From Gari tellinella (Eukaryota; Mollusca; Bivalvia; Cardiida; Psammobiidae), in the NCBI GenBank assembly GCA_922989275.2, contig OV277863.1:48590999-48654998 (forward strand): 64,000 nt of DNA, in the 5' to 3' direction. The position numbers and the translations under genes were made by a program. The notes under the pieces are model-generated. The model saw only the letters and a list, made by a program, of their open reading frames with translations. It made no database searches and was not told the origin of the DNA. Below, in pieces: positions 1 to 64,000 of this stretch (within the stretch, counting starts at the first letter, position 1; every line of letters starts with the position of its first letter).

Positions 1-217
1 TCCATTGCAAACAGTTTGGAGCCAGTTCAGACGTCGGTTTGGAGCCAAATCATACGCCGAGTAACCCGGTGTCTGATCAGGCTCTCAAATTTTTGGTACT
101 CAGATTAAAATAAACAGTCAGAAGTATAAAAAAAGGTCATTTTCTCCATGTTAGTGCACTGCGTTTGCATTTATTTGCGTTTAAAACGGGAAAGAATAAC
201 GTTATCTCCTCTGTGCC
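1..217 (+). mobile_element. Fam-4 MITE, truncated by window start
   Basis: Core C palindrome (caaacagtttggagcc... then gtgtctgatcaggctc) followed by the right terminal repeat gggaaagaataacgttatct ccactgt-like end. Confidence 0.75.
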
Positions 218-920
218 TGTGTTCGACAGGTACAGTCCCAATGGTGCACCTAGAAAGTGCCCCTTCTCATAATCATAAGAATTGATGGCGTATAAGTAAT
301 AAATAGAAATAGAAATAGACTACACTCGATCCCGCTAGACTACAGTATGGAGTTATAATGAGTTAAATAACTGCAATCGACTGCTGGTAATCCATTCATG
401 TGTCTGATATTTATTAAGAAATATAGCATTATAAATAAAGTCCTGCCCTTAACATGCTAAACTGTAAATCGGTGTACCTGTATTTCCATAGAATTGGTCT
501 AGAGAAAGTCTCTGACGTTCTGTGTTGCGTCGCACCTGACCGTTCTGTACGTCTCACGTTGTACCAGACCAACTCATTCAACGTTATTCCAACATCCAAC
601 CACATTTCTCCTCATATCCAGATATATTTTCATTTTCAAATCCTTGAATTAACCGACGAAGAACAGCATGATGTCTGTTGAGTGCCAAGCGTAAATTATT
701 ATTACACATGCGAATCGAGTCGCTTTTAAAAATGGCCGACATTGATAAATCAGGTGCATGTGGCCCTGTATCTAAGCCGTTGATATATAAAATACATGAA
801 CATTTTGTAAACAAACTTGACCTCTCTAGGTGCGCGTATTCTGTCAATGTATTAGAGAACGCAGTTAGGTGAAATCCAACAAGAAGGGGAAATAGACATA
901 ATTTTATGCAAGAATAGTGT
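218..920. other. No gene or classified repeat recognised
   Basis: Contains two short open frames (454-681, 678-872) without resemblance to anything I know. It may be the body of the element that ends in the terminal hairpin at 921-1053. Confidence 0.4.
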
Positions 921-1053
921 CAATACACCTGTTTTTCGTGCATTAACATCTGCAGAAGCCCTTGTGCTGTCTTGGAGCCCTCGGCTAAAGCCTCGGGCTT
1001 CAAATACAGCCCGCGGGCTTCTTCAGATGTTAATGCACGAAAAAAGGTGTATT
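921..1053. repeat. Long terminal-type hairpin
   Basis: Arms caatacacctgtttttcgtg... and ...cacgaaaaaaggtgtatt pair over about 40 bp. The apex carries cctcggctaaagcctcgg, a motif shared with hairpins at 34349, 55971 and 57722. Confidence 0.75.
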
Positions 1054-1059
1054 AACCCT

Positions 1060-1175
1060 ATAATGATACCCAAGCTCAGTTTGACCCTGACCTTGACCTA
1101 ATTTGGACTTTGAAAATATTCAGAATATATTGCCAAGGATGCCACCGGGGGCATAAGCGTTTATTGAACGTGCAG
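1060..1175 (+). mobile_element. 3' end relic of a GTCCGTCC-type composite element
   Basis: Ends gggggcataagcgtttattg aacgtgcagtcttgtttt, the same end as the element at 55273-56428 (near 56395-56425). Another piece lies at 14236-14375. Confidence 0.6.
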
Positions 1176-1182
1176 TCTTGTT

Positions 1183-1591
1183 TTCTATATCTTAACAGAT
1201 GGTAGCTTAAAGCAGGCTGAAAGTAAAGCAGAGTGTGCCTTAAGGCACATTCTGCTTTACTTTCAACCTGCTTTAGGGGGCCTCCGTGGCCTAGTGGTAT
1301 AGTCACTGTGACTTACATCACTAAGCTCCTCACCAATGTGAGTTCGAATCCCAGTAGGGTCGTTCGGATTTTTCATGTGGGCAAGCCTTCCAGCTGGCTT
1401 GCGGAAGGTTGGTGGGTCTATCCAGTTGCCGATTTGTGCCTGAAACAGTGCATGAAAGGCTTCTGGGGTCTTCCTCCACCTGTCATTAGCTGGACGTCGC
1501 GATATGACTGAAATACTGTTGAAAGCGACGTAAAATCAAAACAAATAAATAAATCAACCTGCTTTAAGTAGTCACCTATTTTCAAAACTTT
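1183..1591 (-). mobile_element. Fam-1 MITE fragment interrupted by a SINE
   Basis: Core A hairpin at 1205-1275, then the SINE, then the rest (ctgctttaagtagtcacc) continues at 1557. Confidence 0.75.
1276..1553 (+). mobile_element. tRNA-derived SINE with 13-bp target duplication
   Basis: Head carries polymerase III A box tggcctagtgg (1287-1297) and B box gagttcgaatccc (about 1340-1352). The body has the motif gccttccagctggcttgcgg and the tail is aaacaaataaataaa. Flanked by the exact direct repeat tcaacctgcttta at 1263-1275 and 1554-1566. Same family as 57909-58195. Confidence 0.9.
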
Positions 1592-1844
1592 TTAACCCTT
1601 TACTCCATAGCCTGTTTCTAGTTTTGAAGACAGCTGACCACTTATAGCAGATTGAAAGTAAAGCAGAATGCACCTTAACATTAGGCACATTCTGCTTTTC
1701 TTTCAGCCTGCTTTAAGCTTCCATCTGCTAGAATATAGAAAATATTTCTTATATTATATATTCATGACTAAATTTGAACTATTTTTCGCAGTGACGGAAT
1801 AAATTAAAAGCGTAAAAATGTGTATCTATGGAGTAGTGGGTTAA
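1592..1844 (+). mobile_element. Fam-1 MITE, full length
   Basis: TTAA-CCCTTTACTCCATAG at the left, ggagtagtggg-TTAA at the right, core A palindrome inside. Shares its right TTAA with the next copy. Confidence 0.9.
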
Positions 1845-2091
1845 CCCATTACCCCATAGCCTGTTTCTAGTATTGAAGATAGGTGGCCACTTGAAGCAGG
1901 TTAAAAGTAAAGCAGAATGTGCCTTAAGGCACATTCTGCTTTACTTTCAACCTACTTTAAGCTACCATCTTCTAGAAAATAGAAATGATTTCTTATGATA
2001 TTTATTCATAACTGTATAAATTAGAACTATTTTCTTCAGTGGAGAATAAATTGAAGGCGTTAAAAGGCGTATCTATGGAGTAGTGGGTTAA
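1841..2091 (+). mobile_element. Fam-1 MITE, full length, back to back with previous
   Basis: TTAACCCATTACCCCATAG start, core A with apex tgccttaaggca, end ggagtagtgggTTAA. Ends 35 nt before the first PCSK7-like exon. Confidence 0.92.
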
Positions 2092-2126
2092 AGTATCAGA
2101 TTTGATTGTTTAGTATTATATTTCAG

Positions 2127-2283
2127 TGACCAAGTCGGAGACTGACAGGTATGCCCTGTACATCCTTGAAACAGTACAGGTGACTGTGTCTATTGACCAC
2201 CCACACAGAGGTCACCTAGATATCAGGCTGGTCAGTCCACATGGTACATCATCTGTCATAGGAGCTACCCGTCCAAAAGACAA
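2127..2283 (+). CDS. PCSK7: PCSK7-like exon: P domain, first part in window
   Basis: Acceptor tatatttcag ends at 2126; donor gtaagaa begins at 2284. The exon starts with 2 nt completing an upstream codon and reads TKSETDRYALYILETVQVTV then SIDHPHRGHLDIRLVSPHG, the beta-strand core of the convertase P domain (pattern VTVSIxHPxRGxLxxxLxSPxG). It ends with 2 nt of a split codon. The upstream exon is outside the window; no matching exon was found in 1-2126. Confidence 0.92.
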
Positions 2284-2301
2284 GTAAGAAGCTGTAGTCT
2301 C

Positions 2302-2726
2302 TTAACTCTTTCCTCGCTGAAAATTTAAATAGGCAATTCCAGTTTCCATTAAAATCTAGTCCATTTCTGACTTTAAAGGGTTGTTTTTGTCAATACAGTC
2401 AGGACTCGATACAACGACATCCGCTACAACGGAATATTCACTTAACGACACGAATTCCTTGAGAACAAACCTGCATAAAGCTTTATATATGAGATTCAAT
2501 ATAACAACAAACTCGTTATAATGACACATTTGTTGGGAAAGAACTGTGTCGTTGTATCGAGTCCTGACTGTATTTGGAATTATGACAAACAGTGAAGACC
2601 CTGATCAGAGGGCTCCTAGGAGCCCTCTGATCTGGGTCTTCACTGTTTGCATAGGACAAGTGTACTATTCACATGTTCACTTTTTGCAAAGGACACCTAT
2701 ATGCAGGACTAGGGTTCAAAGGGTTA
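2302..2726 (-). mobile_element. Fam-2 MITE with Fam-10 element nested inside
   Basis: TTAACTCTTTCCTCGCTGAA start. Core B (gacaaacagtgaagaccctg with apex ggctcctaggagcc) at 2584-2650; end gggttcaaagggttag. Split at its tcaata|tttgg by the insert at 2396-2570. Confidence 0.85.
2396..2570. mobile_element. Fam-10 TA-flanked MITE
   Basis: Terminal inverted repeats CAGTCAGGACTCGATACAAC and its complement, about 23 bp and perfect, flanked by TA at 2394-2395 and 2571-2572; mariner/pogo-like. Confidence 0.9.
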
Positions 2727-3185
2727 GATTTTTAGCTCACAGGATGAATGTCAAGGATCGATCAGAGCTTATGTTGTCACCCGGTCATTGGTGTTGGTGT
2801 TGCCATTCCCGTTGACATTTGCGTTAGCAGCTTCAAGAAAGTGTCCACAACTTCTATACCCTTTCACCTACACCTTTCATACTTTCACTACACATGCCTT
2901 TGGACAAGACCTTTCGGACCATGTGATATTTTGGACCCCCTGTGACTTTGATCTGACCTCAGCCACTGCATTTGAGTTTCGAAATGTGTGTTTAATTTTG
3001 GAAAAAATGCTTATAACTCCTAACTCTCTTGAGGTATTGCTTTCATATTTGGTTTGCATGTGAATCCCTGTGACCTTGACCTCAGAATCTGCTTTTAAGT
3101 GTCAAAATGAGACTCTGGCAAGCTTTGTTGTCTCTTACAACTCTTGTTTAATGTTGAATGTGCAGAAAATGGCATTAAGTATTTC
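2727..3185. other. Unclassified dispersed-repeat relic in PCSK7 intron
   Basis: Starts tttagctcacaggatgaatg and carries repeated tgaccttgacctcag phrases like the composite elements elsewhere here. No coding potential. Confidence 0.4.
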
Positions 3186-3233
3186 CATTAAAGAAATGCC
3201 TTTAGGCACATTCTGTGTTACACACAGCCTGCT

Positions 3234-3484
3234 TTAACCCTTTGAGCCCTAGTCCCGCATATAGGCGTCCTTTTCAAAGAGTGGACATGTGAATAGTACA
3301 CTTGACCTGTGCAAACAGTGAAGACCCAGATCAGAGGGCTCCGAAAGGAGCCCTCTGATCAGGGTCTTCACTGTTTGTCATAATGCCAAACATTGACAAA
3401 AACAACCCTTAAAAGTCAGAAATGGACTAGACTAAAATGGACACTGGAATTGTCCATTTAAAGTTTCAGGGAGGAAAGAGTTAA
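3234..3484 (+). mobile_element. Fam-2 MITE nested in a Fam-1 copy at TTAA
   Basis: TTAACCCTTTGAGCCCTAGT start, core B with apex ctccgaaaggag, end agggaggaaagagTTAA. Interrupted Fam-1 reads cctgct-TTAA before and TTAA-gctacc after, rejoining to the Fam-1 consensus. Confidence 0.93.
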
Positions 3485-3584
3485 GCTACCATGTGTAAGG
3501 ATATAGAATATATTTCTTATGGTACAAAGACATGACTGTATAAAGTGGAACTATATTCTTCAATAGAGGAATAAATAAAAGGCA

Positions 3585-3838
3585 TTAACCCATTACCCGA
3601 TAACCTATTTCTAGAACTGAAGATAGGTGACTACTTAAAGCAGGTTGAAAGTAAAGCAGAATGTGCCTTAAGGCGCATTCTGCTTTACTTTTAGCCTGCT
3701 TTAAGCTATAATGTGTTACAGTATAGAAAATTTTCCATATAATATATATTCATGACTGATTAAATTGGAACTATTTTCTTCAGTGGAGGAATAAATCATA
3801 GTCGCTAAAAGGGCGCTTCTATTGGGGGAAAGGGTTAA
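3585..3838 (+). mobile_element. Fam-1 MITE, full length
   Basis: TTAACCCATTACCCGATAAC to gggggaaaggg-TTAA, inserted at the ggcg-TTAA-aagg site of the preceding Fam-1 copy; host remainder follows at 3839. Confidence 0.88.
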
Positions 3839-3883
3839 AATGTGTGTAACTATGGTTTTACTTGATTGCACTGTATTTTATAG

Positions 3884-3978
3884 TTCGTCCAATGGGTTTG
3901 ACAAGTGGACGTTTGCCACTGTGAGATGTTGGGGAGAGTCTCCTTATGGAACCTGGGTACTTACCATCACAGACAAAG
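3884..3978 (+). CDS. PCSK7: PCSK7-like exon: P domain, WTF-TVRCWGE segment
   Basis: Acceptor ttttatag, donor gtaggt at 3979. Reads NSSNGFDKWTFATVRCWGES then PYGTWVLTITDK. The FxxWTFxTVxCWGE block is the conserved second half of the P domain and matches PCSK7 especially well. Phase joins the exon before (split Asn codon) and the exon after (split Gly codon). Confidence 0.93.
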
Positions 3979-4034
3979 GTAGGTAGAGTTCATAGGGAGA
4001 AATCATTGAAAGTTCTGGTGAAAAATCCCCTAAG

Positions 4035-4424
4035 CCTAGACCCAATAACCTGTTTCTAGTTTAAGGCATACTTTGCTTTATGTCCGGCCTGCTTTAACAA
4101 ATTACCCCATAGCCTATTTCTAGTTTTGAAGATAGGTAATTACTTAAAGTAGGTTGAAAGTAAAGCAGAATACTCCCTAAGGCGCATTCTGCTTTACTTT
4201 CAGCCTGCTTTAAGCTACTATCTGCTAGAATAAAGAATGTTAGCATGTATAATTGTAATCGTATATACTTCTGGAAATAAATATGTTTAAACTAAGCTTC
4301 CGTCTGCTAACATTATAAAAATATTTCCAATGGTGCACATTCATGACTGTATAAAGTGGAACAGTTTTCTTTGGTGGATAAATAAATTAAAGGTGTATTA
4401 AGGTGTATCAAGTAATGGATTAAA
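4035..4424 (+). mobile_element. Degenerate Fam-1 copies
   Basis: Two overlapping partial copies. Core A at 4145-4210 (apex ccctaaggcg); terminal part ends aagtaatggattaa. Confidence 0.7.
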
Positions 4425-4801
4425 CTTATTTCCTCCTAGCTGGTTTTAGTGTTAAAAGCAGGTGGTTGCTTAGGCGGACCAGAAGAAAAGTTATTTGCTT
4501 TACTTTCTGCCTGCTTTAAGCAGCCAACTATCAGGATAAAGGAAAAGCTTCCTATGATGAATGTTATTCCCACTGTGGGTGGTCATTGTCTTTTCAGAAC
4601 AAAGGATCAAAAGTTAAAGTCCAAGGCATTTCCTTTTCCATCAATGCTTATGGTGGCAAACTTCCCAATTTATCTCCAATGTTTAGTTTAGATTAAAAAC
4701 TAATTCTCATGGTAATACTTAAGTTATGTTGCTTTTGCTTTAGTCTTGCTTGAAGCTGCAAGTCTTTTTTATTCTGCTAATTATGTTGTTAATTGTTTCA
4801 G

Positions 4802-4898
4802 GTACTTCTCTAAACCTGCCCTCTGGTGTCCTTAAAAGCTGGACTCTCAAAATGTTTGGAACACCTATGACACCCACAGAGTTGAGGAATAGAAGAGA
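4802..4898 (+). CDS. PCSK7: PCSK7-like exon: last P-domain strands and basic stalk
   Basis: Acceptor ttgtttcag, donor gtaagc at 4899. Reads GTSLNLPSGVLKSWTLKMFG then TPMTPTELRNRR. LxxWxLxxxG is the closing strand of the P domain. A Fam-2 MITE begins about 10 nt beyond the donor (4909). Confidence 0.9.
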
Positions 4899-4908
4899 GT
4901 AAGCAGTT

Positions 4909-5156
4909 TAACCATTTCCTCCCTGACAGGCCAAATGGACAATTCCAGTTTCCAATTAAGTCTAGTCCATTTTGACTATTTAGCTTTGTTTTGTCATTGT
5001 GCTGCAATATGACAAACATTGCAGACCCAGATCAGAGGGCTCCTTTAGGAGCCCTCTGGTCTGGGTCTTCACTGTTTGCGTAGGATAAGTGCATTCTTCT
5101 CAGGTACACTGTTTACAAGGGACACATATATGCTGGACTAGGTTTCAAAGGTTTAA
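4909..5156 (-). mobile_element. Fam-2 MITE beside the donor of PCSK7 exon 3
   Basis: Begins tttaaccatttcctccctga ten bases past the exon end; core B apex ctcctttaggag; end ggtttcaaaggtttaa. Confidence 0.85.
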
Positions 5157-5243
5157 ACCATTTACTTTATTGGAATATCTTGAAATACTTGCTCTATTCC
5201 TCATAGAAATGCTCATTCCTGCATCTACTCTGTCCAGATAAAT

Positions 5244-5339
5244 AAACCCTGGGACAAGTATCCACCATCATAACAGGTGCTGCTTAAAATAAGGCAGAAG
5301 ACTTAGAGAGACTTCTGTTTTACCTTCTTCTTCATTTAA
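5244..5339 (+). repeat. Divergent founder copy of the 115-bp satellite
   Basis: ccctgggacaagtatccacc ... cttcttcttcatttaa aligns to the array unit but is visibly diverged; separated from the array by one Fam-1 insertion. Confidence 0.8.
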
Positions 5340-5556
5340 CCCATTACCCCATCGCTTGTTTCTAGTTTTGAAGACAGAGGACTACTTAAAGCAGGTTGAA
5401 AGTAAAGCAGAATGTGCCTGCTTTAAGCTACCATCTGCTAGAATATAGAACATATTTCTTATGATATATATTCATGAATGTATAAATTGGAATTACTGTC
5501 TTCAGTGGATGAATTAATTCGAGGCGTATAAAGGCCTTTATGGGGTAATGGGTTAA
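5336..5556 (+). mobile_element. Fam-1 MITE inserted at the TTAA of a satellite unit
   Basis: TTAACCCATTACCCCATCGC to tatggggtaatgggTTAA. The uninterrupted units next door read ctt-TTAA-ctcatt once, so they show the empty site. Confidence 0.93.
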
Positions 5557-8500
5557 CTCATTTGCCCCTTGGGACAAGTTTCCACCATCCTAACAGGTAG
5601 CTGCTTAAAGCAGGCTTAAAGTGAGGCAGAAAACTAAGAGAGACTTCTGCTTTACCTTCTTCTTCCTTTAACTCATTAGCCCCTTGGGACAAGTTTCCAC
5701 CATCCTAACAGGTAGCTGCTTAAAGCAGGCTTAAAGTGAGGCAGAAAACTAAGAGAGACTTCTGCTTTACCTTCTTCTTCCTTTAACTCATAAGCCCCTT
5801 GGGACAAGTTTCCACCATCCTAACAGGTAGCTGCTTAAAGCAGGCTTAAAGTGAGGCAGAAAACTAAGAGAGACTTCTGCTTTACCTTCTTCTTCCTTTA
5901 ACTCATTAGCCCCTTGGGACACGTTTCCACCATCCTAACAGGTAGCTGCTTAAAGCAGACTAAAAGTGAGGCAGAAAACTAAGAGAGACTTCTGCTTTAC
6001 CTTCTTCTTCCTTTAACTCATTAGCCCCTTGGGACAAGTTTCCACCATCCTAACAGGTAGCTGCTTAAAGCAGGCTTAAAGTGAGGCAGAAAACTAAGAG
6101 AGACTTCTGCTTTACCTTCTTCTTCCTTTAACTCATTAGCCCCTTGGGACAAGTTTCCACCATCCTAACAGGTAGCTGCTTAAAGCAGGCTTAAAGTGAG
6201 GCAGAAAACTAAGAGATACTTCTGCTTTACTTTCTTCTTCCTTTAACTCATTTGCCCCTTGGGACAAGTTTCCACCATCCTAACAGGTAGCTGCTTAAAG
6301 CAGGCTTAAAGTGAGGCAGAAAACTAAGAGAGACTTCTGCTTTACCTTCTTCTTCCTTTAACTCATTTGCCCCTTGGGACAAGTTTCCACCATCCTAACA
6401 GGTAGCTGCTTAAAGCAGACTTAAAGTGAGGCAGAAAACTAAGAGATACTTCTGCTTTACTTTCTTCTTCCTTTAACTCATTAGCCCCTTGGGACAAGTT
6501 TCCACCATCCTAACAGGTAGCTTCTTAAAGCAGGCTAAAAGTGAGGCAGAAAACTAAGAGATACTTCTGCTTTACTTTCTTCTTCCTTTAACTCATTAGC
6601 CCCTTGGGACAAGTTTCCACCTTCCTAACAGGTAGCTGCTTAAAGCAGGCTTAAAGTGAGGCAGAAAACTAAGAGAGACTTCTGCTTTACCTTCTTCTTC
6701 CTTTGACTCATTAGCCCCTTGGGACAAGTTTCCACCATCCTAACAGGTAGCTGCTTAAAGTGAGGCAGAAAACTAAGAGATACTTCTGCTTAACCTTCTT
6801 CTTCCTTTAACTCATTAGCCCCTTGGGACAAGTTTCCACCATCCTAACAGGTAGCTGCTTAAAGCAGGCTTAAAGTGAGGCAGAAAACTAAGAGAGACTT
6901 CTGCTTTACTTTCTTCTTCCTTTAACTCATTAGCCCCTTGGGACAAGTTTCCACCATTCTAACAGGTAGCTGCTTAAAGCAGGCTAAAAGTGAGGCAGAA
7001 AACTAAGAGATACTTCTGCTTTACTTTCTTCTTCCTTAACTCATTAGCCCCTTGGGACAAGTTTCCACCATCCTAACAGGTAGCTGCTTAAAGCAGACTA
7101 AAAGTGAGGCAGAAAACTAAGAGATACTTCTACTTTACCTTCTTCTTCCTTTAACTCATTTGCCCCTTGGGACAAGTTTCCACCATCCTAACAGGTAGCT
7201 TCTTAAAGCAGACTTAAAGTGAGGCAGAAAACTAAGAGATACTTCTGCTTTACTTTCTTCTTCCTTTAACTCATTAGCCCCTTGGGACAAGGTTCCACCA
7301 TCCTAACAGGTAGCTGCTTAAAGCAGGCTTCAAGTGAGGCAGAAAACTAAGAGATACTTCTGCTTTACCTTCTTCTTCCTTTAACTCATTTGCCCCTTGG
7401 GACAAGTTTCCACCATCCTAACAGGTAGCTGCTTAAAGCAGACTAAAAGTGAGGCAGAAAACTAAGAGATACTTCTACTTTACCTTCTTCTTCCTTTAAC
7501 TCATTTGCCCCTTGGGACAAGTTTCCACCATCCTAACAGGTAGCTGCTTAAAGCAGGTTTAAAGTGAGGCAGAAAACTAAGAGATACTTCTGCTTTACTT
7601 TCTTCTTCCTTTAACTCATTTGCCCCTTGGGACAAGTTTCCACCATCCTAACAGGTAGCTGCTTAAAGCAGGCTTAAAGTGAGGCAGAAAACTAAGAGAT
7701 ACTTCTGCTTTACTTTCTTCTTCCTTTAACTCATTAGCCCCTTGGGACAAGTTTCCACCATCCTAACAGGTAGCTTCTTAAAGCAGGCTAAAAGTGAGGC
7801 AGAAAACTAAGAGATACTTCTGCTTTACTTTCTTCTTCCTTTAACTCATTTGCCCATTGGGACAAGTTTCCACCATCCTAACAGGTAGCTGCTTAAAGCA
7901 GGCTTAAAGTGAGGCAGAAAACTAAGAGAGACTTCTGCTTTACCTTCTTCTTCCTTAACTCATTAGCCCCTTGGGACAAGTTTCCACCATCCTAACAGGT
8001 AGCTGCTTAAAGCAGGCTTAAAGTGAGGCAGAAAACTAAGAGAGACTTCTGCTTTACCTTCTTCTTCCTTTAACTCATTAGCCCCTTGGGACTATTTCCA
8101 TCATCCTAACAGGTAGCTGCTTAAAGCAGGCTTAAAGTGAGGCAGAAAACTAAGAGATACTTCTGCTTAACCTTCTTCTTCCTTTAACTCATTAGCCCCT
8201 TGGGACAAGTTTCCACCTTCCTAACAGGTAGCTGCTTAAAGCAGACTAAAAGTGAGGCAGAAAACTAAGAGATACTTCTGCTTTATCTTCTTCTTCCTTT
8301 AACTCATTGGCCCCTTGGGACAAGTTTCCACCATCCTAACAGGTAGCTGCTTAAAGCAGGCTAAAAGTGAGGCAGAAAACTAAGAGATACTTCTGCTTTA
8401 CTTTCTTCTTCCTTTAACTCATTTGCCCCTTGGGACAAGTTTCCACCATCCTAACAGGTAGCTGCTTAAAGCAGGCTTAAAGTGAGGCAGAAAACTAAGA

Positions 8501-9118
8501 GATACTTCTGCTTTACCTTCTTCTTCCTTTAACTCATTAGCCCCTTGGGACAAGTTTCCACCATCCTAACAGGTAGCTGCTTAAAGCAGGCTAAAAGTGA
8601 GGCAGAAAACTAAGAGATACTTCTGCTTTACTTTCTGCTTTACTTTCTTCTTCCTTTAACTCATTAGCCCCTTGGGACACGTTTCCACCATCCTAACAGG
8701 TAGCTGCTTAAAGCAGGCTTAAAGTGAGGCAGAAAACTAAGAGAGACTTCTGCTTTACTTTCTTCTTCTTTTAACTCATTAGCCCCTTGGGACAAGTTTC
8801 CACCATCCTAACAGGTAGCTGCTTAAAGCAGGCTAAAAGTGAGGCAGAAAACTAAGAGATACTTCTGCTTTACTTTCTTCTTCCTTAACTCATTAGCCCC
8901 TTGGGACAAGTTTCCACCATCCTAACAGGTAGCTGCTTAAAGTGAGGCAGAAAACTAAGAGATACTTCTGCTTTACTTTCTTCTTCCTTTAACTCATTTG
9001 CCCCTTTGGACAAGTTTCCACCATCCTAACAGGTAGCTGCTTAAAGCAGGCTTAAAGTGAGGCAGAACACTAAGAGATACTTCTGCTTTACCTTCTTCTT
9101 CCTTAACTCATTAGCCCC
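5553..9118 (+). repeat. Satellite array, about 31 units of 115 bp
   Basis: Unit starts ttaactcattagccccttgg and contains gcttaaagcaggcttaaagt and a half-palindrome to cttctgctttaccttc. Starts are spaced 115 nt (5671, 5786, 5901, 6016...). Two main variants alternate (agagagac/ttaccttc and agagatac/tttacttt). A few units lack about 11 nt (near 6750 and 8940) and one has a short internal duplication near 8635. It lies in the intron between PCSK7 exons 3 and 4 and ends in a Fam-2 copy. Confidence 0.97.
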
Positions 9119-9337
9119 TATGTCAAATGGGAAATCCCAGTTTCCAATCAAATGCAGTCCATATTTTTGACTATGAAGGATTGTGTTTTACAATTTACTG
9201 TAAAATGACAAACAATGCAGACCCTGATTGGACGGTTCTTTTTAGGATCCCTATGATCTTGATCTACACTGTGTCTAGGACAAGTGTACTTTTCACAGGA
9301 ACACTGTAAATGACTCTTCCCTAGGGTTGAATGGTTT
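9105..9337 (-). mobile_element. Fam-2 MITE ending the satellite
   Basis: ttaactcattagcccctatg then tgggaaatcccagtttccaa, diverged core B at 9200-9275, end cctagggttgaatggtttaa. The satellite unit itself begins with this Fam-2-like terminal string. Confidence 0.75.
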
Positions 9338-9565
9338 AACCTAATCTCCTCAGTATACATGCAAAAGGATGCCTTTGCCACTTTCTCCATATAACCACAC
9401 AAATGAATATTAATTGAGATGAATTACTCAGTAATACCTGTTTAGCAGGCTTTCAAAACTAGGTGATTTTGCAATCTTACATAAATATGGTATCATAATG
9501 CAGTCCTGACAAAAGTTATGTATAAAAACTTCTTTAGGGACTTTCTGCATTACATTTGTCCTGCA

Positions 9566-9744
9566 TTAACTCTTTGAACCCTAGTCATGCATATATGCAT
9601 CATTTGCAAACAGCGTACATGTCAGGAGTACACTTGTCCTATGCAAACAGTGTTGACCCTGATCAGAGGGCTCCTTAAAAAATTGACTGGTCTAAATTGA
9701 AAATTAGAATTGTCCATTTGAGACTACAGGGGGGAAAGGGTTAA
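9566..9744 (+). mobile_element. Fam-2 MITE lacking one palindrome arm
   Basis: TTAACTCTTTGAACCCTAGT start and gggggaaagggTTAA end. Core B stops after ggctcctt, so the second arm is deleted. Confidence 0.85.
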
Positions 9745-9988
9745 GCAATAATCTGTTTTTAACACTTACAGTGTTGAGTATGAGTACATACATCATTTAC
9801 TAAAAGTGTATACCCAGTTCAGAGGTTAAAGGAGCCCTCTGATCAGAGGCTGCACCATTTGTAATACTTTTAAGTATTTAATATTTTGAGCCCACAACCA
9901 TCAAAAATAAACATAAATCTGGTCTTTTACTAGAATATGGAAGGTTTACTTGAGAATTAAGCTTTGTAAGAGTTAAAAAATGTCTACA

Positions 9989-10282
9989 CTGCTACAGTGC
10001 TCCCTCTCTACAACAACACCCAATGGGAGACAAAGATTGTGTGTGTGTATGTGTGTGTTCGGAGGGGGTAACACGGCATCTGATCTGGATTCAAGCTGTT
10101 TGTCACTCTTCATCATGGTTTTTATTTGGTCAAAATGTCCAATATGGGACTCTGAAAAACAGCAGATGACAATTTTCAGCAGACGATATTGCCACTGTGA
10201 AAAGGTTGGTGGAATAATTGTCTTGTTTGGGGAACAGCTGGAAGGGTCGTTGTATTTAGAGGGTCGTTGTAAGGAGGACAAG
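9989..10282 (+). mobile_element. Fam-7 element, partial
   Basis: Left end tacagtgctccctctctaca, a gtgtgtgtgtatgtgtgtgt microsatellite, then core C half (cggcatctgatctggattca). Complete relative at 37288-37658. Confidence 0.65.
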
Positions 10283-10319
10283 AAGGGAACAAAGTACTTT
10301 CCAATGCACTGAATATGAT

Positions 10320-10568
10320 TTAACTCTTTCCTCCCTGAAACTTTAAATGGATAATTCCAGTTTCCATTTAAGTCTAGTCCATTTCTGACTTTTAATGGTT
10401 GTTTTTGTCAATGTTTGGCATTATGACAAGCAGTGAAGACCCTGATCAGAGGACTCCTAGGAGCGCTCTGATCTGGGTCTTCACTGTTTGCATAGGTCAA
10501 GTGTACTATTCAAATGTACACTGTTTGCAAAGGACGCCATTATGCGGGACTAGGGTTGAAAGGGTTAA
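10320..10568 (-). mobile_element. Fam-2 MITE next to PCSK7 exon 4
   Basis: TTAACTCTTTCCTCCCTGAA start, core B apex ctcctaggag, end agggttgaaagggTTAA, 22 nt before the exon. Confidence 0.93.
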
Positions 10569-10590
10569 CATGACTTTTCTCCGTTGACAG

Positions 10591-10699
10591 TGCCATAGAG
10601 AGAGCCATACATGGAGGGAGGCTCAATAAGTCCAGCAACTGTCCATCTCCACCAGTAACAGCCCAGCCAGATGATACACTCTCTGTAAAAACACTCAAG
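10591..10699 (+). CDS. PCSK7: PCSK7-like exon: juxtamembrane stalk
   Basis: Acceptor ccgttgacag, donor gtttgt at 10700. Reads DAIERAIHGGRLNKSSNCPS then PPVTAQPDDTLSVKTLK. It contains one N-glycosylation sequon-like NKSS and the CPSPP motif comparable to the CPPG stalk of human PCSK7. Codon phase is closed at the 3' end. A Fam-2 MITE ends 22 nt upstream of the exon. Confidence 0.88.
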
Positions 10700-10837
10700 G
10701 TTTGTAGAGATCTTTTGAACATCCCATTAATGTATAAATTTTAACCTGTTCCCCCCTTCTACAGTGCTTCTTTTGTACAACACCAATTGAGGAACCTTGG
10801 TCTACACTTTAGTATGAAACATTTTTATTTGGTTTCA

Positions 10838-10976
10838 TTCAGTGTGACCAGGTTTTTTTTCATAAGTCCGTGAAAAAAAATATCTCTATATTCCTTAAAT
10901 AAATTGAAACCAATTATTTTCAGTGAAGGAATGAATTAAATGGGTAAACTGTATCTCTGTAGAGTAGTGGATTAAA
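10838..10976. mobile_element. Half copy of the 29-kb hairpin plus Fam-1 tail
   Basis: cagtgtgaccaggttttttt tcataagtccgtgaa matches one arm of the palindrome at 29307-29459, followed by a Fam-1 right end (gtagagtagtggattaa). Confidence 0.6.
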
Positions 10977-11051
10977 CAGCCACTTGATTATAGAGATCTC
11001 CATGCCTCCTCTTCACAAATTTGACTACATGTATAATCATTTCCATTGCAG

Positions 11052-11738
11052 ACTATTGTCTTGGCGGGAGCTTTCATCATTTTGTTAGCGGTGTATGAAT
11101 CTTTGGAGTACTTGTGTTGCTACAACGATGAAAAGAAGGAACATTCCAGAACACGCAAATTGCTGAAGCGAGCACATCGACGTACATATGCACTTTTACA
11201 AAGTACAAACAACGCACCAGACTGTGATAGCACCGAGCAGACAGCTCTTCTCTCAGAGGAAATACCCATGGATACATTCCAGTCAGCAAGTGACCTTGAC
11301 CTTGGTGCAGTTGGAGGTGTTAATGAGGAGATTTTAAACATTGGTGCCTCCCTACAAGGTGTAGATAAAGAGAAACATGAAAATATATCAGAAAAAACAC
11401 AGTCTGGAACAGATGACTCAACATATAACCAGTCCATGATAGGTGACTCAGTAATTAACCAGTCTATGAATGGTGACTCAACATATAACCAGTCTATGAT
11501 TGGTGACTCAACAAATAACCAGTCTAGGAAAGTGAATGGCAGCAGAAACAGGAATCACATTTATGATGCAGCAGTGGATGGGGCAGCAATTATATCAGAG
11601 AGAACATTGCCAGACATAAAAGATAAAGTAAAAGTCAATAGTAGTGTGAATGTGCAGCAAGGTCAGGCGATAAGGTCAAAAGGTGGTTATATGTTGTTGT
11701 CAAACATGTCTGATGATGAGGAAGAGGATACTGTCTGA
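11052..11738 (+). CDS. PCSK7: PCSK7-like last exon: transmembrane helix and long cytoplasmic tail
   Basis: Acceptor tttccattgcag ends at 11051; stop TGA 11736-11738. The first 23 residues (TIVLAGAFIILLAVYESLEY then LCC) form the membrane helix ending in a Cys pair; vertebrate PCSK7 is palmitoylated on juxtamembrane cysteines. The tail of about 205 residues is roughly twice the human length. It holds an acidic dileucine-type motif EQTALL, a basic patch (KLLKRAHRR), four tandem 10-residue repeats (11415-11534), a YxxPhi-type YMLL, and a terminal acidic cluster SDDEEED of the kind that serves TGN sorting in furin. The tail is Ser/Asn/Asp rich and looks disordered. Sorting roles are inferred from motif classes. 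Confidence 0.92.
   Translation, partial: TIVLAGAFIILLAVYESLEYLCCYNDEKKEHSRTRKLLKRAHRRTYALLQSTNNAPDCDSTEQTALLSEEIPMDTFQSASDLDLGAVGGVNEEILNIGASLQGVDKEKHENISEKTQSGTDDSTYNQSMIGDSVINQSMNGDSTYNQSMIGDSTNNQSRKVNGSRNRNHIYDAAVDGAAIISERTLPDIKDKVKVNSSVNVQQGQAIRSKGGYMLLSNMSDDEEEDTV
11415..11534 (+). repeat. Four 30-bp coding tandem repeats in the PCSK7-like tail
   Basis: Units at 11415, 11445, 11475 and 11505, each starting gactca and coding DSTYNQSMIG, DSVINQSMNG, DSTYNQSMIG and DSTNNQSRKV. The 30-nt period keeps the frame. Units 1 and 3 are nearly identical in DNA, suggesting recent unequal exchange. Confidence 0.9.
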
Positions 11739-11817
11739 CAGTGGAGGGAGGATGTACCGGTATTTGAGCTGTGCCAGGAGTAAACCAGATTTATTGCACT
11801 GCCAAGTTGTGTAGACC

Positions 11818-12020
11818 CAGGGCTGCCATTCTTCTGGATTTTTCCGAAATCTTCGGATTTTAATCCTAGCAGATGGTAGCTTAAAGCAGGCTGAAATTAA
11901 AGCAGAATGCGCCTAAGGCGCATTCTGCTTTACTTTCAACCTACTTTAAGTAGTCACGCTTGAAAAATATAAAAATTTGGAAATCTTAGGATTTCTCATA
12001 ATCAACTTATGGAAGCCCTG
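11818..12020. mobile_element. Fam-6 MITE in the putative PCSK7 3' UTR
   Basis: Ends CAGGGCTGCCAT and its counterpart ATGGAAGCCCTG, flanked by the direct repeat tagacc on both sides (6 bp). Core A inside; one substitution creates ATTAAA at 11896-11901, a possible poly(A) hexamer for the upstream gene. Confidence 0.88.
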
Positions 12021-12439
12021 TAGACCAAACAGCAGCAGCATCTAAGGCTCAGCACCTGTGTTTGGTCTACACTGCCAAATAATGTATATAATGGTGTTAA
12101 ACAGAATGCTGTAGATACTTGTCAGTGTCAAACAATGAAGATCAAAGATGGGGTGACTGGTCTTGATATACACTGTTTGCTATGCAGTAAGTTTGGTTTG
12201 TCTCATGGCATGGCTTGTTTGTCTGTCATATACTGATATAAACTCTGGTTTTATCTCAGGGGTCCAGCTGTGCACATGAGGTTGGAAAATGTATTAGCCC
12301 CACCCAAAATATTTAGGGGTCTAAAAGGGCACCTGAGATTAAAAGTTAAAAAAAAAAGATGGCCTTGGGTAACTAACCTCTACGTGTGATTCCATGTATG
12401 ACTGTGTTTCAGACTGCCTCTATCCTGACCTCATACATG
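12021..12439. other. Intergenic stretch, nothing recognised
   Basis: No open frame or clear repeat seen apart from a short degenerate core-B-like piece near 12130-12185. Confidence 0.5.
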
Positions 12440-12686
12440 TGTTAAACAGTGAAGAAGACATTATTATTTACCGTTAAAATGCAAACCGGATGCAATGAAA
12501 TGTAGAAAATTAAAAGTTTTTACAACTCCTTTATGATTAATTTTAATCTGAGTGGCAAATAGTTTGAAGCCTGATCAGACGCCGGGTTACCCGGCGTCTG
12601 ATCTGGCTCCAAACTGTTTGGAATGGAAATAAACATTTTAGCATAAACCAGTTTATTGGGAAAGAATAACGTCTTCTCGACTGTAG
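12440..12686 (-). mobile_element. Fam-4 MITE, diverged
   Basis: Ends cagtgaagaagacattatta and gggaaagaataacgtcttct cgactg; core C perfect around gacgccgggttacccggcgtc (12578-12600). Confidence 0.8.
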
Positions 12687-12808
12687 CTCTAGGAGCTCTT
12701 TCATGGAATGAGACTTTAGACTGTTTTAGCTTATTGCATTCTCTGATTTGTTTACTATATAGAAAACAGAGTGGCAGACTGTTCAGTTGCCTTCATGTAA
12801 GTGGTCAC

Positions 12809-13025
12809 TTAACCCACTGAACCCTAGTGGTGAGTAAACACATCATTTACTAACAGTGTACCTTGGAAGAGTACACTTGTCATATGCAAACACTGTAGAC
12901 CCAGATCAGAGGGTTCCTACAGAAGCCGTCTGATCAGGGTCTAGACTGTGTGTCATTTTGTAATAAATCGTAAACTTAATTGGACTAAAAATGTCCATTT
13001 GATGTTTCAAGGGCCCATGAGATAA
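12809..13025 (+). mobile_element. Fam-2 MITE, diverged
   Basis: TTAACCCACTGAACCCTAGT start; core B at 12886-12955; degenerate right end. Confidence 0.75.
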
Positions 13026-13050
13026 CACAAGTTTGACTATAGAGTCGGCA

Positions 13051-13203
13051 TGGCTTTGATTTTGTATTTGAAAGCACTGCTTTGATTTTGTATTTGAAAG
13101 CATTGCGTTGTTTTTGTTTTTGAAAGCATTGCTTTGTTTTTGTATTTGAAAGCATTGCTTTGTTTTTGTATTTGAAAGCATTGCTTTGTTTTTGTTTTGT
13201 CAT
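13051..13203 (+). repeat. 26-bp tandem repeat, about six units
   Basis: Unit gctttgtttttgtatttgaa agcatt, first units with gatttt instead of gttttt. Confidence 0.9.
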
Positions 13204-13394
13204 TCCTTTAGGAGGCGTTGCTTACGGGTCTTTCTTCAGCATTTTAATTTTCTAACTCCAACTACATGTTCTCAAATCAGAAATCCATGATGTACTTAAC
13301 TTCATTTATTTCCTTCTTTTGAAATGTAATGTTAATATCAGAAATTAAATGAATTTTTTCTGTGTTAATATAGAACGAATTTCAGAAAATGCTC

Positions 13395-13615
13395 TGCCAA
13401 CTTGTTTCCCCTGAGACTTTATGGGAAAACTCCAATTTCCAATTAAGTCTAGTCCATTTTTTACTTCAGGGATCCTATTAAAAATATATTGCAAAGTAAC
13501 AAACAGTGCAGGAGCCCTCTGATCAGGGTCTACACTGTTCACAGAGGGCAACTTTACTATTTGTACACTTTTAATGATGAGTTTTAATGCTCGTCAGTAG
13601 GGTTGAATGTATTAA
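13395..13615 (-). mobile_element. Fam-2 MITE relic
   Basis: Phrases ccaatttccaattaagtcta and gccctctgatcagggtctac remain; ends are eroded. Confidence 0.6.
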
Positions 13616-13982
13616 CCACGAATTGCTAGCACCATTCATGTGCAGGTCCATTGATTATTTCGCATGATCACTTAAGAAAATTATTTAATTCTTAATTGGT
13701 TGGTTTGGTCAGTACAGGTGTACATGACTTTTTGTGATAGGTGCTATATATGTGTTTAGTTAATATTTATTCACAGTGCTCATGGCTTTGAATTACCATG
13801 TTATTGTGTTCATTTGCTCTGGTGCTGATTGCTAATTGGTTTAATTTATATGATCCCAGTTGATTGCTTCCAAAATGTTTGTTTATATTTATCCACCTCA
13901 AATCTAGAGATGCGGGAGCTCATAGTGATTGACCTGTTCGTCCATCGTTCATTACAAGGTTGTCTGGCACTGATACCCCTTT

Positions 13983-14233
13983 TTAACCCTTTCCCACATA
14001 GCATATCTCTTGTATTGAATATAGGTGTCCACTTAAAGCAGGTTGAAAGTAAAGCAGAATGCGCTTTAAGCGCATTCTGCTTTACTTTCAGTCTGCTTTA
14101 AGCTATCATCTGCTAGAATATAGAAAATATTTTGTATTATACATATTTATGAATGTATAAATTGGAACTATTTTCTTCAGGGCAAGAATAAACTGAATGC
14201 GCTAAAAGGCGCTTCTATGGGGGAGAGGGTTAA
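13983..14233 (+). mobile_element. Fam-1 MITE, full length
   Basis: TTAACCCTTTCCCACATAGC to gggggagaggg-TTAA; core A with apex gcgctttaagcgc. Confidence 0.92.
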
Positions 14234-14235
14234 GA

Positions 14236-14375
14236 TGCTGGGATACTTATACAGTTGTTGCCTTGGCCCTTTCCCTATCCACCCTTATCAACCACCTTGA
14301 TTTGACCCTGAACTTGACCTATTATGGACTTCAAAGATTCAAAACCTATTGTCAAACATGCCACAGGGTGGGGGC
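14236..14375 (+). mobile_element. Composite-element relic
   Basis: acttatacagttgttgcctt ... ccctgaacttgacctatt ... gggggcat matches the body and end of 55273-56428. Confidence 0.55.
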
Positions 14376-14941
14376 ATGCACGTTTTTTTAGAACTCTATC
14401 CGATATGTGGTTTAATGGAGACTCAATGCAGAAAGAATGCTACCCAGAGTGAAAATAATTCAGAAAACTATTTACTTTCATTTTGCATTCAGCAGCTACA
14501 TGTCTTAAGACTTCTCCTATTTGAACTGTTGATCTCTATAGCTTTAATTATTTGCATATAAATAAGAGGTTGAATTTAAAAAAAAGTCAAAAATTGAAAC
14601 CTTGGGAAAATTTAACGAACAATTTTATACTTAATCAAAACTCATGCACCTCTGTGGAGGAAAAAAAGATGTCTGATTGAATCAGCATTGAGCATTAGGG
14701 ATATATATTCTTTATCTGCTAAGTATTCTGTTCATTCCATGTTTGAGTTTATAAACACTAACACTGTATTTATATAATTGTATGCTGGGGAAAACATTGT
14801 ATGACTGATTACACCAGTAGTTAAATGATGTCAATATAATATAAATACATATCATAATTGTTTATGATATTTGGGCTGGCTTGATTTTGGTTAATGTACC
14901 TCAGAGATAAACTACACTTCTATTTCACTGATATACATGTA
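14376..14941. other. Intergenic, nothing recognised
   Basis: AT-rich with no convincing open frame, RNA gene or palindrome. Confidence 0.5.
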
Positions 14942-15147
14942 CAGTAAAACCTCGCTATTACGACCACTAAAACGAAGGCTAATTGATTGTATAATAGAGA
15001 GGTGGCAGCTTTAAGCAAGGTGACAGTGAAACAGAAAGCTCCTAAAGGAGCTTTCTGTTTCACTGTCACATTGCTTTAAGCAGTCACCTATCGTAAACGT
15101 CCTAATAATTAACGCAATTTAGTGGTCGTAATAGAGAGGTTTTACTG
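14942..15147. mobile_element. Fam-5 TA-flanked MITE
   Basis: CAGTAAAACCTCGCTATTAC at one end and its complement at the other, TA on both sides. Palindromic core gcaaggtgacagtgaaacag with apex ctcctaaaggag. Confidence 0.93.
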
Positions 15148-15690
15148 TACATTGTTTTCTTGTCTGCAATACATAAGTTCTCATTTGAAGGATGTCTTGT
15201 TAAATGCTCAGTGTTCAGAGAAATCCACTGTTTTATTTAGATTAGTTTAGATACATGTACTTATTGACCGTCTATATGCTAGTCATTTTTTGTCTGCCAA
15301 AATCATCATTTGAACTAATTATTAGCCCTTCTGCTGTTAGTACATATTTCTGCTTGTAAATAAATATAAATGGCTACCAATTTGGATCATGGTCAGGTGC
15401 AGATTTACTTGAAGTTATGGTTAGTATTTTAAGTATTGATGAACTCATACAGTTGAGAAGGCATTATTCTTTCCCATGTAAACAAAATTAATGCAAGCAT
15501 GTTGCAACAAAATGTAGAATATTACAGGCTTTTGAGAATTCTGACCTTTGAGTTTTATCCGAGTAGAAAATGTTTTGGAGCTTTTACCATAAAAATCCAA
15601 AAAATTAGAACGCTGCATTTAACTGCGGTAAATATCCTAAAATTTAAACTTCTGCTTTTGACACAGTTATTTGTCCAAAAGGTACAAACT
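15148..15690. other. Intergenic, nothing recognised
   Basis: No supported feature. Confidence 0.5.
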
Positions 15691-15696
15691 GAATGG

Positions 15697-15770
15697 CAAG
15701 CAGTGTAGACCCTGATCAGACTGCTCCCTCAGGAGCAGTCTGATCAGGATCTACAGTGTTTGCTCAGGCC
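15697..15770. repeat. Isolated core B hairpin
   Basis: gcaagcagtgtagaccctga ... with apex ctccctcaggag and a complementary arm ending cagtgtttgc; no family ends recognised around it. Confidence 0.75.
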
Positions 15771-15939
15771 TGTCTGCCCCAATTCTTAAGTTAGGGTCAG
15801 AGTAGTGTCTTCTCCATTGTATTTGTTTATTTGGGATTTTGCTTGATGTATTTATGTTATATGAAACTTGTAATGGCTACCCTTTTATCCATAACCCCAA
15901 AGTGCATATCGCCTATATCCAACTGATAGGCTACTCTAT

Positions 15940-16385
15940 TTAACTTATTTGCCTCTGTACCTATTATTGGACAATTCCGATTTCCAATTAACCCTTAGCC
16001 TGCCACTCACGACTATAGCTCCATATGCAAACAGCTTGGATCCGGATGAGACGCCGAGTAACTCGGCGTCTCATCCGGATCCAAGCTGTTTGACACTCGG
16101 ACAACATTTTCAGCGATTTTGAGCAATTTTGAAGCACTTTGAAACTTGAAGCAGACGAGAAATATAGCAGACGGCAATTTATTTGGTGGGCTAAGGGTTA
16201 AGTCTAGTCAATTAGTGACTATTTAGGCTTGGTTTCTTTATTATATTGCAAAATGACAAACAGTGCAGACTGGTCAGAGGGCTCCTCTAGAAGCCCTCTG
16301 ATCTGGGTTTACATTGTGTGCATAGGACAAGTGTACTCTCCTCGTAAATGATAGGTTTACTCATCGCTAGGCTTTCTCCATCACT
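15940..16385 (-). mobile_element. Fam-2 MITE split by a Fam-3 insertion
   Basis: The left part ends tttccaa-TTAA and the right part resumes TTAA-gtctagtc, rejoining to the Fam-2 phrase tttccaattaagtctagtc. Core B at 16255-16325. Confidence 0.85.
15988..16201 (+). mobile_element. Fam-3 MITE nested at TTAA
   Basis: TTAACCCTTAGCCTGCCACT start, core C (gatgagacgccgag... apex taactcg), end gtgggctaaggg-TTAA. Confidence 0.92.
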
Positions 16386-16408
16386 TTTAACTTTATTTCT
16401 TTAACCTG

Positions 16409-16669
16409 TTAACCCTTTTAGCCTGTTTCTAGTTTTAAAGACAGATAAGCACTTGAAGCAGGTGGAAAGTAAAGCAGAATGTGCCTTAAGGTGCATTCTG
16501 CATTACTTTCAGCCTGCTTTAAGTTACTATCTACTAAGATAAAGAAAACATTTCTTACAATATATATTAATGACTACATTTTATATGAAATGGAACTATT
16601 TTCTTCTGTTGAGAAATCAATTAGAGGTGTAAAAACGCATAGTTATGGCCTTATGGGGTAATGGGTTAA
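16409..16669 (+). mobile_element. Fam-1 MITE
   Basis: TTAACCCTTTTAGCCTGTTT to tatggggtaatggg-TTAA; core A slightly diverged. Confidence 0.9.
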
Positions 16670-16755
16670 GATGCCACCTGTGTTGTAAAACATTAATTTA
16701 TTATCAGGTAGAGGCATCCTGATTCCTGTAGTGCTTCTGTTGATGAAAGGGTTTA

Positions 16756-17007
16756 TTAACCCTTTACCTTATAGAAGCGCCTTTTAGCGGATATGATTTA
16801 TTCCTCCGCTGAAGAAAATAGTTCCAATTTAATCAGTAATGAATATGTATTATGGGGAATATTTTCTAGATTATAGCACATGATAGCTTAAAGCAGGCTG
16901 AAAGTAAAGCAGAATGCGCCCTAAGGCGCATTCTGCTTTACTTTCAACCTGCTTTAAGAAGTCACCTATCTTAAGTACTAGAAATAGGCTATCAGGTAAA
17001 GGGTTAA
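16756..17007 (-). mobile_element. Fam-1 MITE
   Basis: TTAACCCTTTACCTTATAGA to aggtaaaggg-TTAA; core A apex gcgccctaaggcgc. Confidence 0.93.
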
Positions 17008-17349
17008 ACTGTTTGCAAAGTCACCATTAGGCAACTTTGATGGTGAAATAGTTAAATACAAAAGCTACTTTATAGTCAGTTGGATATGGGGTGGTTTGGA
17101 GGCTTGGATGAAATGTAACATTGTTAGGTTTTAGATGAGACTAATGTTAATTATGCTATGTTTGCTATATACATGTACATATTTATAGCAATATTTATAG
17201 TAATATCTACTTAACTTATTCTAAGTCATTCCAGACACTTAACCGAGATGTTCAGTGAATTGTTAATTTTTATTTTTGTTGGTGCTGCATGTAATATAAG
17301 ACTGGTTCTAGAAATTATTATTTATCATACATGTACTTAATTGGTTTAC
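17008..17349. other. Intergenic, nothing recognised
   Basis: AT-rich; no open frame or repeat I can name. Confidence 0.5.
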
Positions 17350-17595
17350 CTGTTCAAATAGGGCAGTGGTTAGCACACATGCTTCTCACCACTGCAGTCC
17401 TGAGTTTTTATACCAGGCTGGGGCAGTATGTGAGAGGGTATATTGGTTGCCCGTCCAAACACGTAGGTTTTCTCCGGGCACTCCGGTTTCCACCCACAGA
17501 AATGACTAAATACGCCACCATTCGAGCCATCGAGAGTGATTTGTATAAGTTAATGTAGCTTGTTTCATAATCGGTGTAAAAGAAATAAAAATAAA
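17350..17595 (+). mobile_element. tRNA-derived SINE, second family
   Basis: Head tagggcagtggttagcacac resembles a polymerase III A box; B box degenerate (cctgagtttttatacc). Body has cgtaggttttctccgggcac then tccggtttccaccca, a core seen in several animal SINEs (from memory). AT-rich tail ataaaaataaaa. The open frame 17331-17558 is a by-product. Confidence 0.65.
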
Positions 17596-17726
17596 ATTCA
17601 ATTAGTTTGATAGAAATCCAACGGTTGTCTTTTTGAGAGTATGACGACTGTGATATTATATTTCACTGTTTACTTTGCCTGACCTCTTCCGTCTTTAGTA
17701 TGCCAAGCAATTTTGATTGAAAACTT

Positions 17727-17812
17727 TTGCTGTCTGCTTTAAGTAATCACGCTTGAAAAATAGAAAATTTGGAAATCTGAACACTTTTCATGTCCAACTT
17801 ATGGCAGCCCTG
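17727..17812. mobile_element. Fam-6 right-end fragment
   Basis: tgctttaagtaatcacgctt gaaaaatag ... ttatggcagccctg. Confidence 0.65.
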
Positions 17813-18071
17813 CTGTTTTAAAAAAAATGTCATTTTACACTAACTGAAGAGCTGGGTTAATCTACAGTGTAGTATGATCCTGTGAGAGAAAAAATATGTG
17901 ATGACCACTTGAAAGTAGCAACAACTTTTATTTACTAGATTACATGTACTGGTATTTTGTGGAGTTGTATTATGCTGGTTGACCTTCTCCAAATATTTTG
18001 TTTCTGTATTTTGCTCTAGAAAGAAATCCATTGTCTTCCAATATACATGCACTTGTGTAAACAAACTTGTA

Positions 18072-18305
18072 TTAACCCTTTACCTTATAAATTTGCCCTT
18101 TTATGCGTTTAGTTCATTCCTCCAGTTTATACAGTCATGAATATATACCATAAGAAATAGTTTCTATATCCAAGCAGATTGTAGCGTAAAGCAGGTTGAA
18201 AGTAAAGCAGAACGCACCTTAAGGCACATTCTGTTTTACTTTTAACCTGCTTTAAGTGGTCACCTATTTTTAATGCTAGAAACAGGCTATGGGGTAATGG
18301 GTTAA
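18072..18305 (-). mobile_element. Fam-1 MITE
   Basis: TTAACCCTTTACCTTATAAA to tatggggtaatggg-TTAA. Confidence 0.92.
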
Positions 18306-18545
18306 ACAGCCATTCAAAAGAACACATATGGGCTGTCTTTATGTCGGGTGCAAGCTTTAATGCTTGATAAAGAAAACATGGAAAATTCCTGCAGGAGCGT
18401 TCTGCGTTATCTTTATCATGCATTAAACATACATGTCTTTAGAAATCACCAATGATTGATTGTACATGTAGACTGTACTTTACACTGTTATAGAAATCCT
18501 CACTGTCTCACAGTTTTATATTAATGTTGTTACATATCTTGTTGT

Positions 18546-18770
18546 TTAACTCTTTGCACGCTAGCGGCGGATATAGCTGCCACAGGCATAAGCTTTGCAA
18601 ACAGTTTGGATCCAGATGAGACGCCGCATAAAGCGCATCTCATCAGGATCCAAACTGTTTGCCATTCTGACAATGATTTTAAAAGAAATTTTGAAAAATT
18701 CCAATTTTAGAACAGAAGCAGACGACAATTTTTTGCAGACGAAAACATTACCCAGCATGCAAAGAGTTAA
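18546..18770 (+). mobile_element. Fam-3 MITE
   Basis: TTAACTCTTTGCACGCTAGC to cagcatgcaaagag-TTAA; core C with gatccagatgagacgccgc and a purine-rich right half. Confidence 0.93.
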
Positions 18771-18836
18771 TGGATATCAACTTTCTTAGTCTATATATTT
18801 ACTCTTGTGATAATTATGTATTAAAAGTCTTCCAGC

Positions 18837-19088
18837 TTAACCCTTTACTCCATAGAAACACAATTTTTGATTTATTTCTTCACTGAAGAAAATATTTCCA
18901 TCTTATACGCTCATGAATATGTATCATAAGAACTATTTTCTGTACTCTAGCAGATGGAAACTTAAAGCAGGCTGAAAATTAAAGTAGAATACATCTGAAG
19001 GGAGTGAAGGCGCATTCTGCATTACATTCAACCTGCAGTAAGTGACTTGTCTTGAAAACTAGAAACAGGCTATGGAGTAAAGAGTTAA
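18837..19088 (-). mobile_element. Fam-1 MITE, left of a back-to-back pair
   Basis: TTAACCCTTTACTCCATAGA to tatggagtaaagag-TTAA; right TTAA shared with the next copy. Confidence 0.9.
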
Positions 19089-19331
19089 CCCTTTACCCCA
19101 TAGCCTGTTTCTAGTATTGAAGATAGGTGACCACTTAAAGTAGGTTGAAAGTAAAGCAGAATGCGCCTTAAATTCTGCTTTACTGTCATCCTGCTTTAAG
19201 CTACCACCTGCTAGAATGTTCATAATATTTCTTATAAAACATATTTGTGACTGTTTAATTTGGAACTATTTTCTTCAGTGGAGGAATAAATTAAATGCGC
19301 TTAAAGGCACTTCTAAGGGAGAAAGGGTTGA
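19085..19331 (+). mobile_element. Fam-1 MITE, right of the pair
   Basis: TTAACCCTTTACCCCATAGC to gggagaaaggg-TTGA (last TTAA mutated). Followed by a T run at 19411-19425. Confidence 0.9.
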
Positions 19332-19520
19332 TGAGCTTTAAAATATTTTACTTATAAATACCACCGACGAGTATTTGTTCACAAACCATTCTTTTGTATC
19401 TTTTACATCTTTTTTTTTTTTTTTTAAATATTCTGTGATTTAAAATGGGGTGGCAGAAATTTTAAACTGGTCTCATTTCATGTTTTTGAGTTTTGTTTGA
19501 TTGTTTGTGTTACTACAGCA

Positions 19521-19740
19521 CAACCCTTTACTCCATAGATATGCATTTTAACGCATTAAATTTATTCCTCCACTGAAGAAAATCGTTCCAATACATACAG
19601 TCATGAATATGTATCATAAGAAATGGTTTCTTTATTCTTGTAGATGGTAGCCTTATGGTGCATTCTACTTTATTTTCAACCTGCTTTAAGTGATCTCATA
19701 AATTCAATACTAGAAACAGGCTATGGAGTAAAAGGGATAA
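19521..19740 (-). mobile_element. Fam-1 MITE with a deleted palindrome arm
   Basis: accctttactccatagatat start and tatggagtaaaagggataa end; one arm of core A is missing. Confidence 0.75.
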
Positions 19741-19869
19741 TGCCATGCTTAGGAAGAGAATATGTCCACATAGCCACTATCAACACCTATTATTTGAACT
19801 ATGACATTCCCTAAAAAATAAGGAAACATGAACCAGTCTACTTGGAATTCTGGGTAATTTAATAAATAC

Positions 19870-20060
19870 TGCTCTAAAATAGCAAACAGTGTATACCCTG
19901 ATCAGAGAGCTCCTCTATGAGCCCTCTGACCTGGGTCTACAGTGTTTGCAAATGTAATGAATATATTTAAAATGAATACTGCTTGATATTTGCAAACACT
20001 GTAGATCCATATCAGAGGGAGGAGACCTCTGATCTGGGTCTGCGCTGTTTGCAAATGTAG
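19870..20060. repeat. Two core B hairpins in tandem
   Basis: gcaaacagtgtataccctga ... cagtgtttgc at 19880-19950, and gcaaacactgtagatccata ... ctgtttgc at 19990-20052. Confidence 0.75.
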
Positions 20061-20094
20061 GAGCTTTCTGCTTTATTTTAATCTTTCTTTAACA

Positions 20095-20304
20095 ATTAAC
20101 AGTATTGCCAATCTCTATTTTTGAAGACAAGTGACCACTTAAAGTAGATTAAAAGTAAAGCAGAATGCACCTTAAGATGCTTCCTAGGATATCGAATAAA
20201 TTTCTTTTAGTGCATATTCATGACTGTATAAAGTTGAACTATTTTTCTTCAGTGAAGGAATGAATAAAGGCATACAAAGGCGTAGTAATGGGGTATTGGG
20301 TTAA
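20095..20304 (+). mobile_element. Fam-1 MITE with a deleted palindrome arm
   Basis: Starts near ctctatttttgaagacaag; ends gggtattggg-TTAA; core A stops after gcaccttaag. Confidence 0.75.
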
Positions 20305-20484
20305 ACAGTCACCTGTCTTAACATCCTGAAACAAATCTTCTTTCATTCGTCATAAAGGGAGCATTTACTGTTCCTTATTTGCCCGGCTTTTCAAATGAAA
20401 GAGTAGAAAGTTCTACAGCCATTGTTGTAACAGACAGTGTATAGTTTTGAGAAGAATTTACACATACAGTCAAACTTGTATTAA

Positions 20485-20735
20485 TTAACCCTTTCCCCCA
20501 TAGAAGCTCCTTTTAGCAAATTTAATTTAGTCCTCCACTGAAGAAAATAGTCCAATTTATGAAGTCATGAATATATATCAGAAGAAATAGGTTATAAATC
20601 CTAGCCTATGGTAGCTTAAAACAGGCTGAAAGTAAAGCAGAATGCGCTTTAAGGCGCATTCTGCTGTACTTTCAACCTGTTTTAAGTTGTGGCATGTTTT
20701 CAAAATTAGAAACAGGCTATGAGATAAAGGGTTAA
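20485..20735 (-). mobile_element. Fam-1 MITE nested at TTAA of another Fam-1
   Basis: TTAACCCTTTCCCCCATAGA to gagataaaggg-TTAA; directly followed by ggcacattctgctttact, the second core A arm of the host copy. Confidence 0.88.
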
Positions 20736-20769
20736 GGCACATTCTGCTTTACTTTAAACCTGCTTTAAG

Positions 20770-21860
20770 TGGTATTCTGCCCTCAAAATAAGAAAGTGTA
20801 AATGGATTAAGGGATCACCAAATTAGGTAGCCTGTTGATATTGAAAGACATGTAAAGGAGCTTTCTGCATTATTTTTATCCTTTATTTAGCTGCCACCAG
20901 TCATATCCTGGCTATTAAGATACCCAATTGTACTGGTTGCTTAATACAAGCTTACTGTATTATGATGTTTTCCTGTCCCATTTATATTGTTCACTGTTTT
21001 TTGCTGGGTATATATTTCGGGGCGTTGGTTAATGTACTGTAAAATACAGTGGGAATTTGTTTAATAAAACATACAAAAAGTTTTACCAAAAATGTATGTT
21101 CTAGTATTTTGTTCTTAATCATTCAATCTCTTGCTGAATATTCATACATAAACATCCTCCCAGTGTGATTAACATCTATCATCTGAACTATTACATTGAC
21201 TAATAAAATAAAATGAAAATATTCCAAAGAGGAAAATACAGTAGTATAGAATTATTCATGTGCTCTTATTTAATAGTTCAGCCTCTGGTGGCCTTTAATA
21301 GGAGCAATTAATTATTTCTATAGTAAGATGGGCACAGCTACATTCAGGAAGATCCTATATGAAAACAATGCAGACCTCCTTTGTCAGGAGTCTGATCAGA
21401 GTCTACACTGTTATCAGTGCTTCAGATAAAGAAGCATTTCAAAAACTAAATGAAATATTTATGTCTGCACTAAACCCTATGGTATGACTACTCACTTAGA
21501 ATTGTCTCAGTGAAGAAGCTGCATTGATAGGCAGACTTAGAGCATGATATCTTGGTGAACTGTTGATTGTGTAACCTGGAAGATCTTGAGAAGCGGATTG
21601 GAAGAAGTGGGTGCAACGCGTATCTATTTAGAAAACGGCCTCCTGATACCCTCTACAGCTAATATAAAAACCTGAACCACAAACTCAATTCTTAATTTAA
21701 GACAAATTGGCACAGTTAAAGATTCATACAAATACACGTTTTACCCAAGAACTATCTGTCTGTGGAACATGTTTCCCCTCACCGCCTATTTTAAAACAGT
21801 TAATTGTCACTGTGCCTGCAGTTGCCGTGTCATATATCTTAAACAGCAACCAGTGTATAT
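20770..21860. other. Intergenic, scattered relics only
   Basis: Degenerate core B near 21360-21420 and a Fam-8 relic near 21425-21530. No gene seen. Confidence 0.5.
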
Positions 21861-22118
21861 CAGGGCTACCATTATAAAGTTGACATGAAAAATCCTAAGA
21901 TTTCCAAATTTGCATTTTTCAAGTTTGATTTTACGCATCGTACCTTCACCCCATCATCTGTTACTAGTTTTATTGACACATGACTACTTAAAGCAGACTG
22001 GAAGTAAAGCAGAATGCGCCTTAAGGCGCATTCTGCTTTATTTTCAGTCTTCTTTAAGCTACCATATACTAGAAAAAATCCGAAGATTTAGGAAAAATCC
22101 GGAGAAATGGCAACCCTG
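21861..22118. mobile_element. Fam-6 MITE
   Basis: CAGGGCTACCAT ... ATGGCAACCCTG with the 6-bp direct repeat gtatat on both sides; core A apex gcgccttaaggcgc. Confidence 0.87.
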
Positions 22119-22299
22119 GTATATATTGTTTTATTATACCCCCAACACTAGTGGTGGGGGCTATATCGGAAACGGCTTGTCCGTCCATCGGTCCGTCACT
22201 CACTCAGTCCGTCCGTCGCATTTTTTCGGGACATTTATGCCCTTTTTAGCTCACCTGGCACGTAGTGCCAAGGTGAGCTTTTAGGATCGCTGGATGTCC

Positions 22300-22332
<33 letters not shown>

Positions 22333-22345
22333 CGACCACAATTGT

Positions 22346-23216
22346 TCGTTAACACTCTAGCAGGTTCAAATCTCATTCGATCTTGATGAAACTTGGTCAC
22401 AATGTTTGCCTAAATGAAATCTAGGTCAAGTTCGAATGTGGGTCATGTCCGGTCAAAAACTAGGTCACTAGGTCAAATTATCGAAAAACCTTGTTAACAC
22501 TCTAGAGGCTACAAATTTCATTGCATCTTCATGAAACTTCATCAATATGATTGCCTCAAAGAAATCTAGGCCAAGTTCGAATGTGGGTCATGTCCGGTCA
22601 AAAACTAGGTCACTAGGTCAAATTGTCGAAAAACCTTGTTAACACTCTAGAGGCTACAAATTTCATTGGATCTTCATGAAACTTCATCAATATGATAACC
22701 TTAATGAAATCTAGGCCAAGTTCGAATGTGGGTGATGTCCGGTCAAGAACTAGGTCACTAGGTCAAATCTTCGAAAAACCTTGTTAACACTCTAGAGACT
22801 ACAAATTTCATTGGATCTTCATGAAACTTCATCAAAATGTTTGCCTCAATGAAAAGTAGGTCAAGTTCGAATGTGGGTCATGTCCGGTCAAAAACTAGGT
22901 CACTAGGTCAAATTATCGAAAAACCTTGTTAACACTCTAGAGGCTACAAATTTCATTGGATCTTCATAAAACTTCATCAATATGATTGCCTCAATGAAAT
23001 CTAGGCCAAGTTTGAATGTAGGTCATGTCCGGTCAAAAACTAGGTCACTAGGTCAAATCATCCAAAAACCTCGTTAACACTGTAGAGACTACAAAATTCA
23101 TTGAATCTTCATGAAACTTGAACAAAATGTTTGTCTCATTGAAATCGAGGTCAAGTTAGAATGAGGGTCATGCCCGGTCAAAAACTAGGTCACACGGTGT
23201 ACATGGTTGCATGGTT
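22346..23216 (+). repeat. 145-bp tandem repeat, six units
   Basis: Units marked by ttgttaacactctagaggct at 22491, 22636, 22781, 22926 and 23071, exact 145-nt spacing; contains tcatgtccggtcaaaaacta and ggtcactaggtcaaat. Confidence 0.95.
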
Positions 23217-23229
23217 ACCAGGTGAGCGA

Positions 23230-23870
23230 TTTAGGGCCATAGTGGCCCTTGTCTTGAAAACCGTTTATGATGCAATCTTCAAACTTGGTATACATTATCA
23301 GTGTTATGTGGGGACACTCATTGACAGGTTTCATAACTCTTGCACTAAATTTGACAGAATTATGCCCCTCATTAACTTGATTTTTTTTTGTTTCCTAATT
23401 GAGACATTTTTCTTTCAACATGCCATTTTCTTGAAAACTATTAATGATATTGTCTTCAAACTTGGCACACATTATAAGTGTTGTATTGTGAGACTTTTCA
23501 TTAAGTTAGACAACTCTTGCACCAAAATTTGACAGAATTATGCCCCTTTATAAATTTAAATTTTGTTCCTTGATATGTACATTATTCTTCTGACATATCG
23601 TTTTCTTGAAAACTATTTATGAAATTGTCTTCAAACTTGGTACACCATATAAGTGTGATGTTTGCAGACTCTACTTGAAGTTACATAACTATTGCCAACA
23701 AATGACAGAATTGTGCCCCTTTTTGACTTGAACTTTTGTTCTATTTTCTTGGAACTGATGATGCCATTTTCTTGAAAACTATTCATGATATTCTCTTCAA
23801 ACGTGGTACACATTGTTAGAGTTGTACTGTGAGACTTTTATTTTTTCTACATGCCATTGTGCTGTTTGTG
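23230..23870 (+). repeat. Diverged tandem repeat of 166-177 bp, four units
   Basis: Phrase cttgaaaactatt at 23253, 23430, 23605 and 23771, each followed by ttcaaacttggtacac and gacagaattatgcccct. Confidence 0.9.
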
Positions 23871-24054
23871 ACAGGTCAGTTTGGAGTGGGGGTATCAATC
23901 ACCTTTAGTGATAGCTCTAGTTTTACAACTATTTTACTTCTGATTGAAGCCTTTATCAAACACATTAAATCTTAATCCAGCGCCAATACATAAGCTTCAG
24001 TCTTGAAGGAGTATTGTTTACTCAAAAATGAGGTGACTGCATGCTTTCAAAATA

Positions 24055-24199
24055 TAAAGGTGACACGGTGACAGTAAAACAGAAAACTCCTGTAGAAGCT
24101 TTCTGTTTCACTGTCATCTTGCTTTAAGCTGTCGCTTACCTTTTAAACAATCAATTAGCCTTCGTTTTAATGGTCGAAATAGAGAGGTTTTATCGTATA
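24055..24199. mobile_element. Fam-5 MITE, left end missing
   Basis: ggtgacagtaaaacagaaaa ... core arm and right end ggtcgaaatagagaggtttt atcgta. Confidence 0.75.
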
Positions 24200-24456
24200 T
24201 TAAAATACATGAGTTTTCATTGTAAGCTCAAAAGCACCGCGTTTTTCGCCAATTCCGCTGCAATGGCTCGTTATTTTGTCGAACCTAATGTTTTGCTTCA
24301 TGGTTCCCATTTTCATTTCTAACGTACGAAAGCGGTAAACAGTTCGGGTTCGTTAAAATCATATGAGCATCCGGGAGGAAAGCGAAACTAGGAAGAAGAT
24401 TAGGTTGACCCAACAAAAACAGAGGAGGAGTTTGTTGTTGACAGGCGTTAGATTGC
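24200..24456 (+). promoter_or_regulatory. Probable promoter / 5' UTR of the SIDT gene
   Basis: About 250 bp between a Fam-5 relic and the SIDT start codon, more CpG-rich than its surroundings and free of recognised repeats. It has a CCAAT sequence near 24249 (gccaattccg) and no obvious TATA box. A transcription start cannot be placed by eye. Confidence 0.35.
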
Positions 24457-24684
24457 ATGACAATGTCGCGTTATACAGTTCTTGTTCTTCTTCTAGTGCT
24501 TTGTGATAGGTGCCAGAGTTCCAGCAAATTGGATTTAGAGTCATCAGGGAGAAGCAACCAACTGGAAAACTTTCAGCTCAAGAAAACTCAGCCAAACGCG
24601 ACCCTACATACGGACTACAATGGAACTGTCGTGGACGGTCAGACAGATATCTATGTGTATCATTATCACATCAACGATAATAAT
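24457..24684 (+). CDS. SIDT2: SIDT exon 1: signal peptide and N-terminus
   Basis: Starts MTMSRYTVLVLLLVLCDRCQ, a clear signal peptide. A second in-frame ATG at 24463 has A at -3 and better start context, so translation may begin there. Includes two sequons (NAT, NGT) and ends VYHYHINDNN at donor gtaaag (24685), phase 0. Confidence 0.85.
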
Positions 24685-24811
24685 GTAAAGTAGATCTATT
24701 ACCGATGCTGGTTTTTTTGTGTTTTTTTAATCAAAACTTTTTATTCTTTAAAAGCTTGGCCGTCCATTAAATCGTCCGCTTAGAAATTGTCGTCTGCACA
24801 CCTAATGATTC

Positions 24812-25205
24812 TACATCACCACGCCTCTACCAACAGCTATAAGTTTAGCTTTTTCCCAAGAAGCATTCCTACATGGAACTCCTTGCCAGCATCCATTGCT
24901 GAGGCCCACTCTTTGGCATCCTTTAAGAGTGGGCTGTCCAACCTTAAATTCTAGGGACCTCCTTAACCCAGCTACAAAGTAAAACCAAATGAAGGGCTTG
25001 AGCTGTGTCAGCGGGGTCTCGAACCCTGGTACCGCCACGGAAGCTGGAGTGGTTAAGTCCTGATGGTTCGAAACGTAACTGGGAAATCTTTTCTCCTTCT
25101 ACCGTTTACCTATCCACATCGCACCGATACTTCTTGAATGTTTCTTTTCTTACTTTCCTATCTTCTTCTCTTTGTTACCTTTATCTTTCTAGCGCACCGT
25201 AGTGT
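24812..25205 (+). pseudogene. LINE reverse-transcriptase C-terminal relic (SIDT intron 1)
   Basis: Frame from about 24812 to TAG 24952-24954 reads STNSYKFSFFPRSIPTWNSL then PASIAEAHSLASFKSGLS. YxxSFFPRxIxxWNxLP is the typical end of LINE ORF2 proteins. A 3' UTR-like tail follows. Upstream ORF sequence is absent (5' truncation). Confidence 0.75.
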
Positions 25206-25209
25206 AAAT

Positions 25210-25895
25210 GTCGAGCTTGACAGGACTACATAAAAATGTATATGTAGATGAGTTGCAAACAGAGAAGATTTGCCACATTGCATATTGTTCGTTTTGGATT
25301 CAAACAGTTTATATTAATAATCATATAATACACATCTGAATCTGAATATAAGTACGTCGTAGAATCCTATAAAGGCTTTTACACATTTTATACAAATAGA
25401 TCAAGATTATATTCAAGAGCCAAGTCCGGTTACCAACACTGTAGGAGTAAAAAAGACAGAAATAAACTACAGAAAATTATCGGCAAATACCATGAATCGC
25501 GCTAGCAAATTTTCTAGGATGCGGCACTTGTAGATATCCTCGCAGTAGAGACGGGGATTATGGGTCTGCTCTCCTAGAGTCTTGTTGTGGCGTTCCCTGA
25601 ATAATGGCAGTAATGGCTGTTCCTTTCAGGGTACACATTATTCGTGTTAACAACCTCTTATATGGATTAAACATACATGCATACTATTAAAATGTTCATT
25701 TAATATTGGAAATTGCAGCAAATATAATGTGACTATAAGAAATGAACTGAATGTTTTCGGAGTTTAAGCGAAATAAACAACACAAATTTGTCAAAATGAT
25801 CGGCATATTTACCATGATTCATAAATTTTCAGATCATTTTCAGTCGTTACTTTTGCTTAAAAGCAAAAAACATTCAGTTCATGCCTTAACTTAAG
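25210..25895. other. SIDT intron 1, nothing recognised
   Basis: A local inverted pair (gaactgaatgttttc near 25743 and gaaaaaacattcagttc-like near 25865) is the only structure seen. Confidence 0.4.
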
Positions 25896-25899
25896 TAAA

Positions 25900-26083
25900 C
25901 TGAACAAATCACACATGTTCTCACTTGTTTTAGCACCAAATCCAATCGTGTAACTAATTAGAATCGTCTCAAAGCAACAATTCTAATGACTAGTAACACC
26001 ATAGGGTTAAATGCAGAAATAAAGATTTTAGTTTTTGAAATACAGTTTTTATAGTATACTCCCTTTATCTGGAACTCTGACTT
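25900..26083 (-). mobile_element. Fam-8 MITE ending just before SIDT exon 2
   Basis: Core with ctaattagaatcgtctc and accatagggttaaatgc; right end ctccctttatctggaactct g. It supplies most of the sequence upstream of the acceptor. Confidence 0.75.
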
Positions 26084-26099
26084 CCAAATCTCTCTGCAG

Positions 26100-26221
26100 A
26101 GAACTGCGATTAGAATTTTCTCTGAGAGCCACAGCAGCAGCACAGATTTCCCCACCATATTTGTGATCAGGGAGGAGAGGAGTGTGTTGTCATGGCAGGT
26201 TCCCTTGTTGTTACAGTACAC
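26100..26221 (+). CDS. SIDT2: SIDT exon 2: first extracellular beta domain
   Basis: Acceptor atctctctgcag, donor gtaagt at 26222. Reads RTAIRIFSESHSSSTDFPTI then FVIREERSVLSWQVPLLLQY, matching the family pattern LFVVRQxxxVxSFQVPLxL. A Fam-8 MITE ends about 17 nt upstream of the exon. Confidence 0.92.
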
Positions 26222-26274
26222 GTAAGTCACTCTAGTGTAGCCAGGTTATGTTTATAGTTAAATGGTGAGAGATT

Positions 26275-26475
26275 TGTGTAAGCTGCCAGAATATCTCAGA
26301 TTGGAGAGCACTTGCCCAGTAGGGAAGAGGTCCCGGGTTCGAGCCCTGGTTTGGCTGCATGTTTTTCTCACCGTGTTACACTAGTTTCGTAGATTTTGCA
26401 TAGCTATGTAACCATAAAAACTCACCTGTTGGTTTTTTGTCTCACCTAGAGCAAAGGACAAATTAAACTCATCTA
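26275..26475 (+). mobile_element. tRNA-derived SINE or tRNA pseudogene
   Basis: gccagaatatctcagattgg agagc ... ggtcccgggttcgagccctg g with a perfect B box. Acceptor arms pair imperfectly and the element continues past the tRNA-like part to actcacctgttgg, so it is not read as a functional tRNA gene. Confidence 0.6.
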
Positions 26476-26639
26476 TTTTTTTTTTTACTGCATGTTTTCG
26501 TCCATATTTTTGTCGGGAAGTCATCAAGACAAAAGGAAGCTAAATACAGATCAAATACTATTACAGTGCAGAAAGCTCAGCTAAGAATGTTCTTTCATTT
26601 ATAAATTTATACTATTGCCCTTGCTCATACTTTATCAGT

Positions 26640-26877
26640 TTAACCTATTACCCCATAAATACTCCTTTTTACGCCTTTCATTTATTCCTCCACTGAAGAA
26701 ACTAGTTTCACTTTATACAGTTATGAATAAGTATTATAAGAAATATTTTCTGTATCCTAGCAGATTGTAGCTTAAAGCAGGCTGAAAGTGAAGTAGAATG
26801 CGCCTTAAAACTTTCAACCTGCTTTAAGTGGTCACCTGTCTTCAAAATTGGAAACAAGCTATGAGGTAATGGGTTAA
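26640..26877 (-). mobile_element. Fam-1 MITE
   Basis: TTAACCTATTACCCCATAAA to tgaggtaatggg-TTAA; one core A arm partly deleted. Confidence 0.88.
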
Positions 26878-27053
26878 ATAAGGCAGACTTTATTAAAGAA
26901 AGGGTTCTGAGATTTCCATAAATGCATACCTCAATTGAATGTCTCTTTCCCAAAAAAGACATCTTTCTTTCACACCACTGAAAGTTAAGGGATATTGAAA
27001 GTAAAACAGATAAACCCTTATGGAGGGATATTTTTTCTTAACCTCCAACCTGC

Positions 27054-27305
27054 TTAACCCATTACCCCATAACCTGTTTTTAGTTTTGAAAATATGTGAC
27101 TACTTAAAGCAGGTTGAAAGCAAAGCAGAATGCGCCTTTTGGCACATTCTGCTTTACTTTCAGCCTGCTTTAAGCTATTATCTACAAGAATATAGAAACT
27201 ATTTCTCCAGTTAAATATTTATGACTGTATAAAGTGGAACTATTTTCTACAGTGGAAGAATCAATTAGAGGCGTAAAAAGGCTTATTTATGGGGTAATGG
27301 GTTAA
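27054..27305 (+). mobile_element. Fam-1 MITE
   Basis: TTAACCCATTACCCCATAAC to tatggggtaatggg-TTAA; core A apex gcgccttttggcac. Confidence 0.93.
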
Positions 27306-27423
27306 AATAATAACCTGTCTGTAACTCTGCAAAGGAACAAGGAGGAAAGGGTTTATGAGTTTTTTCTTTGTGCAGTTTTGACTGTGTATGACTGTTACAG
27401 ATCTAAAATGGTTCTTGCAACAG

Positions 27424-27585
27424 GTATGAGTACATGGATGTGAGCCGTACTCTTTGTCCACTGGACACTAAACTGGATCACCATCTAAGTCACAACCAGA
27501 CCATTTACGTTGAGATTTCAACCCAGTCAGCAACCAAGGTCGCATACTCACTGCGAGCGGATGTCATACAGGATTTTGAGTTGAG
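27424..27585 (+). CDS. SIDT2: SIDT exon 3: extracellular domain with RTLC motif
   Basis: Acceptor ttgcaacag, donor gtaacc at 27586. Reads YEYMDVSRTLCPLDTKLDHH, then a sequon NQT and VEISTQSATKVAYSLRADV. The pattern is YxYxxVxRTLCP...VxxSTxSxxxxxYxLR of SIDT1/2. A Fam-4 MITE starts 15 nt after the donor. Confidence 0.94.
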
Positions 27586-27600
27586 GTAACCCATTGATTA

Positions 27601-27841
27601 CAGTGGAGAATCTGTTATTCTTTCCCAATAAACGGGTTTACGCTAAAACTTTTATTTCCATTGCAAACAGTTTGGAGCCAGATCAGACGCTGGGTAACCC
27701 GGCGTCTGATCAGGCTCCAAACTGTTTGCCACCAAGATAAATATGAATTGTCAGAATAGTCCAAAATTTGTACTTTTCTACGTTTTAGTGCTTTGCGTTC
27801 AGTTTGCATTTAAACGGGAAAGAATAACGTATTCTCCACTG
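27601..27841 (+). mobile_element. Fam-4 MITE
   Basis: CAGTGGAGAATCTGTTATTC and complementary right end, TA on both sides. Core C gacgctgggtaacccggcgtc. Starts 15 nt after the SIDT exon 3 donor. Confidence 0.94.
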
Positions 27842-27917
27842 TATATGATATGATATGTGACAGGAAAAGGGCACTTGAACATCTTAATTGATAGACATCT
27901 ACAGTTCAGCTTTTCTA

Positions 27918-28140
27918 AACTCATTTACCCCTGCAGCTTCTAATGGGCAATTCCAGTTTCCAATAAAGTCTAGTCCATCTTTGACTGCTTACATGGTACA
28001 TGTATGGTGTTTTGTTTTCACAAATTATTGCAAAATGACAAACAGTGCAGACCATTATCAGAGGGCTCATTAAGGAGCCCTTTGATCTGGATCTACACTG
28101 GTTGCATAGGATGTGTACTCTTCTAAGGTACATTGTGTAA
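27918..28140 (-). mobile_element. Fam-2 MITE relic
   Basis: gggcaattccagtttccaat aaagtctagtcc start region and core B with apex ctcattaaggag. Confidence 0.75.
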
Positions 28141-28240
28141 TTGATATACTTTCTGATGGCCTGATGAGTGATTATAAATTTTATTATAATTAAGAGTTGT
28201 TTGTTCATTGTTAACTTGCAACATTCCATTATAATATTTA

Positions 28241-28575
28241 ACTCAATTTTCCCTGAAACTGCAAATGGACAATTTCAGTTTCTGTTTACAGTGGAGAAAA
28301 CGTTATTCTTTCCCAATAAACGCGTTTACGCTAAATCTATTATTTTCACTGCAAACAGTTTGGAGCCAGATCAGACGCCGGGTAACCCGGCGTCTGATCA
28401 GGCTCCGAACTGTTTGCCACCAAGATAAAGATGAATTATCAGAATTGTCCAAATGTTGTACTTTTCTACGTTGTAGTGTTTTGCGTTTGCGTACGTTTGC
28501 GTTTAAACGGGAAAGAATAACAGATTCTCCACTGTATGTGAAGTCCATTTTTCACTATTAAGGGTTATTTAGGGT
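28241..28575 (-). mobile_element. Fam-2 relic hosting a Fam-4 copy
   Basis: actcaattttccctgaaact before, gaagtccatttttcacta after; its middle is replaced by the insert at 28289-28534. Confidence 0.65.
28289..28534 (+). mobile_element. Fam-4 MITE
   Basis: CAGTGGAGAAAACGTTATTC ... gattctccactg flanked by TA. Nearly identical core C to the copy at 27601. Confidence 0.94.
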
Positions 28576-28579
28576 TACA

Positions 28580-28960
28580 CCAAAAGATGCATTCTGCTTT
28601 ACTTTTCATCCTGCTTTAAGTTACCATCTGCTAGGATATGGAAAATATATCTTACGGTACATGTTCATGGTTGTATAAATTGAAATATTTTCTTCAGCAC
28701 GGGAATAAATCAAATGTGCTAAAAACGCTTCTATGGGGGTAAAGGGTTAAGACAGGACACATTAGTTCAGGTAACTTTGAATTAAGTTTCAGGATAGTGC
28801 AGTTAACCATTTCCCCCCATAACTTGTTTTCAATTTTGAAGTCAGGAGGTATATAAATGGCATATTTTTGGGGTAATTGGTTAAAGCCGGCTGAAAGAAA
28901 AGCAGAATGCTCCTATTAAGCCTACCTAAAGCTACAATCTTCTAGGATATTGTAAATATT
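28580..28960 (+). mobile_element. Fam-1 fragments, one internally deleted
   Basis: Partial copy 28580-28750 ending taaaggg-TTAA. A short 82-bp copy at 28803-28884 keeps both ends but no core. Confidence 0.75.
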
Positions 28961-29306
28961 TCTTACAGTACTTAATAATTTAATATTGTTTGTTTTCATT
29001 ACATTTGGTTAGCTGTGATTGGCTGTAATTTTTGTTTCATAACTCCATGAAAAAAATAAAATTCAGACCACGCCTTGTCAGGACTACTTTCCCTTAGTCC
29101 AACTGCTCTTCACAAGCGCTGCATGAAGCAGGATGCCAAATGACGTCATTGACGTCGGCGTTGCTACATAACAACGTCGCGTTTTGGCGGAAAATATATA
29201 TGGCGGAGGGACTACAACCTACGTTTTAAAAGCGTTAAAAAAGAACATTCGCGTCAGATTCTCTATTTAACAACTTTCTTAAATTCAGAAATGATATTAA
29301 ATTATA

Positions 29307-29459
29307 AGGAATAATTCGGAATATTTATTGTATTCATGGAGGTATGAAAAAAAAACCTGGTCACACTTTTGTATGAAACCGCTTCGCGGTTTCATACAGT
29401 GTGACCAGGTTTTTTTTTCATACCTCCATGAATACAATAAATATTCGAATTATTCCTTA
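29307..29459. repeat. Near-perfect 153-bp palindrome
   Basis: Arms aaggaataattcggaatatt ... gaaaccg and complement around apex cttcg pair over about 74 bp with few mismatches. It closes an element whose body (about 29085-29306) has tgacgtca and atggcgg motifs. Confidence 0.9.
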
Positions 29460-29582
29460 ATTGAAATTTGTATAAAGTGAAACTACTTATTCACTGGAGG
29501 AATAAATTTAAGGCGTATAAAGGCATATTTGTTGGGTTTTGGGTTAAAGAAGGCTGAAAGTAAAGCAGAATGCTCCTATTAA

Positions 29583-30237
29583 GCCTTTAATCCATAGCCT
29601 GTTTCTGGTTTTGAAGACAGGTGATCACTTGAAGCACATTGAAAGTCAAGTGCAATGAAATTAATGTAGAATATGCCTTAACCCTTTCCCTTATAGAAGC
29701 GACTTTTAGCACATTCATTTTATTCATCCGCTGAAGAAAATAGTTCCTAAATATACCGTAATGAATATGTGTCATATTTAATACTTTCCTTATTCTAGCA
29801 GTTAATAGCTTAAAGCAGGCTGAAAGTAAAGCAGAATGCGCCTTAGGGCGCATTCTGCTTTACTTTCAACCTGCTTTAAATAGTCACATATCTTCAATAC
29901 TAGAAACAATGCTATCAGGTAAAGGGTTAAGGTGCATGCTGCTTTACATTCAGCCTGTTTTAGATACCATCTGCCAGGATATAAGAAATATTTCTTAAGT
30001 TGCACATTCCTAACTTTATATAGTGAAACTATTTTCTCCTGTGGAGGGATAACTTAAAGTCTTTAAAATGAGCATTCTGCTTTACTTTCATTCTGCTTTA
30101 AGCCACCATCTGCTAGGTTATAAGAAATATTTCTTATGGCGCTTATTCATAACTGTGTAAAGTGGAAATATTTACTTCACTTGAGGAAAAGATTAAAGGA
30201 GTTAAAAGGCATATCTGTTAGGTAATGAGTTAAGATA
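29583..30237 (+). mobile_element. Degenerate Fam-1 cluster with nested copy
   Basis: Host pieces 29583-29687 and 29931-30237 (gatcacttgaagcacattga; ggtaatgagttaag) around the insertion at 29688. Confidence 0.7.
29688..29930 (-). mobile_element. Fam-1 MITE inserted in the apex TTAA of another Fam-1 hairpin
   Basis: TTAACCCTTTCCCTTATAGA to aggtaaaggg-TTAA. The host reads atatgcc-TTAA before and TTAA-ggtgcatgctgc after. Confidence 0.9.
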
Positions 30238-30260
30238 TAGGATGTGGTGTTCTATTTCAG

Positions 30261-30405
30261 TACTGGTGTACACAAGCATGTGTCTAGCACTCCATCAAAC
30301 CCAGTGTACTATCTGTACAAGTTCCCTGATGGCATTGTATCTGTAAGAGTGATTGTCAAGTCCAGTGACAAGAAATGTGCAACTTTATCCATACAAGACA
30401 CTAAG
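30261..30405 (+). CDS. SIDT2: SIDT exon 4: second extracellular beta domain
   Basis: Acceptor tctatttcag, donor gtaagt at 30406. Reads TGVHKHVSSTPSNPVYYLYK, then FPDGIVSVRVIVKSSDKKCA and TLSIQDTK. It aligns with the YFKYEFPEGVDSVxVKVxS...CSVxSIQD block of vertebrate SIDT. Confidence 0.95.
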
Positions 30406-30498
30406 GTAAGTTGCTTTTATTGCACTGCATCTTATAATCTTACTAGTCAATAGTTACAATGTGCTTTATTGTTCAAGAAAATGAAGTTGTTTGCCAAT

Positions 30499-30744
30499 TT
30501 AACCCTTTCCCTCATAGAAGCGCCATTTAGCGCATTCAGTTTATTCCTCCGCTGTAGAAAATAGTTCTAATCTATACAGCCATGCATATGTATCATAAGA
30601 AATATTTTCTTTATTCTAACAGGTGGTAGCTTAAAGCAGGCTGAAAGTAAAGCAGAATGCGCCTTAGGGCGCATTCTGCTTTACTTTCAACCTGCTTTAA
30701 GTAGTCACCTATTTTCAAAATTAAAAAACAGGCTATGGGGTTAA
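30499..30744 (-). mobile_element. Fam-1 MITE
   Basis: TTAACCCTTTCCCTCATAGA to ggctatgggg-TTAA; core A apex gcgccttagggcgc. Confidence 0.92.
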
Positions 30745-31301
30745 GCCTAGTGTTCCCTAAGGTAGACATTATTAAACAGTGTAGACCCTGATGAGATGCC
30801 CCATTATGAGTTGTGTGTCTCATCACGGTCTGCACTGGTTGCAATTTCTTATGAAATGTTCTGCAGTGTTTGGACTAATTAGTGTCTTTAGATCCCTTGT
30901 ACATCTATAATGCAATCTCCCAGCAGGTACAAAGGGAGAGTTCATAGCAATATCCAGGCATAGATAGGTTAATATTTTCCTCCATAGAAGTGGCTTAGGA
31001 GGCATATATTTGTTCTTCCACAGAAGCTAAATTATGGAATAGGATGCAGCAAATGATAGACATAGTAAATGCCCCCTTATAAGAACCAATTTAACAGACT
31101 CATTGATGAAGTTAAAAAAATAGGTTGCAACCAGTGGTTTAGACAGATTGGAGCATAAAGCAGGCCAAAAGAAAGCAGATAGCTCCTTTTTGGAAGTGCC
31201 TTTAGCAGTCACATGTCTTTCAATATCAACTGGCTACTTCATACATTTATAGCATAATACAGATTTGACTGGACAATGTTTTCAAAATACTTACCTTCAG
31301 G

Positions 31302-31450
31302 GCTGCCATTTCTCCAGATATTTCCGAAATCTTGGGATATTTATCATAGTAGGTGATAGCTTAAAGCAGGCTGAAAGTAAAGCAGAATGCACCTTCATGC
31401 TTGAAAAATAGAAAAGGAAATGTTCGGGTTTTTCATGGTCAACCTATGGC
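31302..31450. mobile_element. Fam-6 MITE with a deleted arm
   Basis: tcagggctgccatttctcca ... ctatggcagacctg. Flanks tacctt and aacctt fit a 6-bp duplication with one mismatch. Confidence 0.75.
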
Positions 31451-31499
31451 AGACCTGAACCTTATCTTGAAGTCTATGATGATATGTGTCTTTGTACAG

Positions 31500-31583
31500 T
31501 GTCCAGTGTTTGACTTGGACAAGGATGTGGAATATAGAGGCCAGTATCAGACCTTGACAACACAGGGAGGCATAGCTGTAGAT
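31500..31583 (+). CDS. SIDT2: SIDT exon 5: CPVFDLD block
   Basis: Acceptor tttgtacag, donor gtaagt at 31584; 28 whole codons. Reads CPVFDLDKDVEYRGQYQTLT then TQGGIAVD, the CPVYDLDxNVxFxGxYQTMTxxxAI signature of the family. Confidence 0.96.
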
Positions 31584-31692
31584 GTAAGTATCTTCTAATT
31601 CATGGACAATTTGTCTTACCGGTATACTGCTAATCTGTTAGGATACCCAAGGTTTAAGGACACATGATGACCAGGGAGCTATATGTCTACTT

Positions 31693-31968
31693 TAACCATA
31701 GATGCCTATTACTCCATAAACACACATTTTTACGTTCACGTTAACATTTCATTGACGAAAAAAAGTTCCAATTAATACAGTCATTAATATAAATATGCAT
31801 AATATAAATGATTCTATATCCAAGCATATGGTACCTTAAAGCAGGCTTAAAGTATAGCAGAACATGCCTTAACAGAATATGCCTTAAGGCACATTCTGTG
31901 TTACTTTCAACCTTCTTTAAATGGTCACTTGTCTTTAATACTAGAAACAGACTATGAAGTAAAGGGTT
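31693..31968 (-). mobile_element. Fam-1 MITE, diverged
   Basis: Starts ttaaccatag... attactccataaac and ends tgaagtaaaggg-TTAA. Confidence 0.8.
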
Positions 31969-31972
31969 AAAA

Positions 31973-32300
31973 ATATACCCCGCGATGGTCAGTCGGGGAA
32001 GGGGGGGGGGGGCATACTGTTTTACCCCTATCTGTGCATCTTTTCGTCCATCCATCTGCTTGTCCGTCCATATACATGTATATGGTACATACTTTGTCCG
32101 GCTAACTCCTCCTACTGTTTTTGAGCTTCAACCTTATAATATTGCAGAGTGTTTGCACCTATACCAAAGAGGTTCACTTGGTCAGGATACAACAGTACAT
32201 ACTTTGTCCCGTATTTGGGCCACAAATTTCCCCAAGTTACAGTCTAACAAATAGCAGGGGCATCATATTTGTCGTACAGACAAGGCCGTCTCTCTAGTTT
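31973..32300 (+). mobile_element. Short composite-element relic
   Basis: tataccccgcgatggtcagt, a G run (about 32000-32012), gtccgtccat leader and end aaggccgtctctctagttt. Confidence 0.55.
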
Positions 32301-32416
32301 AAGTATTTAAAAGCTATAAGAGGGTTGATATTTGAATACTTGTTCAAACATCATAGGATAATTTTTGTTGTAGTATTTTAAATGAAATATTAGTTGATCA
32401 GTGTGTTTGATTTCAG

Positions 32417-32573
32417 AAAAGTGTAATTGGTTCAACATTCTATATTGTGTTGGTGGTGAAGTCCAATGACAATGACTGTTCTGGGGCAAATGGCCAAAAC
32501 TCTATCAGTCCGGCTGTCAACGTGAGATTCAGGGAGAAAAACTTCACAATATTTGTGGAGGAAACCATACCGA
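32417..32573 (+). CDS. SIDT2: SIDT exon 6: last luminal strands before TM1
   Basis: Acceptor gatttcag, donor gtagga at 32574. Reads KSVIGSTFYIVLVVKSNDND then CSGANGQNSISPAVNVRFRE and KNFTIFVEETIP. FYxVxVVKxxDxxC is conserved. One sequon (NFT). Confidence 0.93.
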
Positions 32574-32969
32574 GTAGGATATTTTTTTATGTAGTTTTCA
32601 TATTTGATATGCATGATCCAGTGATTATAACACAGTGCTCTGTGTCCATCCAACCATCCATCTTTTTGCCAATATTAAGTTTTTATGTTTAGCTCTATAT
32701 TTTGTGGTGTATTTAAAAAAGTTTTAAGTGCTAGACGAACTAAACTTGAATCATGGATACATGTCTATAACTACATTTGCCTCCATTCATCAGAGGCTGG
32801 ATATTTGCTCAGATTTAATGGTGCAGTGGCATATTGAATGTTTGGGTGCAATGGATGTATTATGCATCTGTTTGCAGTACTTTTGTTTATATCTAGCATG
32901 CATAGTCCACTTATGTAGCCAAAACATACATGTAGTACAATTCTGGTGCAGTCAAACCAAGGTCAAAGT

Positions 32970-33214
32970 CATTGAACCCTAGTCCCGCATATAGGCATCC
33001 TTTTGAAACAATGTTCATGTGAATAGTACACTTGTTCTGTGCAAACAGTGAAGACCCAGATCAGAGGGCTCCGAAAGGAGCCCTCTGATCAGGGTCATCA
33101 CTGTTTGTCATAATGCCAAACATTGACAAAAACAACCCTTAAAAGTCTGAAATAGACTAGACTAAAATGGAAACTGGAATTGTTCATTTAAAGTTTCAGG
33201 GAGGAAAGAGTTAA
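32970..33214 (+). mobile_element. Fam-2 MITE, young-looking
   Basis: cattgaaccctagtcccgca to agggaggaaagag-TTAA. Differs from 3234-3484 and 39115-39363 at only about a dozen visible places. Confidence 0.92.
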
Positions 33215-33376
33215 GAAGCTAAACAAGAGCTTCAATAAGATTGAGTAAACTAAACATTCTGTATTATGTCTCCATCAAACCTTAGGTTGTGACTACTCAT
33301 TGGAATTGTCTTGAGGAAGTGATTCTAATGGGAAGTCACAACATAGGATTTAATAGAGACATGTGAAAGTTTGTTT

Positions 33377-33588
33377 TTAACTCTTTGCACACTAGCAGTG
33401 GAATCATAATTATCAGTGCAAATAGTTTGGATCCTGATAAGACTCCACTTAACACAGTGTTTTATCAGGATCCAAACTGTTTAACACATTTACCCCTTTT
33501 AAAAAGAATTGTCGAAAAATCTATTTTTTGGACATTAGCAGATGGCAATTGTTGGAGATGAAAAATTACCCAGCATGCGAAGAGTTAA
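33377..33588 (+). mobile_element. Fam-3 MITE beside SIDT exon 7
   Basis: TTAACTCTTTGCACACTAGC to cagcatgcgaagag-TTAA; core C gtttggatcctgataagact. Confidence 0.92.
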
Positions 33589-33639
33589 AACACTCACCTT
33601 ACCTGGAGGTGTGGTGTCACGGGTGATGTTGTTTTTCAG

Positions 33640-33733
33640 GCTCCCAGTACTACAAGGCAACACTAGGAGCTGTGGGTTTCTTCTTGGGATTCTATCTAGT
33701 GGCACTCATCATTGGGATCTACTATCATGGCTG
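33640..33733 (+). CDS. SIDT2: SIDT exon 7: first transmembrane helix
   Basis: Acceptor gtttttcag, donor gtagga at 33734. Reads SQYYKATLGAVGFFLGFYLV then ALIIGIYYHG. TM1 of the family, with the conserved FLGxYL motif. Confidence 0.93.
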
Positions 33734-34064
33734 GTAGGAGGTCACAGGCTTGCTCCTTAGATATTGATTCATTAATCTGTTACCCAATACATATACTTTT
33801 TAACGTGTCTAATTATTTATAAACTGTTGAATTGCGGTAGTTTGAACACCCAGGGAACTGGCAGAAAAATTCAAGTTAGCACATCATCTGAGTTAATGCA
33901 TATTTTCTTAAGTGGCATGGCTGTAAAGTTATCACACGAAATTATGTCTCTTTGTTAAAAAATCCTGCTTTTGAATACTGTATTTGATAAGAAATAAATC
34001 TTGCTTTGGGATTCACTTGATGAAAAAACTATTAAAGTTTCTCTTGTAATTTCATACAGACTGT

Positions 34065-34445
34065 TTCATTCTTAATTCTAATACGACTAGAAATCTATGG
34101 CATATAGAAAGAGAAAACCAAAAAAAACCATATTTTATTCCGTGATAATGAACTGTATGCAGGGTGTTTCGATCAGCTGTTCCATTTGCCATTTACTTGA
34201 GAAACATCAGGGGTGAAAGTCGTGGAAAGTGCAGACTGTAACAGTCAAAATGGCATAGCCACAGACAACACTTCATGTGTGACATGTCATATTCTCCGGT
34301 AAAAGTGTTTTTGTTTTAAAAGTTCATTAGAATTAAAATTGTCCATTTTCGTGCATCAGATCACAGTTAATGCATGGTTGAGATGTGGGTAATTAGATCG
34401 CTCAGCCTCAAGGCCTCAGGATCTAATAACTCCACAGCTCAAATC
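34065..34445 (+). mobile_element. Terminal-hairpin element, partial
   Basis: Body ctaatacgactagaaatcta tggcatatagaaag and ccgtgataatgaactgtatg match 55800-55880; hairpin 34349-34445 has apex ctcagcctcaaggcctcag. Confidence 0.65.
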
Positions 34446-34702
34446 AAGTGATCATGAGCCTTTCTGCTTTACTTTTAACCTGAATTAAGCATTGATCTGT
34501 CCTAAATATTGAAAAACAATCTATTAGTAAAGGATTATATCAGATGCCAGAATAGTACAGTACAAAATAATGCAGAAAGCCTGTGTAGTAATGCAGCAAT
34601 CTAGTCTCAAGAGACAACTGAAATAAAGATTTGAGAGTAAAGAAATTATCCATTATCCACTCTTCTTTGTCACAGTTTAAAGTTTTCCTTTTACACTTGC
34701 AG

Positions 34703-34758
34703 TAAATATGGCTGGGGCATTGTGGATATGGCTACATTTCAGAGATCCATGTCAGAAG
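34703..34758 (+). CDS. SIDT2: SIDT exon 8: cytoplasmic loop, first part
   Basis: Acceptor cacttgcag, donor gtaggc at 34759; 56 nt. Reads CKYGWGIVDMATFQRSMSE. Weakly conserved loop; supported by phase on both sides and splice sites. Confidence 0.8.
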
Positions 34759-34779
34759 GTAGGCTAATATTTATGTCTC

Positions 34780-36220
34780 TTAACTCATTCATCCCTGAAA
34801 CATTTAATGGACAATGCCAGTTGATTATTACTAGGGATGTTAACGGTTACGGATATTGTAGCCGGTTAATCGCAAGCAAAAACCGGTTAACCGACCGGTT
34901 AACCTGACATTAAACCATTGTATTGCCTAGAAAAGAAATATGTCTACTACATACTGTTAGTTTTGAATGTTAATGAAAGACATCCATTCCGAAGAATTCT
35001 ATTGACAAATGTCGAATAATCTGATTTCCGACCAGACGCCGAGTGAAACTGCGTCCGATCTGCATCCAGGCTGCTTTCAAAATCATTAAAAAATCTCTGA
35101 CTTTACATGCGTGTATGAAATATTCGGCGATGTTCTATTAGGCTTTAGATCCAATTCGAAGCTGATTTCAAAACGTATGTTCCAGTTCTGAAGTGCTACA
35201 TTTTTTCATCTGCACGCTAAATTTGTGTTTGATATAAAGAATATACATGAGTCATTCATTGTTACACTCGATTTTAAATTAACATTATGAGGGCGTTAAA
35301 CCCTTATTATTGCATTTTGAACTGAATAAAGCCAAACAGAAGCAGTTAAACATACTTGTTAGTAGAAGAAACTTTCAGCAGATTACATTTTTGCCACTCC
35401 TACGAAAAGTAGCAGACGACAATATGGAGCGTAAGTTATGTAACCTGTTCGTGAATTGAACAGTACGAAAACTAATCAACTTGACAATCGAATCGGAATA
35501 CACTTTTTTGCAAGTGATTCTGAATAATAAAATACGCCGAGTTAATAGGTGTCTTATCTAGATCCAAACCGCTTGGCTGCTGAACGGATAAACGTGTCAT
35601 TTTCAGCTCGGAGCAATTATATGTAGATCTGTTTTCTCCGAAATTTTAAGTTCTGTTATTCATTGCTGGATTTATATGATAATGTATTCAGTTCAAACGT
35701 TTTCTGCACATTTCTTAATAATAGGACACTAATCTTAATCTAGTAAAATTATAACAATAACGTCAGTTAATTGGCGACCTGTCAATTGTCTCATCCCACT
35801 GGTTTTATATCAGGGCTACCTGGCAACCTCTGTAGACGGGGTAGTACACGCCCTCGGCGTGTTATTCGACAAGGTGTCAATGCAGTTGAAACGAGCAAAG
35901 GAGGTGTCGTCCGCTGATTACTTGCAGCAGATTTTATGATCCAAGTTCCAAATTTTTGTTTTTCAGGTTAACCTTTTGAAGGAAAAGTGTAACCGATTAA
36001 CCGCGCTTCTAAAGGTTAACCGGTTAACCGATTAACCGTTAACATCCCTAATTATTACGTATAATCCATCATTGGCTTTTCAAGGTCGGTTTTTGCAAAA
36101 TGATAAATAGTGTAGACCCTGATAAGAGGGCTCCTTCAGTATACACTGTTTGCATAGGCATAAGGTACATATTTTGTAAAAGACTATTGTACTTGTCACT
36201 AGGATTCAAAGAGTTTGGAC
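34780..36220 (-). mobile_element. Fam-2 MITE split by a hAT-like element
   Basis: ttaactcattcatccctgaa before; after the insert core B resumes as gcaaaatgataaatagtgta gaccctgataag. Confidence 0.7.
34832..36050. mobile_element. hAT-like non-autonomous element, 1219 bp
   Basis: Ends TAGGGATGTTAACGG and CCGTTAACATCCCTA with sub-terminal ccggttaacc repeats at both sides. The exact 8-bp direct repeat attattac lies at 34824-34831 and 36051-36058; 8-bp duplications are typical of hAT. No transposase frame. Lies in SIDT intron 8. Confidence 0.88.
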
Positions 36221-36524
36221 TAACTTTATAACTATTGGAAGCCTCGAAAAAAACACACAGAAACTAGAAGTTTATGAAGAATAAAATATGTTAGTGCCAA
36301 AACATTTGCTTTACTTATGCGATAGTCATTTAATTCATTTAGCATATAATTGTTTGTCAATGTTGTTTTTACACACTACATAATACAATTAAGCCCATTT
36401 CTATGTGAAATTATCTGCTTGCCCCATGGCCCTTTTGTTCAATGTTTGGTTTTACACACTACACTGTATTGTTTGATCCTAAATACGTGTATACAAAATT
36501 CTATGTGAAATGCTCTGCTTGCAG

Positions 36525-36605
36525 TTGAAGGGGAGAGAGTGGTAGAGCGACCACTTCTGGACACTGCTAGCACCAACTATGGGACTGTAGCTCAGCCTAC
36601 TCAAG
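36525..36605 (+). CDS. SIDT2: SIDT exon 9: cytoplasmic loop with YGTV motif
   Basis: Acceptor ctgcttgcag, donor gtatgt at 36606. Reads VEGERVVERPLLDTASTNYG then TVAQPTQ. NYGTV is a YxxPhi-type motif at the place of the YGSF sorting signal of vertebrate SIDT2, so endolysosomal targeting is plausible (inference). Confidence 0.83.
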
Positions 36606-36664
36606 GTATGTGTCACAAGGTGTAGGTTTATCATCACTTGCAGGGCCTTGCTGTACAAGTGCTC

Positions 36665-36740
36665 TTTTATGGCGATGTTGTAGAGTGCATGACTACGAAC
36701 CTGGTTACCCAGGTTCGATCCCAGGGCTGCTTTATAAGAA
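36665..36740 (+). mobile_element. tRNA-like SINE fragment
   Basis: gttgtagagtgcatgactac gaacc ... caggttcgatcccagggctg; B box intact, A-box half weak. Confidence 0.45.
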
Positions 36741-36770
36741 CACCCAGTTACATTTGTATACAGTAAAACA

Positions 36771-36961
36771 TCTCTATTACATCCACTAACTTGTGTTACC
36801 TATCGTGTGTTTACGACAGGTGACTGCTTAAAGCAATATGCTAGTATGCTAGTAAAGCAGAAAGCTCCTTATGAAACTTTGTATTTCACTGTCACCATGC
36901 TTTAAGCTGTCACCTGTCTTTTAGCTTTCTTTTTAGTGGTCGTTTTAGAGAGGTTTTACTG
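36771..36961. mobile_element. Fam-5 MITE
   Basis: CAGTAAAACATCTCTATTAC and gagaggttttactg; core gctccttatgaaac diverged. Confidence 0.85.
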
Positions 36962-36992
36962 GAATACATAAGGAATACAGTCATATCAAATC

Positions 36993-37250
36993 TGTGTTAA
37001 ATATGCATTTTGACCTTCTTAATTTATTCCTCTATTGAAGAACATGGTTCCACTTTATACAATCATGTACTGTACGAAATATTTCTATATATCAGCAGAT
37101 GTAGCTTTCTGCTTTACTTTTAACCTGCTTTAAACGGTCAGCTGTCTATCCTAACAGAGGATACTCTAAAGCAGGTTGAAAGTAAAGCAGAATGCTCCAG
37201 AAGGATACCCTCTGTCTTCAATACAGAAAACATGCTATGGGGGAAAGGCT
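36993..37250 (-). mobile_element. Rearranged Fam-1 relic
   Basis: Tail aatttattcctctattgaag, a core arm, then an inverted core arm gcaggttgaaagtaaagcag. Confidence 0.6.
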
Positions 37251-37287
37251 GAAGGCTCTGTATTCCCTTGCTGGGAAGACCATGGTA

Positions 37288-37658
37288 TTATACAAGTGCT
37301 CCCTCTCTACAGTGGCCCTTCTGACAACAATTCCCCCCTTACAACAATGATGGTCGCTATTCCCCAAACAAGAAATGTATGTCTTTCACTTTCATTGCAA
37401 CAATATTGTCTGCTTAAAATTGTTGTCTGCTGTTTTTCTCAAAGTTACTTATGAGTCGACATTTTGAAAGAAAAAGTATAATGATGAGTGACAACTAAAC
37501 AGCTTGAATCCAGATCAGATGCCGGGTAAAGCGGCATCTGATCTGGATTCAAGCTGCTTGCAAATGTAAGTCAAGTCTTAATTTCCCCTCCCTATAGCAA
37601 CTCCCTCCGAACAACAACCACAATATTTGTCTACTCTTGTAGTGAGGGAGCACTGTAA
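37288..37658. mobile_element. Fam-7 MITE
   Basis: Ends tacaagtgctccctctctac and ttgtagtgagggagcactgta; central core C with gaatccagatcagatgccgg and its complement at 37502-37562. Confidence 0.85.
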
Positions 37659-37659
37659 A

Positions 37660-38152
37660 TGTTTTACTTTCACATTACTTCATAGCCTTGATAAGTGATC
37701 ATTTGAAGCAGGTTGAAAGTAAAGCAGAATGCGCCTTCAGGCGCATTCTGCTTTACTTTCAGCCTGCTTTAAGCTTCAATCTGAAAGGATATAGAAAATA
37801 TTTCATTGCATATTTATGACTGTATAAATTGAACTATTTTCTGCCCTGGAGGAATAAATGAAAGGTTTTAACACATTCAACCCTAGCGAGGAGTATACTC
37901 GTCATTTACAAACAGTGAACCTGTGGGTATTACTCTTGTCCTATGCAATCAGAGTAGAACCTGATCAGAGGGCTCCTTAAGGAGCCCTCTGATCAAGGTT
38001 TATACTGTTGGTCATTTTGAAATATATTGTTAAAATCAATCCTTAATAGTCAAAAACTGACTACCGGTAGAAGTATTTTGAAATTGGAATTGTCCATTAA
38101 AAGTTTTAGAGTTGAATGTGTTAAAAGGCCTATTTATGGGGTAATGGGTTAA
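37660..38152 (+). mobile_element. Fam-1 MITE hosting a Fam-2 copy
   Basis: Core A with apex gcgccttcaggcgc; right end tatggggtaatggg-TTAA. Split at its ggtt-TTAA-aagg site. Confidence 0.88.
37868..38124 (+). mobile_element. Fam-2 MITE nested at TTAA
   Basis: TTAACACATTCAACCCTAGC to agagttgaatgtg-TTAA; core B with apex ctccttaaggag. Confidence 0.92.
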
Positions 38153-38181
38153 ATGGGTTTTTATGCTCATGTTTATTACAG

Positions 38182-38312
38182 GTGGTAGCAGTGATGGTGC
38201 AAGAGGAGGAGCTGCTATAGAGCGAGACGACGTCTCTGTTGACTCTCTGAATTCGGACGAGTATGACTTTGTCAAGGATATAGACAGTGACAAAGAACTC
38301 CGTCGTCTGAAG
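38182..38312 (+). CDS. SIDT2: SIDT exon 10: acidic loop with DIDSDK
   Basis: Acceptor gtttattacag, donor gtgata at 38313. Reads GGSSDGARGGAAIERDDVSV then DSLNSDEYDFVKDIDSDKEL and RRLK. DSxxSxExYDxxxDIDSDK is a signature of the SIDT1/2 loop; YDFV is a second YxxPhi-type motif. Confidence 0.94.
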
Positions 38313-38466
38313 GTGATAAATCTCATATCAAAGTCTTCATAAAACCCTTTTGAAGTCATCTGCTAGATTGTGTACATGCTTGATGTGTAGCATGATCATT
38401 TTAATTGCATACATAAAGGTCGTACTCAAGATTTTTTGTAGGCATATTCTGCAGTACTTTTATCTT

Positions 38467-38802
38467 GTTTTAACTCATTTCCCTGTAGCCTATTTCTAGT
38501 TTTGAAGACAGGCGGCCACGTAAAGCAGAATGCCCCTTAAGTTGCATTTTTCATTACTTTCAATTTGCTTTCGGCTACTAAGCAGATATTTCTGATGCTG
38601 CATATTGATGACTATATAAAGTGGAACTATTTTCTTCAGTGGTGGAATGAACTAAATTGTTAATCTGTACTTTTAGGTGCATTCAGCTTAAAGTTCAGCC
38701 TGCTTTTAGCAAATATCTGCTAGAATAAAGAAAATATTTCTTCTATAGTGGAAGAATAAATTAAATGCTTTAAAATGTGTATTTATGGAATCAAGGGTTA
38801 AA
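38467..38802 (+). mobile_element. Degenerate Fam-1 copies
   Basis: ttaactcatttccctgtagc start, eroded core, two overlapping tails. Confidence 0.65.
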
Positions 38803-39114
38803 AGATGTATAAATGTAGTATGCTCCTTTATTGAGATATAGATATATCTATATTTCAGTCTCATCATGGTTACATGAAAAAAACACATACACATAAAATC
38901 CATAGTTGGAACAAACCATGCCATTCAAAAATGAGTTATAGGAGACTATTGAAGGGCTGAATGCCTGACATTAGCCCCACCATATTGAAATAGCAGTAGC
39001 ATAAACTATTAATCAGTTTTAGTATTTTGTCTTTACAATTTTCTCCGATTAAACAGTTCTAATTCACACAAGGCACAGTTGACAACGGTATGCCATATGA
39101 ATTGGCTCTGTTTA

Positions 39115-39363
39115 TTAACCCTTTGAACCCTAGTCCCGCATATAGGCGTCATTTCAAACAGTGTACATGTGAATAATACACTTGTCCTGTGCAAACAGTG
39201 AAGGCCCAGATCAGAGGGCTCCGAAAGGAGCCCTCTGATCAGGGTCTTCACTGTTTGTCAGTAATGCCAAAATTGACAAAAACAACTCTTAAAAGCCAGA
39301 AATGGACTAGACAAAAATCGAAACTGGAATTGTCCATTTACAGTATCAGGGAGGAAAGAGTTA
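39115..39363 (+). mobile_element. Fam-2 MITE, young-looking
   Basis: TTAACCCTTTGAACCCTAGT to agggaggaaagag-TTAT; core B apex ctccgaaaggag. Confidence 0.92.
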
Positions 39364-39437
39364 TAATCTTCAATTTAAAAAAAATATATTCAAATGGTCA
39401 AAGAGTGTACCCATGTTTTGCTGTATTGTTTTACTAG

Positions 39438-39511
39438 GCTGCCTTGTTTGTGTCTGACCTGTCCAAGAAATGTGAGAAGAGGTCTAGAAAGAACTACATG
39501 CTGTATGGCAA
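39438..39511 (+). CDS. SIDT2: SIDT exon 11: loop end before TM2
   Basis: Acceptor ttttactag, donor gtaagt at 39512. Reads AALFVSDLSKKCEKRSRKNY then MLYG. Basic, like LYVADLARKDxRxxRKKYxIY of vertebrates. Confidence 0.92.
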
Positions 39512-39608
39512 GTAAGTATCGTTTTGTGCCTCGTGCTGCAAGTTTCTTGCATACTTCAGTTACACAAATAAATCTGCTGTTTGTGCCAAATGTGATGATG
39601 ATGATGAT

Positions 39609-39760
39609 CAGGGTCCAAGGTTATAAAGCGTTTGAGCTGAGTCTGAGTGTGTCCTGAAGCATTTGATTGGTCAGATTTTAGCCTAGGCTTAAATTTGACC
39701 AATCAAATGCTTGAGAACGACTTTAGACTCAACTGAAAAGCTTTATAACCTTGGACCCAG
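39609..39760. mobile_element. Fam-9 palindromic element
   Basis: cagggtccaaggttataaag and ctttataaccttggacccag arms; centre tgaccaatcaaatgctt is also inverted. Follows an atg microsatellite (39590-39608). Relatives at 43184 and 62918. Confidence 0.85.
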
Positions 39761-39931
39761 AGCTCAATATAAGGGGAGTATTTCAAAACCTAATCTTTAT
39801 TTCTGCATTAAACCCTATGGTCTACTTGAGATGATACTAATGGGTAGTTACACCATAGGATTTGGTGCTGAAATGAGTGAGAAAGTTTTGTATTTGTTCA
39901 GTTTACTCCCCCCCCCCATCAAGAGCCCTGA
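39761..39931. mobile_element. Fam-8 MITE
   Basis: aaggggagtatttcaaaacc ... tttactcccccccccatcaa gagccctg; core accctatggt / accatagga. Confidence 0.75.
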
Positions 39932-40041
39932 GTTTGACTTTTATAAGTAATCAATCTAATAGAAAGCCCTGATGATGTCAACTACTTTGTGAACATGCTA
40001 TGCTTTTAGGTTGAGAGACTACTCTTCTCTTGTTTTTATAC

Positions 40042-40199
40042 AGGGTTCCAGATAAGAGGGAGTAAACCAAGCAAATCCAACATTTTCTCACTCGTTTTAG
40101 CACCAAATCCTATAGTGTTACTACTCTTCGAGACGATTTTAATGAGTAGTGACACCATAGGGTTTAAAGCAGAAATACTCCCCTTATCTGGAGCTCTGT
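40042..40199. mobile_element. Fam-8 MITE
   Basis: cagggttccagataagaggg ... ccccttatctggagctctg; core gagacgatttt and tactactc arms. Confidence 0.85.
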
Positions 40200-41038
40200 T
40201 TATGCCTCACAATGTAGTGGTTGGTGGCATATAGTGCTACTACGAATGTCTGTCTGTCTCATCTGTTCATCTATTTGTCAGTCAATACTAGCCTCCGTGC
40301 AATAACTGCACTGCAGATGGTGAGATTTCTCATGTATAATAACAGCTCCGAGGTCAAGTTCAAAACCCAGATCATGATTTCTTTTGTCAATGGAATTATG
40401 GCCCTTTGCACTCAGAAATATTATATTACACTTCAATGTCAATAACTGCATTGTGATCTCAAAGATACTTGCTGTGCACAGGCATAATGACAGGTCCTAG
40501 GTCAGGTTTGAAACATACTGTATAAGTGGTAATGTTAGCGAAGTGGAAATATTTGCGAATTTCGCGAATTCAGAAAATTGGCGAACAATCCCACCAGCAA
40601 TATTATCAGCGACCGTAATGCAATATGTTACCTCAGCACTGTATCCACTATTTACCCTTACACCGTAAGAAATCTATTTATTAAAATAACTGATATTAAT
40701 TTACATTCTGAAATGCAGTTATGGCCCTTTGCACTTAGAAATATGGACATTCCTTTGACGTTCATGCAATAACTGCATTAGAAATGGAGTGATTTCCATA
40801 AATGTCGCTGCACACTTACATAACGACAGATCGATTGCATATAATGTTTCTCCTCTCTGGTTGTCAGTCTGTCTTTTTGTCCAGCTGGGTTTCAATCAAG
40901 CTGCAAAATCTGCCAAGTAATGGCTGCGACATATCTGTCTTATGAACGTTATAAAGAATTAAGCCTTGTACCAGATTTAGGCCAAAATACTGATTGAATA
41001 GTAGGTCTTTGCAGTAGGAACATTCTCAGAGTGACAGT
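40200..41038. other. SIDT intron 11, diverged repeat-like sequence
   Basis: Phrases such as ggaattatggccctttgcac and gcaataactgca recur three times, resembling old composite-element arrays; no ends or coding seen. Confidence 0.4.
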
Positions 41039-41289
41039 TTAACCCATTACCCCATAGCTTGTTTTAGTTTTAAAGATAGGTGCCCACTTAAAGCAGGTTG
41101 AAAGTAAAGCAGAATGTGCTTTAAGGCACATTCTGCTTTACTTTCAGCCTGCTTTAATCTATTCTCTGCTAGAATATAGAAAATATTTCTTATGGTTTTT
41201 ATTTGTAAAAGTATAAATTGGAACTATTTTCTTCAGTAGAGGAATAAATCAAAGGCGTAAAATGGCGTATTTATGGGGTAATAGGTTAA
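41039..41289 (+). mobile_element. Fam-1 MITE beside SIDT exon 12
   Basis: TTAACCCATTACCCCATAGC to tatggggtaatagg-TTAA; core A apex tgctttaaggca. Confidence 0.93.
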
Positions 41290-41320
41290 CATGCTATTAG
41301 TATTTCTGTTTGTATTTCAG

Positions 41321-41387
41321 GAACTTACTAACAGTCTCCATCTTCTATGGGCTGCCAGTGCTCCAGTTGGTCATGACATACCAGAAG
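41321..41387 (+). CDS. SIDT2: SIDT exon 12: TM2
   Basis: Acceptor tgtatttcag, donor gtaggc at 41388. Reads NLLTVSIFYGLPVLQLVMTY then QK, matching IFYxLPVxQLVxTYQ. A Fam-1 MITE ends 32 nt upstream. Confidence 0.95.
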
Positions 41388-41827
41388 GTAGGCAGTCAAA
41401 ACAATGTTAACAATTCAACCCTAGCCACAAGTATACACAGCATTAACAAACAGTGTACTAGTAAGGAGTATACTTGTCCTATGCAGACAGTGTAGAACTT
41501 GATCAGGAAGAACTGATACTTTTGTTGGAAGAACTTGTAGCCTGACCCTTTCTTGTATATATACGAAGCTACCACATGTAATTGTAATATCAAATATTGG
41601 GCAATACAATTTGTTTTATAACTAAAACTTACTATATATCTATTTCATTTAGTTGTCATTGTTTAAAACATTTATCGTCAAAATATATAGGAATAATTTG
41701 TGGATATTAACTATTTACCCATTATAGTTGAAATTGACTGAGTAAAAATAAACCGTGCAGGCTTTGATGAAATACCACACTTTGCATTGTGTATCAATAC
41801 AAAGTCAGATATAAACTGGTTTATAAG

Positions 41828-42034
41828 TACAATTAAAAACCTCTGTAACGACCAATAAGACATAGTAATTTTAATGTGTTTAAAGCAGGTGGCTGCTGAG
41901 AGCAAGATGAAAGGAAAACAGAAGGCTCCTTTTGGAGCTTTCTGTTTTACTTTCAACTTGTTTTAAGTAGTCTCCTGTCGTTTATGCCATCAATTAGCCT
42001 TCTTGTTAGTGGTAGTAATAGAGATGTTTTACTG
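41828..42034. mobile_element. Fam-5 MITE, diverged
   Basis: attaaaaacctctgtaacga ... gtaatagagatgttttactg; core gctccttttggagc. Confidence 0.82.
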
Positions 42035-42070
42035 TACAGAGAAGATGACATCTTTGCCCTAAATTATATA

Positions 42071-42316
42071 CAGTAGAGAAAACGTTATTTTTTTCCAATA
42101 AACACGTTACGCTCAATCTATTATTCCCATTGCAAACAGTTAAGAGCCTGATCAGACGCCAGGTAACCCGGCGTCTGATCAGTCTCCAAACTGTTTGCCA
42201 CTCAGATTAAGATGAACATTTTGAATTGTCAAAAAAATATCAAATTCGCTATTTTACTACGGTGCGTTTGCGTTTCGTTTGTGTTTAAACGGAAAATAAT
42301 AATGTTTTCTCCACTG
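42071..42316 (+). mobile_element. Fam-4 MITE
   Basis: CAGTAGAGAAAACGTTATTT ... ttttctccactg flanked by TA; core C gacgccaggtaacccggcgtc. Confidence 0.92.
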
Positions 42317-42407
42317 TATCTTATAGAGCAGATGCAGCTTTTGACAGTTGACTCAGTAGTTACTGTATTTAGCCTGTATGAAAGCATTATCATTGTTTCT
42401 ATCACAG

Positions 42408-42556
42408 GTGTTGAACTTCACCGGGGACCAGGACATCTGTTACTATAACTTTGCCTGCATCCATCCATTGAAAAAACTAAGTGCCTTCAACAACGTCTTC
42501 AGCAACATTGGTTATGTCATGCTGGGTATACTCTTCCTCATTTTAGTCAAAAGGAG
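42408..42556 (+). CDS. SIDT2: SIDT exon 13: [10 protein letters not shown] loop and TM3
   Basis: Acceptor tctatcacag, donor gtaaat at 42557. Reads [20 protein letters not shown] then [20 protein letters not shown] and [10 protein letters not shown]. One of the most conserved stretches of the family, with a Cys pair in the loop. Confidence 0.97.
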
Positions 42557-42603
42557 GTAAATAACAGTGGTGGCTATATCTTTAAATATACAGTTTTACA
42601 CCT

Positions 42604-42855
42604 TTAACCCATTACTCCATGACCTTTTTCTAGTATTGAAGAGAGGTGACCACTTAAAGCAGGTTGAAAGTAAAGTAGAATGCGCCTTAAGGCACATTCT
42701 GCTTTACTTTCAGCCTGCTTCAAGCTTCAATATATAAGAATATAGAGAATACTTCTTATGATGTATAATCATGACAGTATAAATTGGCTCTATTTTCTTT
42801 TATGCAGGAAAAATCAAAAGGTGTAAAAAGACGTATTTATGGAGTAAAGGGTTAA
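42604..42855 (+). mobile_element. Fam-1 MITE
   Basis: TTAACCCATTACTCCATGAC to tatggagtaaaggg-TTAA. Confidence 0.92.
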
Positions 42856-42908
42856 TTTATTCCTCTGCTAAAGAAGATATATCCACTTTATACAGTTGGT
42901 GGTGTACT

Positions 42909-43046
42909 ACAGGATGTTGTATTCAGCTGTCGACGCTGTTAATGGAAACAGCCAATCAGACTTGCGCCAAAAGAGCTTGTTTGACCCTCGTCAAATTGAC
43001 TGTTCCACTTATAACATCTTGAGCTGAATACATTGCCCTGTATCCC
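42909..43046. mobile_element. Fam-14 short inverted-repeat element
   Basis: acaggatgttgtattcagct and agctgaatacattgccctgt pair imperfectly; centre gccaatcagacttgcgcc. Confidence 0.55.
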
Positions 43047-43183
43047 ACTGCCAACTGGTAATGTGTATTAATTAGCCAATGTAATAGTTCAGATATAGAT
43101 GTTCATAGTGGGCAGAGCTTTATATATGAATATTCAGCAGGAGAAGGGTTAATGATTGAATGATTACATACTATTTTCCAGAA

Positions 43184-43334
43184 CAGGGTCCATGGTTATA
43201 AAGTGTTTGAGTTGAGTCTGTAATTATTCTCAAGCATTTGATTGGTCAGATTTGAGCCTAGGCTCAAATCTGACCAATCAAATGTTTGAGAATGCACTCA
43301 GACTCAACTCAAAAGCTTTATAAGTGCTGGGCCA
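43184..43334. mobile_element. Fam-9 palindromic element
   Basis: cagggtccatggttataaag ... gctttataagtgctgggcc with inner arms tgattggtcagatttgagcc / complement. Confidence 0.8.
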
Positions 43335-43374
43335 GATATCATCATATTGACATTAACTTACTTTCTTTTGGCAG

Positions 43375-43423
43375 AGAAGTTCTCCATATGAGAGCAGTGC
43401 AGCAAAGTGCCGGTAGAGATAAG
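43375..43423 (+). CDS. SIDT2: SIDT exon 14: short cytoplasmic linker
   Basis: Acceptor cttttggcag, donor gttagt at 43424; 49 nt. Reads EVLHMRAVQQSAGRDK after a split Arg codon. Its last 15 or so nucleotides plus the donor are the founder of a tandem array in the following intron. Confidence 0.88.
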
Positions 43424-43825
43424 GTTAGTCATTTTTTGTGATAAATGTAAAAAGGTGCTGGTAGAGATACAGTCAGCACTTACTTGTTTTATAAGTGTAA
43501 CAAAGTAATTGGAAGAGTTAAATTAGCTCTTGGTTGGTAATTGCAACAAAGTGCTAGAAGAGATAAGGTTAGCCCTTGGTTGGTAAATGTTACAAAGTGC
43601 TAGAAGAGATAAGGTTAGCCCTTGGTTGATAAATGCAACAAAGTGCTGAAAGAGATAGGTTTTTTTTCTTGTTTGTTTGATGAATATAACAAAGTGCTGG
43701 CAAAGAATTGATCAGCCTTGGTTCATTTGATAAATGTATCAAAATGCTGACTGAGATAAAAAATTATGTATGATAAATTTTACTAAGTGCTGATAGAGAT
43801 GTAGTTAGCACTTGTTTTTTATCCC
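43401..43825 (+). repeat. Tandem array grown from the exon 14 donor site
   Basis: About nine diverged units of 43-51 bp. Each unit is caaagtgctgg-aagagataag-gttagcc-cttggtt-gataaatg with variations. The first unit is the real exon 14 end with donor at 43424. Units four and five repeat agataag|gttagc exactly (GT at 43568 and 43614). Confidence 0.88.
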
Positions 43826-44046
43826 ATTACTCCATAGATATGCTTTAATGCCTTTAATTTAGTTCTCTAAAGAAAGTAGTTCCGGTTTATACACTTATGA
43901 ATTGCACCATAAGATACATTAATTATCTGTATCTTAGCTGCTAAGCAGATAGGTAGCGTAAAGCTTAAGGTGCATCATGTCTTACTTTCAACCTGCTTTA
44001 AGTAGTCACCTGTCTTCAAAACTAGAAACAGGCTATGGGGGAGATT
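43822..44046 (-). mobile_element. Fam-1 MITE with a deleted arm
   Basis: cccattactccatagatatg ... aaacaggctatggggga; only one core A arm. Confidence 0.78.
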
Positions 44047-44138
44047 GTTAGAAAGCTCCAACGTACATGACAATTTATTGTCAATTTGCATGATAATCCA
44101 GGTTTTATTATTTGCTTGTAAATGCCTTTTTGTTTTAG

Positions 44139-44256
44139 CATTTTGGAATTCCTCAGCACTTTGGGATATACTATGCGATGGGTCTAGCCCTGTGTGTTGA
44201 AGGCTTCATGAGTGGCTGCTACCACGTCTGTCCTACAGTGTCCAATTTCCAGTTTG
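44139..44256 (+). CDS. SIDT2: SIDT exon 15: HFGIPQHFG helix and SGCYHVCP metal-site motif
   Basis: Acceptor ttgttttag, donor gtaaga at 44257. Reads [20 protein letters not shown] then [19 protein letters not shown]. The Ser and His of SGCYH correspond to residues of the proposed CREST-superfamily metal site. Confidence 0.97.
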
Positions 44257-44307
44257 GTAAGAGAGAAACTGTTCAATTAGTAAACACAATAGATAGATTT
44301 CTATATA

Positions 44308-44540
44308 ATCTGTTGAACACTAGTGACAAGTGATACACTTACAAACAGTGTATCAGTGAAGAGTATACTTGCCTGATACAAAACAGTGTCTTACCTAGAT
44401 CAGAGGATCCCTCTGATATGGGTCTGGATGGTTTGTGATTTTTGCAGTGTATTGTAAAAAAAAAACGACCACTAATAGTAAAAAAATTACTTGACTTTAT
44501 TTGTAACTGGAATTGTTCATTTGAAGTTTCAAGGCCAAAC
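44308..44540 (+). mobile_element. Fam-2 MITE relic
   Basis: ttgaacactagtgacaagtg ... gaattgttcatttgaagttt c; core B shortened. Confidence 0.7.
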
Positions 44541-44828
44541 CAAACTACAAGGACAGAGAGACAGTTTGGAGCTTAATTCTTTAATACACATGCAATTTTC
44601 ACAATCAAAATGCCTAGTGTCTACATTTAAAAAATAAATACAGACAACAGTTTTTAAGTAGACAGTGAGTATCATTGATGTGAAAGAGTTAAACCTTCCT
44701 CAACAGTTGTCAACCTCTTATAACTGTAGGACTTTTCCGCTTTAATTTATCCAGCACTTATCTGCAAACTACTTCATGTAATAAAACTTCATTTGGTGGC
44801 TGCTGAAAAATAGTTACTGTATACTGCT

Positions 44829-45055
44829 TTAACACATTCACCCCTATCCACCAGTATACTCGTCATTTACAAACAGTGTACCTGTGAGGATTACACTTGT
44901 CCTATGTCATATATTAGGGAGCCCTCTGATCAGGGTCTATACTGTTTGTCATTTTGAGTCATATTGTTTAAATCAACCATAAATAGTAAAAAATGGACTA
45001 GACTTATCTTGAAATCGGAATTGTCCATTAAAAGTTTCAGGGGTGAATGAGTTAA
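44829..45055 (+). mobile_element. Fam-2 MITE with a deleted arm
   Basis: TTAACACATTCACCCCTATC to ggggtgaatgag-TTAA; core B keeps one arm. Confidence 0.85.
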
Positions 45056-45191
45056 AAGTGAGTTTTGAACAATTTGATTTTAAAAGATAAATAATACAGT
45101 TCCTTGGAGTTATCACTCAATGCTTAGCCAGGGCAGGTCTTTCGGAGCTGTTTTTCAGATGTCAAATATTGGCTTGCTTTGTTTTTTTCAG

Positions 45192-45328
45192 ACACGTCCT
45201 TCATGTACATAATGGCTTGTCTGTGTATTCTGAAAATCTACCAGAACCGTCACCCAGACATCACAGCCAAGTCTCATTCCTCCCTGCTGGTAATGGCATT
45301 AATTATCATCATAGCTGTCATTGGAGTG
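45192..45328 (+). CDS. SIDT2: SIDT exon 16: DTSFMYIM helix and next helix
   Basis: Acceptor gtttttttcag, donor gtgagt at 45329. Reads DTSFMYIMACLCILKIYQNR then HPDITAKSHSSLLVMALIII and IAVIGV. The first Asp is the conserved metal-site Asp; KxYQxRHPDI is diagnostic. Confidence 0.97.
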
Positions 45329-45427
45329 GTGAGTCTATCTTAATACAACTTGAGATACATGCCCTATATAAACAGTATTCCTTTTTTATGCTTAGAGTAT
45401 GCAAGTCTCAGGCTCCATATAAGAGCT

Positions 45428-45830
45428 TTTAGCTCACCTGAGCTAGCTCAGGGTGAGCTTTTGCAATCCTTGAATGTCAGTCGTTCGTCATTTGTCGTTT
45501 GTCGTCAATAATTTTAGTGTTTATTCTCTAGAGGCCACAATTTTAATCCAATCTTTCTGTAACTTGCTCAGATTGTATATTACAATAAGAGTTCAGATGA
45601 GTTCGATTATGGTTGAAATCAGACCAATAGGTCAAGAGTTATCTACCTTTGAATTGCTGAAAATGCCATATTTAACAGTGTTTACCCTCTAGAGGCCACA
45701 ATTTGTAACTACTCATTAGAATCGTCTTGAAGAGACAATTCTAATTATTAGTCACACCATAGGGTTGAATGAAGTCATAAAGATTGAAGTTTTAAAAATA
45801 CTCCCCTTATCTAGAGCCTTGTTGTCACTG
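45428..45830 (+). mobile_element. Composite-element leader followed by Fam-8 fragment
   Basis: tttagctcacctgagctagc tcagggtgagctttt, then ctctagaggccacaatttt twice; at 45703 Fam-8 core tactcattagaatcgtctt begins and ends ccccttatctagagcc. Confidence 0.6.
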
Positions 45831-46319
45831 TTGTCAGTGAAGACCCACATCAGAGGTCTCCTACAAGATCCCTCTGATCAGGGTCTATACTGTAAAACAA
45901 ACAACCATAATATGTCTGCTTTAATTAACCATTTCTTGACTGACCTTTAAAATGGACTCTTCCACTTTCTGAATAATGACCAGTTACTTTGTTCTTTGAG
46001 GGATTCAGTTCCAAAGTAATTCTTTTTCTTGCTATCGATAATGAAGATGCTATCAATGTCGCCTGAGGTTACTTTGTAGTCAAAATTCTGATTATCAAAG
46101 GAATCAAAAGAAATTAAAGGCATGACAACCAGTGAACACCTGGTTATAAGGGTCCTACAGTTGTCCTCTGATCTACACTGTTTATAAATGATGTATATAC
46201 TTACTTCTTTGAGAGCCCCTCTAATATGTGTTTACCCCATGTTCAAATGATGTATATACATATGTACTCAATTCATGTACAGCAAAGATTAACAATTTTT
46301 CAATCATCTTCTATTTCAG

Positions 46320-46422
46320 GTATATGGAACGAATGTTTTCTGGATATTGTTTGCCTTAGTTTATATGTTAGGTTCACTGATCCTCAGTATCCACCTGTAC
46401 TACATGGGAAGATGGAGCTTAG
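46320..46422 (+). CDS. SIDT2: SIDT exon 17: LYYMGRW helix
   Basis: Acceptor ttctatttcag, donor gtaagt at 46423. Reads VYGTNVFWILFALVYMLGSL then ILSIHLYYMGRWSL, matching FWIxFxxxxxxxxxLLSxxLYYMGRW. Confidence 0.96.
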
Positions 46423-46457
46423 GTAAGTCTCTGTTACACCAAGTCTGTGTATGCCTG

Positions 46458-46882
46458 TTAACCCATTACTCCCTATATATGCCTTTTTACAGTGCTCCAG
46501 ATAAGGAGTAAATTGAACAAATCCAACATTTTCTCACACATTTCAGCATCAAATCTAATGATGTTACTACTCAATAGAACCGTCCTGAAGAGACGATTCT
46601 AATGAGTTGTGACAACATTGGATTTAATGTAGAAATAAGAGAAATAAAGATTTTAGTCTTTGAAATACAGGTACTACCCTCTTCTTGAGCTCTGTTTTTA
46701 CGTATTTATTTATTCATGCATTAAAGATAATAGTTCAAATTCATACAGTCATGTACATGTACCATAAGAAATATTTTCTACATGCTATCAGATGGTAGCT
46801 TAAAGCAGGCAGAAAGTAAAGCAGAATGCACCTTAAGGCGCATTCTGCTTTACGGTCAACCTGTTTTAATTGGTCCCCTGCC
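46458..46882 (-). mobile_element. Fam-1 MITE hosting a Fam-8 copy
   Basis: ttaacccattactccctata left; core A at 46798-46870. Split at cttttta by the insert. Confidence 0.82.
46489..46695. mobile_element. Fam-8 MITE with 6-bp target duplication
   Basis: CAGTGCTCCAGATAAGGAG ... TTGAGCTCTG; the host hexamer ttttta is present on both sides. Confidence 0.85.
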
Positions 46883-46904
46883 TTCAATACTTCAGGAATT
46901 CTTA

Positions 46905-47395
46905 TAAACCCAATAAATCTTAGCAAGGAGTATATTCATCCTTTAACAAAGAATAAACCTGTGAAGAAAACTGTTGTCCTATGTAAACAGCGAAGACCCA
47001 GATCAGAGGTCCTCTGATCAGGTTCTGCACTGTCTGTCACTATCCAATGTACCCTTAACATATCCTAGAAATGTAAAAAATGGGCTAAAGTTAATTGGAA
47101 ACTGGCATAGTGCATTGCAGTTTCAGGGATGAATGATTTACGGTAATGTAAATTTGTACTTAACTCTTTCAACGCCATGGACCATTTTGATGTATACTCA
47201 TTACATTTGCAAACAGTGCAGACCCAGATCAGAGGGCTCCTATAGGAGCCATCTGATCAGGGTTTACACTGCTTGCTAATTTCAACCAGAATTTGTTAAA
47301 GTACCTAAAATTACAAGCAGACTGGTTCATGTTTTGGAAATTAAATGATCCACATAGGGAACCTCATAACCCACAAGAGTTACTTAGTGTTGAAA
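46905..47395 (+). mobile_element. Two Fam-2 type copies in row
   Basis: First (46905-47145) has eroded ends and a core B half. Second (47160-47395) begins ttaactctttcaacgccatg with core B apex ctcctataggag. Confidence 0.72.
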
Positions 47396-47431
47396 GATAA
47401 AATGAATATACATGTATTGTGATTTTTTTAG

Positions 47432-47505
47432 ACCGATATGTGTTTAAGCGACTGTGTGTGTTGATAAGAACAGACTGGCTTACCTGTCGCAGACCAGTTT
47501 ATATG
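47432..47505 (+). CDS. SIDT2: SIDT exon 18: cytoplasmic linker
   Basis: Acceptor attttttag, donor gtatgt at 47506. Reads DRYVFKRLCVLIRTDWLTCR then RPVYM, aligned with DxGIFRRxLxVLYTDCIRQCxxPLY of vertebrates. Confidence 0.93.
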
Positions 47506-47707
47506 GTATGTTGTATTACATGTACTTGTACTTTGAATAGGGAAATATTAAAAAGGAGATACAATGGCCACAACTAAACATTTCCAAAAAGTAGATGTCT
47601 CCAGAAGTCTCTGGTTGTTCCTTTACAAAAGTATGTTAGGATGCTTATACCCTTGCCTGATAAATGTTAATGTACTTAAGAAAACACTGATGATGTTGAA
47701 TGCATAC

Positions 47708-47876
47708 ACATTACCAGTTGACAGTCCGATACAGAGTGATGTATTTAGCTCGAGACGTTTTTGGCCGAAATAGCCGATCTGACGAGCGCCTTGGCGCGAG
47801 TCTGATCGGTTGTTTCCGCCAAAAACGCCAAGAGCTAAATGCAACACTCTGTATCGGACTGTCAACTGGTAATGTG
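47708..47876. repeat. 169-bp palindrome (SIDT intron 18)
   Basis: cacattaccagttgacagtc cgatacagagt and complement close an almost perfect hairpin; apex gacgagcgccttggcgcgag. Confidence 0.9.
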
Positions 47877-48219
47877 TTTATTATATGCCTTGAATACACT
47901 CCAGAAACAACTAAAAAGTTGTTTAAATAATTTTATATCCAGAACCATTAGTTATTTGAAGCAGAACAAAGAATTATTGTAGGCCACAAAGATTAACGCG
48001 GGACTTGTACCTGAACGTAAACGACGTCACGCTAAATCGAAAACGAGGTTGGAGTAAAATACAAGGTGGCTGATACAAGGTGGCTGATACAGACTCTTGT
48101 ATTTTACTCTGCAGATACACGCGAAAAAGCTCGATATCATACGAAGGCATATAATAAAGGTGTTTACTGAAAGCAACAGGAAAGTAAAGCAGAACTTTGT
48201 TCATTACCATTGTTTTGCA

Positions 48220-48446
48220 TTACCCCATAGCCTGTTTCTAGAATTGAAAATAGGTGACAGCTTAAAGCAGGTTGAAAATAAAGCAGAATGCGCCTTAAGG
48301 CACATTCTACTTTACTTTCAGCCTGCTTTAAGCTACCATCTGCTAGAATATATAAAATAGTTCAAATGAAATATTATACTCATAACTGAATTTCTTGAGC
48401 GGAGGAATAAATGACAGGCATAAAAAGGCGTATGTATGGGTTAAAT
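48220..48446 (+). mobile_element. Fam-1 MITE, left TTAA lost
   Basis: cattaccccatagcctgttt ... cgtatgtatggg-TTAA; core A intact. Confidence 0.85.
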
Positions 48447-48524
48447 AACTCTGTCAGTGGCATAACCATATGACTAAACACAGGTTTGACTTTATAGAAA
48501 GAAGGTACCTTTTTCTTCTTGCAG

Positions 48525-48571
48525 AACAGACTGGTTTTGTTAATCATTGGGAACATCATTAATTGGAGCAT
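48525..48571 (+). CDS. SIDT2: SIDT exon 19: NRLVLLIIGNIINWS helix
   Basis: Acceptor cttcttgcag, donor gtaagt at 48572; 47 nt. Ends with 2 nt (at) of a split Ile codon that either exon 20 version can complete. Matches RMVLLxxGNxINWS. Confidence 0.94.
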
Positions 48572-48762
48572 GTAAGTATAAGTAATCTTGATGAATAACT
48601 CAGTTACCTAGTTAACAAAATAATATCTACATGTAATTGTATATATAAGACAGCAATTAATTGTATGTATAGTTAATTAGATAACAACTAACTGTATGCG
48701 GTTAACAAAATAACAACTAACTTTATGACTGTATAGTTAACAAATAACATATTGTTTCAGGA

Positions 48763-49912
48763 CTCCAGATAATTTTGCTTCTAATCAGTACAGTACTGAT
48801 CAATTTTGAAAACAATCAGTGCCCAGATTTTTTAATCAGTACACATGGATTTTCAATTCATCGGCAGATCGCGGGTTAAATGGCCAACTTTAGAAGAAAG
48901 GAAAAATAATGCCTCAGTAATTATGCTATACAACGTTTCAAATAACCTAATAGTTGTAGACCATAAACATCTCCATCCGTCAAGAAATCTCAACTTTGTC
49001 ATACCTTTCTCTACTAGGACACCGTATCACTCAAACTCATTCTTTCCACGTACCATCAGACTGGAATAATCTACCACACAGCACTAAGGCCAGTGACAGT
49101 CTCACAAGCTTCACTGTCAGCCTCAGATCTCACAACCCCTTACTGCATAAGTTGTTTTTAACTTTTTTAACCTCTGTTTATAATTGATCTTTCAGCTCTG
49201 CATTGTTTATAATTATTTTTTACTTTTTTAACACTGTCCCCGACCTTCCTGTCATTGTCAGAAATTGACAGTAGGGAGTAATAAAGTAGAAGTAGAAGAT
49301 AAAATATTAGATTATTGAAAATCCTAATTTACCTACATGTATATAAATTACGATTTTCAAGAATCTAACATTTTAGCCGCTTAGGCGGGTTTTTTCTCTG
49401 CCGATGAAACAACATTCAAATTTATATTGTTCAACAAACTACCACAAGTTTCATTAGGTGTTAGTTCCTTTAAATCAGATAGCTGACAACCGACAGTCTT
49501 CAACTTTCTATCGTTTTTCTGACTCTTCCATGCCAAGATTGACATTTTGTTGCGAGGTTTTCAACCAAAACACTTTTCGGAGAACTTGGATTTTATCGTC
49601 CATATATCAATGCAGATATAGATGAATATGCCAGTGCGTAGTAACCTCCCTTTGCTAACGGTGGGCAAGTAAAAAAATACCATACGATAAAACGAAGCTT
49701 CATTACGAGACTACCAATCAATAAAATTTGACATGTTGCGGTTGACTATTTGCAAATACATGTATCGGTATGACAAAAACTCGGCTTTTGATTTTATACA
49801 AGTGTCTCTGAGAATTTCTCACGTACACAGTACTTCAATATTTTGAAATTAACGGGTACACGGTCGAAACGTTCGTGTATTTCACTGAGTACGCGGGCTT
49901 ATCTGGAGCCCT
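48763..49912. mobile_element. Large Fam-8-type element, about 1.15 kb
   Basis: caggactccagataattttg at the left and cttatctggagccctg at the right; the hexamer ttgttt flanks both ends. Carries a LINE 3' relic inside. Confidence 0.65.
48865..49300 (+). pseudogene. LINE reverse-transcriptase C-terminal relic
   Basis: KWPTLEERKNNASVIMLYNV ... TRTPYHSNSFFPRTIR then, in another frame, DWNNLPHSTKASDSLTSFTV. The two frames meet near 49061, consistent with a one-base loss. Ends in a tagaag-rich tail. Non-functional. Confidence 0.8.
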
Positions 49913-49934
49913 GTTGTTTGTATAGCCAATAAAA

Positions 49935-50050
49935 TATTATTAATTTATGAAACTGCTCTTCTCTAGTAATTTGACCTCTAAGGGCCTTTTTAAAGAAAAA
50001 GGCCCTTAGAGGTCAAAATATTAGAAAAGAGCAGTTTTATAAATTACAAA
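49935..50050. repeat. Palindrome, about 100 bp
   Basis: gaaactgctcttctctagta atttgacctctaagggcc and complement around tttttaaagaaaaa. Confidence 0.88.
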
Positions 50051-50337
50051 TGTTATATTATTTTAATTCCCTATTTGAAATATTGTTATAATTATTGTGG
50101 AGTTTTAATAAGATAACAACTAACTGTATGTAATGAAATAACTAACTGTATGTGTATAGTTAACAAAATAACAACTAACTGTATGTGTATAGTTAACAGT
50201 AAAATAACAACTACATGTAACTTTATTCTGCAAGGACAATCTTTGCAGTTTGAACATGTTCAGGGCCACTTAATATAATGTTGATCCTCCATATCTAGAT
50301 CCAAACTATGGTTAATCATAGAATGCTTAGCGTGATA

Positions 50338-50637
50338 CAGTACTGAATCTTATTAAATTAACAATTTTTGCGATTCGCTTGCAATTCGATGGCGATTCAC
50401 TTGCGATTTCAAAATACTAATTTACACTCGGATAATTTTTCTTGAGTGGTGTATCTCACAAATGTTCGCAAATATGCCTTCGTTAATTTTTTCGATTCCA
50501 TTTTTGTCACAACCTCTTCTGAAAATTCGCGTTAAAGTATTCAAACATAGGATTTGTTTTTTGAAGCGCCCGATTCGATGGCAATTCGATGGCAATTCGC
50601 TTGCGATTATCAATTTAATTTAATAAGGTTCAGTACT
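50338..50637. mobile_element. Fam-11 TA-flanked element
   Basis: cagtactgaatcttattaaa ... tttaataaggttcagtactg with TA on both sides; sub-terminal gcgattcgcttgc repeats. Confidence 0.85.
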
Positions 50638-50889
50638 GTAAGACTATCATTTCCAAATAGTTTGGATCAATATTAAAGACAGCTTAGCACTGGGTATGAT
50701 CAGAATTCAAACTGTTTGACACTCATAGCAATGTTTATTTAATGAACATGCCTAAAATTTAACTTATAAAAATCACAACAATTTTATAATCAGACATTAT
50801 AACATCATGGAAAGTATTAAGAAAAAGAAGCTATATGCTAACCTACTGTATATCCTCATATAAACAACCCCTTGGGGGTGATGCTTACA

Positions 50890-51215
50890 AAGCTTAAAGT
50901 AGACTGAAAGTAAAGCAGAATGCTCCTTAACCCTTTCAACCCTAATCCCGCATATAGGCGTTCTTTTCAAACAGTATACATGTGAAAAGGGCATATGTCC
51001 TATGCAAACAGTGAAAACCCAGATCAGAGGGCTCCTTAAGGAGCCCTCTGATCTGGGTCTTCACTGTTTGTCATAATGCTAAACATTGACAAAAACAACC
51101 CTTAAAAGTCAGAAATGGACTAGACTAAAATGGAAACTGGGATTGTCCATTTGAAGTTTCAGGGAGGAAAGAGTTAAGGATCATTCTGTTTTACTTTGAG
51201 CTTGCTTTAAGCAAG
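50890..51215 (+). mobile_element. Fam-1 hairpin hosting a Fam-2 copy at its apex
   Basis: gcttaaagtagactgaaagt aaagcagaatgctcc-TTAA before and TTAA-ggatcattctgttttact after the insertion. Confidence 0.85.
50927..51177 (+). mobile_element. Fam-2 MITE, young-looking, just upstream of exon 20a
   Basis: TTAACCCTTTCAACCCTAAT to agggaggaaagag-TTAA, core B apex ctccttaaggag. Confidence 0.94.
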
Positions 51216-51261
51216 TTTCAGATGTGGTTGTGTTACGTTTCTAATGTGTTATTTTTCACAG

Positions 51262-51367
51262 TGCACTGTATGGGGGTATAAGTGCCCCTACAGATTTTGC
51301 TAGTCTCTTGTTGGGGGTGTTCATAGTAAATTTACTTTACTATGTAGTCTATTACTTCGTTATGAAG
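51262..51367 (+). CDS. SIDT2: SIDT exon 20a: alternative membrane segment, version a
   Basis: Acceptor atttttcacag, donor gtaagg at 51368; 106 nt. Reads ALYGGISAPTDFASLLLGVF then IVNLLYYVVYYFVMK. It aligns to [35 protein letters not shown] of vertebrates. Same length and phase as exon 20b. Using both copies shifts the frame and meets TGA after ten codons; skipping both also gives an early TGA in exon 21. Confidence 0.95.
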
Positions 51368-51517
51368 GTAAGGTATGCAGCTACCTTTCCTCGTGTATTG
51401 TGACCTGTTTGTGCCTGGAATGTCTAAATGGATGCTTCCTATATGCTTGTTGAATGAGTTTATTATCAACTACAAGGGAATAATATAGACACTGTCCGTT
51501 ATATTTTACTATACATA

Positions 51518-51710
51518 CAGTCAAACTTCTATAGCTCGAAGTCGGTTAAGTCGAACATACCCATATTTTAAAGTTAAAACGTGGCTTAGCCACGTTTTAA
51601 CTTTGAAATACAGGTATGTTCGACTTAACCGAGCATGAAATAATGCAGTTCATATGTTGAACTATCGGATAGTTCGAGTTAAGCGAGTTCGAGATATCGA
51701 AGTTTGACTG
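51518..51710. mobile_element. Fam-12 TA-flanked palindromic element
   Basis: CAGTCAAACTTCTATAGCTC ... atcgaagtttgactg with TA on both sides. Inner palindrome around acgtggcttagccacgt; lies between exons 20a and 20b. Confidence 0.92.
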
Positions 51711-51759
51711 TAAATGAAACTTGTGTACAGTGACAACTCAGTGAAGAAACAATGTGACT

Positions 51760-52010
51760 TTAACACTTTACCCAATAGCCTATTCCTAGTTTTGAAGACA
51801 GGTAAGCACTTAAAGCAGATTAAAGGTAAAGCAGAATGCACCTTAAGGCACATTCTTGTTCATTTTTAGCCTGCTTTAAGCTACTATCTGCTAGGATATG
51901 GAAAGCATTTCTTATGCTGCATATATTGACTGTATAAAGAGGAACTATTTTCTTCTGTGGAGGAATAAATTAAAGGTGTTAAAAGACATATATATTGGGT
52001 AATGGATTAA
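51760..52010 (+). mobile_element. Fam-1 MITE
   Basis: TTAACACTTTACCCAATAGC to ttgggtaatgga-TTAA; the end TTAA also starts a Fam-2 relic (52007-52250). Confidence 0.9.
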
Positions 52011-52390
52011 CACATTCAACCCTAGGGATAAGTATATTAATCATCTTTTGAAAGCACAACTCCTGTGTGAAAAGAGTGCTGTATAAATCTGGTATAATAG
52101 TAATCTATAAACACTACCTATTAAGAGTATACTTGTCCTAGTTGTGAATAGTGTAGATCTTGTTCAGAGGGCTCCTCCATGGTCTGCTCTGTTTGCCATA
52201 TCACTTAACATCAATGAGGCATACCCTTCAAGGGTCAGTATATACTATCTACCTGTACTTTACAAAAATTGGAAGAATTCATAAAAGGGGATCCTAGCGC
52301 AGTAGGCATTTATAGGTGCAACACAATCCTATCCTCAAACCTCACACCTCCATCATAGTCTTCATATAAGGTCTATATAATCAGGATTTA

Positions 52391-52595
52391 CAGTAAAACC
52401 TCTCTATTACCACCACTTAAAAGATGGTGAATTGATTGTTTAAAACACAATTAACAGCTTAAAGCAAGGTGACAGTAAAACAGAAAGTTCCTAAAGGAAC
52501 TTTCTGTTTTACTGTCACCTTACTTTAAGCAGTTACCTACCTTTAACACCTAACAATTAACACAATTTAGTGGTCGTAATAGTGAGGTATTACTG
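52391..52595. mobile_element. Fam-5 MITE
   Basis: CAGTAAAACCTCTCTATTAC ... gtaatagtgaggtattactg; core apex gttcctaaaggaac. Confidence 0.92.
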
Positions 52596-52639
52596 GCTTG
52601 TTCCCTGCCTTCCCTTATAAATAGCATTTGACTGAACTA

Positions 52640-52860
52640 TGGACAGAACATGTAGCAAGACGTAGCTTGAGATCCTCAGTTTCTGTAACAGCTTGCTGTA
52701 ATGTACCATCTTACATACGCAAAATGTTTGTTGACAGAGATTTTTAAAACTTGGACCGAAATTATTAAACAATTTAACATCACATGTGAAAATTCTGAAT
52801 CGGGGGATGTTTTTATGAAAAATCTCAAAACACTACTCTTCAGAATTTTTTACTGATGGT
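52640..52860 (+). pseudogene. LINE C-terminal relic between exons 20a and 20b
   Basis: EHVARRSLRSSVSVTACCNV then, after frame changes, LGPKLLNNLTSHVK and VFMKNLKTLLFRIFY. The RSLRSS...xxPKLxNNLPxHxK...FKxxLKTxLF pattern is typical of LINE ORF2 ends; several frame breaks. Confidence 0.65.
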
Positions 52861-53264
52861 TTGAAGTAAGTGTGTGATTGCAAAATAGTTTTCAGTGTTT
52901 TTGAAATATTTAGATACCTATATATACACTTTGGTTCTGTACTTTGATTTTTGTACTTAGCTCCTTAAGGAGCTGTCTGATCTAGATCTATTGCAATACA
53001 TTGCTAAAACAACCCTAAATAGTAAAAAATTGGCTAGACTTATCCATTTGAATTTTCAGGAAGGAAATAGTGAATGATTTTAAACCCTGAACCGACCCAT
53101 GCACAGCCATCTCAGACCATCATACACACACAGTCAAACTTATGTTTAGTGGTCTGTCAAAAGAAGGTGCAGTCTTTAATACTAGCGACAGCTTAACATA
53201 GGACAAAAGTAATGCAGAAAGCTCCTTTAGGAACTATCTGCTTGACTTCTGTTCTGCATTAACA

Positions 53265-53740
53265 CATCCAGCTCTTGGAATGAGTATGTTCATCATTTAC
53301 AGTGCATCTGTTAACTCTTTGAACCCTAGTCACGCATATGTGCGTCATTTGCAAACAGCGTACATGTGAGGAGTACACTTGTCCTATGCAAACAGTGTTG
53401 ACCCTGATCAGAGGGCTCCTTAAGGAGCCCTCTGATCAGGGTCTACACTGTTTGTCATTTTGACATATATTGTAAAAATCAACCCTTAAATGTCAAAAAT
53501 GGACTAGGCTAAATTGAAAATTAAAATTGTCCATTTGAGGTTTCAGGGAGGAAAGGGTTAAAATACACAATGTCATGGTCAATGCAAACAGTATAGACCC
53601 TGATTAGAGGACCAGGGTTGCACTGTTTGCCACTTTGCAATATATTGTAAAGACCAATTCTTAATAATCAAACATGGACTAGACTTAAGTAGAAACTGGG
53701 ATTGTCCATTTGAAGTTTCTGGGGTGAATAAGTTGAGCCT
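53265..53740 (+). mobile_element. Fam-2 cluster, intact copy inside a relic
   Basis: Intact copy 53311-53561 (TTAACTCTTTGAACCCTAGT to gggaggaaaggg-TTAA, apex ctccttaaggag). Relics on both sides, including a core B half at 53583-53632. Confidence 0.85.
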
Positions 53741-53849
53741 TCAAAGAATATCTGCAGAACACAGGTGTGACTGTAAAACTAATGTCCAGATAGCTTGAAT
53801 AAGGCAAGGAGAATAGTTACTGTATAATATTTTGAAAGTGCTTACATTT

Positions 53850-54300
53850 TATGCCCCCATGATCAAAATGAGGGACATACATGTACTATTTTACAACTGT
53901 TACTCTGTTTGTCCAATTGTTCCTTAGTCCATCCATCCACGTATATGGTACATATTTTTTCTATCCCAGATGTGCATATCGTCAAGAATTTTATGTTTCT
54001 TCATATTTTAAAAGAATCACTGTTGGTTAAACTTAGTCAATTTTTACATATACCTGTACATGCAGCTAGTGAACACACCCATGTCCATGTTTGAAAAATG
54101 ATTTTTTTCTCACAAATTTCAGTTTTCATACATCTCTGTTACTAAAGAGTTAATTGAATGCAGTACAGAGACCATGTCAAAATGCTTAGCTAGTCATGTT
54201 AGCAGCATGTATTGATCGAACTTTAACCATTTCCCCCCATAGAAGCATCCTATAGTGCATATACTTTTCACTCGTAGAGATGCCTTTTCAAGTTTTTACT
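53850..54300 (+). other. Composite-element relic, otherwise unassigned
   Basis: tatgcccccatgatcaaaat gaggg start and gtccatccatcc leader; nothing else recognised. Confidence 0.4.
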
Positions 54301-54309
54301 ATGCCTCTT

Positions 54310-54480
54310 TAACACATTGAAACCTAGTGATGAACATACTGGTCCTTTACAAACAGCGTACCAGTAAAGAGTACCTTTGTCTTGTGCAAACAGTGTAGAC
54401 TCTGATCTTTGAGGAGCTCTATGATCAGGGTCAGCACTGTTGGTTACTTTTCAAAATAATGCAGTAGATAACCCTAAATA
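54310..54480 (+). mobile_element. Fam-2 MITE relic
   Basis: ttaacacattgaaacctagt start; core B shortened (gtagactctgatctttgagg). Confidence 0.7.
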
Positions 54481-54511
54481 GTCATATGATAAATGGACTT
54501 AATTATTTTCT

Positions 54512-54770
54512 TTAACCCATTACCCCATAACCTGTTTCTAGTTTTGAGCACAGGTGACCACTTAAAGCAGGTTGAAAGTAAAGCAGAATGTGCCTTAGGG
54601 CACATTCTGCTTTACTTTCAGCCTGTTTTAAGTTACCATATACTAGAATATATAAAATATTTCTTATGGTACATATTCATGACTATACATGTATAAATTT
54701 GAACTATTTTCTTCAGTGAAGGGATAAATTAAAGGCGTTAAAAGGCACATTTATAGAGGTAATGGGTTAA
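54512..54770 (+). mobile_element. Fam-1 MITE upstream of exon 20b
   Basis: TTAACCCATTACCCCATAAC to agaggtaatggg-TTAA; core A apex gtgccttagggcac. Confidence 0.93.
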
Positions 54771-54986
54771 ATAGCCGTACAAAACCTAGTAGGTATATGG
54801 CTCAAGCAAGCTGAAATTAAAGCAGAATTTTGAATTATTTTTGACCTACTTTAAACAAATACCTTTCTGAAACACTCAAGATAGACTATGGGGGGAAATG
54901 GTTATTGCCCTGTTCAAGCTTTCTCTACTTATTCACCTAAATAAAGCCCTGTATTCTAAATGCAACCTTTACTTTTTCCCTCACAG

Positions 54987-55092
54987 CGCCTTATACGGAG
55001 TTCTGGTAGACCAGTCTGACTTTGCCTCTTTCCTCCTGGGCATATTTATAATCAACCTATTACTGTATATCATCATGTATATTGTGTGGAAG
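54987..55092 (+). CDS. SIDT2: SIDT exon 20b: alternative membrane segment, version b
   Basis: Acceptor ttccctcacag, donor gtaagt at 55093; 106 nt. Reads ALYGVLVDQSDFASFLLGIF then IINLLLYIIMYIVWK, identical to version a at 20 of 35 positions. The loop GVLVDQS replaces GGISAPT and the end is VWK instead of VMK. Open, undamaged and with good splice sites, so a live exon rather than a relic. The last 29 nt plus donor are triplicated downstream. Confidence 0.94.
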
Positions 55093-55285
55093 GTAAGTAT
55101 GACTGTAAATCATTTTTAGAGTATTGAATGTGAGAATGGTTGTATATCATCATGTATATTGTGTGGAAGGTAAGTATGACTGTAAATCATTTTTACAGTG
55201 TATTGAATGTGAGAATGGCTGTATATCATCATGTATATTGTGTGGAAGGTAAGTATGACTGTAAATCATTTTTATGCCCCCGGCA
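55064..55285 (+). repeat. Triplicated donor region of exon 20b
   Basis: tgtatatcatcatgtatatt gtgtggaag|gtaagtatgactgt begins at 55064 (real exon), 55141 and 55220, 77-79 bp apart and nearly identical. Donor GTs lie at 55093, 55170 and 55249. A fourth, diverged unit is at 56452-56510, beyond an inserted element. Confidence 0.95.
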
Positions 55286-56428
55286 TCTATAGATGCGGAG
55301 GCAAATAGTGATTGTCCTGTCCGTCCGTAACAAGTTAACTAGATTTTACCGTTTTGTCTAGCACCAATACCACTTACTCAAATGAGATACTTATGCAGTT
55401 GTTGCCTTGGACCATTCCCAATCCACCAATATCACCCAACTATCATTTTGACCTTGACCTGGACCTAATTTGGACTAAGAGTATTGTAAATGGGCCATTT
55501 CTTGGTTAACTAGATTTTACCGTTTTGTCTAGCGTCAACACTGGTTACTCTCATATGCTTGGATATTTATACAGTTGTTGCCTTGGACCATTCCTTATAT
55601 ACCATTCTAACACGACTCGAAACCTACGGCATATAGACAAAGAATACCGAGAAACGTATATTACGTCGCGATAATGAACTGCACGCGCGGCGTTTCCATC
55701 CGCTGTTACATTTGACCCATACGCGTAATACATAATAATTATATTTTTTATAATAAAAGTCGCGTTAGAATTAAATCTGTCATTCCTTCATTCTAACACG
55801 ACTCGAAACCTACGGTATATAGACAAAGAATACCGGGAAACTTATATTACGCCGCGATAATGAACTGCACGTGTGGCGTTTCCATCCGCTGTTACATTTG
55901 CCCCATACGCGTAAAACATAAATAGTTTTTTTATAATAAAAGTCGCGTTAGAATTAAAATAACAAATTCGTACGTGTCCATTACCGTGCATTAGATCACA
56001 GTTAGTCGTTGAGATGTGGATAATTAGATCACTCGGCCTAAAGGCCTCGTGATCTAATGAATCCACATCTCAACTCCTAACTGTGATCTAATGCACGGTA
56101 ATGAACACCTACGACTTTGTTATTTCTTAAATAACACCCAGCCTTGATTTTTACCTTGACCTTAACCTGATTTTGACTTAGAATATTTTAAATGGCTTAT
56201 TTCTTGGTGAACTAGATTTTAACGTTTCATCTTGTGTCAACACTACTGACTACAATGCTTTGCTACATAATAAAATTGTTGTCCTGGACCAATACCAATT
56301 CACCCGTATTACCCTACCTCAATTTAGCCCTGACCTTGACCTTATTTGGACTAAAAAAAAATCAGAATATATTGTCAAGGCTGCCACTAGGGGCATAAGC
56401 GTTTATTGAACAGGCAGTCTTGTTTTGA
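55273..56428 (+). mobile_element. Composite GTCCGTCC-type element inserted in the donor array
   Basis: ttatgcccccggcatctata leader with gtccgtccgt; repeated body phrases (ttaactagattttaccgttt; cagttgttgccttggacca); end gcataagcgtttattgaaca ggcagtcttgtttt. Holds a nested terminal-hairpin element (about 55607-56113). Confidence 0.65.
55971..56113. repeat. Long hairpin, terminal type
   Basis: cgtgtccattaccgtgcatt agatcacag and complement pair over about 60 bp; apex actcggcctaaaggcctcgtg. Confidence 0.9.
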
Positions 56429-56539
56429 TTGTATTGAATGAGAGGAATGACTGTATATCATCATGTATATTGTAAGACAGGTAAGCATGACTGGAAATCA
56501 TTCTGTACTTTGTATGTCTGCAATTATGATCATCATATA

Positions 56540-56744
56540 CAGTAAAACCTCTCTTTTATGACCACAAAAGTGTGTTAATTATTAGGTGTTTAGGACAGGT
56601 GGCTGCTTAAAGCAAGGTGACAGTGAAACAGAAAGCTCCTAAAGGAGCTTTCTGTTTTACTGTCACCTTGCTTTAAGCTGTCACCTGTCTTCTAATCAAT
56701 CAACTAACCTTCGTTTTAGGGGTCGTAATAGAGAGGTTTAAATG
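56540..56744. mobile_element. Fam-5 MITE
   Basis: CAGTAAAACCTCTCTTTTAT ... gtcgtaatagagaggttta; core gcaaggtgacagtgaaacag with apex ctcctaaaggag. Confidence 0.9.
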
Positions 56745-57267
56745 TATATTGACAGTACGGTAATTATGACTAAATCATTCTGTAAATTGTGTTGGTTGTA
56801 TCTTATTCTGTAAATTGAACTGAAATTGATCGTCAGGATTGCAAATGACAGTACATTTGAGCCATGGCAGTTAAAGTTAGTCTACAGCTGTTTTTACACG
56901 TATGGATAATTTCATAGATAATTTTCAACTTCTTTTCATGAATTTGTTATTCAAGTAGATCAGTTTTGGAATCAATTAAACTCCCCCCTTGAAACTGACA
57001 AAAATAGTTAGTGATCATCAATGAAAAAAACATGGCAATTTCTAAAGAAAACTTCTGCTTAACTCAGTAAAAAAGTAATGCAGAATATTCCTACAGGAGC
57101 TTCTTGTATTACTTTTGTCCTGCATTAAGATAGCACCTCATAATATATAAGACTTCAAAACCATATCATTTTGAGAAGTGTTTGTACATAGGTTTTACTG
57201 TATATAATGTACTTGTAATATATAATGTACATGTAATTTACAATGTACATGTAATATATATTATTAT

Positions 57268-57845
57268 ACTGCAAAGTAAATTCCTTACTTCTGATTGGGT
57301 ACCAATCCGTAGACATGATCCCAAGTACCCTGTGAGCTGACAGGGTACATAGAAATACAGATATTTTCATTGGCTGACAGGTCCCTGAGCCTTGCTTTGC
57401 AGAAAATAAGATGGCCGACTGCTCGACAAGATCGAGTGCATTCAATCGTGCATCCTCTGTTTTAAGTTAATTTCTGCTAAGAACCAATCGGGGTTGGATC
57501 TTTCAACAGTCACATTTTTTCTAGGAAAGTTTGACGCCAACGTCTACGAGTGTGCCCATCTTTCTTGTGAATAAAAACCGTCAGAAACATTACGTCATTT
57601 TCGCTCAACGTCATCTGTTTTGACGCAATTTCGTTACTGTTTACTATGAGCGCTGTACACAACAAATTCCGAAATATTTCGTTTAAACAGTGAAAACTTT
57701 GCATTATAATAAATTCGTTATACAGTTTCTTTACAGTGTACATGAGGATTTATTCCCTGCTGGTAAAATCATGTAACCCTCGCCTAATGGCTCGGGCAAC
57801 ATGATTTACCTCAGCCAGGAATAAATCCTCATGTACACTGTGAAA
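57268..57845. mobile_element. Terminal-hairpin element (SIDT intron 20b)
   Basis: Body with tctgattgggtaccaatcc and repeated acgtca words; closes with a hairpin 57722-57845 (cagtgtacatgaggatttat ... apex ccctcgcctaatggctcggg). Confidence 0.65.
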
Positions 57846-57908
57846 TAATTGTACTAATAATGTACATGTAATCATTTAGGAGAGGTTTCTATTTATTGCT
57901 ATATATCA

Positions 57909-58195
57909 GGGCCTCCATGGCCAGGTGGTTATAGTGGCTATGACTGAAATTCACTAAGCTCCTCATTGCTGTGATTTCAAACCCCAGTTTGAGCACTTTG
58001 GAAAATTTTGTCTTGTGGGGAAGCCTTCCAGCTGGCTTGCGGAAGTCAGTGGTTCTACCCAGTTGCCGATTTATGCCTGAAACAGTGTAAAAGAGTGTCT
58101 GGGGTCTTCCTCCACCTGTAATAAGATGGACATCATGATATGACTAAAACATTTGGTAAAATAGGCGAAAAATCATAACAAATGAAATCAAATGT
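57909..58195 (+). mobile_element. tRNA-derived SINE, same family as 1276-1553
   Basis: gggcctccatggccaggtgg head, gccttccagctggcttgcgg body. Direct repeats tgctatatatca (57897-57908) and tgctatgtatca (58196-58207) with one mismatch. Confidence 0.88.
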
Positions 58196-58253
58196 TGCTA
58201 TGTATCAAAGTTATGTGCTATTTGTTTGACATTATTTTGATCTTTATTTTCAG

Positions 58254-58364
58254 TGCATATCCAATGAGAAGATTCCTGTTTTGACCATGGTGTTTATTGC
58301 AATGTCACTGATTACCTGGGTCTTTGCTCTATGGTTCTTTGTTGCCCACCTAACATCATGGCAG
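58254..58364 (+). CDS. SIDT2: SIDT exon 21: penultimate helix
   Basis: Acceptor ttattttcag, donor gtaata at 58365; 37 codons. Reads CISNEKIPVLTMVFIAMSLI then TWVFALWFFVAHLTSWQ, like GERIxxxPLLxIxxTxVxWGFALxFFFxxLxTWQ. Confidence 0.95.
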
Positions 58365-58429
58365 GTAATAGAGAGAGGTCGTTCTTAGATGAAGCTTGTC
58401 AAAGACATGGCTGCTTAACCTATTACCCC

Positions 58430-58825
58430 ATAGATACACATTTTAACCCTTCATCTCATATATTATTGTAAATATTATTGTGTATATAGTTTTGAATATA
58501 GGTAACCACTTAAAGCAGGTTGAAAGTAAAACAGAATGTGCATTACGTCCAGCCTGCTTTAAGCTACAATCTGCTAGGATAAAGATATTTTTTCTTATGC
58601 TACATGTTTTTTGACTGTGTAAATTTGAACTATTTTCTTCAGTGGAGGAATAAATTTAATGCGCTAAAAGGCACTTTTATTAGAGAAAGGATACACACAC
58701 TCTAACTTAAAACAGGTGAAAGTAAACCAGAATGCTCCTAAAGGAGCATTCTGCTTTACATTCAACATGCTTTAAGTGATAACCTGTCTTCAAAACTTGA
58801 AACAGGCTATGTGATAAAGGGTTAA
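58430..58825 (+). mobile_element. Rearranged Fam-1 cluster
   Basis: Several partial ends and two core A arms (58517-58560, 58705-58770); ends gtgataaaggg-TTAA. Confidence 0.7.
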
Positions 58826-58870
58826 TGTATGACAGAATTAAAGCAGTCAGCAAAAGCAAGATATACATAT

Positions 58871-59129
58871 GAGCCGTGCCGTAAGAAAACCTGCCTTATT
58901 TCATTGCTAATGTTGTAGATCAAGGTCAGCCGCCGCGTCTTTGACGCGGCAGCTCGCTTTGATCTACACTATTTGACACCCACAATCATCTACAGTATTG
59001 TATTTAGCAGTATTATCTGCAACAGTTGGCAGTGTAGACAAGCTCAGATGCAGAGCCTTGGATGTTAAAGGTGCCTGGTCTGTTGCAATGTTCCAATGCA
59101 ATAAGGCAGGTTTTGCCATGGCACGGCTC
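58871..59129. mobile_element. Fam-13 inverted-repeat element
   Basis: gagccgtgccgtaagaaaac ctgcctta and taaggcaggttttgccatgg cacggctc at the ends; inner hairpin gccgcgtctttgacgcggc. Confidence 0.82.
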
Positions 59130-59226
59130 AAATAGGTTTAGCCGTACATGAATCTATACTTTTGTTACACATGTAGCTGAAATTGAAGAATTACTTAGTA
59201 CATGTATCTATATTGTTGTGTTTCAG

Positions 59227-59340
59227 TTATCACCAGCAGGCTCAAGGGAAGGTAACAAGGAGTGTATCCTGTTTGAGTTTTATGACCACCACGATGTCTG
59301 GCACTTCCTGTCCGCCATCAGTCTCTTCTTTTCATTCCTG
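59227..59340 (+). CDS. SIDT2: SIDT exon 22: [10 protein letters not shown] metal-site histidines
   Basis: Acceptor tgtttcag, donor gtaaat at 59341; 38 codons. Reads [20 protein letters not shown] then [18 protein letters not shown]. The HDxWHFLS motif carries the two C-terminal His residues of the metal site. Confidence 0.97.
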
Positions 59341-59554
59341 GTAAATACAGTAGAGCAGACATTATTCTTTACCATTTAAACATTAACAAAATGCAATCAT
59401 AATGCAATAAAATGAGGAAAATTACAACTTCCTGAATGCTTTGTCAAAACTATTTGTTTATGGACTAGAAGGTTAAATGGCCCCTCATAAGAATATGAAG
59501 TCTTCATGCAGGTTGTTGTGAAAATATCTGTTACCTGTCAATCAACAGTGATAT

Positions 59555-60055
59555 GTCATTAACCCATTATCCCTTAGCTTGTTTCTAGTTTTGAAGAGAG
59601 GTGACTACTTAAAACAGGCTGCAAGTGAAGCAGAATGTGCATTAACTCATTACCTCATAGCCGGTTTCTAGTTTTGAAGATAAGTGACCACTTAAAGCAG
59701 ATTGAAAGTAAATCATTCTGCTTTACTTTCAGCCTGCTTAAAGCTACCATCTGCTAGAATATAGAAAATATTTCTATTGTTTAGTATTCATTACTGTATA
59801 AATTGGAACTATTTTCTTCAGTGAAGGACTAAATTAGAGGTGTAAAAAGGCATATATAGGGTAATGGGTTTAGGCGCATTCTGCTTTATATTCAGTCTGT
59901 TTTAAGCTGTCATCTACTAGGATATAGAAAATATTTCTTATGATACATGTACATACTCGGAACTGTATAAAGTGAAATTACTGGTAATTCATTCGATTGG
60001 GGAATAAATTAAATGCATTAAAAGGCATAGTTATGGAGTAATGAGTTTAAAGTTA
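59555..60055 (+). mobile_element. Nested Fam-1 cluster before exon 23
   Basis: A copy starting ttaactcattacctcatagc is inserted at gtgca-TTAA of an outer copy starting ttaacccattatcccttagc; the outer core arm resumes ggcgcattctgctttata. Confidence 0.8.
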
Positions 60056-60116
60056 GTTTACTATTTCCTAAAGGATAATTATAAACCCTATATGCTAAAA
60101 GACAATATCTTTCCAG

Positions 60117-60179
60117 GTTATTCTCACATTGGATGATGAGATTATTTTCCTACAACGCAGCCAGATTGTCGTATTCTAA
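60117..60179 (+). CDS. SIDT2: SIDT exon 23: C-terminus and stop
   Basis: Acceptor tctttccag; stop TAA 60177-60179. Reads VILTLDDEIIFLQRSQIVVF, matching LVLLTLDDDLDxxQRxxIxVF, the conserved C-terminus of SIDT1/2. Confidence 0.96.
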   Translation, partial: VILTLDDEIIFLQRSQIVVF

Positions 60180-60348
60180 TTGGATAAGAGTTCTATAATC
60201 AACCATTTGATTGAACAGCTGGATTATGATTGGACGAAAAAGTTGTGCGGGATTGGCCTGGGCTGTTGACAGACATCACTAGTTGGAAGTGCTCAAATCG
60301 TTGATCCCTGTAACTTCAAATTGACACATGCAGTTTCCAAATAAGTCT

Positions 60349-60570
60349 TTAACCCTTTCACTCTCAATGACGTCATAAAGCACATTTGCAAACAGTTTTG
60401 ATCCTGATTGCATGATCAGATACTGCGTAGCGCGGCGTCTGATCAGGATCAAAACAGTTTATCACTTGTTTCGAAATTACGTCAGTTATACTGCCTTAAA
60501 GCTAACTTTGAAACGATATTGCAGACAACAATATTGAAGCAGACGATATTATGGCGGTGAATGGGTAAAA
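60349..60570 (+). mobile_element. Fam-3 MITE in the putative SIDT 3' UTR
   Basis: TTAACCCTTTCACTCTCAAT to gtgaatgggtaa; core C gcaaacagttttgatcctga with apex tgcgtagcgcggc. Confidence 0.85.
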
Positions 60571-60578
60571 AAACTCTC

Positions 60579-60584
60579 AATAAA
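60579..60584 (+). terminator. Candidate poly(A) signal of SIDT
   Basis: First AATAAA downstream of the SIDT stop codon, 400 nt away and just beyond a Fam-3 MITE. Only position and hexamer support it. Confidence 0.25.
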
Positions 60585-60798
60585 TTTGATCATGACAGGG
60601 TTAATTTAGGGGTGTTGTATACACCCTTTGAAAATTGGACAAACAAATGTATTATGAATCTGTCGGGTTTGTTTATCATTATATGATAAATTGTCCATTT
60701 TTGTACAATTTTCATCATACTTGGTAGGATGCTTTGCTGCTTGAATAGTTTGGATGAGTTGATAACATTTCAACTATCCTTTGGTGGAGTTATGTCCC

Positions 60799-61050
60799 TT
60801 AACCCTTTAACCAATAGCCTGTTTCTAGTAGTTAAGATATGTGACATATTAAAGCAGGTTGAAAGTAAAGCAGAATGTGCCCTAGGGCACATTCTGCTTT
60901 ACTTTCAGCCTACTTTAAGTTACTATCTGCTAGTGTATAGAAAATATTACTTATAGTACTTATTCATGACAGTATAAAAATGGAACTATTTCTTTGGCGG
61001 ATGAATAAAATGAATGCGCTAAAAGTCGCTTCTATAAGGGAAAGGGTTAA
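60799..61050 (+). mobile_element. Fam-1 MITE
   Basis: TTAACCCTTTAACCAATAGC to ataagggaaaggg-TTAA; core A apex tgccctagggca. Confidence 0.92.
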
Positions 61051-61084
61051 TGGGCGTATTGTGTGGTCAAGACACTCTTGTTAC

Positions 61085-61900
61085 AATATATTGTAAAAAG
61101 ACACACAGTACAGACCCTGATCAGAGGGCTCCTTTAGGAGCCCTCTGATCTGGGTCTATACTGTTTGCATTGCAGAGGACAAAAAAGCCACTCTCCACAT
61201 GTACACGGTTTGTAAAGGCCCCTATTATGTGTCAAAAGGGTTTCATGGGCTAAGAACAATGCTTTATACATATCTCCTCATAAGGTTCAGTTAGTAATGT
61301 ATGTGTTTACTCCCTTAGTGAATGAATGGAAAGTATTTAACCCTTTGTCTGCTATTAGCATATAACTCTTCTTGTAAACAAGTGTAGACCCAGATCAGAC
61401 AGCCTTGAAAGAAGCTTTTTGATTAGGGACTGCATTGTTTTCTTACAGGATTATTCTGGCACATGAGTCTGCAATCTTTCCAGAAGAAAAATTTCCATAT
61501 TTTATATGCAAATGAGTTCAAATCAGGTCTCCAGATAAGTGAAGTATTTTCAAAACTAAAATGTTTATGCCTGCTCAAAACCCTATAGTGTGACTACTCA
61601 TTAGAATTATTGGATGGATCAGAGTTTTATATATAAGTATGCAGCAAGAGAGGAATTAAGATAAACAGTTTTTACAGATATATGGGAGCAATCTGAAACA
61701 TTCCATATGTATGCATGTACAATCATTAGGGTTAACACTTCACCTTGCGAAGCATGACCAATGGCATTTATAAACAGTCTGGATCCAGATCAAATGATGT
61801 GTGACATGGCATCCAGTCTTGATCCTAACTGTTTGACATCCATATTAATATTTATTTAGATTTTATCGGGCTAGGATGAAAGCATGTTAAAAGAGATTAT
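61085..61900. other. Intergenic relics (Fam-2, Fam-8, Fam-3 pieces)
   Basis: Core B hairpin 61095-61165 with apex ctcctttaggag, a Fam-2 start at 61338, a Fam-8 half at 61527-61615, a Fam-3 relic at 61737-61850. Confidence 0.6.
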
Positions 61901-61989
61901 GGTATCAGCTTTTTGCGATATTGCAATGCTTTTGTCTCACTTTGACTCTTTCATCACAGCAGGGAAATCTCGTTCTGATTTAGTAATTA

Positions 61990-62187
61990 AATCAGGTCTC
62001 CAGATATGGGGAGTACTTCAAAAACTTAAATCTTTATTTCTGGTTAAAATCCTATGGTGTCACTACTCATTAGAATCGTCTCAAAGAGACGATTCTAATG
62101 AGTAGTAACACCATAGGATTTGATGCTGAAATCAGTGAGAAAATGTTGGATTTGTTCAATTTACTCCCTCTTATCTGGAGCCCTATA
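61990..62187. mobile_element. Fam-8 MITE
   Basis: caggtctccagatatgggga ... ccctcttatctggagccct; perfect inner palindrome tactcattagaatcgtctc / gagacgattctaatgagta. Confidence 0.9.
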
Positions 62188-62319
62188 AATGTTTAGTAAA
62201 TTAGATTACAATCTTGAAACAAATACTATCTTGACAGGAGAAGAGTTAAAAGAACCCCTAATATAAATTGAAAGTGCCTATAGTCAAAGTGCATTTACCG
62301 TCAATCTTGTTTTTACAGT

Positions 62320-62640
62320 TAACCCTGTACGCCATAGGTACACATTTTACTTAATTGATTTATTCATTCACTGACAAAAATAGCTCCATCTTATACAGTT
62401 ATGAATGGGCAACATAAGAAATAGCTCATATATCCTAGCAGATTGTAGCTTAAAGCAGGCTGAAAGGTGCATTTTGCTTTACTTTTAGCCTGCTTTAAGC
62501 CATCTGCTAGGATACAGAAAATATTTCTTATGGTGCATGTTTATGATTGTATAAAGTGGAACTATCTGTCTTCAGTGGAGGATTAAATTAAAGGAGTAAA
62601 AAGGTGCATTGATGGATTAGTGTGGATTGGTACAAGTTTT
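62320..62640 (-). mobile_element. Fam-1 MITE, rearranged
   Basis: ttaaccctgtacgccatagg start, core arm, then an inverted copy tail tggaggattaaattaaagg. Confidence 0.7.
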
Positions 62641-62768
62641 AATGTACTTTACATTTCATTTGTTTTTAGTTAGTTCTAATTCTTAAGTACATTTATTTGC
62701 TACCATTGTTGGCTTTAACCTTTAGCATGCAAGGCAGTGGTTCAACAGTTCTCAGAGTCTTTCTTGTA

Positions 62769-63280
62769 TTAACCAATTACTCCATAGATATGCATTTTTA
62801 TGCTTTTAATTTATTCCTTCACCCAATGGTTCCAATTTATACAGTCAAGAATATGCACCAAGGTCCATAAAAAGTTCCCATATCCCAGCTGATAGCAACT
62901 TAAAGTAGACTGAAGGTAATCAAATCTGACCAATCAAATGCTTGAGAACACACTCAGACCCAGCTCAAATGCTTTATAACCTGGGACCCTGTTCTTCTAT
63001 TGAGTGGTTGCCTAATACAAGATTGACTGTAGAATTATCTTGCATTTCCTTTAGAAATATCACCAGTCAAATTGCCTAGGTTCAGAATACTGAAACACAG
63101 ACTTTATTGACGACTCTTTTTGATTACTAATAGAGCTCCAGATAAGGGAGGTAGTTAAAAAAACTGGAATCTTTATTACTGCATTAAATCCTATGGTGTT
63201 GCCATAGAATTTGGTGATGAAATATGGGAAAATGTTGGATTTGTACTGTTTACTCCCTCTTATCTGGAGCCCTGCTAAAT
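62769..63280. mobile_element. Fam-1, Fam-9 and Fam-8 partial copies in row
   Basis: Fam-1 left part 62769-62915; Fam-9 right half 62918-62995 (ctttataacctgggaccctg); Fam-8 63133-63277 (gagctccagataagggaggt ... cttatctggagccctg). Confidence 0.7.
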
Positions 63281-63383
63281 CACCCTTAGTGTCCTAAAGG
63301 TTAAACATGTTAGTATTGAAACAAATGTGATATATTTTGTACCAAGTGATAAATTATGTTATTGTGTATATGTTCTTATTGTA

Positions 63384-63837
63384 TTAACCCATTACTCCAT
63401 AAATGCACATTTCAATGCCTTTATTTCTCCACTGAAGAATATAGGTCCACTTCAATGACTTCACACTTTCTGTATATGCAACATAAAAAATAGTTTTTAC
63501 ATCCTTGCAGAATGTAAGCATTCTGCTTTTCTTTGAGGGTGCTTTAACCATTTGAGCTTTAGTCAGGCATATATACGTCCTTTTCGAACAGTGTACCTGC
63601 GAAGAGTACATTTGTCCTATGCAAAACTGTGAAGACCCAGAGCCCTAAAGGAGCCCTCTGATCAGCGTCTGATCTGTTTGTCATATCCAAATACACTGAC
63701 AAAAACGACCCTAAATACTTAACAATCGATTAGACTTAATTTGAAACTAGAATTGATCATTTGAAGTTTAAGGGAGGAAAAGGTTAAGTGGTCAACTGTC
63801 TTCAAAACTAAAATCAGGCAATGGGGTAATGGGTTAG
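63384..63837 (-). mobile_element. Fam-1 MITE hosting a Fam-2 copy
   Basis: TTAACCCATTACTCCATAAA to aatggggtaatgggTTAG; interrupted at the core base gct-TTAA-gtgg. Confidence 0.85.
63544..63787 (+). mobile_element. Fam-2 MITE nested at TTAA
   Basis: TTAACCATTTGAGCTTTAGT to agggaggaaaagg-TTAA; core B partly deleted. Confidence 0.88.
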
Positions 63838-63887
63838 AAAACACTTGAAATGGATAAATGTGTTTGTAGAACTTTACAGTTACAACT

Positions 63888-64000
63888 AGGAATACATTAT
63901 TCTTTTCTAATGAGAGTTTTACGCTAAAAACAATGATGTCCATAGCAAACAGTTTGGAGCCAGACCTAGCGCTATATTAAACAGTGTCTGATCTGGTTCA
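63888..64000 (+). mobile_element. Fam-4 MITE, cut by window end
   Basis: Diverged left end acattattcttttctaatga, then core C start agcaaacagtttggagccag. Confidence 0.65.

Follow-up and report, generated by a model that had tools for sequence, protein, structure and literature searches.

Tandem copies of exon 20 in the SIDT gene of the clam Gari tellinella, with the reading-frame arithmetic of mutually exclusive splicing

The SIDT gene of Gari tellinella carries two versions of its exon 20, referred to hereafter as 20a and 20b. They are very probably the products of an old tandem exon duplication that is common to Imparidentia clams and has been kept as a mutually exclusive pair. The exon lengths show a frame filter against predicted transcripts with both exons or neither, and G. 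tellinella can probably make two versions of SIDT. Exon pairs of this kind are well known; we found none described for the SIDT family, and a search of the open-access literature at listing level turned up nothing on exon choice in molluscan SIDT genes.

The SIDT locus and its two exons 20

The window, the 64,000-nucleotide stretch of DNA analysed here, holds a single SIDT/SID-1 gene (PF13965), the only SIDT locus found in the 1.6-Gb genome (Table 1). A 633-aa query assembled from most exons gave a full-length family match to PF13965 (profile positions 1-594 of 594, E = 1.2e-210). In genome searches whose scoring was limited to the best candidates, all 7 PF13965 matches fell inside the locus (best 14 candidates scored). 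A 528-aa query gave 22 matches, 17 of them inside the locus (best 24 candidates scored); the remaining five had E values of 0.03-5.8 and internal stops. Neither a second SIDT gene nor an assembly duplicate was found in these searches, and the DNA of the two exons is only 53% identical. Relatives in viral contigs were searched for and none was found. Alignment to human SIDT1 (hSIDT1), using the zinc-site residues listed in PMC11137008, placed His563, Asp574, His791 and His795 in the clam motifs CYHVCP, DTSFMY and HDVWH, all in common exons.

Table 1. Features of the SIDT locus, in window coordinates. The boundaries of exons 3, 4, 6 and 10 are approximate (no clean ag/gt) and are used in no claim.
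Feature	Position	Strand	Remarks
SIDT (SID-1 transmembrane family) gene, ~23 exons	24457..60179	+	PF13965 profile match; tblastn with homologues P0001, P0003, P0004
Likely start codon	24457	+	first exon read by eye
Exon 19, end of TM8, 47 nt	48525..48571	+	ends in 2-nt split codon AT
Inverted-repeat arm flanking 20a, itself a palindrome	51005..51070	.	partner 53389-53454, 91% complementary; role speculative
Exon 20a (a-type), 106 nt	51262..51367	+	IALYGGISAPTDFASLLLGVFIVNLLYYVVYYFVMK including split codon; acceptor ttttcacag, donor gtaaggta
Arm of 210-nt inverted repeat flanking 20b	52386..52595	.	partner 56540-56749, 83% complementary; role speculative
Exon 20b (b-type), 106 nt	54987..55092	+	IALYGVLVDQSDFASFLLGIFIINLLLYIIMYIVWK including split codon; acceptor ccctcacag, donor gtaagtat
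79-bp tandem repeat, 2.7 copies	55063..55274	+	starts inside 20b
Exon 21, TM10, common downstream exon, 111 nt	58254..58364	+	phase 0
Exon 22, TM11	59227..59340	+	holds HDVWH zinc-site histidines (alignment to hSIDT1 and PMC11137008)
Exon 23, coding part of last exon	60117..60176	+	
Stop codon	60177-60179	+	

The original prediction rested on the arithmetic of the two exons, which was confirmed. Equal in length and phase, 20a and 20b each take the AT remainder from exon 19 and end on a codon boundary. Both are open and, judged by sequence, have ag/gt borders in U2-type contexts comparable to those of the gene's other exons. Their products are identical at 20 of 35 residues (21/36 with the split codon) and represent the same membrane segment, exon 20 aligning to hSIDT1 697-732, which comprises the end of TM8, a loop and TM9. 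As 106 nt is not a whole number of codons, an mRNA with both exons or neither would meet an early stop well upstream of the last junction: reading 20a and 20b together gave a TGA after ten codons of 20b, 298 nt before that junction, and joining exon 19 to exon 21 gave a TGA 194 nt before it.

Both copies were recognized as SIDT sequence. An HMM built from 63 unique non-Imparidentia SIDT segments and run on the six-frame window scored 20b at 55.1 bits (E = 9.8e-16) and 20a at 54.1 bits (E = 2.1e-15), rejecting chance open frames as their source. No third exon-20-like place in the window exceeded 8.3 bits, the next match of the HMM having 7.8 bits (E = 0.61). In tblastn, Mercenaria P0003 matched 20a better than 20b (E = 2.2e-8 vs 1.2e-4), while homologue P0004 preferred 20b (4.5e-6 vs 0.002). 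P0001 also preferred 20b (2.1e-8 vs 1.0e-5), but its 20b match extends upstream.

At the DNA level, 56 of 106 positions are identical, with 18/36, 28/36 and 12/36 identities at codon positions 1, 2 and 3. Of the rate comparison proposed earlier, dN could be obtained (0.41, NG86) but dS was not computable. Together with the 12 matches at position 3, this indicates that synonymous sites are saturated while the protein was kept, and the gradient over the three positions indicates that both copies kept their protein long after that saturation.

The 79-bp repeat copies the last 30 nt of 20b together with its donor, leaving three donors in a row, which could make 20b splicing imprecise. Use of the second or third donor would shift the frame.

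Distribution and age of the pair

When the duplication was sought in other bivalve SIDT genes, a- and b-like segments were found in Mya arenaria and an a-like segment in Mercenaria. The Mya isoforms X1 and X2 are database models that are identical up to exon 20, where X1 continues with a b-like and X2 with an a-like segment. Mercenaria isoform X2, also a database model, joins an a-like segment to exon 21 sequence in a full-length protein. These orthologue models support the one-of-two reading beyond the arithmetic. A b-like segment is also present in two contigs, one of 3102 nt (814 aa) and one of 2613 nt (800 aa), which are presumably spliced RNA.

Among the 120 listed homologues, 2 were a-type, 4 b-type and 114 ancestral. 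The vertebrate proteins in this list carry one ancestral-type segment; in the one length variant compared, an 832-aa primate form (P0113) differs from the 827-aa human protein (P0056) by 5 extra residues at 656-660, outside the exon-20 segment. A directed region search for more a-type proteins gave 15 candidates with a single match, the query's own source Mercenaria; it failed to return Mya X2 and so was not sensitive. A fragment search gave 59 proteins, 12 of them without the segment. By our own rule of assignment, none of the other 47 was a- or b-type (27 ancestral, 20 other).

The eight Imparidentia-like segments fall into the two types. Ranked by within- minus between-group identity, the a/b division came first of the 56 possible 3/5 splits. 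In trees of 36 columns, support was 94/91 for the a-group and 72/91 for the b-group. On the same columns, grouping Mya X1 and X2 as sisters was rejected (p-AU 0.021), while grouping 20a and 20b of the window as sisters, as for a duplication private to this lineage, was not (p-AU 0.41). Because of the protein types, the duplication is probably older than the split of the Mya, Mercenaria and window lineages, for which such a short tree gives moderate support. The sequences thus support an exon pair common to at least two orders of Imparidentia and not peculiar to G. tellinella.

The types differ at positions that are otherwise kept. In the DFAS...K stretch, residue 5 is aromatic in 63/63 outside segments and Leu in all three a-type segments, residue 9 is Ile in 62/63 and Val in 3/3 a-type, and residue 24 is Met in 63/63 and in 0/5 b-type, with the reservation that the 63 are phylogenetically non-independent and that the marker residues vary in distant fragments. 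The a-type has thus lost an aromatic and an Ile of TM9. The b-type segments replace Met-24 by Ser, Ala or Trp, and four of the five have one extra loop residue. The original prediction also spoke of helix-face changes. The a-type differences showed no significant clustering on one face (P = 0.26 and 0.07), and the idea that the variable residues form such a face was dropped.

Choice between the exons

Under mutually exclusive splicing, every mature full-length mRNA would hold exactly one of 20a and 20b, presumably through a regulated choice. Two SIDT proteins would result, alike except for the last part of TM8, the extracytosolic loop between TM8 and TM9, and TM9 itself. Transcripts with both exons or neither would be destroyed, probably by NMD, or would yield a protein without TM10-TM11. 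On the Drosophila X, just 90 of 16,180 non-exclusive exons share the features of this pair (PMC3228551).

The same proteins would be obtained if 20a and 20b were independent cassette exons, one of two being simply what survives decay, with no regulated splicing choice. This account competes only on mechanism, and we regard it as a serious possibility, although somewhat less than an even one. The introns around the exons are long (2690, 3619 and 3161 nt), which makes steric exclusion unlikely. With 3619 nt between 20a and 20b and no U12-type donor at the three sites tested, steric block and U2/U12 incompatibility were rejected as ways of enforcing exclusion. In addition, human clusters of mutually exclusive exons (MXE) contain exons whose length is not a multiple of three in 377 of 629 cases, and joining reads are seen in 83 of the 377 (PMC5740500). 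Set against independent cassettes are the inverted repeats that flank 20a and 20b, yet such repeats also surround 11 of the 12 exons tested and so speak neither for nor against a structural switch. A switch of this kind, in which competing RNA structures pick the exon, the arms around 20a looping out 20a and those around 20b looping out 20b (Table 1), is the least probable of the readings weighed here. Both inverted repeats exist, and that of 20b is the strongest among the 12 exons (222 bits; exon 18, 130; 20a, 94). However, the arms are palindromic repeats that can self-fold, 11 of the 12 exons have a flanking pair, and, with introns here about threefold longer, more such pairs are expected.

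Mya X2 (P0007) raises a different outcome for 20a. It matches X1 up to the a-like exon, after which its C terminus is different and shorter, beginning VMASFNEH as if intron were read, with no exon 21. A truncated third outcome may therefore exist, and 20a could be mainly an alternative terminal exon, its stop lying in the following intron and its shortened product lacking TM10-TM11 with their two zinc-site histidines. Such a short protein would perhaps be dominant-negative or a way to turn the gene down. The tail from V is that expected if the gta of the donor were read through, and read-through past the 20a donor in the window likewise gives VRYAATFPRVL and then a stop. Against this, Mercenaria X2 joins its a-like exon to exon 21 at full length, the 20a donor is good and in phase with exon 21, and the Mya X2 model may simply be incomplete; we consider a mainly terminal 20a unlikely. 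Less likely still, and ranked barely above the RNA-structure switch, is that one copy is a dying relic, with 20a (or 20b) used in an ancestor and no longer in G. tellinella. The a-type is somewhat further from ancestral sequence (16-22/36 identities to the 12 outgroup rows compared, vs 16-26/36 for the b-type), and the donor region of 20b is repeated. Both copies, however, are open, with consensus sites and equal outside-profile scores (54-55 bits), and have kept codon position 2 but not position 3.

Known exon pairs and the function of TM9

The mutually exclusive pair resembles human MXE sets (PMC5740500, PMC9741552), which, in the accounts drawn on here, also consist of adjacent homologous exons, matched in length and phase, that exchange a single structural element and leave everything else as it is. 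Their lengths are often not divisible by three, so that inclusion of both is a frameshift, and they are old, with mostly conservative changes. They belong to other gene families, whereas the part swapped in the clam is a membrane helix in a family of lipid hydrolases/transporters; SIDT has 0 occurrences in the main texts of both papers. Exon 10 of the oyster alternative oxidase (PMC5589949) offers a bivalve parallel, being an old tandem exon duplication that provides alternative versions of one protein region, with one copy more conserved than the other, as in the clam. As that paper describes them, the oyster exons are terminal exons with a stop in each, and both copies occur together in one of the two mRNAs; the clam exons are internal and frame-exclusive.

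Human SIDT1 and SIDT2 (PDB 8jul, 7y63 and others; PMC11137008, PMC11208740) share family and fold with the clam protein. The nucleic-acid channel or transport label of the original prediction goes too far, since human SIDT1 is described as a zinc-dependent lipid hydrolase whose narrow tunnel would not admit dsRNA (PMC11137008). This tunnel is lined by TM9 (PMC11137008), beside the catalytic zinc, so by analogy the access of lipid substrates, the response to cholesterol or the coupling to RNA uptake probably differs between the clam isoforms. The zinc-site residues are encoded by common exons and are probably the same in both. In adiponectin receptors, SIDT1 TM9 corresponds to ADIPOR TM5, the helix that changes between the open and the closed form (PMC11137008), and TM9 may have a gating role in clam SIDT as well. 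The two exons could then have split the ancestral helix between them, each losing a different kept residue, and clams may run two SIDT working states by splicing. We hold this extension to be speculative, below the independent-cassette account in likelihood and above a terminal 20a. Its standing is lowered because the movement of SIDT1 is not that of the adiponectin receptors: it is extremely different and lies mainly in TM5-TM8 (PMC11137008), and exon switching goes unmentioned in the part of that paper drawn on here. If true, one SIDT state might, for example, open under another sterol, pH or temperature, or in tissues taking RNA from water.

SID-1 proteins are studied for RNA uptake and as zinc-dependent lipid hydrolases, and the tuning of their membrane part is unsettled. 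The clam pair would represent a natural, clean swap of one tunnel-lining helix, TM9, with the rest constant and otherwise kept residues changed by type. The two natural isoforms would allow a direct test of TM9 as the part that determines lipid substrate, the response to cholesterol or the uptake of RNA, and the pair adds to known systems a frame-exclusive exon pair in clams, apparently common to at least two orders.

Frame, splice sites and divergence of exons 20a and 20b

A 633-aa protein assembled from most exons of the SIDT gene, on the + strand, matched the family profile PF13965 over its whole length (E = 1.2e-210), and its C-terminal 378 residues matched the solved human SIDT1 and SIDT2 chains. 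The exons, located by tblastn with three homologues, span ~26 kb to 60176, in agreement with the numbering used previously. Family-profile and protein-query searches of the 1.6 Gb genome (80 contigs; 14 and 24 candidates scored, respectively) found no SIDT exons elsewhere: all seven family matches and 17 of the 22 protein-query matches lay in this locus, while the remaining five had E values of 0.03-5.8 and internal stops.

As proposed in the original prediction, 20a and 20b are both 106 nt long and complete an identical 2-nt remainder carried over from exon 19; both end on a codon boundary. Either exon alone (19-20a-21 or 19-20b-21) leaves the frame open through the end of exon 23; inclusion of both creates a TGA 298 nt upstream of the last junction, and skipping of both one 194 nt upstream of it, confirming the predicted one-of-two arithmetic. 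By sequence comparison, their splice sites resemble those at the remaining exons of the gene. The introns before, between and after 20a and 20b are about threefold longer than most others in the 3' half, which are mostly 0.7-1.0 kb, with one of 1.8 kb.

Features of the SIDT locus (window positions)
Feature	Position	Strand	Length	Remark
Recurring near-identical short open stretches	5910-8941			PLGQVSTILTGSCLKQ and variants; upstream of gene
First SIDT exon	24457	+		read by eye
Intron 19/20a	48572-51261		2690 nt
Exon 20a	51262-51367	+	106 nt
Intron 20a/20b	51368-54986		3619 nt
Exon 20b	54987-55092	+	106 nt
Tandem repeat	55063-55274		79-bp unit	96% matches
Intron 20b/21	55093-58253		3161 nt
Degenerate extra repeat copy	near 56433-56505			by eye

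The 79-bp repeat duplicates the 3' end and donor of 20b, giving three consecutive donors; use of an alternative one would break the frame. The stretches upstream of the gene are probably a minisatellite array.

Exons 20a and 20b share 56 of 106 nucleotides, with 18, 28 and 12 matches at codon positions 1, 2 and 3 (each of 36). The dN/dS comparison proposed earlier yielded a dN of 0.41, with dS saturated. Together these values require both copies to have long been under selection for protein sequence.

Two segment types in clams

A profile was trained on 63 unique segments from other animals (the 71 from homologues P0001-P0126 and the window, minus eight Imparidentia-like rows). It scored 20b at 55.1 bits and 20a at 54.1 bits, and no further place in the window exceeded 8 bits. 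With the D of DFAS taken as residue 1, all 63 outside segments have an aromatic residue at position 5, against Leu in all three a-type segments; position 9 is Ile in 62 and Val in all three a-type; position 24 is Met in all 63 and is kept by none of the five b-type. These align with Tyr712, Ile716 and Met731 of human SIDT1. Some of these positions vary in more distant fragments (20 of 47 classed as 'other'), so the markers are near-universal among closer relatives only. One additional loop residue occurs in four of the five b-type segments, the window's 20b being the one without it. The type-specific positions did not cluster significantly on a single face of the helix (P = 0.26), nor did the window's own differences (P = 0.07).

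The segment was present in all of the best 120 of 2160 homologues, and typing by three residues gave 114 ancestral, two a-type (P0003, Mercenaria X2; P0007, Mya X2) and four b-type (P0002, Mya X1; P0005, Dreissena; P0001; P0004). These six were the top scorers among that best 120, Sinanodonta (P0006; ancestral type, Palaeoheterodonta) excepted. Mya, Dreissena and Mercenaria are Imparidentia of the orders Myida and Venerida. The nearest relatives in this list point to a bivalve host. P0001 and P0004 are encoded by contigs of 3102 and 2613 nt, lengths that mark these as presumably spliced RNA.

The suggested search of other bivalve SIDT genes recovered both types in Mya, as database models. The Mya isoforms X1 and X2 share one sequence from their first residue as far as the exon-20 segment, within which they part, the pattern expected if the exons are alternatives. 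After its a-like exon, X2 has a shorter, different tail starting with V, as if read through into the following intron, which suggests a truncated product. Scallop isoforms X1 and X2 differ outside the segment, and two additional protein searches, one of them insensitive, returned no more a-type proteins.

Among the eight Imparidentia-like segments, residue identities were 22-27 within a-type, 20-28 within b-type and 14-21 between types, and the a/b grouping outranked every other of the 56 splits. In a tree built from 36 columns, support was 94/91 for the a-group and 72/91 for the b-group; Mya X1 and X2 as sisters were rejected (p = 0.021), whereas the window's 20a and 20b as sisters were compatible with the data (p = 0.41). 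A single duplication before these clam lineages split is therefore likely, but not proven.

Proposed choice between the exons

The frame admits either 20a or 20b, never both, in a full-length protein, and isoforms of both kinds are recorded in database models of orthologues. Messages with both exons or neither would be removed by NMD, and a regulator would select between the two. Steric exclusion is ruled out by the lengths of the three introns, and exclusion by intron type (U2/U12) by the donors, none of the three tested being U12-like. Inverted repeats flank both 20a and 20b, and the pair around 20b is the strongest among 12 exons tested. However, 11 of these 12 exons are flanked by inverted repeats of this kind, and 20a and 20b sit among longer introns, so that an RNA-structure switch is possible at most. 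The interval 48572-58253 contains 66 inverted-repeat pairs of at least 20 nt and, like the other SIDT introns, many mutually related palindromic, foldback repeat elements.

Predicted consequence for TM9

Exon 20 encodes the end of TM8, a loop and TM9. In published structural accounts, TM9 lies at the margin of TM5-TM9, the lipid-binding domain (PMC11208740), and lines a tunnel that runs past the zinc and is too narrow for dsRNA (PMC11137008). The latter study presents SIDT1 TM9 as the counterpart of the helix in which open and closed adiponectin receptors differ, but describes a different movement for SIDT1 itself, mainly in TM5-TM8; the receptor analogy is weak. Given where TM9 lies, the exon swap would most plausibly tune lipid access or gating.
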